NCBI GenBank assembly: GCA_903828645.1 | Contig: CAIKNA010000052.1 | Coordinates: 1 to 35,337 of the forward strand | DNA: 35,337 nt | From: an uncultured Bacteroidales bacterium | Lineage (GTDB): Bacteria > Bacteroidota > Bacteroidia > Bacteroidales > FEN-979 | Direction of reading: 5' to 3' | Part shown: positions 1 to 35,337 of the stretch, one piece after another | Numbering within the stretch: position 1 is the first letter of the stretch | Layout of the letters: the number at the start of each line of letters is the position of its first letter | Made by a program: the position numbers and the translations under genes | Notes under the pieces: model-generated | The model's input: only the letters and a program-made list of their open reading frames with translations | The model's database searches: none | Told to the model about the DNA's origin: nothing

Positions 1-1
1 A

Positions 2-688
2 CCCGGACAATATTTTAATTACATGAAAGCGATCTGGATGGATAGCACCCACATGATATACGGGGGAAATGGTCATGCCGGCTACGGAGGATACGGGCCT
101 GAAGCATCATTCCTTTTTCCCGGCGAATCCGATACCCTGAACTGGGGTTGTGGCTGCCAGCCTCCAAACGGACCTGTCAACTGGACGGAAGTAACAGCAC
201 ATAACCTGCCCCACGATATCAAAGGGATCGGTGCAACGGGCCCTTTCACCCTACGTCCCGGCGAGATGCAGGAACTTGACATCGCCTTTGTCTGGGCGCG
301 CGATTACACCAGCAGCGACACCCTCGCTTCGGTTACGAAACTTCGCACCATGATCGACACCGTGCGAAAGGCCTTTATGACAAACAGGTTACCGGGAGGC
401 GGTTCCTTTCTCAGTGTAAATGAACGGGCTGCCTCTGCCGGAACAACCTGCAATCTATACCCCAATCCGGCTAAGACAATTGTCACAATCGGTTTTGGAA
501 CGCCCCTGGAGGAAAAGATCCGCCTTGAAATTTTTAATTCCGCAGGAAGGCCGGCCGGGATTTACACCATTCAGAAAGGATCGATTAACACGAAGATTGA
601 TCTCTCCGGATATGCTTCCGGGCTCTACCTTTTCAGTTTCAACGGGGAGGGAACACATTTTACGAAACAACTTTCTGTGATCAGGTAG
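2..688 (+). CDS. T9SS-secreted protein, C-terminal part (5' end outside window)
   Basis: The reading frame is open to the left edge: codons upstream of the first ATG (position 23) read PGQYFNY and continue without a stop, so this is the 3' part of a longer gene. The C-terminal ~80 residues, beginning at a YPNP motif and ending in KQLSVIR, have the form of a T9SS type A sorting domain (YPNP start, a GLYLF strand near the end, basic terminus). The product is therefore probably exported across the outer membrane and has its tail removed there. The preceding ~140 residues (MIYGGNGHAGYGG, NWGCGCQPP, FTLRPGEMQELDIAFVWARD) resemble uncharacterised modules of large Bacteroidota surface proteins; I recognise no enzymatic motif. 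It converges on the minus-strand gene starting 75 bp away, and no obvious terminator lies between them. Confidence 0.8.
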   Translation, partial: PGQYFNYMKAIWMDSTHMIYGGNGHAGYGGYGPEASFLFPGESDTLNWGCGCQPPNGPVNWTEVTAHNLPHDIKGIGATGPFTLRPGEMQELDIAFVWARDYTSSDTLASVTKLRTMIDTVRKAFMTNRLPGGGSFLSVNERAASAGTTCNLYPNPAKTIVTIGFGTPLEEKIRLEIFNSAGRPAGIYTIQKGSINTKIDLSGYASGLYLFSFNGEGTHFTKQLSVIR

Positions 689-763
689 CCCCCGTGAGCG
701 TGCATCAAAAGTCAAAAGTCACACCGAGGCGTTTATTAGATCATTGCTCGTAGGTAGAACGGG

Positions 764-3082
764 TCACCGAATCAGAAATGGCAGTACCATGGTGCCCGAT
801 TTTGCCTGTATCCGCAAAAAGCAGATACCCTTTGCAAATCCCGAAACGTCAATCTGCCGGGTGATTTCATGACCGGAGGGTTCAATGGTCTGCGTAAAAA
901 GGGTTTGGTCAAGGAGATTGAAAACAGTGATGGACATGGCATGATCCTTAATCCCTGCGATGTCCACTGAAAGCCACTTATGGGCGGGGTTCGGATGCAA
1001 CCTCACCGTGAATGGGTTCTGTGCAGGATCATCCATTCCCGCACAGGTATCAACGGCCACATGACGTACTGCCGATACCGGGAGACAAGGCGCTACCGGG
1101 TAAGCAGTAAGTTCCAGCCTGATATTATCCGTTGACCGGTCATGAAGCCCAAAAAGATACGTGGTGTTCAACGCTTCAGGTTCGCTGAAATAGCCGTCGC
1201 CGGAGGTAGACCACTTCATGGCCTGGCAGTTTGATACCGAACCGGAGAGCTGAATTTCAGCAATATAACGGCAGATAACCGTATCGTTGCCTGCAAAGGC
1301 GGAAGGGGCCGGAATTAATGGTACCACAATGGAATCAGTTTTAACCTGGGAACCGGAAACGACCCGAACGATATATGCTGCTGAATGTTCGGGAGAAATC
1401 AAGGGATTTTTCTGATCAGAGGTGAAACCTGCGGGATAAGAGGTCCACGAATAGGCATAGGTTCCTGTTCCGCCGGATACTTCAACATCCAGCCGGGCTG
1501 ATCCTCCGTAACAAACTGCAGGAGGCGATGCAGTTGCATGCACGTCCAGCATGCCGGCAAAGGAGAAGGAGGCAATCCGTGTGCTCCAGGTATCAACCGA
1601 GGTGGCTGCATAATACTCCTGGGTATACCAGAATGTTGCAGGGGCGACGGGATCGACAACCATCGAACTATAATCCCCCCATCGGTTCTGCCCGCTCCAG
1701 GACCCGGTTTGACAACCACCTCCATCGATGATCGTCGTTTCATGCAGGGTCATCTGCCCGGGCGGGTCATGGTTCATCCGGCCGGTAAACCGGATGGAGG
1801 GAAAGAGGGAGAGTGCGGATACGGAATAGCCCAGGGCAATGTTCCCCGAGGAATCCATGGCGATGCTCCCCATCCACCTGTTCAGGGTATCGGGAGCATA
1901 GGTGGATTGCTGGCTGACAAACCAATTCGCGTTTGTCTTCCGCAGTTCATACCAGCGGATTCCTGCATGGTTATCGACGCCCACGGTATGATTCACCACC
2001 ATCGACTGGTGGTCTGTGAATTTCCTGTACTGAAGACGGCACATCAGTCTGTCATCCAGGGAGCTTAAGAGTTTATCCGATCCTTTTTGAGGTATCCCTC
2101 CCTGGATGTCGCTGGCATAAGGGCTTACCGGTAATTTCAGGATATTCCCGAAGGTGGATGCAGACGGATTTGCCCAGTCTGTATGAAATTCCCTGATAAC
2201 AAAAAAACCATTCTCAGTATTTCCAAAATAGTTTGGCGTACCGTCCGGAGGAAAAGGACCATCGCAGTCGGAAGGGAGGAAAGTGTATGGGCTGTCGGCC
2301 GTTGAAAGCGAAAATTGTATGCTGCCCGGTTCGGGATCGCCATTGATCATGGCATTCCTTTCGAGAACAACTGCAGTCACACCGACACGCTGTAAAGTTT
2401 GCGCCTTCAGCCGCGTAAATGACAAATAATAACCATCAGGCCAGATTCCAAACTTGGGATAATCGGGTATGTCGCCAAATGCGAACTCCCACCGATACCA
2501 GGATCCCGTGGGATCAGGCGTTTGCGACACTGCAACCATCTCATAAAATGGTCCAAGGGGAAAAGTCGGAAACGAAAACTGGCTGATCAGCCATCGGTCG
2601 GCCAGTTCATCATACAGAACAATCCCGTCGCCCCAGTTTGAGTTGTTGGGCATCCCCTCCCATATCGAACTTGTATTGAACGGACCGATGAGCTTAACCC
2701 CGGTTTTATCATAAATGGCGAAGGAAAGGTTCACGAGTTGCACATAATGTGAGGGACCCACATCGCCATAGGTATCAGGTGGAGAGGCATGGTTGACATT
2801 GCCAAGACCGCCGAAATTACGGATGATCGTATCCGGGAAAAGAGGGCCGTTTTTCACCTGGATCACGGTATCCATGATCCCCGCCCGGGTATTATCCTTT
2901 AAGCCCTGGGTTTGAATTGCATTTGGAACAGCCCCATCTTTCCAGCTGCAGTCGGTCCTCCCCGAAGGCTGCACCTGCCGGTTCCGCAAGGGGGGTGAAA
3001 TATCAAAATAGAGCGCTTTCCCCGTCAAAGGAGGGGTTCTCTCCTGGGCACCGGCAAGTGCAGCCGGGAAAAGTGCCAGCAA
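764..3082 (-). CDS. Large secreted protein with Ig-like modules and T9SS sorting domain
   Basis: Exported protein of about 772 residues. The N-terminal ~500 residues contain DTYGDVGPSHYVQLVN and aromatic repeats (YDELADRWLISQFSF, WYRWEF, YPKFGIWPDGYYLSF) that suggest a beta-rich, possibly propeller-like domain of unknown function. An Ig/PKD-like module (SGGTGTYAYSWTSYPAGFTS, about residues 510-590) and a module starting AGNDTVIC follow; both also occur in the two paralogues at 3645-7725. The last ~75 residues (LHPNPAHKW onward) are a T9SS type A sorting domain. The start is unresolved. The TTG at 3082 lacks a basic n-region, but the frame runs upstream through KVKFLLLLALFPAALAGAQ, a good signal peptide, to a stop at 3107-3109. 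The only upstream initiators are CTG (3101-3103) or ATC (3104-3106), so translation may begin non-canonically inside the end of the osmC-like gene. Confidence 0.85.
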   Translation of the reverse strand: MLALFPAALAGAQERTPPLTGKALYFDISPPLRNRQVQPSGRTDCSWKDGAVPNAIQTQGLKDNTRAGIMDTVIQVKNGPLFPDTIIRNFGGLGNVNHASPPDTYGDVGPSHYVQLVNLSFAIYDKTGVKLIGPFNTSSIWEGMPNNSNWGDGIVLYDELADRWLISQFSFPTFPLGPFYEMVAVSQTPDPTGSWYRWEFAFGDIPDYPKFGIWPDGYYLSFTRLKAQTLQRVGVTAVVLERNAMINGDPEPGSIQFSLSTADSPYTFLPSDCDGPFPPDGTPNYFGNTENGFFVIREFHTDWANPSASTFGNILKLPVSPYASDIQGGIPQKGSDKLLSSLDDRLMCRLQYRKFTDHQSMVVNHTVGVDNHAGIRWYELRKTNANWFVSQQSTYAPDTLNRWMGSIAMDSSGNIALGYSVSALSLFPSIRFTGRMNHDPPGQMTLHETTIIDGGGCQTGSWSGQNRWGDYSSMVVDPVAPATFWYTQEYYAATSVDTWSTRIASFSFAGMLDVHATASPPAVCYGGSARLDVEVSGGTGTYAYSWTSYPAGFTSDQKNPLISPEHSAAYIVRVVSGSQVKTDSIVVPLIPAPSAFAGNDTVICRYIAEIQLSGSVSNCQAMKWSTSGDGYFSEPEALNTTYLFGLHDRSTDNIRLELTAYPVAPCLPVSAVRHVAVDTCAGMDDPAQNPFTVRLHPNPAHKWLSVDIAGIKDHAMSITVFNLLDQTLFTQTIEPSGHEITRQIDVSGFAKGICFLRIQAKSGTMVLPFLIR

Positions 3083-3092
3083 CAGTAAGAAT

Positions 3093-3515
3093 TTAACCTT
3101 CAGGATTTATCCGGATTTCGTATGTGACTTCCATGGCTTTTTTAAACACGAAAGCGACACCGCAGTATCGTTCCTGTGACAGTTCCACGGCTTTTTTCAG
3201 CTGTTCCATCTGCAGGTCATTCCCTGTGAAGGTGTAAATGACATGCATTTTATCATAGTGTTTCGGGTGTTCTTCGGTCATACCCGCCTCGACGCGGATA
3301 TCGAGCCCCGTGAATTCAACCCGCATCTTCTTAAGGATGGATACCACATCCATGCCCGAACACCCGGCAAGGGATGCAAGCATCAATTCCTTTGGACGTG
3401 AACCTTTATCCTCTCCTCCCACGGCCGGAACAGCATCCATCAGAACATGATGCCCGCTCACATTGGCATCGAACAACATATTTCCTTTCCAGGAGGTATC
3501 GACTGTATGTTTCAT
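3093..3515 (-). CDS. OsmC-family protein (thiol peroxidase-like)
   Basis: A 140-residue protein of the OsmC/Ohr fold. Members reduce organic hydroperoxides with two cysteines in the cytoplasm, though many Bacteroidota paralogues are uncharacterised. Both diagnostic cysteines are present: one in SLAGCSGMDVVSILKK (Cys52) and one in ERYCGVAFVFKK (Cys118). The N-terminus MKHTVDTSWKGNMLFDANVSG is typical of the family. I chose the ATG at 3513-3515 over an in-frame TTG at 3545 because a TAnnTTTG promoter element covers the TTG, which would put it upstream of the transcript start. The gene's TAA (3093-3095) lies inside the signal-peptide coding sequence of the next gene, so the two are probably co-transcribed and translationally coupled. 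Confidence 0.9.
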   Translation of the reverse strand: MKHTVDTSWKGNMLFDANVSGHHVLMDAVPAVGGEDKGSRPKELMLASLAGCSGMDVVSILKKMRVEFTGLDIRVEAGMTEEHPKHYDKMHVIYTFTGNDLQMEQLKKAVELSQERYCGVAFVFKKAMEVTYEIRINPEG

Positions 3516-3542
3516 TGTCAGTTGCTTTAAAAGATTGTCTGA

Positions 3543-3550
3543 CAAAAATA
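3543..3550 (-). promoter_or_regulatory. Bacteroidota -7 promoter element (TATTTTTG)
   Basis: On the minus strand this reads TATTTTTG, matching TAnnTTTG, 28 bp upstream of the chosen osmC-like ATG. No clear TTG -33 box is seen. It would give a leader of about 20 nt. Confidence 0.4.
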
Positions 3551-3644
3551 CGCCGAATTAACACATAAAAGAGCAGCCCGTCATTCTTTCTTAAATCTGC
3601 GGGAAGACGTCAAAGGGTCTTGCGACCGGGTAAGCCGGTCAACG

Positions 3645-5459
3645 CTATTCAATAACGAGTTTGCGGATCAGCGATTCGTTACCTGTCTGGATTTTAACCA
3701 GGTAAAGTCCCCTGGGATATCCTGACAAATCGAATTGTTCAGGCTGAAGCGTTGGAATGTTTACAACCTGTTGAGAAAATATCCTTCCGGTAATGTCGGA
3801 AACAGAAACAGTTGCATCCCGGTTATCCAATCCGCTTAAGCTGAGTCTGAAGATCCCTGAGGATGGGTTTGGAGAAATTGTCATACTGATGGTTCGCTGA
3901 GCATCCGCTATCCCGATTGGCCCGTCAAAATGGATGATGCGGCTATCGTTTGCTGCGACGGAACAGGGCGATTGAGGCGAAGCGGTGAGGGTGAGCGTGA
4001 CATTTCCGCCGGTTTTATCGGCTGCACTTGGCAAATAATTTCCTGCAAGTGAACCGGCTGCACTAAAGGTGCCTGTGCCGGAGGTGGTCCAGATGACCGA
4101 AGAATAGTTTGTCGCCACACCGTTTAATGGAACCTGGGTGGTGATGAATGCGCAGGTGGTGTCGTTGCCGGCTGCAGCCGTGGAAGGCTGGTTAACCGTT
4201 ACATTTGTGTTTGCATCCGTCGACTGGGCACCGTCCACCACGTGAACCAAATACTGGGTCGAGACTGCAGGTGAAACCACCGGATTTTGGAGAGTGGAGG
4301 TGAAGCCGGCAGGAATGGAGGTCCAGGAATAGGTATAGGCGCCATTTCCGCCTGTCGGGAAAACGTTGAGCTGCGAACTCTGGCCGGCACAAACAACAGA
4401 AGGCAATGCCGAGGCTGTCGCAGTAAGCGGAATCGCGGTGACGGTTACTGTAACATTCCCCTGCGCCGTTCCTGTTCCATCCCCGACAGTAACAAAATAC
4501 TGGGTTGTTGCCGTGGGTGATACCACCGGGTTTTGCTGGGAGGAGGTGAAGCCGGCGGGAAGGGATGTCCAGGTAAAAGTATAGGTACCCGAACCACCAG
4601 ATGCAGCCGCATTGAGTTGTGAAGTCTGTCCGGTGGTAATGGACTGAGGGTTTGCGGTAACGACCACGCCAAGCGGAACCGGGATGTTGACAACAACCGT
4701 TACGTTCCCCTGGGCTGTTCCTGAACCATCGCCAACAGTGACAAAATATTGAGTTGTTGCCGTGGGTGATACCACCGGGTTTTGCAGAATAGATGTAAAA
4801 CCTGCCGGCATGGATGTCCAGGCATAGGTATAGGTGCCCGATCCGCCCGATGGCGAGGCATTCAGTTGCGAGGTTGCCCCGAGAATGATCGTGGAAGGGT
4901 TTGCCGTGACGACTACTGCTAGCGGAAGCACTGAATTTTCATTGACAACCAGTGTGGAAAGTTTGGTGTTTGATTTACCGACGCAGAATGCACCATAAAA
5001 GGTAACCATGCCGGTTCCGGCAGTGGGAGCAGTCCAGGTAAACGACCATGTTACCGTGCTTGATGTGCTCCCGGCAGAACTCTGGGTCACATATTTTGTT
5101 CCACCGGTAAGGTGGCTACCTGTGCCCGCTGCAAGAACACCCAGCTGGGTTCCTGAACCATTCTGGGGTGAAACTTCAAACCCCTTCTTTCCGCTGCCGC
5201 TAACGGTGACGGTGATCGTATATACTGTGCCTGCCGTATATCCCTGTGACGGGATGTTGGAGGTAATCCATCCTGTAACTGCTGCGGAAGAACCTCCATG
5301 ACAGTTTACACAATTCATGCCATCACCCGGTGAGCCGGTATATCCTGCAGGGGCTCCTGACGGGTAGGCATAGGCACCGGCACTTACTGCCAGTCCGATT
5401 AACACTGTACAAATCATCCTGGTAAGAAAACGTACGGATTGTTTTTTCATAATCATCAT
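3645..5459 (-). CDS. Secreted CxxCH 'choice-of-anchor V'-like protein with Ig repeats and T9SS tail (paralogue A)
   Basis: A 604-residue exported protein. A signal peptide occupies about residues 1-31; M4 (MKKQSV) may be the true start. The next ~140 residues begin GAPAGYTGSPGDGMNC and contain CVNCH at 50-54. This resembles the reelin-like/choice-of-anchor V domains of Bacteroidota surface proteins; CxxCH is a c-type haem attachment motif, but haem binding is unproven. Three repeats of about 83 residues follow (SQLNASPSGGSGTYTYAWTSMP..., PVVSPTATTQYFVTVGDGSGTAQGNVTV), then a module starting AGNDTTC, then a T9SS type A sorting domain (ISPNPSSGIFRLSLSG to the end). I see no catalytic residues. 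It is probably a surface or extracellular structural or binding protein. The neighbouring gene at 5920-7725 is a close paralogue in tandem. Confidence 0.88.
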   Translation of the reverse strand: MMIMKKQSVRFLTRMICTVLIGLAVSAGAYAYPSGAPAGYTGSPGDGMNCVNCHGGSSAAVTGWITSNIPSQGYTAGTVYTITVTVSGSGKKGFEVSPQNGSGTQLGVLAAGTGSHLTGGTKYVTQSSAGSTSSTVTWSFTWTAPTAGTGMVTFYGAFCVGKSNTKLSTLVVNENSVLPLAVVVTANPSTIILGATSQLNASPSGGSGTYTYAWTSMPAGFTSILQNPVVSPTATTQYFVTVGDGSGTAQGNVTVVVNIPVPLGVVVTANPQSITTGQTSQLNAAASGGSGTYTFTWTSLPAGFTSSQQNPVVSPTATTQYFVTVGDGTGTAQGNVTVTVTAIPLTATASALPSVVCAGQSSQLNVFPTGGNGAYTYSWTSIPAGFTSTLQNPVVSPAVSTQYLVHVVDGAQSTDANTNVTVNQPSTAAAGNDTTCAFITTQVPLNGVATNYSSVIWTTSGTGTFSAAGSLAGNYLPSAADKTGGNVTLTLTASPQSPCSVAANDSRIIHFDGPIGIADAQRTISMTISPNPSSGIFRLSLSGLDNRDATVSVSDITGRIFSQQVVNIPTLQPEQFDLSGYPRGLYLVKIQTGNESLIRKLVIE

Positions 5460-5497
5460 TTTATTTAGTTCGGGTGAATTTCCTGTTATTTATTTAA

Positions 5498-5505
5498 CAA
5501 AAATA
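5498..5505 (-). promoter_or_regulatory. Candidate -7 promoter element for paralogue A
   Basis: It reads TATTTTTG on the minus strand, matching TAnnTTTG, 39 bp upstream of the ATG at 5459. The -33 box is not clear; the nearest TTG is about 15 bp away, shorter than the usual spacing of about 19. Confidence 0.35.
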
Positions 5506-5790
5506 TACAAAGGATTGAAACAACTTATTGTTATTTAATTAACAGTCACTGTGATATATATTTCATATGTTACACATATCATATCTGTTGCGGGTCAGAT
5601 TATCGTTTTTAGAATGTTTCTAAATTTCTTTACCACTCCGATACTAAGGGCGCACCGAAACACTTAGATGTTTATCGAAAGAATTTTTTACAAAAAATAC
5701 AGTCAATGAGACTGGTATCATCTTGATTAATCATTAACAAAGAGACCTGTCGCGATAATAATTCAGGGAACATCCAAACTTATTGTCCTG

Positions 5791-5837
5791 AAAAATTAAA
5801 AAAAAACAGGGCTGTCTCATGGTGTTTGAGACAGCCC
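5791..5837 (-). terminator. Rho-independent terminator of paralogue B
   Basis: An 11-bp perfect stem (GGGCTGTCTCA at 5809-5819 with TGAGACAGCCC at 5827-5837) has a 7-nt loop. On the minus strand it is followed by a T-rich tract complementary to 5791-5806. It lies about 80 bp past the stop of the gene at 5920-7725. Confidence 0.85.
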
Positions 5838-5919
5838 CGCCTTCATTATAAAACATTTAAAAATAATTTGCGGGATATTGGCTTTCTTCTGTGCCCCGCA
5901 AAACAGAGTCTATGATAAA

Positions 5920-7725
5920 CTATTCAATAACCAGTTTGCGCACCATGGACTCGCTGCCAGTCTGAATTTTAACAAAATAAAGTCCCTTTGGATATCCTGA
6001 CAGATCGAATTGTTCCGGCTGAATGGGGGCAAAGCTCAATGTATGCAGAACAATCGTTCTACCGGTAATGTCGGTAACAGATATCGTTGCATTCCTTTCA
6101 TTCAGGCCGCTTATGCTGAGTTTGAAGAGCCCGGTGGAGGGATTTGGCGAAATGGTCATCCCGATGGTATGTTGCGCATCCGCTATCCCGGTCGGCCCGT
6201 CAAAATGGATGATGCGGCTATCGGTAGCTGCAACTGCACAGGGCGATTGAGGCGAAGCGGTGAGGGTCAGTGTGACATTTCCACCGGTTTTATCGATTGC
6301 ACTTGGCAAATAATTTCCTGCAAGTGAACCGGCTGCGCTGAAGGTACCGGTGCCGGATGTGGTCCAGATGACCGAAGAATAGTTTGTTGCAACACCGTGC
6401 AGGGGAACCTGGGTGGTGATGAAAGCGCAGGTGGTGTCGTTGCCGGCGGCAGCCGTGGAAGGCTGGTTAACCGTCACATTTGTGCTGGCATCCGTCGATT
6501 GGGCACCGTCTATCACATGAACCAGGTACTGGGTTGATGAAGCAGGTGAAACCACCGGATTTTGGAGTGTTGAGGTGAATCCCGCCGGGACTGAACTCCA
6601 TGAGTAGGTATAAGTACCATTTCCTCCTGCCGGGAAAACATTGAGTTGCGCACTCTGACCGGCACATACAACAGAAGGCAGTGCCGAGGCCGTAGCGGTA
6701 AGCGGAACCGCTGAGACGGTCACTGTAACATTTCCCTGCGCCGTTCCTGATCCGTCCCCGACAGTAACAAAATACTGTGTGGTTGCGGTAGGCGATACCA
6801 CAGGGTTCTGAAGGGCGGAGGTGAAACCTGCCGGGGCGGAGGTCCATGAATAGGTATAGGTACCCGAACCCCCTGACGGAGTTGCATGAAGCTGCGATGT
6901 CTGACCGCTGGTAATTGAAGATGGAGTGGCAGTGGCAACCACGGCGAGTGGCACCGGGACCGTAACCGTTACCGTAACGTTCCCCTGCACTGTTCCGGCC
7001 CCATCGCCTACTGTGACGAAATACTGGGTGGTTGCGGCAGGCGATACCACAGGGTTCTGAAGGGCGGAGGTGAAACCTGCCGGAGTGGAGGTCCATGAAT
7101 AGGTATAGGTGCCTGAACCGCCCGAAGCACTTGCATTGAGTTGCGATGTTTGTCCGCTCGTTATGGAAGAGGGAGATGCGGTAACAGAAACTGCAAGCGG
7201 AAGGACCGTGTTTTCATTTACAACCAACGATGTCAGTTTGATATTGGGTTTACCTACTACGCAAGCGCCATAAAGGGTCACCGTGCCGGTTCCTGCGGCC
7301 GGAGCTGTCCAGGTAAACGTCCAGGTGGCGGTGCTCGAGGTGCTGCCTGCAGCACTGTGGGTTACATACTTTGTACCCCCTACCAGGTGGTTGCCTGAAC
7401 CCGCTCCAAGAACTCCAAGCTGGGTGCCGGAACTGTTCTGCGGAGAAACCTCAAATCCTTTTTTCCCGCTGCCACTTACAGTGACAGTAATATTGTAAAC
7501 CGTCCCGGCCGTATATCCCTGGGCGGGGATGTTGGAAGTTATCCAGCCGGTAACTGCAGCAGTCGAACCGCCGTGGCAATTTGTACAATTCATGCCATCG
7601 CCGGGTGAACCGGTATATCCTGCGGGAGCACCTGTGGGATAAGCAATTGCACTGACACTGACAATCAGGATCAGAAATACTGAACCCATGATCCTGGTGA
7701 AAAATTGTAAGGTTTGTCTTCTCAT
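5920..7725 (-). CDS. Secreted CxxCH 'choice-of-anchor V'-like protein with Ig repeats and T9SS tail (paralogue B)
   Basis: A 601-residue paralogue of the next gene, with the same architecture. A signal peptide (about 1-28) is followed by a GAPAGYTGSPGDGMNC segment with CTNCH at 47-51, a beta-rich domain to about residue 170, three ~83-residue Ig/PKD-like repeats, the AGNDTTC module and a T9SS type A sorting domain (ISPNPSTGLFKLSISG onward, ending KLVIE). The two proteins look nearly identical through the N-terminal domain and the AGNDTTC module, and differ more at the sorting domain and in the middle repeats. Within this gene, two repeats share a 44-bp identical DNA block. Its own terminator (5791-5837) and upstream promoter candidate suggest monocistronic expression. 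The function is unknown; a surface-exposed or released adhesive or binding protein is my inference. Confidence 0.88.
   Translation of the reverse strand: MRRQTLQFFTRIMGSVFLILIVSVSAIAYPTGAPAGYTGSPGDGMNCTNCHGGSTAAVTGWITSNIPAQGYTAGTVYNITVTVSGSGKKGFEVSPQNSSGTQLGVLGAGSGNHLVGGTKYVTHSAAGSTSSTATWTFTWTAPAAGTGTVTLYGACVVGKPNIKLTSLVVNENTVLPLAVSVTASPSSITSGQTSQLNASASGGSGTYTYSWTSTPAGFTSALQNPVVSPAATTQYFVTVGDGAGTVQGNVTVTVTVPVPLAVVATATPSSITSGQTSQLHATPSGGSGTYTYSWTSAPAGFTSALQNPVVSPTATTQYFVTVGDGSGTAQGNVTVTVSAVPLTATASALPSVVCAGQSAQLNVFPAGGNGTYTYSWSSVPAGFTSTLQNPVVSPASSTQYLVHVIDGAQSTDASTNVTVNQPSTAAAGNDTTCAFITTQVPLHGVATNYSSVIWTTSGTGTFSAAGSLAGNYLPSAIDKTGGNVTLTLTASPQSPCAVAATDSRIIHFDGPTGIADAQHTIGMTISPNPSTGLFKLSISGLNERNATISVTDITGRTIVLHTLSFAPIQPEQFDLSGYPKGLYFVKIQTGSESMVRKLVIE
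6791..7083. repeat. Identical 44-bp blocks within Ig-repeat coding sequence
   Basis: Positions 6791-6834 and 7040-7083 are identical, with a period of 249 bp (83 codons). This equals one Ig-like repeat of paralogue B and indicates recent intragenic duplication or gene conversion. Confidence 0.85.
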
Positions 7726-7777
7726 GATTTTTCTTTTTGTTTTAGGTGTAAATAATTCAACTTCGGGAACAAGAGCA

Positions 7778-7785
7778 CAAAATTA
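7778..7785 (-). promoter_or_regulatory. Candidate -7 promoter element for paralogue B
   Basis: The minus strand reads TAATTTTG (TAnnTTTG), 53 bp upstream of the ATG at 7725. No convincing -33 TTG is visible. Confidence 0.35.
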
Positions 7786-7941
7786 CCATTTAGTTGCCTG
7801 TCAGTCTTTTGTTATCTTATTCACAATCAAAAAGGTACGCCACTAACATGCGACGGTTTGCACATGAACAGTAGGCTGAAGAGACTTGTTTAGACTACTT
7901 CTAAATTTAAGGGCAAAGGGAATTTTGGTAAAGCAGGAGGG

Positions 7942-8517
7942 TTAAGATTTAGAATACCATCCGAAAACGCCGGGGACTACCCAGCCAATGAATGTTCCTA
8001 TAACCATCCCGGCAAGCACATCACTGGGGTAGTGAACCCCCAAAGCGATTCTTGAGTAAGCTACCAGTGTCGCCCAAAGATAAACCGGGATGATGATTTT
8101 TTTTCTTGCAAACAGCAAAGAGATTGCCGCCGCCATGGCAAATGCTTCCATTGTATGTCCCGAGGGAAACGAGGAGTCGCCGCCGGAAGAGAGTTTTTCA
8201 ACATATGAATAGGTGGTAAAAGGCCGGTCCCTCGGAACCAGACTTTTCAACCCCTGGCTGGCAACGGCAGCCAGGATGAGGACCGTTACAAGGATAAAAA
8301 ACCGAACCCTCATTGGTTTCGATTTTTTTATTACTGCAATGATGATGACGAATAGTGTCAATGCGATGCTCACAAAGGTGGAGGTGTCTGAGATGAACTG
8401 GAGAACCGGCACCGAATGGGGAATGAGGTGATGGTGCACCCAGTTTAACATTCCGATATCATATGCTGAAAATTGCAACCTTTGTCTGTTTAGTGATTGA
8501 TGGAAAAAACGTTCCAC
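7942..8517 (-). CDS. PAP2-family membrane phosphatase
   Basis: A 191-residue integral membrane phosphatase of the type 2 phosphatidic acid phosphatase family; members dephosphorylate lipid phosphates such as undecaprenyl pyrophosphate or PGP at the periplasmic face. All three motifs are intact: KSLVPRDRP (K91 to R98-P99), PSGH (118-121), and SRIALGVHYPSD (R156, H162, D166). Hydrophobic segments lie near residues 45-62, 70-90, 122-137, 141-153 and 165-183. The GTG start at 8517 overlaps the upstream lipoprotein gene by 28 bp and has an AAGGA-like sequence before it. An ATG at 8451 (M23) is possible but would remove part of the usual N-terminal segment. The substrate cannot be told from sequence. 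Confidence 0.9.
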   Translation of the reverse strand: MERFFHQSLNRQRLQFSAYDIGMLNWVHHHLIPHSVPVLQFISDTSTFVSIALTLFVIIIAVIKKSKPMRVRFFILVTVLILAAVASQGLKSLVPRDRPFTTYSYVEKLSSGGDSSFPSGHTMEAFAMAAAISLLFARKKIIIPVYLWATLVAYSRIALGVHYPSDVLAGMVIGTFIGWVVPGVFGWYSKS

Positions 8518-9305
8518 CCATTTTCCTTTGCCATTTGCTGGGCTGGCTGGTTCTGCATGATGCCACCTCCCCAGTAGTCATGGTCATAGATGTTCGGGTT
8601 TTCAAACCATTCTTCGATATTCATGGTAAGATGGATTGTGAGTTCTTCCTGATCAGCCAGTTGAAAAGAGGACCCAGGTAACCTTACCTTAAAATAATTC
8701 TGGACAAACGCATAGATCGAATCGACATTGCAACCGTTCCCTTTGTAGAGTTGTCCGATCCCGAGGTGGAAATTAAACGGCAGGATAGTCCCGGCCGTAT
8801 CCTTCCACTTCCCGTTCATCATCATGTAGTGGTATCCTCCGCCAAGAACTTCGGGCCATCCCATAAGCGATTCGGGGGGATTTACGAAAAGGTGGGATTT
8901 GTTTTTCGCCTCTGAGATTCCGAAGATAAAGGAGATGGAGTCGTAGCTCCCGGGAGATATTTTGTCGGGTAAACGGATGATTTTTGTCTCCGGCAGGTTC
9001 TCATCAATATAAAAAATGTCTTTTTGTTCTCCTATCAGCTTAATCGTGCCGTCATTCCTGTAAAAGGTAATGCCGGATATAAAATACTTCAAGTCCGTCA
9101 CCATGTACTGGTTTCCAGCGGCATTGGTATAAATCAGTTCATTTTCCTTCAGTGGCTGTCCATTTACCCGGTGATCAACGGAAAACACGATCGTCCCGGA
9201 AGGGGCTTCCTGTGCAGGCTCCTCCTTCTTTTTGCATGAGGCAACCATTACCGGCAGCAACAGCAATAAAAAAAAACAATTCTGAAAATGATGATGTTGT
9301 TTCAT
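8490..9305 (-). CDS. MbnP-like lipoprotein
   Basis: A 271-residue lipoprotein: residues 1-23 are a hydrophobic signal and VASC (Cys24) is the lipobox, followed by KKKEE. The body has the pattern of the MbnP domain family (YMVTDLKYFISGITFYRNDGT, SISFIFGISEAKN, a GWPEVLGGGYHYMMMNGKW segment, PFNFHLGIG, LTIHLTMNIEEWF). In methanotrophs MbnP is a periplasmic copper-binding partner of the di-haem enzyme MbnH. Related Bacteroidota lipoproteins often neighbour di-haem cytochrome c peroxidases, but none is present in this window. The C-terminus (NPNIYDHDYWGGGIMQNQPAQ) is typical. The gene overlaps the PAP2 gene and is probably the first gene of that pair. The functional assignment to copper is by family only. 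Confidence 0.85.
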   Translation of the reverse strand: MKQHHHFQNCFFLLLLLPVMVASCKKKEEPAQEAPSGTIVFSVDHRVNGQPLKENELIYTNAAGNQYMVTDLKYFISGITFYRNDGTIKLIGEQKDIFYIDENLPETKIIRLPDKISPGSYDSISFIFGISEAKNKSHLFVNPPESLMGWPEVLGGGYHYMMMNGKWKDTAGTILPFNFHLGIGQLYKGNGCNVDSIYAFVQNYFKVRLPGSSFQLADQEELTIHLTMNIEEWFENPNIYDHDYWGGGIMQNQPAQQMAKENGWNVFSINH

Positions 9306-9325
9306 AAACCAGGATACCGGGCTTG

Positions 9326-9333
9326 CAAAGTTA
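9326..9333 (-). promoter_or_regulatory. Candidate -7 promoter element for the MbnP-like gene
   Basis: The minus strand reads TAACTTTG followed by CAA, 21 bp upstream of the ATG at 9305. This matches TAnnTTTG; no -33 box is evident. Confidence 0.4.
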
Positions 9334-9363
9334 ACAAGTAATTAGGTCTTTCCTTTAAGTTTA

Positions 9364-11769
9364 TCAAAAACCAGGTCCGCTGATCACCTCAAAACCGATG
9401 GTGAGGCTCTCCCCGTATTGATCGACCAGCGTGAGCCGGTGTTTGCCGCGGCCGGGCGAAAGGGCCATCTGGTGAACCTGTGCAGTGGTGCCGATATACT
9501 GATCGTCGAGATGCCAGTAAACAAGTGCCGCAGCATTCCTGTGGGCCACCTTGAATACCGTGCTCCCAGGCTTCCCGTCGAGATCGACAGGGATGTAAAT
9601 TTTGCTGTTGTTTTTCGGATAGATGATGTCCATATTTTTCCTGTCGCCATTCCCGGCACAACCGGGACGGAAAGGGGGCAACACCTTGTAAAACGGGTTT
9701 TTGTTGCGAAAATACCACTCCTGCACCGGAGGCAGGACAAACCATGAAACATGCTGCATATTTTCCGGTGATTCGCAATTGGAGCTGACCTGCCACAACC
9801 CGGTTTTATCAAGGTGTATGATCTGGTGAAACGGACAGGGAGCTGTTTTAGCTCCCGACTTCGGGATCCAGACCGAATCGGTAAACTCACAGATGGCGGT
9901 GGCCCGGTAACCGCTGTAATGGCAAACCGGAACCTGCATCATGGCAGCTGCCGGCATCCTGAACCAGGTGGTAGGGGGGAGTGTTTTAAAGATATCAAAC
10001 AGCACCGGAGCAGCCATCCCGACACCGGTCAGCCCCGTCCTGCCCTCCCCTGAGGCATTGCCAACCCACACCGCCACGACATATTCAGGAGTCACCCCGA
10101 TGGACCATGCGTCGCGGTTTCCAAAACTGGTGCCGGTTTTCCACGCGATTTTGTGCGACGAGGAGAACTGCTGCCACTGTTGTTCGGCATCCGGCCGCGA
10201 AACCTCCACCATGGCTTCGAATGCAAGCCAGATGGAACCGGCATCGAACCAACAGGCCTGATTGCTGACTGATTGCTTTTTTACCTCTCTCCTATCCAGG
10301 TATTCCGGCGGATGAAAATCGGCTTTGTCGTATTTCGACCCGTTTTCGGTATAGTGGCTGAGGGTGCGTGCCATGGAGGCATAAATCCCAGAAAGATCCC
10401 ACAGGCTGGCCTCGGCACCGCCCAGGATGATGGACAAGCCATAATGGCCGGCCGGGTTTGTCAGTGTGGTCATGCCCAGTTTTCGCAGCAAGGCGTAAAA
10501 CTGCTCGTATCCATAGGTTTGAAGCATTTTCACTGCCGGGATGTTCAGCGACCGCGACAGCGCCATTTTTGCCGGAACGGCCCCGTCATAAGTCAGGTTA
10601 TAGTTTTCGGGGATAAAACCGCCTACCTGCATCGGAATGTCGGGAACCAGTGTATTGGGAAGCAGCAGTCCGTCATTCAGCATGGCAGTGTAGAGAAAAG
10701 GTTTTAAAATACTGCCGGTGCTGCGGGGTGCCGTGATGATGTCGACGTTGTTCCCATGGGCACGCGACATGTTACCGGGGAGGTTGCCGGCATACGCAAG
10801 CACATGGCCGGTACTCACTTCCAGGACCAGGGCCGCGGCATTGTGTATTTCATTGGCCCTGAACTGGATGCTGTGGATATCCAGGATGTCGTTCACCCGC
10901 TTTTGCAAGGCGAAATCTATTGTGGTAATGACACGCGTGCCTTTGTTTCCTTCCCTGACGGCACGGTCGAGCAGGTGTGGCGTCCATTGCGGCAATGCAT
11001 AAGGCTTGTCGGGCAATTTCTCACTTTTAGCCAGGTCGCGTGTGGATGCGTCTATTACTCCCCCTGTACAAAGAAGGTCGAGCAGGTGATCGCGCCTAGC
11101 AAGTAATAACCCGGGATTCCGCCCGGGATAAATCAGCCCCGGACTGTTTGGCAGAACCGCAAGAGTGGCAGCTTCCGCCCAGGAGAGATGGGAGGCATCT
11201 ATACCGAAATAACGCCAGGAAGCTGCATCCAATCCCACAACATTGCCTCCAAAGGGTGCATGCGAAGCATAAAGCCTCAAAATATCCCCCTTGCTGCGGG
11301 TAAATTCAAGCCGGTATGCCAGGAAGAGTTCCCTGAATTTCTCAACAAAGGTCCGCTCCCTGTTTTTCCGCACCAGGCGGATTACCTGCATGGTGATGGT
11401 ACTCCCCCCACTGACAATTCTATGGTGTTTTATGTTGAGATAGGCCGCCCTCAGGAGTGCCACGGGGTTAACCCCGGGGTGATACCTGAAGTACCTGTCC
11501 TCGTAATGGATGATGGCCAGCCTGAACTTCTCGGGAACATCTTCGCTCTCAGGGAAACGCCATTGCTGGTCGTCCGAAATTTTTGCACCAAGCAGGTTTC
11601 CGTTGCAGTCAAGCAAAACGGTAGAAAGCGGATCCTGGAACAAGGGCGATGGGAGGGCAAACCAGAACAGGATGATCACCATGAGCATCACGGCATATAC
11701 CAGATACCGCTGAAACCGCGCCTTGCCGGCCTTCTGCTGCAAACTTTTCAACCATGATACACCTTCCAT
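9364..11769 (-). CDS. pbpC: Penicillin-binding protein 1C
   Basis: Bifunctional class A peptidoglycan synthase, 801 residues from the ATG at 11769. A membrane anchor lies at about 20-40. The GT51 glycosyltransferase domain shows EDRYFRYHPGVNP (catalytic Glu90) and GGSTITMQ. The transpeptidase domain shows SILK (nucleophile Ser353), SLN in SRSLNIP, and KTGT (Lys544). A C-terminal ~90-residue beta domain (IIYPKNNSKIYIP ... GKHRLTLVDQYGES) is the BiPBP_C domain that separates PBP1C from PBP1A/1B. The start at 11769 leaves an 11-bp gap after the alpha-2-macroglobulin stop; an in-frame ATG at 11811 would overlap it by 31 bp and add 14 residues. The pairing with an alpha-2-macroglobulin gene is widespread and suggests repair of peptidoglycan when host or rival proteases breach the envelope. 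Confidence 0.95.
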   Translation of the reverse strand: MEGVSWLKSLQQKAGKARFQRYLVYAVMLMVIILFWFALPSPLFQDPLSTVLLDCNGNLLGAKISDDQQWRFPESEDVPEKFRLAIIHYEDRYFRYHPGVNPVALLRAAYLNIKHHRIVSGGSTITMQVIRLVRKNRERTFVEKFRELFLAYRLEFTRSKGDILRLYASHAPFGGNVVGLDAASWRYFGIDASHLSWAEAATLAVLPNSPGLIYPGRNPGLLLARRDHLLDLLCTGGVIDASTRDLAKSEKLPDKPYALPQWTPHLLDRAVREGNKGTRVITTIDFALQKRVNDILDIHSIQFRANEIHNAAALVLEVSTGHVLAYAGNLPGNMSRAHGNNVDIITAPRSTGSILKPFLYTAMLNDGLLLPNTLVPDIPMQVGGFIPENYNLTYDGAVPAKMALSRSLNIPAVKMLQTYGYEQFYALLRKLGMTTLTNPAGHYGLSIILGGAEASLWDLSGIYASMARTLSHYTENGSKYDKADFHPPEYLDRREVKKQSVSNQACWFDAGSIWLAFEAMVEVSRPDAEQQWQQFSSSHKIAWKTGTSFGNRDAWSIGVTPEYVVAVWVGNASGEGRTGLTGVGMAAPVLFDIFKTLPPTTWFRMPAAAMMQVPVCHYSGYRATAICEFTDSVWIPKSGAKTAPCPFHQIIHLDKTGLWQVSSNCESPENMQHVSWFVLPPVQEWYFRNKNPFYKVLPPFRPGCAGNGDRKNMDIIYPKNNSKIYIPVDLDGKPGSTVFKVAHRNAAALVYWHLDDQYIGTTAQVHQMALSPGRGKHRLTLVDQYGESLTIGFEVISGPGF

Positions 11770-11780
11770 TTTCAGCCCCG

Positions 11781-14700
11781 CTATTTCGAAGCCGGAACCA
11801 CGGTTACCCATCGACCCGGGACCCTGGCGCTGATGTTGTTATCGTACATTGCCTCACAACCCGTTGACGGAAGATAGAACCTGCCGAGGTAGGTGGCCAT
11901 CACCATCACCTTGAAAGTGCTGGTTTGCCCGGGATCGAGATCAAAAAATGTATTGACCCGGTCGTCGCGGACATCCTGGTAGTTGAAGACGGAGGCAGTT
12001 GTATTCGACTGAGCAAGATCGCTGTTCCGGGCGTTGATGATTTCCCAACCCGACGGAAAGACCTGTGATAACGCCAGCTGACGGTAAATTCCCTGCAACC
12101 CTGGATTCGTGATGGAGACCTCTGCTACAAAACTGGTACCTTGTGGCAGGACCTGGGGTTTGAGCGTCTGCCCGGTCATCGTTTTGAAAACCATGGAAAT
12201 CCTGAGATTGCTGGCCGAAGATGTGGTGTCGCCCTGTGCAGGAATTCCGGTAAGGATGAGCCGGGCAAACAGGATGTTCTTTCCCTGGTTCGTCACCTGC
12301 ATGATCCCCTTTTTACCGGGGATGACATCGATCTTCCGGCTGAACACCGGTTTCGTTGACTCCATCGCTTCCGGTTGTCCGGAATTCAACCGGAGAGAAG
12401 CCCGGATGCCAATGCCCCCGGTATTCCCGGTGAACCCGGCGATGACCATCAGGGCAAATGAAGTTGACTGCGTGCTGTACCATTCATCGCTGCACAACGA
12501 GGCCGAAAGTTCCTTCACCAGCGGTATAGCCCTGGTCTTCATATCCATCAGGCAGAGGGCATTGATGATGATGGCTTTATCGCGCAGGTCGGAGCCATAG
12601 GTATGATAGCTTTCACGGTAAGGTTTCACAGAAGTGGTGAGGGTGTTGATGATTCGCAGCGCCACCTCCCTTTTCCCGGTAATCTGGTATGCCGCTGCCA
12701 GTTGCCACCGGGCTGCAACAGAAAGGTCTATCATTTCAAGCAATTTGTTCATGGCTCCCAGTTCGGGCGCTTTGGCAAGGGCCAGCGTATACAACCGGTA
12801 GGCCTGCATCAGGTCGTCGTTGTAAAAAGATGCATTGGCGTTCCAGGAAACCGCCTTCTGGTGCTGAAATTCCTTCCAGGATGCCAACAGGTTCACCGGG
12901 AGGGCAAATCCCTTTTGTTCCGCCTCCAGCAGAAAATGGCCGGCATAGTTGGTTCCCCAGTCATCGGCATAGGTCGCTCCCGGCCAATAGGCCAAGCCCC
13001 CATTCGACATTTGAAAGGACTTCAGGCGTTGGATTGCGGCAACGATATTCTGTTCGGTCTCCTTTTTTGCACTCTCCGAAAGGTCAACCAACCCTGCAAG
13101 GTATAACTGCGGAAAAGCCGAAGAAACCGTTTGTTCGATGCACCCGTAAGGATAATGGATGAGATACGACAGCCTCTTCTCCAGGTTCAAAGGCGGGATG
13201 GATGAAATTTCCAGGGTTCCCCTGTTTGTCCCGGGAATACCCGGGGCATGGAATTCATTTGTCCAGGTGCTCCCGGGTTGGATTGATTTTTCCAAAACAT
13301 CGGTGACCGGCAAATTGGGGTTGCGCACGCCGATCTCGATGGTATGTTCCGCTTTTAATTTACCGCTGGTGGCAACAATTCTCACTTTGCCAATACCCAC
13401 TGCCTGTGCTACCGTAAGGTCGAAGTCGACCAGCTGATCGCCCGGGCCGCTGAAGGAGAGTTGTTTCGTATTTTCACCGGTGATTGAAAACAAATCATTG
13501 ACGATCAGTTCTACCTTCACATATTTTATGGATTTGTCCATGGAAAATACGGTTACCGGCAATTTCACTGTTTCGCCGGGGCCTGCCACTCTTGGCAGGG
13601 TTCCAAGTACCATCAGCGGCTTTTTCACGGCAACAGATTTCTCACTCCGGCCATAGGCTCCCTCCTGCCCCGCGACCACCATCACGCGCACCGAACCGAT
13701 ATACTCAGGCATGATGAACGAATGTGTTCTGACCTGCCCCTTTTTCAACTCAAACGGCCCCATAAACCTGACCATTGGCTTGAACCGGTTGGCCTTGAGC
13801 CCCCCTTTGTTCAAAACATCCTGGTCGCCCCCGATACTGAGGATGCGTTGCAGCTCGCCGCTGAAGGCTCCCATCACCTGGTCGAACAAATCCCATGTTT
13901 TCACGCCCAATGCCTCCCGTGCATAAAAAACGCTCCACGGATCGGGTGTTTTAAACCTCGTAAGATCGAGCAACCCTTCATCCACCATGGCAAGGGTATA
14001 GGTCATTGGTTTTCCGGCTGCCTCCTTGACCCTGATCACAACCTCTTTACCAGGTTCCAGGTCATTATTCATGGCGATCACCGGGGAAAGGTGTGTTGCC
14101 GGATTTTCAACCGGGACCGGAATAACACCATAAAGCCTGATCGGAAGATCGTTTTTGGTTTGGGCGTGTGGCTGAATGAGGGTCACACAGGCGTAGCAAT
14201 TGGGCGACATTACTTCAGTGGCATCAAATGAAATTTCAGTGGTTCCTTTTGAGGTTGGCACCCAGTATGATTTCACGATTTCCGACCCTGTTTCGATGGT
14301 AATCAGCGCCCTTCCGTCGGGCGAAGCCGGCAGGGTGAGTTTCACCTTGTCACCAACGCAGTAATGACTTTTATCCGTGGTGAGGGTAAGCATGGCAGCC
14401 GCCTGTTTTTCACCCCCCGGCATGCGGTAATAACCCGGCCAGTCAACATACACGACCTTTCCTGCTGCATGGCCCGAGGTTTTGTCGGTTACCCTGATCA
14501 GGTACCTTCCCCAGTTGTTGTATTCGGCCTGGAAAGCAAATGTGGCTTTCCCGTTAACCGTTTTCACAGTTGCCGAATCGCATGGCCTGATGTAGGCGGT
14601 CGAGATAAAGTCGGCCGATCCCGCTTCCGAATTATCCCACCACCAGCGCCATTCCAATTTGAACACCTCTACTTTCAACCGGTTCGAAGGCACCGGAAGA

Positions 14701-17354
14701 CCCTGTGCATCCACATTCAGGAGGCTGATGTCGTAGGTTTTATCGGTGTAAAGCACCCGGTCGCCGGTTTTGCCCCCGGGAACGCTCAGCCCGGCATAGG
14801 ATTGATAGGGATAATAGGGAATGGTAAAACGATCGACACTGAAATCTCCGCCATCTTCAAAGACCATGGTCTCAAAACTTGCCTTGAGCGCCCCGGGAGC
14901 AATGTTGGTCACATGTATCTTCGGGGAGATCAGAGTACGGCCGTTTGCATCAAGCCGGCCATCGAAAACGGTTATGTTCTCCGCTGCAAAACCAACCGTC
15001 GGATTATCAAAAACATAACCAGGATAGTTCTTAAAAGCAGTGGTGGATTTTGACAAAGTCAGCATGACCTTCGCCTTGAGGTTGCGCGCGGTTGCGCCTG
15101 TGAGCCATGTCGCTTCGAGCATTGCCGCAGGAACCTTGTCTTTTACGAGGTGATCTGTTTTGAAATCGAAACCGATCTTCAAACGATTTGGTTTCACCAT
15201 CTCAATTTTCAGGGTTTTCTGGAATTCGGCCCCTCCCACGTTTACTTTCGCAAGCCAGTTCCCGGTGGGCGCATCATCTGCCGTGGCCGTGTTGAAATTA
15301 TAAAATCCATTCACAGGATTGGTCCTGACGATCCGGTTGATCAGCTGCCCGTTTGGGTTGAACAGCGACATGCTTACCGGGTGATGCAGCGGAAGCTGAT
15401 GCATTTTATCCTCAAGGATGAAAGTCAGGAATATCGAGTCGCCCGGCCGCCATACGCCTCGTTCGCCGTAGATAAAACCCTTGAGACCCTTCTGGACAGG
15501 TTCGCCGCTCACATCGAACATGCTGAGCGAAAGCGAATTTCCATCGGTCAGCTTCAGGTACCCGGTTTGTGACCCATTTCTTGCCACAAGAATAAAGGGT
15601 TGTTTCTTCATCTGAACGATGCTCATGCCCTCCCCATCTGTAGTTGCCTTTGCCAAACTTTGTAACTGGAAATTATAGAATTCGACCGAAACACCCGAAA
15701 GCGGTTTTGTCGTTACAAGGTCAGTGACGAAAACATGATAACTGCCATCACTCCCTGCTTTGGCGATCATGCCCAGGTCGGATGCCAGTACATTCCGGCT
15801 GACCGACTTATTGAAAAAATAGGATGCTTTGCAGGGGTTGTCGCGTTCCTGCCAGTGGTAGTTTTTCCAGCCGCCATCGCGATAATCATTCTCTTCAAAG
15901 CTGCTGTAATAATCCCAGTTCCTGTCATTCTCTTTTTCAGGATCATTTTCAATGAACATATCGTTTGCCGGGGCAGCCAGGGTATCTGTATCCGCGCATG
16001 GGTAGGTTGAATATGCTTTTTTAAACCGGAGAATAACCGAATAGATAGCCCCGGGCTCCGCATGCATGAGCGTGGAAAGGTCGATGGAGTAACGGTTCCA
16101 TTTGCCATAATCGGGCACCCCGTTGAGCGGGATGGTTTTCTTCAACACAACCCTTCCCACGCGCGCGAGCTGGGAGTTGTCGTTCAGCTCGTTGACCTGG
16201 AGAAACTGCAATATATTTCCGGCAAAAATCCGCACAACTTTAATGTCAACGGCATTGAGATTTACCGCTTCAAACGGGAGCAGCATGCCATTGGAACTGG
16301 GCAGGATCACTCCATCACCGGTAAAACGGACATTCGGTTTGGTGTTGTCGATCGCGACTTGTTCCACCACCCTTTTTCCCAGCAGCACCTGGTTCAGGTT
16401 GCGTATGGATGGTTCAATGGTGAGGTTGACTTTTTTATTTTCAGTTTCCGGGAAATAGATCCAGAGCAGGTTGTCCTCCACATTGTAGCGAAGGTTGTCA
16501 TATTTTCCCACCCTGAAAAGTCCGTCGAGATCCTGGTTTGCTACCAGCGGATCAGAGAACTGCACCCTCAGGCATTGCTGCGTGTTCGGAAAACTGCGTA
16601 CAGAGATAAGTTTAAAATTATCCAGGGCGGGGATTTCGATGGTTGTGTTCCCCTCTGTTCGTGAATCAACCGGTGATCCATCCCACGCCAGTTTCACTTC
16701 GCCTGGCTCCCGGCTCCTGATGATTGAATCGACCTGGAAAAAATGGGTGCGCTTTTTCTGGTCGTGTGTCCAGGAAACCGGCAGAATCCTGCTTCCCTGG
16801 CGGGCGGTGAGGATTTTCTCCACCTGCCGGTCATCTGCGAAATCAGATGTCTGCAGGGTTCCGGTGAGATGTTCTTTTGAAAGATTTTCGCGTCTGTAGG
16901 CTTTGTGATTATCCGCCTCCACCGACAGCTCCTGCACCATCGTGTGAAACTGGAAAACCATGGTTTTCAGGGAATCGGGCAGTGTTAAAAGTCTGGAAAG
17001 GTAAAATTCCACCGTGTAAACCTGGTCCTGGGGCAACTTTTCGTCTGGTAAGAATTCAAGGGTCCGGCTGTCGGTCCAGCAGGCTTGTCCTTTAATTGCA
17101 GGGCTGAATTTGAAATATTCGACAGTAACCGGTACGCCAAGGGTTGCCGTATCGGCAAAATTATCGGAGAGCCTCACCTTGATGGTGGTTCGTGTGGAAA
17201 CCGTCCCCGAGGTGAAGGCCTGCACATATTCGCGAAAAGCAGGATTAACCCTGACCAGCCCATGTTGGTTTTTTCCTTTGTGGGCTAAAACAAGCATGGC
17301 ACCGATGAAAACAACGATGCCTGCTAAAACGAAGTAGAAGTAGACTTTCTTCAT
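11781..17354 (-). CDS. Bacterial alpha-2-macroglobulin with thioester
   Basis: An 1857-residue periplasmic protease trap. Residues 5-24 form a hydrophobic segment followed by HKGKNQHG. I see no lipobox cysteine, unlike the E. coli lipoprotein homologue, so it may be held by an uncleaved anchor. Multiple MG-type beta domains follow; RGVWRPGDSIFLTF is a recognisable macroglobulin-domain motif. YPYGCIEQT contains the CxEQ thioester (Cys1405-Gln1408), which in the family covalently captures attacking proteases after bait cleavage. An alpha-helical thioester domain surrounds it (QNIVAAIQRLKSFQMSNGGLAYWPG). The C-terminus ends GRWVTVVPASK. It is immediately followed by pbpC with 11 bp between, so the two are co-expressed. 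Upstream is the RRM gene, 51 bp away, with no obvious terminator between them. Confidence 0.95.
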   Translation of the reverse strand: MKKVYFYFVLAGIVVFIGAMLVLAHKGKNQHGLVRVNPAFREYVQAFTSGTVSTRTTIKVRLSDNFADTATLGVPVTVEYFKFSPAIKGQACWTDSRTLEFLPDEKLPQDQVYTVEFYLSRLLTLPDSLKTMVFQFHTMVQELSVEADNHKAYRRENLSKEHLTGTLQTSDFADDRQVEKILTARQGSRILPVSWTHDQKKRTHFFQVDSIIRSREPGEVKLAWDGSPVDSRTEGNTTIEIPALDNFKLISVRSFPNTQQCLRVQFSDPLVANQDLDGLFRVGKYDNLRYNVEDNLLWIYFPETENKKVNLTIEPSIRNLNQVLLGKRVVEQVAIDNTKPNVRFTGDGVILPSSNGMLLPFEAVNLNAVDIKVVRIFAGNILQFLQVNELNDNSQLARVGRVVLKKTIPLNGVPDYGKWNRYSIDLSTLMHAEPGAIYSVILRFKKAYSTYPCADTDTLAAPANDMFIENDPEKENDRNWDYYSSFEENDYRDGGWKNYHWQERDNPCKASYFFNKSVSRNVLASDLGMIAKAGSDGSYHVFVTDLVTTKPLSGVSVEFYNFQLQSLAKATTDGEGMSIVQMKKQPFILVARNGSQTGYLKLTDGNSLSLSMFDVSGEPVQKGLKGFIYGERGVWRPGDSIFLTFILEDKMHQLPLHHPVSMSLFNPNGQLINRIVRTNPVNGFYNFNTATADDAPTGNWLAKVNVGGAEFQKTLKIEMVKPNRLKIGFDFKTDHLVKDKVPAAMLEATWLTGATARNLKAKVMLTLSKSTTAFKNYPGYVFDNPTVGFAAENITVFDGRLDANGRTLISPKIHVTNIAPGALKASFETMVFEDGGDFSVDRFTIPYYPYQSYAGLSVPGGKTGDRVLYTDKTYDISLLNVDAQGLPVPSNRLKVEVFKLEWRWWWDNSEAGSADFISTAYIRPCDSATVKTVNGKATFAFQAEYNNWGRYLIRVTDKTSGHAAGKVVYVDWPGYYRMPGGEKQAAAMLTLTTDKSHYCVGDKVKLTLPASPDGRALITIETGSEIVKSYWVPTSKGTTEISFDATEVMSPNCYACVTLIQPHAQTKNDLPIRLYGVIPVPVENPATHLSPVIAMNNDLEPGKEVVIRVKEAAGKPMTYTLAMVDEGLLDLTRFKTPDPWSVFYAREALGVKTWDLFDQVMGAFSGELQRILSIGGDQDVLNKGGLKANRFKPMVRFMGPFELKKGQVRTHSFIMPEYIGSVRVMVVAGQEGAYGRSEKSVAVKKPLMVLGTLPRVAGPGETVKLPVTVFSMDKSIKYVKVELIVNDLFSITGENTKQLSFSGPGDQLVDFDLTVAQAVGIGKVRIVATSGKLKAEHTIEIGVRNPNLPVTDVLEKSIQPGSTWTNEFHAPGIPGTNRGTLEISSIPPLNLEKRLSYLIHYPYGCIEQTVSSAFPQLYLAGLVDLSESAKKETEQNIVAAIQRLKSFQMSNGGLAYWPGATYADDWGTNYAGHFLLEAEQKGFALPVNLLASWKEFQHQKAVSWNANASFYNDDLMQAYRLYTLALAKAPELGAMNKLLEMIDLSVAARWQLAAAYQITGKREVALRIINTLTTSVKPYRESYHTYGSDLRDKAIIINALCLMDMKTRAIPLVKELSASLCSDEWYSTQSTSFALMVIAGFTGNTGGIGIRASLRLNSGQPEAMESTKPVFSRKIDVIPGKKGIMQVTNQGKNILFARLILTGIPAQGDTTSSASNLRISMVFKTMTGQTLKPQVLPQGTSFVAEVSITNPGLQGIYRQLALSQVFPSGWEIINARNSDLAQSNTTASVFNYQDVRDDRVNTFFDLDPGQTSTFKVMVMATYLGRFYLPSTGCEAMYDNNISARVPGRWVTVVPASK

Positions 17355-17405
17355 GACAAGAATCTTGAAGTAATCTACGAATATAGGAAAAAAGGAACCC
17401 GGGTC

Positions 17406-17834
17406 TTAAAATCTTTTTTTAAAGCCACCGCTGGTGCCTCTGTCGCGGCCACCGCTGTCTCTGTTGCCACCGCCGCTGAATCCGCCGCCGCCACTTCCGC
17501 CGCGTGAATTGCCGCCACCGTAACCGCCACCGCCGGAATATCCTCCGCCACCGCCGCGTGAATCGCTGAAACCGCCTGGTTTCCGGTCGGTTTTGGGACG
17601 TGCCTCAGAAACGGTCATTACCTTACCATCGAATTCGGCGTTGTTTAATTCTTCAATGGCCTTGGTGGCCTCTTCATCATTGGTCATTTCCACGAAACCA
17701 AATCCCCTTGATCTTCCTGAAAAATTGTCTTTAATAACTTTAGCTGATGTCACGGCTCCATAGTCAGCAAATGCCTGTTTCAGATCCTCATCGTTGATCC
17801 TGAAACTCAAATTTGATACAAAAATGTTTTTCAT
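17406..17834 (-). CDS. RRM-domain RNA-binding protein with Gly-rich tail
   Basis: A 142-residue cytoplasmic RNA-binding protein. One RRM occupies about residues 1-80, with RNP2 IFVSNL (4-9) and RNP1 RGFGFVEM (43-50). A tail of roughly 55 residues is rich in Gly, Ser and Arg (GGGGYSGGGGYGGGNSRGG) and ends FKKRF, an RGG-like disordered region. Proteins of this type in Bacteroidota and cyanobacteria are often cold-induced and may act as RNA chaperones; that is family knowledge, not visible here. A promoter element about 144 bp upstream implies a long untranslated leader, the kind of arrangement used for post-transcriptional control. Confidence 0.92.
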   Translation of the reverse strand: MKNIFVSNLSFRINDEDLKQAFADYGAVTSAKVIKDNFSGRSRGFGFVEMTNDEEATKAIEELNNAEFDGKVMTVSEARPKTDRKPGGFSDSRGGGGGYSGGGGYGGGNSRGGSGGGGFSGGGNRDSGGRDRGTSGGFKKRF

Positions 17835-17972
17835 TTAATTGTTTTGTGAATGAATACTGGATGGCTGGTGATTTTAAGCTTCAATCACGAGAAGGAACCG
17901 GCGGCGATACAACTTCGAGGAGGTGATAACGACTGAATGGCTTGCCTTGTGGATCTCTGAATATTCAAAAGC
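17835..17972 (-). promoter_or_regulatory. Long 5' leader of the RRM gene
   Basis: If transcription starts just downstream of the element at 17978-17985, the mRNA has an untranslated leader of about 140 nt. It contains AUCACCUCCU (complement of 17918-17927), identical to the anti-Shine-Dalgarno tail of bacterial 16S rRNA. No strong SD precedes the ATG. A regulatory role is inferred only. Confidence 0.35.
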
Positions 17973-17977
17973 CGTTG

Positions 17978-17985
17978 CAAAGATA
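17978..17985 (-). promoter_or_regulatory. -7 promoter element for the RRM gene
   Basis: The minus strand reads TATCTTTG followed by CAAC, a good match to TAnnTTTG with the usual downstream bases. A -33 TTG is not clearly present at the usual distance. Confidence 0.5.
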
Positions 17986-18068
17986 CGCAATTAAACTGTG
18001 TGATTCACGTATGAATGTAAATAATAAGCAATTGACCATGTTACCGACCGTCGTTCGGGGATGTGATG

Positions 18069-18100
18069 TTTTGATAATAACGGAAAAAATATGATCTTTG
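18069..18100 (+). promoter_or_regulatory. Promoter of the OB-fold lipoprotein/PepSY operon
   Basis: TTTTG (18069-18073), then 19 bp, then GATCTTTG (18093-18100) fits the Bacteroidota TTG-N19-TAnnTTTG layout with one mismatch (G for T). It covers the ATG at 18091, so translation should start at the ATG at 18124. Confidence 0.55.
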
Positions 18101-18123
18101 CCGTTGAAACCAAACTTTTCCTC

Positions 18124-18678
18124 ATGACAAAGAGACTCTTTCCGCTTTTAATGATCATTCTGTTCGCGATCGTTGCCTGCAACCAGGGAACCAAAGAAAC
18201 AGCATCCAAAACCAAAAATGACACTACCCGCCTGAAGGTGCTTACCTTTGTAAAACAAGCCGACAGTTGTATCAACAAACCGGTCATCATCGAGGGAACG
18301 GTTCTTCATCTTTGCAAGCATGGCGGAAAAAGAATGTTCCTGGTCGACGGGGCCGACAGCATCAGCGTTGAAGTAACGACAGGCCCGAATATCGCCAAAT
18401 TTGATGATGCCCTGATCGGAAGCCGTGTGCGTGTATACGGCACCCTGATGGAGGAACGGATCGATGCCAAATACCTCAACGAATGGGAGGCCGAAGTAAA
18501 AAAGCCTGCAGAAAATCATGAAGCGGGCATTCATACCGGTGCAAAGGGTCATGAGGATCAGGCAGTACAGGACAAACTCGACCAGATCAATGCCCTGCGG
18601 GGTGAGCTGAAGCAAAGCGGGAAAGACCACCTGTCGAACTTCTCCATTGAAGCCGCCAAATTCACCGAACTGAAATAA
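18124..18678 (+). CDS. OB-fold-like lipoprotein
   Basis: A 184-residue predicted lipoprotein: MTKRLFPLLMIILFAIVAC gives a signal peptide with lipobox IVAC (Cys19). Residues ~40-125 (KPVIIEGTVLHLCKHGGKRMFLVDG ... RVRVYGTLMEERI) have the strand pattern of an OB-fold, with a CKHGG motif that could bind metal or act in thiol chemistry. The C-terminal ~45 residues (QDKLDQINALRGELKQSGKDHL) look helical. I do not recognise a named family. It is separated by 2 bp from the PepSY-type membrane gene, so the two products are probably partners in the envelope. The start at 18124 is preferred because a longer start at 18091 lies inside the promoter and would bury the signal peptide. Confidence 0.8.
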   Translation: MTKRLFPLLMIILFAIVACNQGTKETASKTKNDTTRLKVLTFVKQADSCINKPVIIEGTVLHLCKHGGKRMFLVDGADSISVEVTTGPNIAKFDDALIGSRVRVYGTLMEERIDAKYLNEWEAEVKKPAENHEAGIHTGAKGHEDQAVQDKLDQINALRGELKQSGKDHLSNFSIEAAKFTELK

Positions 18679-18680
18679 CC

Positions 18681-19247
18681 ATGCAGGTCAAAACCCTCCG
18701 ACGGTGGAATAACCTGCTTCACCGCGATATCGGCTATTTATGTGTTGGCATGACCCTGATTTATGCCATCTCCGGCATCGTGCTCAACCACTTCAAATCG
18801 GGCGATTTTCAGCATCCCGATTACGGAAAGTCAACGACCGACTTCAAAGTATCACTTCCGGTGGATGGAAAGATCGATCAAACCTATATCTATAACATTC
18901 TCGACCAGGTAAAGGAAAAGGATCACTTTAAAAGTTACATCACCGGGGATGGTTATGTACAGCTGTTTCTCTCCAACGGATTTGTTTATGTGGATCTTGC
19001 AACCGGGGAGGCCCAGGTGGAACGAAAAACAACCCGGTATGTCATCAAGGAGATGAATCTGCTGCACTACAACAACCTGAAAAAGGTTTATACATGGTTC
19101 TCCGACCTCTATGCCGCGGGATTAATTATCCTGGCCATCACCGGGCTTTTCGTACTGCGGGGTAAAAACGGCATTCTGGGACGCGGCGCATGGCTCACGG
19201 CCATCGGGATTCTCCTTCCTGCGCTCTTCCTGCTTTTCTATTCGTAA
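18681..19247 (+). CDS. PepSY-associated membrane protein
   Basis: A 188-residue membrane protein. The N-terminal motif RRWNNLLHRDIGYLCVGMTL leads into TM1 (about 18-38, GIVLNH at its end). A periplasmic domain of about 100 residues contains PepSY-like strands (YVQLFLSNGFVYVDLATGEAQVERK). A second segment, KEMNLLHYNNLKKVYTWFSDLYAAGLIILAITGLFVL, gives TM2, and TM3 is near the C-terminus. Conserved His residues (HRD, LNH, LLHYN) are typical of the PepSY-TM family, some members of which take part in iron or haem handling or electron transfer. The role here is not known. It is the second gene of an operon with the OB-fold-like lipoprotein and is followed by a compound inverted repeat with a T-tract. 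Confidence 0.85.
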   Translation: MQVKTLRRWNNLLHRDIGYLCVGMTLIYAISGIVLNHFKSGDFQHPDYGKSTTDFKVSLPVDGKIDQTYIYNILDQVKEKDHFKSYITGDGYVQLFLSNGFVYVDLATGEAQVERKTTRYVIKEMNLLHYNNLKKVYTWFSDLYAAGLIILAITGLFVLRGKNGILGRGAWLTAIGILLPALFLLFYS

Positions 19248-19288
19248 GCGCTTCGTTCGATTTTCACCATATGAAATCCATTTTTTAC

Positions 19289-19370
19289 CACAATAGGCAC
19301 AATAGAAGAACACAATAGGATTTCTATTGTGCTTTTACTATGTGCCCTAATGTGCCTATTGTGTTTTTTT
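19289..19370 (+). repeat. Compound CACAATAG inverted repeat acting as probable terminator
   Basis: The octamer CACAATAG occurs at 19289, 19298 and 19311, and its complement CTATTGTG at 19324 and 19356. The 13-bp outer arms (19289-19301 and 19351-19363) are perfectly complementary, and an inner 8-bp stem (19311-19318 with 19324-19331) has a 5-nt loop. A run of T (19364-19370) follows, so on the plus strand it can terminate the PepSY operon. The reused octamer suggests a dispersed extragenic repeat family. Confidence 0.8.
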
Positions 19371-19398
19371 AAATGCCCTGACAACCGCCGGAAATACC

Positions 19399-19406
19399 TA
19401 AATTTG
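19399..19406 (+). promoter_or_regulatory. -7 promoter element for the nucleoid-associated protein gene
   Basis: TAAATTTG matches TAnnTTTG, 20 bp upstream of the ATG at 19427. The -33 region is poor (CCTG near 19377-19380). Confidence 0.45.
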
Positions 19407-19426
19407 GTCCTTCAAAAATCAAGGCA

Positions 19427-20470
19427 ATGATGGAATTTGATGAATCAGGAATGACTGCCCTTGCCCTGCACAAAGTGGGCAACAAATCCTCAGGCGAGGG
19501 GGTTCTCCTTTCTGAGAAATTGCTGGAGGTTAGCGAAGTGGTCAAACCCCTTTTACTGCAGTATTTCCTCTCCCACTTCCGCGGGGATGAATTGTACAAC
19601 CTGACCCATCCTTCCGACCTTGAGATGAACGAAGTTTTTCATTACTGCAGTGCCATTTTTGAAGATCCGGGTTGCCTGCTGGCCCAGTCGCAGAACCTCG
19701 CGCAACACTTATACCGCCATTCGACCCACCCAAAGATCAGGAATGGTGAATTTTATGTGGCCTGGTTTGAAAACTGCAGGTTCAATGACGAGACAGTGAA
19801 CGCAGTGGGGCTTTTCAAATCCGAATCAAGGGAGACCTATCTCAAGGTATACCCGGTTGGAGGCTCCTACGAGATCGGGCACGACGACGGAATCAACATC
19901 AACAAGCTGGACAAGGGTTGCCTTGTAATGGATACCGGCCGGGATGAGGGATATGTTGTTGCCATCGTCGACAACCTGAACAAGGGCAACGAGGCACAAT
20001 ACTGGCGCGATGATTTCCTGCAGCTGAAGCCGCGTTCCGACAATTATTACAACACCAGGGCCGTGATGGACCTGTGTAAAAAGTTTGTGACTGACAAACT
20101 TCCCCGGGAGTTTGAGGTCTCGCGCGCCGACCAGGCAGATATGCTCAACCGTTCCATGAAATTTCTGAAGGAAAATGAGGCATTCGGAATGGAGGAATTC
20201 AATGAACAGGTGCTCGGCTCCCCGGAGGTCATCAACTCATTTTCCGAATACAAAAACCACTTCCACGAGGAAAACGGACCCGGCATCCCCGAAAATTTCC
20301 AGATATCCGAAAGCGCAGTAAAAAGCCAGTCACGGTTCATGAAGAGCGTGATCAAACTGGATAAAAATTTCCACATTTACATCCACGGGGAGCGCCAGAT
20401 GGTGGAAAAAGGATTTGATGAGGTGAAGCAATTAAACTTTTACAAATTGTTTTTCAAAGAGGAAAACTGA
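19427..20470 (+). CDS. Nucleoid-associated protein (NdpA/YejK family)
   Basis: A 347-residue cytoplasmic protein matching the 37-kDa nucleoid-associated protein family, which binds nucleoid DNA; its molecular role is poorly defined. Recognisable stretches are ALALHKVGNKSSGEGVLLSE near the N-terminus, FYVAWFENCRFNDETVNAVGLFKSE in the middle, INKLDKGCLVMDT, and a C-terminal KLDKNFHIYIHG ... KGFDEVKQLNFYKLFF. The length is normal. The first of two adjacent ATGs (19427 or 19430) could be used. The stop TGA (20468-20470) directly abuts the ATG of the GH92 gene, so the two are co-transcribed although their functions seem unrelated. Confidence 0.9.
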   Translation: MMEFDESGMTALALHKVGNKSSGEGVLLSEKLLEVSEVVKPLLLQYFLSHFRGDELYNLTHPSDLEMNEVFHYCSAIFEDPGCLLAQSQNLAQHLYRHSTHPKIRNGEFYVAWFENCRFNDETVNAVGLFKSESRETYLKVYPVGGSYEIGHDDGININKLDKGCLVMDTGRDEGYVVAIVDNLNKGNEAQYWRDDFLQLKPRSDNYYNTRAVMDLCKKFVTDKLPREFEVSRADQADMLNRSMKFLKENEAFGMEEFNEQVLGSPEVINSFSEYKNHFHEENGPGIPENFQISESAVKSQSRFMKSVIKLDKNFHIYIHGERQMVEKGFDEVKQLNFYKLFFKEEN

Positions 20471-22816
20471 ATGAAGAAATTATCCGAATACCCGGTGAAA
20501 CAAATCCTTTTCCTGGTCCTCACGCTTTCGGCATCGGTCATCCTGTATGGACAGCCGGCTTCGCCTGCAGGTTTTGTCAACCCCTTTATAGGCACACAGG
20601 AGATGGGACACACCTTTCCGGGGGCATGCGTCCCGTTTGGATTTGTTCAACTGAGCCCCGATACCGATACAATCCCTTATGACAAAGAGGGTCGGTACAA
20701 CCCCGATGTATACCGTTACTGCGCCGGTTACCAGTACCTCGACAGGACCATCGTAGGTTTCAGCCACACCCATTTCAATGGTACGGGCCATTCTGACCTG
20801 GGCGATTTTTTGATTATGCCCACCGTCGGGAAACTTCAGTTAAACCCCGGAACTGCCGATCATCCTGAAACCGGCTACCGTTCACGGTTCCGCAAAGCTA
20901 CGGAAAAGGCATCGCCCGGTTATTACCGTGTCCACCTGGATGATCCGGATGTGGAAGCCGAACTTACGGCCACCCTGCGGGCCGGATTCCACCAGTATAC
21001 CTTCCCCGAAACCGACAGCGCCCATATCATCCTTGACATGTTGCATGGCATCTACAATTACGACGGCAAGGTTTTATGGGCCTATGTCCAGGTTCACAAC
21101 GACACCCTCATCACAGGTTACCGCATCACCCGGGGCTGGGCGCGGACCCGGTATATTTATTTTGCACTGAGTTTTTCCAAACCATTTAAAAGTTACGGGT
21201 TCCGCAATGATGAACAACCCGTTTACAAGGGGTTCTGGCGGAAATTCAACCAGCAGGAAAACTTTCCCGAAATGGCAGGCAGGAAGATCCGGGCACATTT
21301 TGATTTCTCCACCCACGACGGCGAGAAAATTAAAATCAAAATAGGACTTTCAGCGGTAAGCATGGATGGAGCTCTGCAAAACCTTCAAACTGAGATCCCT
21401 GACTGGAACTTTGAGAAATCCCGCATGGCGGCACTGAAAGCATGGGATAAGGAGTTCAGCCTGATCAGGATCGAAGGATCGAACGACCAGAAGACCAACT
21501 TCTACACGGCACTCTATCATGTACTCCAGTCACCCGTGGTATACAACGATGTCGACAGCCTTTACAGAGGCGTAGATCAGAACATCCACAAGGCATCCGG
21601 TTTTACAAACTATACTACCTTCTCCCTCTGGGACACCTACCGCGCAGAGCATCCCCTGCTGACGCTGCTCTATCCGCGACGCACCGCCGACATCGTCAAC
21701 TCCATGCTGGCCCATTTCGACCAAAGTCCCGAGCACATGCTTCCGGTATGGTCGCATCACGGGAATGAGAACTGGTGCATGATCGGCTATCACAGCGTGG
21801 CGGTCATTGCAGATGCCTATGTAAAAGGCATCCACGGATTTGATGCCGGGAAAGCATTGAAAGCCTGCGTAACCACGGCAACCAATAAATTCTATGATGG
21901 CATTGGCGATTACATGAAATATGGATTTGTACCCGATGATAAACTTGCCAATTCCGCTTCGATCACCCTCGAATATGCATATGATGATTACACGATTGCA
22001 CAATTTGCCGGCGCAGTCGTCAGGGCAAAAGAGCCTTCGGACCAGGAAAAGGAGTTTGCCGAAGACCAGGTGCAGCACTTTACCGACCGCTCTCTGAATT
22101 ACCGGAACCTGTTCGACCGGTCTTCGGGATTTATCCGCGCTAAAAAATCAGACAACACATGGAAAACCCCGTTTGATCCGCTAAGTACCATCGGGCAGGG
22201 ATTTATCGAAGGAAACTCCTGGAACTATTCGCTCTTCGTTCCTCACGATATCCCGGAATATATCGGTTTGACGGGTGGCGAAAAACCCTTCATCAGCCGG
22301 CTCGATTCACTGTTTACCATGTACCTCGACGACAAGTATTTCAAGGAGACCGAAGATGTGACGCGCGCCGGGCTCATCGGAAATTATGTGCACGGCAACG
22401 AACCCAGCCATCATGTGGCCTACCTCTACGACTGGACCTCAAAACCATGGAAAACACAGGAGCGCATCCACCTGATCGTGAACACCATGTACCGCAACAA
22501 ACCCGATGGCTTATGCGGCAATGATGATTGCGGACAGATGAGCGCCTGGTATGTCTTCAGTGTTCTCGGATTTTATCCCGTTTGCCCGGGAACCACCCTT
22601 TACGCCATTGGAACACCCTGTGTTCCCTCGGCAACTATTGCTTTGCCCGGAGAGAAAACTTTTACCATCAAAGCAAATGGATTCAGCGAGCAAAACTGTT
22701 ACATCCAATCGATGATCCTCAACGGGAAAACTCTTGACAAGCCCTTCATCGACCACGCCGACCTGGTGGCTGGCGGAACCCTGAACTTTAACATGGGATC
22801 GAAGCCAGTTAAGTGA
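20471..22816 (+). CDS. GH92-family alpha-mannosidase
   Basis: A 781-residue exported glycoside hydrolase of family 92: calcium-dependent exo-acting alpha-mannosidases that trim N-glycans or mannans. A signal peptide covers about residues 1-28. NPFIGTQEMGHTFPGACVPFG opens the N-terminal beta domain, with QLSPDT and FSHTHFNGTGHSD following. In the (alpha/alpha)6 domain I see WDTYRAEHPL, WSYSLFVPHD-like WNYSLFVPHDIPEYI, GNEPSHHVAYLYDW (Glu644) and CGNDDCGQMSAWYVFSVLGFYP (Asp685/686), the family's active-site regions. There is no T9SS tail, so the enzyme is probably periplasmic. It is a lone GH92: no SusC/SusD pair or other glycosidases are in the window, so it is not an obvious polysaccharide utilisation locus. 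It shares a zero-gap junction with the upstream nucleoid-associated protein gene. Confidence 0.95.
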   Translation: MKKLSEYPVKQILFLVLTLSASVILYGQPASPAGFVNPFIGTQEMGHTFPGACVPFGFVQLSPDTDTIPYDKEGRYNPDVYRYCAGYQYLDRTIVGFSHTHFNGTGHSDLGDFLIMPTVGKLQLNPGTADHPETGYRSRFRKATEKASPGYYRVHLDDPDVEAELTATLRAGFHQYTFPETDSAHIILDMLHGIYNYDGKVLWAYVQVHNDTLITGYRITRGWARTRYIYFALSFSKPFKSYGFRNDEQPVYKGFWRKFNQQENFPEMAGRKIRAHFDFSTHDGEKIKIKIGLSAVSMDGALQNLQTEIPDWNFEKSRMAALKAWDKEFSLIRIEGSNDQKTNFYTALYHVLQSPVVYNDVDSLYRGVDQNIHKASGFTNYTTFSLWDTYRAEHPLLTLLYPRRTADIVNSMLAHFDQSPEHMLPVWSHHGNENWCMIGYHSVAVIADAYVKGIHGFDAGKALKACVTTATNKFYDGIGDYMKYGFVPDDKLANSASITLEYAYDDYTIAQFAGAVVRAKEPSDQEKEFAEDQVQHFTDRSLNYRNLFDRSSGFIRAKKSDNTWKTPFDPLSTIGQGFIEGNSWNYSLFVPHDIPEYIGLTGGEKPFISRLDSLFTMYLDDKYFKETEDVTRAGLIGNYVHGNEPSHHVAYLYDWTSKPWKTQERIHLIVNTMYRNKPDGLCGNDDCGQMSAWYVFSVLGFYPVCPGTTLYAIGTPCVPSATIALPGEKTFTIKANGFSEQNCYIQSMILNGKTLDKPFIDHADLVAGGTLNFNMGSKPVK

Positions 22817-22835
22817 AATACAGTAAAATTATCCC

Positions 22836-22843
22836 TATTTTTG
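22836..22843 (+). promoter_or_regulatory. -7 promoter element for the S8 peptidase gene
   Basis: TATTTTTG followed by CAACC matches TAnnTTTG, 32 bp upstream of the ATG at 22876. The -33 region has GTG (22813-22815), a weak match. Confidence 0.5.
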
Positions 22844-22875
22844 CAACCACAAAAAACCTTAATCAAAATTAGCCC

Positions 22876-24555
22876 ATGAAACATCTCCTCATCATAACGT
22901 TTGCCATCCTGTTTTCATTCAGCTTGTTTGCCCAGGATCAGAAGCATGTGGTTTTTCTTAAAAATAAAAACAACAATCCTTACTCTCTTTCCAATCCAAA
23001 CGCCTTCCTCACACAACGGTCACTTGATCGCCGCACCAGGGCAAACATCCCCCTCGATGCAAAAGACCTTCCCGTAACACCTTCATATGTTGCGCAAATC
23101 GCCGCAACCGGCGCCACTGTGGTTTATTCGCTGAAATGGTTCAATGCTGTGGTTGTGAAAACGAATGTTCCCTCTATACTGGCTGCCATCGCTGCGCTTC
23201 CGTTTGTCGATCATCTCGACCAGGTGCTGTCGGACCATCCGCTAAAGACAACCAGCCCCTCCGGGATCAAAACAACCGCCGGGATTCCCCCGTTTACCCT
23301 TGTCAAACCAGGCCCCCGGGCCGTTGTCAAGTCCTCAGATGCAATCAATTACGGACAGGCTTACAACCAGGCGCACATGATCGCCGTTGACGGGCTTCAC
23401 AACCTGGGCTATACCGGCGACGGGATGATGATTGCCATCCTGGATGCAGGATTCAGCAACGTAGACGTGGTTTCGGCTTTCGACAGCCTCTGGCTGACCA
23501 ACCGCATCCTGGGTACCCGCGACTTCAACCTCCCCGGAAACAATGTCTTTGCCGATACGATGCATTATCACGGCACGATGGTCCTTTCTGCCATGGGAGC
23601 CAATCTCCCGGGGCAGATTGTCGGGACTGCCCCGCATGCCTCTTTCTGGCTGGTCCGTACCGAAGTCGCCTGGTACGAAGCCCTCGTTGAAGAGTACAAC
23701 TGGGCAGGCGGCGCTGAATTTGCCGACAGTCTCGGTGCCGATGTCATCAACTCTTCCCTGGGATACACCGAATTTGACAACCCGGCTTTCAACCATACCT
23801 ATGCAAACATGGACGGCAACACCACCCCCATTACCCGTGCGGCCGATTTAGCCACCAGCCGGGGAATACTGGTTGTAAGCAGCGCCGGAAATGAAGGGGC
23901 CTCCCCATGGCATTATATCTCAGCACCGGCTGATGGTGACAGCGTTTTTACGATCGGGGCCGTGGATTCCCAGGGGTCTTACGCCTATTTCAGTTCAACC
24001 GGTCCTACCTTTGACGGCCGCATCAAACCCGACGTCGTCGCACAGGGTGAAAACGCCACTGTTGTGAATCCGGGTGGCAGTGTTGTACAGGGAAGCGGAA
24101 CCTCGTTTTCTTCGCCAATCATGGCCGGCGCACTCACCTGCCTGTGGCAATCCACACCGGACTTTTCTGCAGAACAAATCCGCCAGGCCGTTCGGAACAG
24201 CGCCTCCCGGACAAACACACCTGACTCGCTTTACGGCTGGGGGATCCCAAACCTGATGAGTGCAAGAACCCTTCTTTCAACGCCGGAGGTGAGTCCCATC
24301 CCGCAGAATCAGTTTTCATTGTTTCCGACACCCTTTTCCTCTGCCCCGATCCTCAAAGCCAGCCTGAAAGCTCCTGAAACAATAAAGGTCGAAGTGCTTT
24401 CGGTCACCGGGCAGCTGATGAGTTCAAAAGTGTTTCTTTTCCATGAATTCACTGCCGTAACACTGGAGGATTTTACCGCCTTCCCCGCGGGAATCTATTT
24501 CCTGCGAATTTCAACCGGTTCCATGCAGCAGGTAATCAGGGCCGTGAAAATTTAA
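22876..24555 (+). CDS. Subtilisin-like S8 serine peptidase with T9SS tail
   Basis: A 559-residue secreted protease. A signal peptide (about 1-19, ending LFAQ) is followed by a prodomain to about 155. The S8 catalytic domain has Asp190 in IAILDAG, His232 in YHGTMVLSAM, oxyanion Asn339 in SSAGNEG, and Ser410 in GTSFSSPIMAG, so the triad is complete. The last ~80 residues (FSLFPTPFSSAPILKAS to VIRAVKI) form a T9SS type A sorting domain, in which FPTP replaces the usual YPNP; GIYFLRIST near the end is typical. The product is probably exported through T9SS and acts outside the cell on proteins or peptides. It has its own promoter element and is followed 49 bp later by a membrane glycosyltransferase-like gene on the same strand. 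Confidence 0.93.
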   Translation: MKHLLIITFAILFSFSLFAQDQKHVVFLKNKNNNPYSLSNPNAFLTQRSLDRRTRANIPLDAKDLPVTPSYVAQIAATGATVVYSLKWFNAVVVKTNVPSILAAIAALPFVDHLDQVLSDHPLKTTSPSGIKTTAGIPPFTLVKPGPRAVVKSSDAINYGQAYNQAHMIAVDGLHNLGYTGDGMMIAILDAGFSNVDVVSAFDSLWLTNRILGTRDFNLPGNNVFADTMHYHGTMVLSAMGANLPGQIVGTAPHASFWLVRTEVAWYEALVEEYNWAGGAEFADSLGADVINSSLGYTEFDNPAFNHTYANMDGNTTPITRAADLATSRGILVVSSAGNEGASPWHYISAPADGDSVFTIGAVDSQGSYAYFSSTGPTFDGRIKPDVVAQGENATVVNPGGSVVQGSGTSFSSPIMAGALTCLWQSTPDFSAEQIRQAVRNSASRTNTPDSLYGWGIPNLMSARTLLSTPEVSPIPQNQFSLFPTPFSSAPILKASLKAPETIKVEVLSVTGQLMSSKVFLFHEFTAVTLEDFTAFPAGIYFLRISTGSMQQVIRAVKI

Positions 24556-24604
24556 CCTCTGGCGGGACTGGCGTATGCCTTTTGTTTAAAAATAGATATA
24601 CCAG

Positions 24605-26287
24605 ATGAAATCCCCGAAAAAAAAGAGCAAAGGTGCCGCGCAACTGCAACCGGCAGGCCTTGAGGGTTGGTTGACAAATACCTGGTTCGCGATCCTGGTC
24701 CTGGCATCCGTCACCTTCATGGTTTATGCCCGGACCCTGCTCCTCGATTATACAAAACTCGATGATTCCATTTTCATCGTCGAGAATGCCCAATACAATG
24801 CCGATGCCAAAAATATAGGGGTTTCTTTTCAACGGGGGCTGTTCAACCCCACCAAAGATGCCTATTACCGCCCCGTTTTCCTGGTTGATTTCATTCTCGA
24901 ATCGCGCATCTTCGGCATCAGGCCCGCCGGTTATCACTTCACAAACCTGCTCTACCACCTGCTTTCCGTGGTATTGCTGTTTCTCTTTTTCAAAAAGATC
25001 AAGATCCCCCCGCTGAATGCATTCCTGCTCTCCCTGCTTTTTGCGGTGCACCCCGTCCTTACGCAGGCCGTAGCCTGGATTCCGGGCCGAAACGACATGC
25101 TGCTGATGATCTTCTTTCTCAGCTCATTCATCTTTTTGCTGAAATATCTTGAAAAACCAACGATTCCGATCCTTTTGGTTCATTTCCTGTTTTTCCTCAC
25201 CGCACTTTTTACCAAGGAAACGGCCGTCATCATCCCGGTGATCATGGGCGGATTTTCATTTTTTTACCTGAAAAGCGGCTGGAGGAAGCTCGTTGCTCCT
25301 GTGATCAGCTGGATCGCGGCTGTTTCCATCTGGATAGCCGTCCGGTCAACAGCCACCCTTGCCAGGAACTGGGTCTCTCCCACCGAAATGGTCCATGCAG
25401 GTCTTGACCGACTGGGCGTTATCCTGCAATACCTCGGGAAAATATTCTTCCCTGTAAACCTGACTGTTTTCCCGATGGCGGAAGATATTACCCTGGTCTG
25501 GGGCATCCTCGCATTCGCCGGGCTCATTGCACTGGTCATCTATTCAAAAAGCTATGACAGGCCGCTTACCTGGCTGGGTCTCTTCTGGTTTATCGTTTTC
25601 CTCGTCCCGGTCCTCATCGTTCCAAAATCATTGAACGACCAGGTTTTTGAACACCGTTTATACCTTCCGGTGATCGGGATCCTGATCATGCTCAGCCAGG
25701 CGGTTCCCTTTACCGGCAAGATAAAACCAAATGTAAAATTTGCAGTGGTGGCTGCAATCGCAGCGATCTTCATGGTTCAAAGCTTTGTAAGGACCACTTA
25801 CTTCAGCGACCCTGTCACCTTCTGGACCCATGCAGTTAACGGGTCGCCCCATTCAGCCTATGCGAAAACGCTTCTTGGAACCAAAACAGAGGATCCGGCA
25901 GAACGGGAACGTCTTTTCAGGGAGGCCCGGGCGATCGACCCAAAACTGAAAAACCTCAATTATTACCTCGGAAAAGTTCTTTTTGACAGGAAAGAGGCAG
26001 ATACCGCTGAATTTTACCTGCGAAAGGAGGTCGCGAACAACCCGATCCCCGATGCCTACTTTTTACTGGCACAGATCGCTTTCTCCAGGAACAGTTTCGA
26101 CAGCGCCGCTGTAAACCTCGAAAAAGTTATTGAACTCAACCCGATGGATCCGCAGGCCAACCACAACCTGGTCCTGCTCTATTTTCAACACGGGCATCCG
26201 GAGAAGTCCAGGCAGGTCATTCGTGACATGCAGGCCAGGGGAATGGGGGTTGGAGATGACCTTCTTCAGATGGTCAACGGCAAGTGA
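24605..26287 (+). CDS. TMTC/GT39-like multispanning protein with C-terminal TPRs
   Basis: A 560-residue membrane protein. About 10 hydrophobic segments lie between residues 25 and 410. After TM1 comes KLDDSIFI (Asp53-Asp54), at the position where GT-C enzymes place their catalytic loop acid. LLFAVHPVLTQAVAWIPGRNDML matches the conserved HP...E/Q-V...GR-D motif of eukaryotic TMTC O-mannosyltransferases and their bacterial relatives. Residues ~420-545 form about three tetratricopeptide repeats (PDAYFLLAQIAFSRNSFDSAAVNLEKVIELNP). The usual activity would be sugar transfer from a lipid-linked donor to proteins in the periplasm. The specific substrate is unknown, and it could also be a non-catalytic homologue. 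It converges on the NRAMP-like gene with a 9-bp gap. Confidence 0.85.
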   Translation: MKSPKKKSKGAAQLQPAGLEGWLTNTWFAILVLASVTFMVYARTLLLDYTKLDDSIFIVENAQYNADAKNIGVSFQRGLFNPTKDAYYRPVFLVDFILESRIFGIRPAGYHFTNLLYHLLSVVLLFLFFKKIKIPPLNAFLLSLLFAVHPVLTQAVAWIPGRNDMLLMIFFLSSFIFLLKYLEKPTIPILLVHFLFFLTALFTKETAVIIPVIMGGFSFFYLKSGWRKLVAPVISWIAAVSIWIAVRSTATLARNWVSPTEMVHAGLDRLGVILQYLGKIFFPVNLTVFPMAEDITLVWGILAFAGLIALVIYSKSYDRPLTWLGLFWFIVFLVPVLIVPKSLNDQVFEHRLYLPVIGILIMLSQAVPFTGKIKPNVKFAVVAAIAAIFMVQSFVRTTYFSDPVTFWTHAVNGSPHSAYAKTLLGTKTEDPAERERLFREARAIDPKLKNLNYYLGKVLFDRKEADTAEFYLRKEVANNPIPDAYFLLAQIAFSRNSFDSAAVNLEKVIELNPMDPQANHNLVLLYFQHGHPEKSRQVIRDMQARGMGVGDDLLQMVNGK

Positions 26288-26296
26288 GTTTCTTGT

Positions 26297-27544
26297 TTAT
26301 TTGAAAAGAGGCAGGATCAGCAATGTGAGCGATAATCCGGTGAGGATGAAAACAGTACCCCACCCGATGATGTTCTGAATGGCCTTGTTCGTGTAATTCC
26401 CCATGATCTTTTTATTGTTTACCAGCAGGATCATGCAAACCAGCACCACCGGCAGCAGGACCCCGTTGATGATCTGCGTCCAGAGGGTGATGGCAATCAG
26501 CGGAGCATTCGGGATGAGGATGATGATCACACCGAGGATGATGATCCCGGTATAAAGGATGTAAAACTCAGGAGCCTCCTCCCATTTTTTATCGATTCCG
26601 GCTTCAAAACCAAATGCTTCGCAAACGTAAAAAGCGGTGGCCAGCGGAAGGATCGTCGCTGAAAATATAGAGGCAATGAACAGCCCGAATGCAAAAACAT
26701 TCGAGGAGAGGGCACCGGCCAGCGGTTCGAGCGCCATGGCGGCATCCTTGGCTTCGTTGATCACGATCCCCTTCACATGGAGCGTTGATGCGCAGGCAAC
26801 GATGATGAAAAATGCGACAACCACCGTAGCGGTACAGCCAACGACAATATCGATGAGGGTATATTTATAATCCCTGATTTTGAGACCTTTTTCGATTACC
26901 GACGACTGCATGTAAAATTGCATCCATGGCGCGATGGTGGTCCCGATGATGCCGATGATAACCATCAGCGACTGTTCGTTGAAATCCATTTGAGGGCGGA
27001 CAAGCGAATGGCCAATCGCCTTCCAGTCGGGTTTTCCCATCAAAGCAGAAACGACATACATAAGCAGTGAAACGCTGAATATCAAAAAGATGCGTTCAGC
27101 CAGCTTGTAATTGCCCTTTACCACCAGGATCCATATCATGAACCCGACAAGGGGGACCGAAATATATTTGCTCACACTGAACACCTCCATGCTCCCGGCA
27201 ACCCCGGCGAATTCGGTGGTGGTGTTGCCAATGTCGGCCAGCAACAAACCGATAAAAATAAAGAAGGTGACTTTCACCCCGGCATTTTCGCGGATCAGGT
27301 CGGCAAGCCCTTTCCCGGTCACGATTCCCATCCTGGCATTCATCTCCTGGATCACGACCAAAACGATGAACGAAGGAATGAGCGTCCATAAAAGTTTATA
27401 CCCATAGAGCGCGCCGGCAACCGAATAAGTTGTAATTCCGCCGGCATCATTGTCAACGCTGCCTGTGATGATCCCCGGACCAAGAATGGCGAGGAAGAAC
27501 GCAATATTTTTCCAGATTGATTTACGCCTGCTGGATATAGCCAT
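26297..27544 (-). CDS. NRAMP-fold transporter with altered metal site (NRMT-like, probable Mg2+)
   Basis: A 415-residue inner-membrane transporter of the SLC11/NRAMP fold with about 11 TM segments (LGPGIITGSVDNDAGGITTY is TM1). In classical manganese/iron members, TM1 carries DPGN and TM6 carries MPHN. Aligning on the following GYKLLW, this protein has DAGG (33-36) at TM1. At TM6 it has IAPWMQFYMQSS, so Ala205 and Trp207 replace the metal-coordinating Met and the His. Loss of the soft Met ligand is the hallmark reported for NRAMP-related magnesium transporters (NRMTs), so Mg2+ transport is my inference. It is the second gene of an operon: its ATG lies 19 bp after the stop of a PRC/MgtE_N/CBS protein gene, a probable regulatory subunit. 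Confidence 0.9.
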   Translation of the reverse strand: MAISSRRKSIWKNIAFFLAILGPGIITGSVDNDAGGITTYSVAGALYGYKLLWTLIPSFIVLVVIQEMNARMGIVTGKGLADLIRENAGVKVTFFIFIGLLLADIGNTTTEFAGVAGSMEVFSVSKYISVPLVGFMIWILVVKGNYKLAERIFLIFSVSLLMYVVSALMGKPDWKAIGHSLVRPQMDFNEQSLMVIIGIIGTTIAPWMQFYMQSSVIEKGLKIRDYKYTLIDIVVGCTATVVVAFFIIVACASTLHVKGIVINEAKDAAMALEPLAGALSSNVFAFGLFIASIFSATILPLATAFYVCEAFGFEAGIDKKWEEAPEFYILYTGIIILGVIIILIPNAPLIAITLWTQIINGVLLPVVLVCMILLVNNKKIMGNYTNKAIQNIIGWGTVFILTGLSLTLLILPLFK

Positions 27545-27563
27545 ACCGTAACCCTTTCCTGTT

Positions 27564-28838
27564 TTACCTGGTCTTTCTTCTGCTTAACAAGTCGTCAACA
27601 ATGTCTTCCACAACCACCACCCCTTCCATCTGCCGGTCCTTATTGATCACAGGAACAACGAGCAGGTTGTATTTGGAAACGAGTTCGGCCAGCGAATCAA
27701 CATTGTCGTCATCGAAAACGCTTACCGGGTTTTTCTTCATAACCTCCTTCAATGGCTTCGCCGGATCGGCTATGACGAGTTCCCCGAGTGAAATAGCGGA
27801 AAGGAAGCGTTCATGTTTGTCGATCACGATGATGGAATAAATATGGGCCGGTTCGGGCTGCTGCCTCCTGATTTCATCCAGCGTTGCAGCCACGGTGAGG
27901 TTCTCGTCAAAAGTATAATAGTCGGTCGACATAAGCGATCCAACGTGCTTATCACGGTATTCAAGCAACTCCCGTACCTCTTCCGACGACTCTTTCTCCA
28001 TCTCTTCGAGGAGTTTTTCTGCCTTGTCATCACCAAGCACATCGAGAAGGTCGGCCACCTCGTCGGCAGGCATTTTTTCGAGCACATCGGCAACTTTCTC
28101 CACCGGGAGGCTCTCCACAATGTGGATCTGGGCGTGGGGTTCGAGCTCTTCAAGCACGTCGGCAGCCTTTTCCTCATCCAGTGAGGCGAATACGTATGTG
28201 CGCGATGCCTTGTCGAGATCTTCGATGATATCGGCCAGATCGGATGGATGCAGGGTGTTGAGCCTGGAAAGGGATTTGGAGAGTTTGATGCTGGCATTGG
28301 TGAAATCTACCGCTTCAATATCATCCCACAGGATGAATTTCCCGGGTATGTCGATGCTGAACGGGTCGAGCATCGACTGGATCGGCCTGCCGATCCCGAT
28401 TCGCCGGAGCAACCCGTCGATTCCCACATCCACGGCAATGGCATAGGTGCCCGACGGAATCATCACAAGCCGGATATCATTCACCCGCACCAGTTTCCGT
28501 CCGTTGATGTCAACGATTTGCTTGTCCTGGATATTTTCGGCCAGCCACAGGCAATTTGAAAAAGATTCGGGGGAGATATCCCTTGCTTCACCACAGGTGA
28601 TCCTGAGCTTGCGTTTGAATTTTTTTATCTCGAAGGATGAAAAATCAAGGATCCTGTATTCATTCCCCTTCTTTACCTTGATGGCCACCACACGCGGGCG
28701 CACCGGTTCGGCCTCCATCCCCGGCAGGGAACTCTGGTCGATCAGAAAATCCCTGATCTTCCCAAGGACAGTTCCATCTTCGGAAATATATTTATTCCCA
28801 AGAATCTGGCTTAAATAGAAGGTAATCTGAGATGTCAT
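27564..28838 (-). CDS. PRC-barrel/MgtE_N/CBS soluble protein (magnesium-sensor-like)
   Basis: A 424-residue soluble protein with no TM segment. Residues ~8-75 and ~100-180 look like two PRC-barrel halves (GNKYISEDGTVLGKIRDFLID; LVRVNDIRLVMIPSGTYAIAVDVGIDG). Residues ~193-300 match the MgtE N-terminal superhelical domain (LHPSDLADIIEDLD, ADVLEELEP, KVADVLEKMPADEVADLLDVLG, EEVRELLEYRDKHVGSLMS). Residues ~301-424 are a CBS pair (TVAATLDEIRRQQ, LLVVPVINKD, GVVVVEDIVDDL). In MgtE, N plus CBS form the cytosolic Mg2+ sensor that gates the channel; here the channel domain is absent and an NRAMP-fold transporter gene follows directly. I infer a trans-acting regulator of that transporter. An AAGGAGG site precedes the ATG. 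Confidence 0.9.
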   Translation of the reverse strand: MTSQITFYLSQILGNKYISEDGTVLGKIRDFLIDQSSLPGMEAEPVRPRVVAIKVKKGNEYRILDFSSFEIKKFKRKLRITCGEARDISPESFSNCLWLAENIQDKQIVDINGRKLVRVNDIRLVMIPSGTYAIAVDVGIDGLLRRIGIGRPIQSMLDPFSIDIPGKFILWDDIEAVDFTNASIKLSKSLSRLNTLHPSDLADIIEDLDKASRTYVFASLDEEKAADVLEELEPHAQIHIVESLPVEKVADVLEKMPADEVADLLDVLGDDKAEKLLEEMEKESSEEVRELLEYRDKHVGSLMSTDYYTFDENLTVAATLDEIRRQQPEPAHIYSIIVIDKHERFLSAISLGELVIADPAKPLKEVMKKNPVSVFDDDNVDSLAELVSKYNLLVVPVINKDRQMEGVVVVEDIVDDLLSRRKTR

Positions 28839-28843
28839 ATTCG

Positions 28844-28850
28844 CCTCCTT
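28844..28850 (-). promoter_or_regulatory. Strong Shine-Dalgarno (AAGGAGG)
   Basis: The minus strand reads AAGGAGG, 5 nt before the ATG at 28838. This is an unusually strong site for Bacteroidota and fixes the start of the MgtE_N/CBS gene. Confidence 0.8.
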
Positions 28851-28986
28851 CTTTTGTTATCCTCTGCAAAGAAGGGCGAATCACCATGATTAAAATCAGG
28901 ATGGAACCCTACCGGTACAGGGGTGAATTGATCTGATTGCTTCGCGCAGGTCCGTCGTCCATTTGATTGTTGAAAAAATTGCGTTG

Positions 28987-28994
28987 CAAAGATA
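28987..28994 (-). promoter_or_regulatory. Candidate promoter of the NRAMP/MgtE_N operon
   Basis: The minus strand reads TATCTTTG then CAACG, matching TAnnTTTG. It lies about 150 bp upstream of the ATG at 28838, implying a leader of about 140 nt, possibly a site for metal-responsive control. It faces away from the plus-strand element at 29008. Confidence 0.45.
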
Positions 28995-29007
28995 GTTCAA
29001 ACTTCCT

Positions 29008-29015
29008 TACTTTTG
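29008..29015 (+). promoter_or_regulatory. Promoter of the threonine dehydrogenase gene
   Basis: TACTTTTG matches TAnnTTTG, with a TTG at 28984-28986 (21-bp spacing). It lies 20 bp upstream of the ATG at 29036, which rules out the in-frame TTG at 28967 as start. Confidence 0.55.
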
Positions 29016-29035
29016 CTAAAATTAAACTCCCGGTT

Positions 29036-29986
29036 ATGACAGAAAAAATACTCGTTATCGGATGTTCCGGACAGATCGGCTCGGAACTCACACTCGAACT
29101 GCGCAAAATTTACGGCGAATCAAAGGTAATTGCAACCGATATCCGCCCTGCCCCTCCTGAAGTTGCCGGAACAGGCCCGTTTGAAATCCTGGATGTACTT
29201 GATGCTTCCAAACTCCACCTGATCCTTGAACACGAAAAAATCACCCAGGTCTACCATCTTGCGGCAATTCTTTCGGGGAATGCTGAAAAACGGCCACTCG
29301 CGTCGTGGGACATCAACATGCGCAGCCTGATGAATGTGCTCGAACTGGCCCGCGAACTGAAAATCCCGAAGATCTTCTGGCCCTCCTCCATTGCGGTATT
29401 CGGCCCCTCCACCCCGCGCTTGGATACCCCGCAATACACCATCATGGAACCCAATACGGTTTATGGCATAAGCAAGCTGGCAGGTGAACGATGGATTGAG
29501 TATTACTTCAACAAATACGGCGTGGATACCCGCAGCCTGCGCTACCCCGGGTTGATCAGTTATAAAACCGAAGCCGGCGGCGGAACCACCGATTACGCTG
29601 TCGAAATTTTCTATGAAGCCGTCAGGCACAAGAAATACGAGTGCTTCCTGGGGCCGGAATCAGCCCTCCCGATGATGTTCATGCCCGATGCCATCCGTGC
29701 TACCATCGAGGTGATGCAGGCCGATGCTGCCAAACTGACCCTGCGCTCGAGTTACAATGTTGCAGGCATTTGCTTCACCCCGCAAATTCTGGCCGCGGAG
29801 ATTAAAAAACACATCCCTGAATTCGAGATCACCTACAAACCCGACTTCCGCCAGGCCATCGCCGATTCCTGGCCGGCATGTATCAACGATGAAGTTGCCA
29901 GGAAAGACTGGGGTCTCCACTATGATTACGACCTGGCTAAAATGACGGAGGTGATGCTTGCAGAGGTTGCCAGGAAACTTGCATAA
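29036..29986 (+). CDS. NAD-dependent L-threonine 3-dehydrogenase, SDR type
   Basis: A 316-residue cytoplasmic dehydrogenase of the extended SDR family. The Rossmann motif GCSGQIG (9-15) binds NAD. The catalytic residues are Ser117/118 in WPSSIAVFG and Tyr143/Lys147 in YGISK. GGGTTDYAVEIFY (181-193) and RYPGLISYK are signature stretches of SDR-type threonine 3-dehydrogenases described in Flavobacterium and Cupriavidus, which oxidise L-threonine to 2-amino-3-oxobutyrate for conversion to glycine and acetyl-CoA. The usual partner, glycine C-acetyltransferase (kbl), is not in the window. The start at 29036 was chosen because the promoter element at 29008-29015 lies downstream of the alternative TTG. 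It is followed 11 bp later by the DUF2235 gene, probably in one transcript. Confidence 0.88.
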   Translation: MTEKILVIGCSGQIGSELTLELRKIYGESKVIATDIRPAPPEVAGTGPFEILDVLDASKLHLILEHEKITQVYHLAAILSGNAEKRPLASWDINMRSLMNVLELARELKIPKIFWPSSIAVFGPSTPRLDTPQYTIMEPNTVYGISKLAGERWIEYYFNKYGVDTRSLRYPGLISYKTEAGGGTTDYAVEIFYEAVRHKKYECFLGPESALPMMFMPDAIRATIEVMQADAAKLTLRSSYNVAGICFTPQILAAEIKKHIPEFEITYKPDFRQAIADSWPACINDEVARKDWGLHYDYDLAKMTEVMLAEVARKLA

Positions 29987-29997
29987 ACCCAAAATCC

Positions 29998-31035
29998 ATG
30001 AAAAGAATAGCGATCTTTTGCGACGGAACCTGGAATACCCCTGATAAACAGGAAGACGGAAAACGATGCCAGACCAATGTCGTTAAAATGGCCAACGCGC
30101 TGAGCACCCGGTCGGCCGACGGTACCGTTCAAAAACTCTATTACGAGATCGGAATCGGCGCCGAAGGAAGCCCGCTGAAAAAAGTCTATGATGGCGCCAC
30201 CGGCACCGGAATTTCAGCAAACATTCTCCAGGCCTACGCGTTCATCATGAACAATTTCGAGATCGGCGACGAACTCTTTTTGTTCGGGTTCAGCCGTGGA
30301 GCCTTTACTGTTCGAAGTCTGTCGGGACTGATCAGGAACTCGGGAATCCTGGATATAAGAAATGCGGATAAAATCGGGAAGGCATACGAATTATATCGTT
30401 CGCGGCATCCGACCTACCATCCCAAATCGGAGGAAGCAACCCTCTTCAGGAAGACCTTTGCTGTGGAAGAGTCGACAAAAATAAAATTCATTGGGGTCTG
30501 GGATACAGTAGGAGCATTGGGAAACCCGCTTTTTCTCCATGGAATTACCAGCGGCCGCAATGAGTTTCACGACACGGATCTCTCCTCGAAAATTGAAAAC
30601 GCCTTTCACGCGCTTGCCATCGATGAGAAAAGATCAAATTTCAAAGCCGCATTGTGGCACCAGCAGCCCGGTGTTACGGGTCAGACGCTCGAACAGGTCT
30701 GGTTTGCAGGGGTCCACTCCGATGTAGGCGGCGGATATGCTGAAACCGCCTTGTCAGATATCCCTTTGCAATGGATGCTTGAAAAAGCCAGGAGTTGCAA
30801 CCTCAGTTTTGAGCCGCTGGAACTCCACCCCGATCCCATGGGACTGAAACATGAATCGATGACCTGGTATTACAAACTGAACGGGACTTACCACCGTCCG
30901 GTCAGCATAAACATACCCGGCAAAGGTGATACCAATGAGCAGTTGCACGCGTCGGTGGTGGAAAGATATCAAAAAGACCCGAGCTACAGGCCCGAAAACC
31001 TGGCCCGCTATTTTCCGGCTGCCGAAAAACAATAG
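29998..31035 (+). CDS. DUF2235 alpha/beta-hydrolase (Tle1-like)
   Basis: A 345-residue cytoplasmic-looking protein (no signal peptide) of the DUF2235 family, whose members include the type VI secretion phospholipase effector Tle1. The start MKRIAIFCDGTWNTP is the family's opening signature. The nucleophile elbow is GFSRGAF (Ser99), with likely partners Asp169 in VWDTVGALG and His240 in HSDVGGGY, so a Ser-Asp-His triad seems intact. The C-terminus lacks the membrane-inserting extension of large Tle1 proteins. No VgrG, PAAR, adaptor or immunity gene is nearby, so an effector role is not supported here; a housekeeping esterase is equally possible. Its last 28 bp overlap the 3' end of the opposing beta-propeller gene. 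Confidence 0.9.
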   Translation: MKRIAIFCDGTWNTPDKQEDGKRCQTNVVKMANALSTRSADGTVQKLYYEIGIGAEGSPLKKVYDGATGTGISANILQAYAFIMNNFEIGDELFLFGFSRGAFTVRSLSGLIRNSGILDIRNADKIGKAYELYRSRHPTYHPKSEEATLFRKTFAVEESTKIKFIGVWDTVGALGNPLFLHGITSGRNEFHDTDLSSKIENAFHALAIDEKRSNFKAALWHQQPGVTGQTLEQVWFAGVHSDVGGGYAETALSDIPLQWMLEKARSCNLSFEPLELHPDPMGLKHESMTWYYKLNGTYHRPVSINIPGKGDTNEQLHASVVERYQKDPSYRPENLARYFPAAEKQ

Positions 31036-32240
31036 ATCCACCCGTCGTACCCGGCCACTACCAGGCGGCCCCCGGCCAAGGCGGGAGTTCCGAATATTCC
31101 TCCTAGTTTTTCATACATCCCTACCAGTTGAACGGGTGTAGAGATCAGTTTGCCAATGTCATCGCGGAAGGTATCATCCGGGTTCAGCCATTTAAGGTGG
31201 TTGGCCTTGTAGCCATCGAGTTCAATGGTCCACAGGATTTTGCCGGACGAGAGGTCTACGCCGTGAACCTTTCCGGCCAGTGTTCCGAAATAACCGACCT
31301 TTTTGCCGATGGCACATCCACCGAAGATGTTGAAACCCGCTTCGGTCTTCCACTCCTCCTTGCCATTGCGAATGTTCAGGGCAAACAGCTGCCGGTCGTC
31401 GGAAGTGCCGACATAAATAACCGAATCGTTCAGTGTAACGGGCAGTGCCCAGCCTTCGGGGAATTGTTTCATCCAGTCGCAATGACCGCCCATCATATCC
31501 ACTGCGTATAAGTTATAATCCCGGGATCCTGCGAAGACCATCCCCCCTGCAACAACCGGGTTTCCCATCACCTCACCCTTCGGGAAATAGCTGTTCCCGG
31601 TTGTCTTGAACTTCCACACCAGGTTCCCTGTGCGGGTGTCGAGCGAATAGAGATTCCCGTCAAACGAACCCGCGTAAACCCTTCCCCGGCTGATCACCGG
31701 TTTTGTATGCACCACGTCGCCGGTCTGATACTTCCATTTCATAAATCCGTCGTTGATCGAAACGGCAAAAATGTATCCGCCCGAACCGAAATAAATGGTC
31801 GTATCCTCAATCACAGGTGTGGATTGGAAATAATCGGCATAATCGTTCTGGCGTTCGCCCATAAAACCGTTGAGGGTGCGGAAATAGCCGTAAACACGCC
31901 CCGAGTCCTGGTCCATGGTATAAAGAATCCCTTCACCACTCAGCAGGAAGAGATATTTGTAGGCAAGGCAAACCGACGACCGCAGCGGCGCCCCGGTAAG
32001 GTGTTTCCATTTTACTTTGCCGGTGACCAGGTCAATTGCATACAGGGTGCTGTCGAGGCTGGAAACGAACACCGTGCTGTCGCCGATCACCGGGGCGCCC
32101 ACCACCGGGCCGTTCGTTTTAAATTTCCATAACAGGGAAGGCTTTGCTTCGAGATCGCCCGGCTGGTTTGAAGGTTTTACCGCCTGGCTGAAACCCTGGC
32201 TGAAGAACAACATCATCAATATCAACAACTTTGATTTCAT
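31008..32240 (-). CDS. Exported PQQ-type beta-propeller protein
   Basis: A 410-residue protein. MKSKLLILMMLFFSQGFSQ is a signal peptide, followed by a WD/PQQ-like propeller of about seven blades, recognisable by repeats such as LYAIDLVTGKVKWKHLTG, LYSLDTRTGNLVWKFKTTG, LFALNIRNGKEEWKTEAG and VHGVDLSSGKILWTIELDG. The tryptophan-docking pattern resembles BamB and quinoprotein propellers, but I see no quinoprotein dehydrogenase active-site cysteines, so cofactor binding is doubtful. It lacks a lipobox and a T9SS tail, which suggests a periplasmic location. The start at 32240 (M8 of a longer frame) is chosen because the promoter element at 32259-32266 would cover the upstream initiator. It converges with, and overlaps by 28 bp, the DUF2235 gene. 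Confidence 0.87.
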   Translation of the reverse strand: MKSKLLILMMLFFSQGFSQAVKPSNQPGDLEAKPSLLWKFKTNGPVVGAPVIGDSTVFVSSLDSTLYAIDLVTGKVKWKHLTGAPLRSSVCLAYKYLFLLSGEGILYTMDQDSGRVYGYFRTLNGFMGERQNDYADYFQSTPVIEDTTIYFGSGGYIFAVSINDGFMKWKYQTGDVVHTKPVISRGRVYAGSFDGNLYSLDTRTGNLVWKFKTTGNSYFPKGEVMGNPVVAGGMVFAGSRDYNLYAVDMMGGHCDWMKQFPEGWALPVTLNDSVIYVGTSDDRQLFALNIRNGKEEWKTEAGFNIFGGCAIGKKVGYFGTLAGKVHGVDLSSGKILWTIELDGYKANHLKWLNPDDTFRDDIGKLISTPVQLVGMYEKLGGIFGTPALAGGRLVVAGYDGWIYCFSAAGK

Positions 32241-32258
32241 AGGTGTGTTTGTTTGAGA

Positions 32259-32288
32259 CAAAGGTACAATTATTCAAAAAGCAGACAA
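32259..32288 (-). promoter_or_regulatory. Promoter of the beta-propeller gene
   Basis: On the minus strand, TTG (complement of 32286-32288), 19 bp, then TACCTTTG (complement of 32259-32266) gives the exact Bacteroidota TTG-N19-TAnnTTTG layout, 18 bp upstream of the ATG at 32240. Confidence 0.7.
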
Positions 32289-32297
32289 GCAAACAGG

Positions 32298-32837
32298 TTA
32301 TCCAGACATCCTGACAAGTTCGAGGATGGTTTTCCAGTTTCGGGTAGTGGCCTCAACTTTCAGTTTCTTCTCGAAAAAGGTGTTGCTCAGCTTCGTATTG
32401 CCGTAACCGCCGGGACAAAAGAGATAAACGGCTTTGCCTGCGAGGTAAAATTCATCGGGTAAATATTCCTCCTTCCCGATACCATCAATAAGTTTCCCGT
32501 CAGGTTCTTCAGACAAAAATGTGACATGAAGTTTTGCAACATCTTCCTGCCTTTGATTGAGGAACCGGTTATTCTCTGAAATGATCCTCAGTTCGTCTGC
32601 CCTGATTACCAACACCGGCACCCCGAAACCAAATGTTTCCATAATCCCCTCCGAAATAATTTTGTTCATCCTTTCCGGGTTTCCGGGTTCACATTCAAAC
32701 ACAACATTCCCGCTCTGGATATAGGTCAGGACATTGCTGAAGCCAAGACTAACGAACATCTCCTGCAAGAGCTTCATCTTGATCAGCTTATGTCCGCTTA
32801 CGTTGATTCCCCGCAGGATTGAAATGTATTTTTCCAT
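32298..32837 (-). CDS. DUF1697 family protein
   Basis: A 179-residue cytoplasmic protein matching DUF1697. The opening EKYISILRGINVSGHKLIKM, the middle YIQSGNVVFE, and the C-terminal NTKLSNTFFEKKLKVEATTRNWKT are all family signatures. The function is unknown for the family; some members resemble small nucleic-acid or ferredoxin-fold proteins, but no activity is established to my knowledge. I chose the ATG at 32837 over an in-frame TTG at 32846. It stands between the beta-propeller gene, whose promoter lies just beyond its stop, and the YidC-like gene, 75 bp upstream on the same strand. Confidence 0.88.
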   Translation of the reverse strand: MEKYISILRGINVSGHKLIKMKLLQEMFVSLGFSNVLTYIQSGNVVFECEPGNPERMNKIISEGIMETFGFGVPVLVIRADELRIISENNRFLNQRQEDVAKLHVTFLSEEPDGKLIDGIGKEEYLPDEFYLAGKAVYLFCPGGYGNTKLSNTFFEKKLKVEATTRNWKTILELVRMSG

Positions 32838-32912
32838 ATTCTTCAATTTACTTTACCGGCATTGTTGTATAACTTCCGTTTTCGGAATCCCCACCGAAAT
32901 CAATTATCCGGC

Positions 32913-33710
32913 TCATTGGTTTGGGCTTTGGTTCAGCATGATCCGGTACTGGACGATATGAAAAATATTTGCAAAGGTCCAGTAGAGGACCATCCCTGAC
33001 GGGAAGGAATAAAATAACAGGAAAAACATCAGTGTCATTGCGACAAGAAAAAAATTCTGCAGCCCCTGTTCTTTCTTTTCTGCCGTTGGAGCCGGTGCCA
33101 GTTTGAATGACAGAAGGGTGAAAAATGACATGAGGACGGGTAGCAGGTTGAAATAATTTCCCAGCAACGGGATGTTGAATCCGAAAGGAAACAGGTTGTC
33201 GGGCAGAGCCAGTGAATGGATCCATAAAAAACCGGCATCGCGTAATTCAATGGCTTCTCCCAGCACATGAAAAAGTGCTACCAGGATGGGAAGCTGGATA
33301 AGCACGATTCCCAGGGGTTTCAGCCCGGCAAACGGGCTTACCTGGTGCTTTTTATACAACTGCAGAATTCTTTCACTCTGCTCTCCGCCTTTATAGGTCC
33401 GCTTGATTTGCTGAAGTTCAGGCGACATTTGCTTTTGAGCTTCGACAAACCGCTTTTGACTGGCCATCGCCAGTTTTGATAGCGGGTACAAAGCTATTCG
33501 TACGATCAATGCCAGCAAAATGATGGACAAACCCCAGCTTGGAACGATAAAATGAATGGAGGTAAGCAGAAAAAGCAAGCCAAAACAAATCCATCTCATC
33601 CAGCCCCAGAGTGCTGAAAAAAGCAATGAATTCGAATCAACAGGCCCAGCGGCCGCAAACACCTTGAAATAAAATAAAAAGACCACTGCCAGGAACAGTA
33701 GCCTTTTCAT
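32913..33710 (-). CDS. Short YidC/Oxa1-family membrane insertase
   Basis: A 265-residue inner-membrane insertase homologue. A signal or TM segment (1-20) is followed by the conserved core: ILLALIVRIALYPLSKLAMASQKR (with the groove arginine), a coiled hairpin (QMSPELQQIKRTYKGGEQSERILQLYKKHQVSP), GLKPLGIVLIQLPILVALFHVL, and two C-terminal TMs (MTLMFFLLFYSFPSGMVLYWTFANIFHIVQYRIM). It lacks the large periplasmic domain of Gram-negative YidC and is about half the length of the usual Bacteroidota protein. It is therefore probably a second, specialised copy, like Gram-positive SpoIIIJ/YidC2 forms. The start at 33710 has GGAGG about 10 nt upstream; a GTG at 33755 would overlap the neighbouring small gene. 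Next to it is a tiny membrane protein, a candidate client. Confidence 0.9.
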   Translation of the reverse strand: MKRLLFLAVVFLFYFKVFAAAGPVDSNSLLFSALWGWMRWICFGLLFLLTSIHFIVPSWGLSIILLALIVRIALYPLSKLAMASQKRFVEAQKQMSPELQQIKRTYKGGEQSERILQLYKKHQVSPFAGLKPLGIVLIQLPILVALFHVLGEAIELRDAGFLWIHSLALPDNLFPFGFNIPLLGNYFNLLPVLMSFFTLLSFKLAPAPTAEKKEQGLQNFFLVAMTLMFFLLFYSFPSGMVLYWTFANIFHIVQYRIMLNQSPNQ

Positions 33711-33738
33711 GATGCCTATCCTCCGCTTCCCGGAAGAA

Positions 33739-33969
33739 TCACTTTTTGCTGTCACCTGCCTTTTCTGAAAGATCTGTATTGGTATTTTTTCTGATTCCGA
33801 AAAACTTCAGGATACGGTGCCAGAAGAGTTTAACCGCGATTCCCGCCCCCACCACACTGGCAACAAGCGCCTGTAAAACAATGCTTCCGGTTCCGGGGTC
33901 AATGTAGACCAGGATATGAAACATAGACGACAACAATGGAATTTGCAACAAACACAGTAAGATGTACAT
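33739..33969 (-). CDS. Small membrane protein with IDPGTGS motif
   Basis: A 76-residue protein. A hydrophobic N-terminus (LLCLLQIPLLSSMFHILV) is followed by YIDPGTGSIVLQALVASVVGAGIAVKLFW, in which a conserved-looking DPGTGS turn precedes a second hydrophobic helix. The tail is basic then polar (HRILKFFGIRKNTNTDLSEKAGDSKK) and would face the cytoplasm. Small DPGTGS proteins of this shape occur beside methyltransferase and polysaccharide genes in other bacteria, as far as I recall, with no known function. Start: ATG at 33969; M16 (33924) is a possible shorter start. It is flanked on the same strand by the short YidC and the NoeA-like methyltransferase, which suggests one operon. Confidence 0.72.
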   Translation of the reverse strand: MYILLCLLQIPLLSSMFHILVYIDPGTGSIVLQALVASVVGAGIAVKLFWHRILKFFGIRKNTNTDLSEKAGDSKK

Positions 33970-34041
33970 GATTTAGTTTTTAACCGGATGGGCCATGACA
34001 ACTCTCAAAACCATCATCCAGACAGCAAAATTAAAAATTAT

Positions 34042-34746
34042 TTACTTTCTTTTCATCCTGAATATGGTTCTTTCAGAATCTATGACCTTTTCCTTATCCC
34101 GGATATTGTAAAAAACCTCAAACTCTTTTACGAAGGATAATTCGTTATACTCTCCAAAAATATCCCTTCTTGTCTCGAGCAATCTCTTCACCTGTGAATC
34201 AGATTTTGGGACAAACTCAATAACCAGGTTCTCACTCAATTCACTCAGAAATTTGGCTATCCTGTTCAAAGGCAGATTGTTTGAAATGGCCAAATGGTGG
34301 ACCAGGGCAAGGGCTATCACTGCTTCAGGCATTGGCCGTTGCCTTATCCCCATTCTTTCCTCGCAATTCCAGCCAATGGAAGGTGAGGGATTGGTCAGAT
34401 CCATCACCAGGGGCATCAGGTTGGCGATTTTCTGTTGCCTGATTGAGTTATAATTGGCCTCAACTGCCAGCGGATCGATGTCAAAAGCGATGCAGTTCAC
34501 TCCCTGGTGGCTGGCTATCCGGGTGAATTCTCCCGTATTTGCGCCCAGGTCCCAGAGTGTTCCCGGGTTTATTTCTTTAACATACCTGCCGATGATCTCT
34601 TTTTTATGTTCAAATGACCGGTCGGTGTAGTTTGTGAACGTATAATATTCACCCCATTCGGTATTCTGCTTTTTGAGTTTGAAGTTCCTTACCGTCCCGA
34701 TCAAACTTACAATAAGTGCAACAAGGTTTGATTGTTTGATTTTCAC
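34042..34746 (-). CDS. NoeA-like SAM methyltransferase, C-terminal part of interrupted gene
   Basis: This is the methyltransferase half of a gene split by an in-frame TAG at 34783-34785. It contains the class I SAM-binding motif LWDLGANTGEFTRIA, an acidic residue after beta-2 (CIAFDIDPLAVEANYN), a motif IV-like region (EAVIALALVHHLAISNNLPL) and a C-terminal strand set (LVIEFVPKSDSQVKRLL). NTEWGEYYTFTNYTD upstream of motif I is typical of NoeA-like proteins. The frame is the same as that of the upstream part (13 codons from the TAG to the GTG at 34746), and the codons between them also read as sensible protein. A separately translated start at the GTG has only a distant AAAGGA. The likely substrate is a sugar or lipid-linked glycan, by analogy with Nod-factor modification, but this is uncertain. 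Confidence 0.75.
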   Translation of the reverse strand: MKIKQSNLVALIVSLIGTVRNFKLKKQNTEWGEYYTFTNYTDRSFEHKKEIIGRYVKEINPGTLWDLGANTGEFTRIASHQGVNCIAFDIDPLAVEANYNSIRQQKIANLMPLVMDLTNPSPSIGWNCEERMGIRQRPMPEAVIALALVHHLAISNNLPLNRIAKFLSELSENLVIEFVPKSDSQVKRLLETRRDIFGEYNELSFVKEFEVFYNIRDKEKVIDSERTIFRMKRK

Positions 34747-34782
34747 GTTTTTTCCGGCCGATCCTTTGTTTTCATATTTTGC

Positions 34783-34785
34783 CTA
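34783..34785 (-). other. In-frame TAG interrupting the NoeA-like gene
   Basis: The codons run HLHLHAKT, TAG, AKYENKGSAGKNVKIKQSN with no change of frame. One substitution (for example CAG to TAG) would account for the split. It may be a nonsense mutation, an assembly error or a read-through codon. Confidence 0.8.
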
Positions 34786-35337
34786 GGTTTTTGCATGAAG
34801 ATGCAGATGCATCAGGGTTGAAAAACTCAGCCTGGTTTTAAAGGGGAGCAGCCTGCTGGCAAGGTCAAGCGGGACGCCATCAAGGTACAACTTCAGCAAT
34901 TGATTTAACCGGATATCCGTGTAACTCATCAAGGCCAATGGAGCCAGGAAATGTTGGCAAAATTGTTTGTAAGCCTCCCAGGGTTTGCCTTCCTGGTAAA
35001 TTTCAAATGAAAGCGTATCAATAAAAACAGGTCTTCCCTGGTGAAATTGAATGTTATAGGCACTGGCATCCTTAAGTGTCATGCCATGCTGCAACGCGGT
35101 TTTTTGAATTTCCAGGGTGGCAACTGCAGCATCTTTCAACTGGCTGAAACACCATTCATATGCATAGGTGATGACCCCGACCTTTTCAGGTTCGATCACC
35201 TTGTACGCAGATGCTGTGAGTCCATTGTGTCCGGCAATTTCTTTATGAGGGATGAGCAGCCTCTTTTCTACAAGCGCATTGTACAGGCCCGAACTCATCA
35301 GGTGATCGTAATCTTTTTGACAACAGGCATTGACCTG
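34783..35337 (-). CDS. NoeA-like methyltransferase, N-terminal part (runs off window)
   Basis: The frame is open to the right edge: codons above the ATG at 35298 read QVNACCQKDYDHL and continue the family pattern, so the true start lies outside the window. The visible ~184 residues match the N-terminal kinase-like region of NoeA-type proteins: DHLMSSGLYNALVEKRLLIPH, EWCFSQLKDAAVATLEIQKTALQHGMTLKDASAYNIQF, GRPVFIDTLSFE, EAYKQFCQHFLAPLALMSY, and LYLDGVPLDLASRLLPFKT. The sequence GMTLKDASAYNIQF followed by PVFIDTLSF resembles the catalytic-loop and DFG-like pattern of aminoglycoside-phosphotransferase folds, though activity is not established. It ends at a TAG just after MHLHLHAKT, where relatives continue into the SAM domain, so it is a fragment of one gene with 34042-34746. 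Confidence 0.75.
   Translation of the reverse strand, partial: QVNACCQKDYDHLMSSGLYNALVEKRLLIPHKEIAGHNGLTASAYKVIEPEKVGVITYAYEWCFSQLKDAAVATLEIQKTALQHGMTLKDASAYNIQFHQGRPVFIDTLSFEIYQEGKPWEAYKQFCQHFLAPLALMSYTDIRLNQLLKLYLDGVPLDLASRLLPFKTRLSFSTLMHLHLHAKT

Follow-up and report, generated by a model that had tools for sequence, protein, structure and literature searches.

A NRAMP-fold carrier and its MgtE-like soluble neighbour as a putative two-protein Mg2+ uptake system in a Bacteroidales genome

NRAMP-related Mg2+ transporters (NRMTs) add another class to the bacterial Mg2+ importers, and among the open papers listed we found no report of a mechanism that shuts them off. The locus described here raises the question of whether a soluble neighbour could provide it. 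On the minus strand of the window, by which we mean the whole 35,337-nucleotide stretch of DNA analysed from the genome of an uncultured Bacteroidales bacterium, a gene for such a transporter follows one for a protein resembling the cytosolic part of the MgtE channel (Table 1). We consider it reasonably probable that the two form an NrmT-type Mg2+ uptake system, in which the partner would be a cytosolic Mg2+ sensor that restrains the carrier in trans.

The idea of trans-regulation is already in print and is not new: most NrmT genes adjoin a gene for a homologue of the MgtE cytoplasmic domain, and feedback regulation of NrmT by this MgtE-like neighbour has been proposed, with metal chaperone activity named as an alternative role for the partner (Shin et al., 2014, PMC4072509). 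The pair in the window is a well-formed member of this published two-gene system. As in the operons described there (Ca_c0685; A. capsulatum ACP2976/2977), a NRAMP-related carrier stands beside a homologue of the MgtE cytoplasmic domain, but without an M-box and in a host that appears to be Bacteroidota, as are its nearest named relatives. The words PRC and CBS are absent from the main text of PMC4072509, the portions of PMC9606685 and PMC12873925 available to us treat NRMTs without the word MgtE, and the open literature yielded no paper with both PRC-barrel and MgtE, nor, judged by title and leaving subscription papers and supplements aside, a study of the function of the NrmT partner. What we add is the conservation of single Mg2+ sites, a swap of gene order, negative controls and the co-occurrence with MgtE, although these may have been published elsewhere.

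Table 1. Features of the carrier and sensor genes in the window
Feature	Position	Strand	Basis
NRMT-type (NRAMP-related Mg2+ transporter) gene, 415 aa	26297..27544	(-)	ORF, Pfam, structure-relative match
DAGG, D33-G36, at the metal site where TM1 is unwound, replacing DPGN	27437..27448	(-)	sequence; alignment to EleNRMT D55/G58
APWM, A205-M208, with T202 three residues ahead of A205: TM6 TxxA site, replacing AxxMPHN	26921..26932	(-)	sequence; alignment to EleNRMT T224/A227/W229
Gene for the soluble, sensor-like partner (424 aa, without a membrane segment), ending 19 bp before the NRMT gene	27564..28838	(-)	ORF, Pfam, hydropathy
First PRC barrel, about residues 1-85 (Pfam match 6-35)	28584..28838	(-)	Pfam; strands modelled for the relative L035
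Second PRC-like barrel, about residues 95-180, including D110, D121, R145, R146 and W171, which rank among the most invariant residues	28299..28556	(-)	conservation, 150 rows; Pfam PRC in relatives below cut-off only
MgtE_N domain, residues 196-296; D227, D259 and D263 at MgtE sites Mg7, Mg4 and Mg6	27951..28253	(-)	Pfam, mapping to MgtE
CBS pair, about residues 300-420; D412 and D415 at MgtE D247 and D250; protein end precedes the MgtE plug helix	27579..27941	(-)	Pfam, 2yvy match, mapping

The carrier and the sensor

The carrier matches the Pfam Nramp family (PF01566; E 3.5e-97), and its best solved relative is EleNRMT (PDB 7qia; E 5.2e-110), to which it is 44.8% identical over 400 residues. 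A sequence-only reading of the locus had placed DAGG and APWM where NRAMPs carry DPGN and MPHN, and had assigned the gene to the NRMTs; the motifs were read correctly, and the assignment agrees with both matches and with the metal site. Carrier residues D33, G36, T202, A205 and W207 align to EleNRMT D55, G58, T224, A227 and W229, so that in the alignment both proteins show DxxG-TxxA with a tryptophan after the site instead of a histidine, and DxxG-TxxA/T is the NRMT signature given in the accessible part of Ramanadane et al. (2022, PMC8806188). A crude hydropathy count finds 9 membrane-like hydrophobic segments in the carrier, and the predicted model of a relative (L035) matches 7qia with a TM-score of 0.91 by target length. 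In a tree of 62 rows, computed without canonical Nramps and A. capsulatum and with EleNRMT on a long branch, the carrier groups with the NRMTs, apart from the DPSG outgroup, on a branch with 100/100 support. While EleNRMT was studied, in the part of the paper available, as a carrier alone with nanobodies, the window's carrier is known here from its sequence; it likely imports Mg2+.

The partner had been described as a protein with PRC, MgtE_N and CBS domains and no membrane part, a description with which Pfam and hydropathy agree. It is encoded on the same strand as the carrier across an intergenic gap at 27545-27563, and matches MgtE_N (3e-27), CBS (9.9e-11, in two stretches) and the MgtE cytosolic domain 2yvy (E 2.5e-31). 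Its PRC match is closer to the threshold (7.3e-05; 23.1 bits, with the cut-off at 21.2), and the second barrel, in segments taken from four relatives, scores below the PRC cut-off in two and gives no score in the remaining two. Pfam does not find the MgtE membrane domain (PF01769) in the protein, and the hydropathy count gives it 0 membrane-like segments; among 150 related sensors the same count gives 0 segments in 117, 1 in 30 and 2 in 3, and we take those counted as noise of this crude measure. The MgtE_N domain and the CBS pair are thus common to the partner and the cytosolic domain of the MgtE channel (PDB 2yvy, 2zy9), from which it differs in having neither a membrane domain nor a plug helix, in its additional N-terminal PRC barrels and in the change of most ATP-contact residues.

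Mapped by a MgtE numbering checked against 16 residues that PMC5882242 and PMC5529423 name, the window's sensor keeps E59 (as D), D91, D95, D247 and D250. Conservation over the 150 distinct sensors is high at Mg6 (D95 is D/E in 140), at Mg4 (D247 is D/E in 136, D91 is D in 106) and at Mg7 (E59 is D/E in 129), and poor at Mg5, where D226 is D in 29 and D250 is D/E in 71. The accessible part of PMC5882242 attributes closure of the MgtE gate to sites Mg4, Mg5 and Mg7. Mg2 and Mg3, which lie on the plug helix, are missing, as the window's sensor ends before this helix and related sensors mostly do likewise.

Could the CBS pair instead sense an adenine nucleotide, as in MgtE with ATP, and couple uptake to the energy state, with Mg2+ sensing only secondary? 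We regard this as very improbable. Several ATP-contact positions do retain their character in the 150 sensors, R187 being R/K in 139, D188 D/E in 119 and Y170 Y in 109; but the position of F227, which MgtE requires for ATP binding according to the part of PMC5529423 available, is aromatic in only 48, and at the contact positions the window's sensor has S335, G352, K368 and L392 and retains only E353 and V372.

Pairing across genomes

NRMT-like loci were picked by similarity of the transporter alone, from Bacteroidota (best 30 loci, 395 genomes), from a sample of named loci (best 80 of 578 candidates), from Bacillota (best 30 loci; 398 genomes, 49 with a match) and from Acidobacteriota (best 30 loci; 199 genomes, 61 with a match). 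Of the resulting 170 rows, one is the window's own (L004); four genes are represented twice, leaving 166 distinct rows. The arrangement seen in the window recurs in these relatives: a same-strand sensor lies within 600 bp of the NRMT-like gene in 148 rows (146 of the 166 distinct). Of the remaining rows, 5 have the sensor at a greater distance, 9 show none although at least 1.3 kb is available on either side, and 8 show none at a contig edge; one of these 8 (L107) holds a fragment of a sensor on the opposite strand. No sensor was found at any of 30 control loci with a canonical DPGN Nramp, nor at 21 control rows with a DPSG/DPGG Nramp (20 genes, L162 and L173 being pieces of one), the flanks of both sets being mostly 1.5 kb. 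The conserved gene pair is not due to chance.

The sensor comes first in 113 of the 148 adjacent pairs and the carrier in 35, and each order is found in more than one phylum, suggesting that the linkage has outlived rearrangement. Departures from DAGG and APWM among the rows are TPWQ in L011 and L012 and DASG in some Bacillota. Fusions of the two families, which the sequence-only reading had also held worth looking for, did not turn up: none of the 170 loci has an open frame matching both profiles, and long frames in L112, L222 and L229, considered as candidates, match the carrier only, with the sensor in another frame.

Two observations on the layout of these loci may be recorded. L044 (2140-8025) carries two sensor-carrier pairs that face one another across two tRNA genes. 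Among 32 distinct pairs whose sensor and carrier are in frame with one another (e.g., L049 and L175), 21 have TAG as the intervening stop codon, a count uncorrected for relatedness; of the sensor frames outside such pairs, 114 show their full stop and 31 of these use TAG (10 more run off the end). Overlap with the ribosome site is likely.

The linkage is looser in places. Among eight genomes in which an NRMT locus has no adjacent same-strand sensor in view, six have one MgtE_N protein each, all of the sensor type, and two have no MgtE_N match. Four of the six genes have no NRMT match nearby (one of them at a contig end) and one stands beside a second NRMT; in Terriglobus, the sensor lies about 1 kb from the NRMT with one gene between. 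When seven Acidobacteriota stretches were extended by about 6 kb per side where possible, a same-strand sensor appeared in two, at about 1 and 4 kb, an edge fragment in one and none in four. The distant or unseen sensors of some Acidobacteriota, together with the two genomes without MgtE_N, indicate that tight linkage is not obligatory.

Such looseness, with the sensor 1-6 kb away or unseen, would also fit a partner that is no gate at all but a Mg2+ buffer, a chaperone, an assembly factor or a control of carrier stability or level, its pairing reflecting co-expression. The metal chaperone named by Shin et al. is of this kind, and the C. acetobutylicum carriers work without a partner (PMC4072509). 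We nonetheless judge this account unlikely: of the three NRAMP branches tested, only one shows the pairing, and the retention of Mg4, Mg6 and Mg7 in most of the 150 sensors, alongside a complete MgtE_N-CBS array, would better fit a conformational sensor.

Mg2+ or Mn2+

The metal served by the pair can be approached through its relatives and its host. Riboswitches were scanned in 17 chosen loci, 13 of them from Bacillota, and then in 18 further sources, with L053 scanned twice. An M-box (RF00380), a Mg2+ riboswitch, lies upstream of the operon in 12 of the 13 Bacillota loci, close relatives included; the sequence of the thirteenth (L057), without an M-box, begins inside the sensor gene. None of the 21 non-Bacillota loci scanned has one, and no M-box or other riboswitch was found at 24500-30500 of the window. 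As a separate observation, in L077 (3057-4742) an M-box stands directly 5' of an NRMT without an adjacent sensor; the only MgtE_N partner found in that genome (G395) is on another contig (L118, 931-2190).

In the 62-row tree, the window's carrier falls into a 100/100 clade of 24 rows together with eight M-box-bearing Bacillota relatives, to which it is 65-75% identical; three other M-box rows fall outside this clade. So does the branch of Terriglobus, which we take to belong to the same family as A. capsulatum. This placement bears on a reading in which the pair serves Mn2+, or both Mn2+ and Mg2+, and the sensor answers to Mn2+, as the A. capsulatum carrier rescues Mn2+ uptake fully and Mg2+ uptake only at low-millimolar Mg2+ (PMC4072509). 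Since the A. capsulatum pair behaves mainly as a Mn2+ transporter, the neighbour alone is no proof of Mg2+ specificity. For the window, however, we hold a Mn2+ system to be quite improbable, in view of the grouping with M-box relatives and of the host's other transporters.

The host genome, in 409 contigs with an estimated completeness of 100% and 4.57% contamination, encodes two further Nramps, one canonical with DPGN/MPHN and one with DPSG. Its one MgtE_N protein is the window's sensor, and it gave no match to the MgtE membrane domain or to CorA, the latter matched in 14 of 14 control genomes. The link to Mg2+ made by the sequence-only reading thus finds support in the M-boxes of Bacillota relatives and in this host repertoire. 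That the NRMT would be the host's only Mg2+ importer is ruled out by an MgtA-type ATPase that scores above its cut-off. In a sample of 28 genomes picked from the 395, the MgtE membrane domain occurs in 3 of 14 with an NRMT and in 12 of 14 without (Fisher p 0.0018, uncorrected for relatedness), and in none of seven chosen genomes with a close NRMT. A corresponding loss of CorA was considered and dropped, CorA being present in 8 of 14 genomes with an NRMT and 11 of 14 without (p 0.42).

Contact and a possible gate in trans

The second PRC-like barrel carries the invariant residues D110, D121, R145, R146 and W171, which would make it a candidate contact surface, although part of this conservation may be general to PRC barrels. 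The sequence-only reading had supposed that the two proteins touch, and AlphaFold2 models weakly favour such contact. In these, the sensor and carrier of two relatives were folded as one chain, read through the intervening stop codon; the pTM was 0.77 (L035) and 0.69 (L097), with a mean pLDDT of 88 in both and below 50 in the linker, against roughly 0.5-0.6 estimated for two rigid halves without a fixed relation. These models lend weak support to contact, as the short linker ties the halves together, the two alignments share many rows, and the models were judged by pTM and pLDDT alone, without a negative control.

Covariation was computed over 145 sensor-carrier pairs (80-92 effective). By mutual information, no inter-protein coupling ranks in the top 100 and 17 rank in the top 300, and several of the highest inter-protein pairs touch cytosolic loops. 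In a reduced-alphabet mean-field analysis, the cytosolic share of the top 30 and top 100 couplings is 0.30 and 0.28 for all pairs and 0.13 and 0.29 for the main clade, against a background of 0.24; the top scores of 5.86 and 5.53 lie slightly above the 4.7-5.1 and 4.9-5.3 of five shuffled pairings each, an excess that shared ancestry alone could explain.

Taken with the kept residues of Mg4, Mg6 and Mg7, the candidate contact surface leads us to propose that Mg2+ causes the sensor to compact at the carrier's cytosolic side. The NRAMP-fold carrier would import Mg2+, and the soluble partner would sense cytosolic Mg2+ through acidic sites of the MgtE type in its MgtE_N and CBS domains; at high cell Mg2+ the sensor, bound at the carrier's cytosolic face, would compact and slow uptake, the PRC-like barrels being the best candidates for touching the carrier. 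MgtE accomplishes the same regulation in cis, with a plug helix, whereas the window's sensor would act in trans and ends before that helix. Gating of the carrier by the sensor is plausible on this model. Co-expression of the A. capsulatum partner rescued no better (PMC4072509); as that assay sought better growth under Mg2+ limitation, a brake at high Mg2+ would probably have been missed.

More tentatively, and with somewhat less than even confidence, we suggest that one Mg2+-sensing module (MgtE_N-CBS) regulates two unrelated folds, MgtE in cis and the NRAMP-fold carrier in trans, the latter by PRC-barrel docking and without a plug helix, and that in part of the Bacteroidota the pair replaces MgtE. 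If the partner is indeed the gate, the sensor module would have moved between unrelated transporter folds, which would help to explain genomes without MgtE.

Elsewhere on the minus strand of the window, 3645-5459 and 5920-7725 encode neighbouring, closely similar proteins of 604 and 601 aa with CxNCHGG near the N-terminus and repeated domains, which look like a tandem duplication. The genes at 9364-11811 and 11781-17354, also on this strand, overlap; the first presumably encodes a PbpC-type transglycosylase and the second a bacterial alpha-2-macroglobulin, and a PADLOC scan of 11781-17354 gave no match. On the plus strand, 29998-31035 encodes a protein with a Tle1-like phospholipase domain (PF09994; E 8.1e-85).
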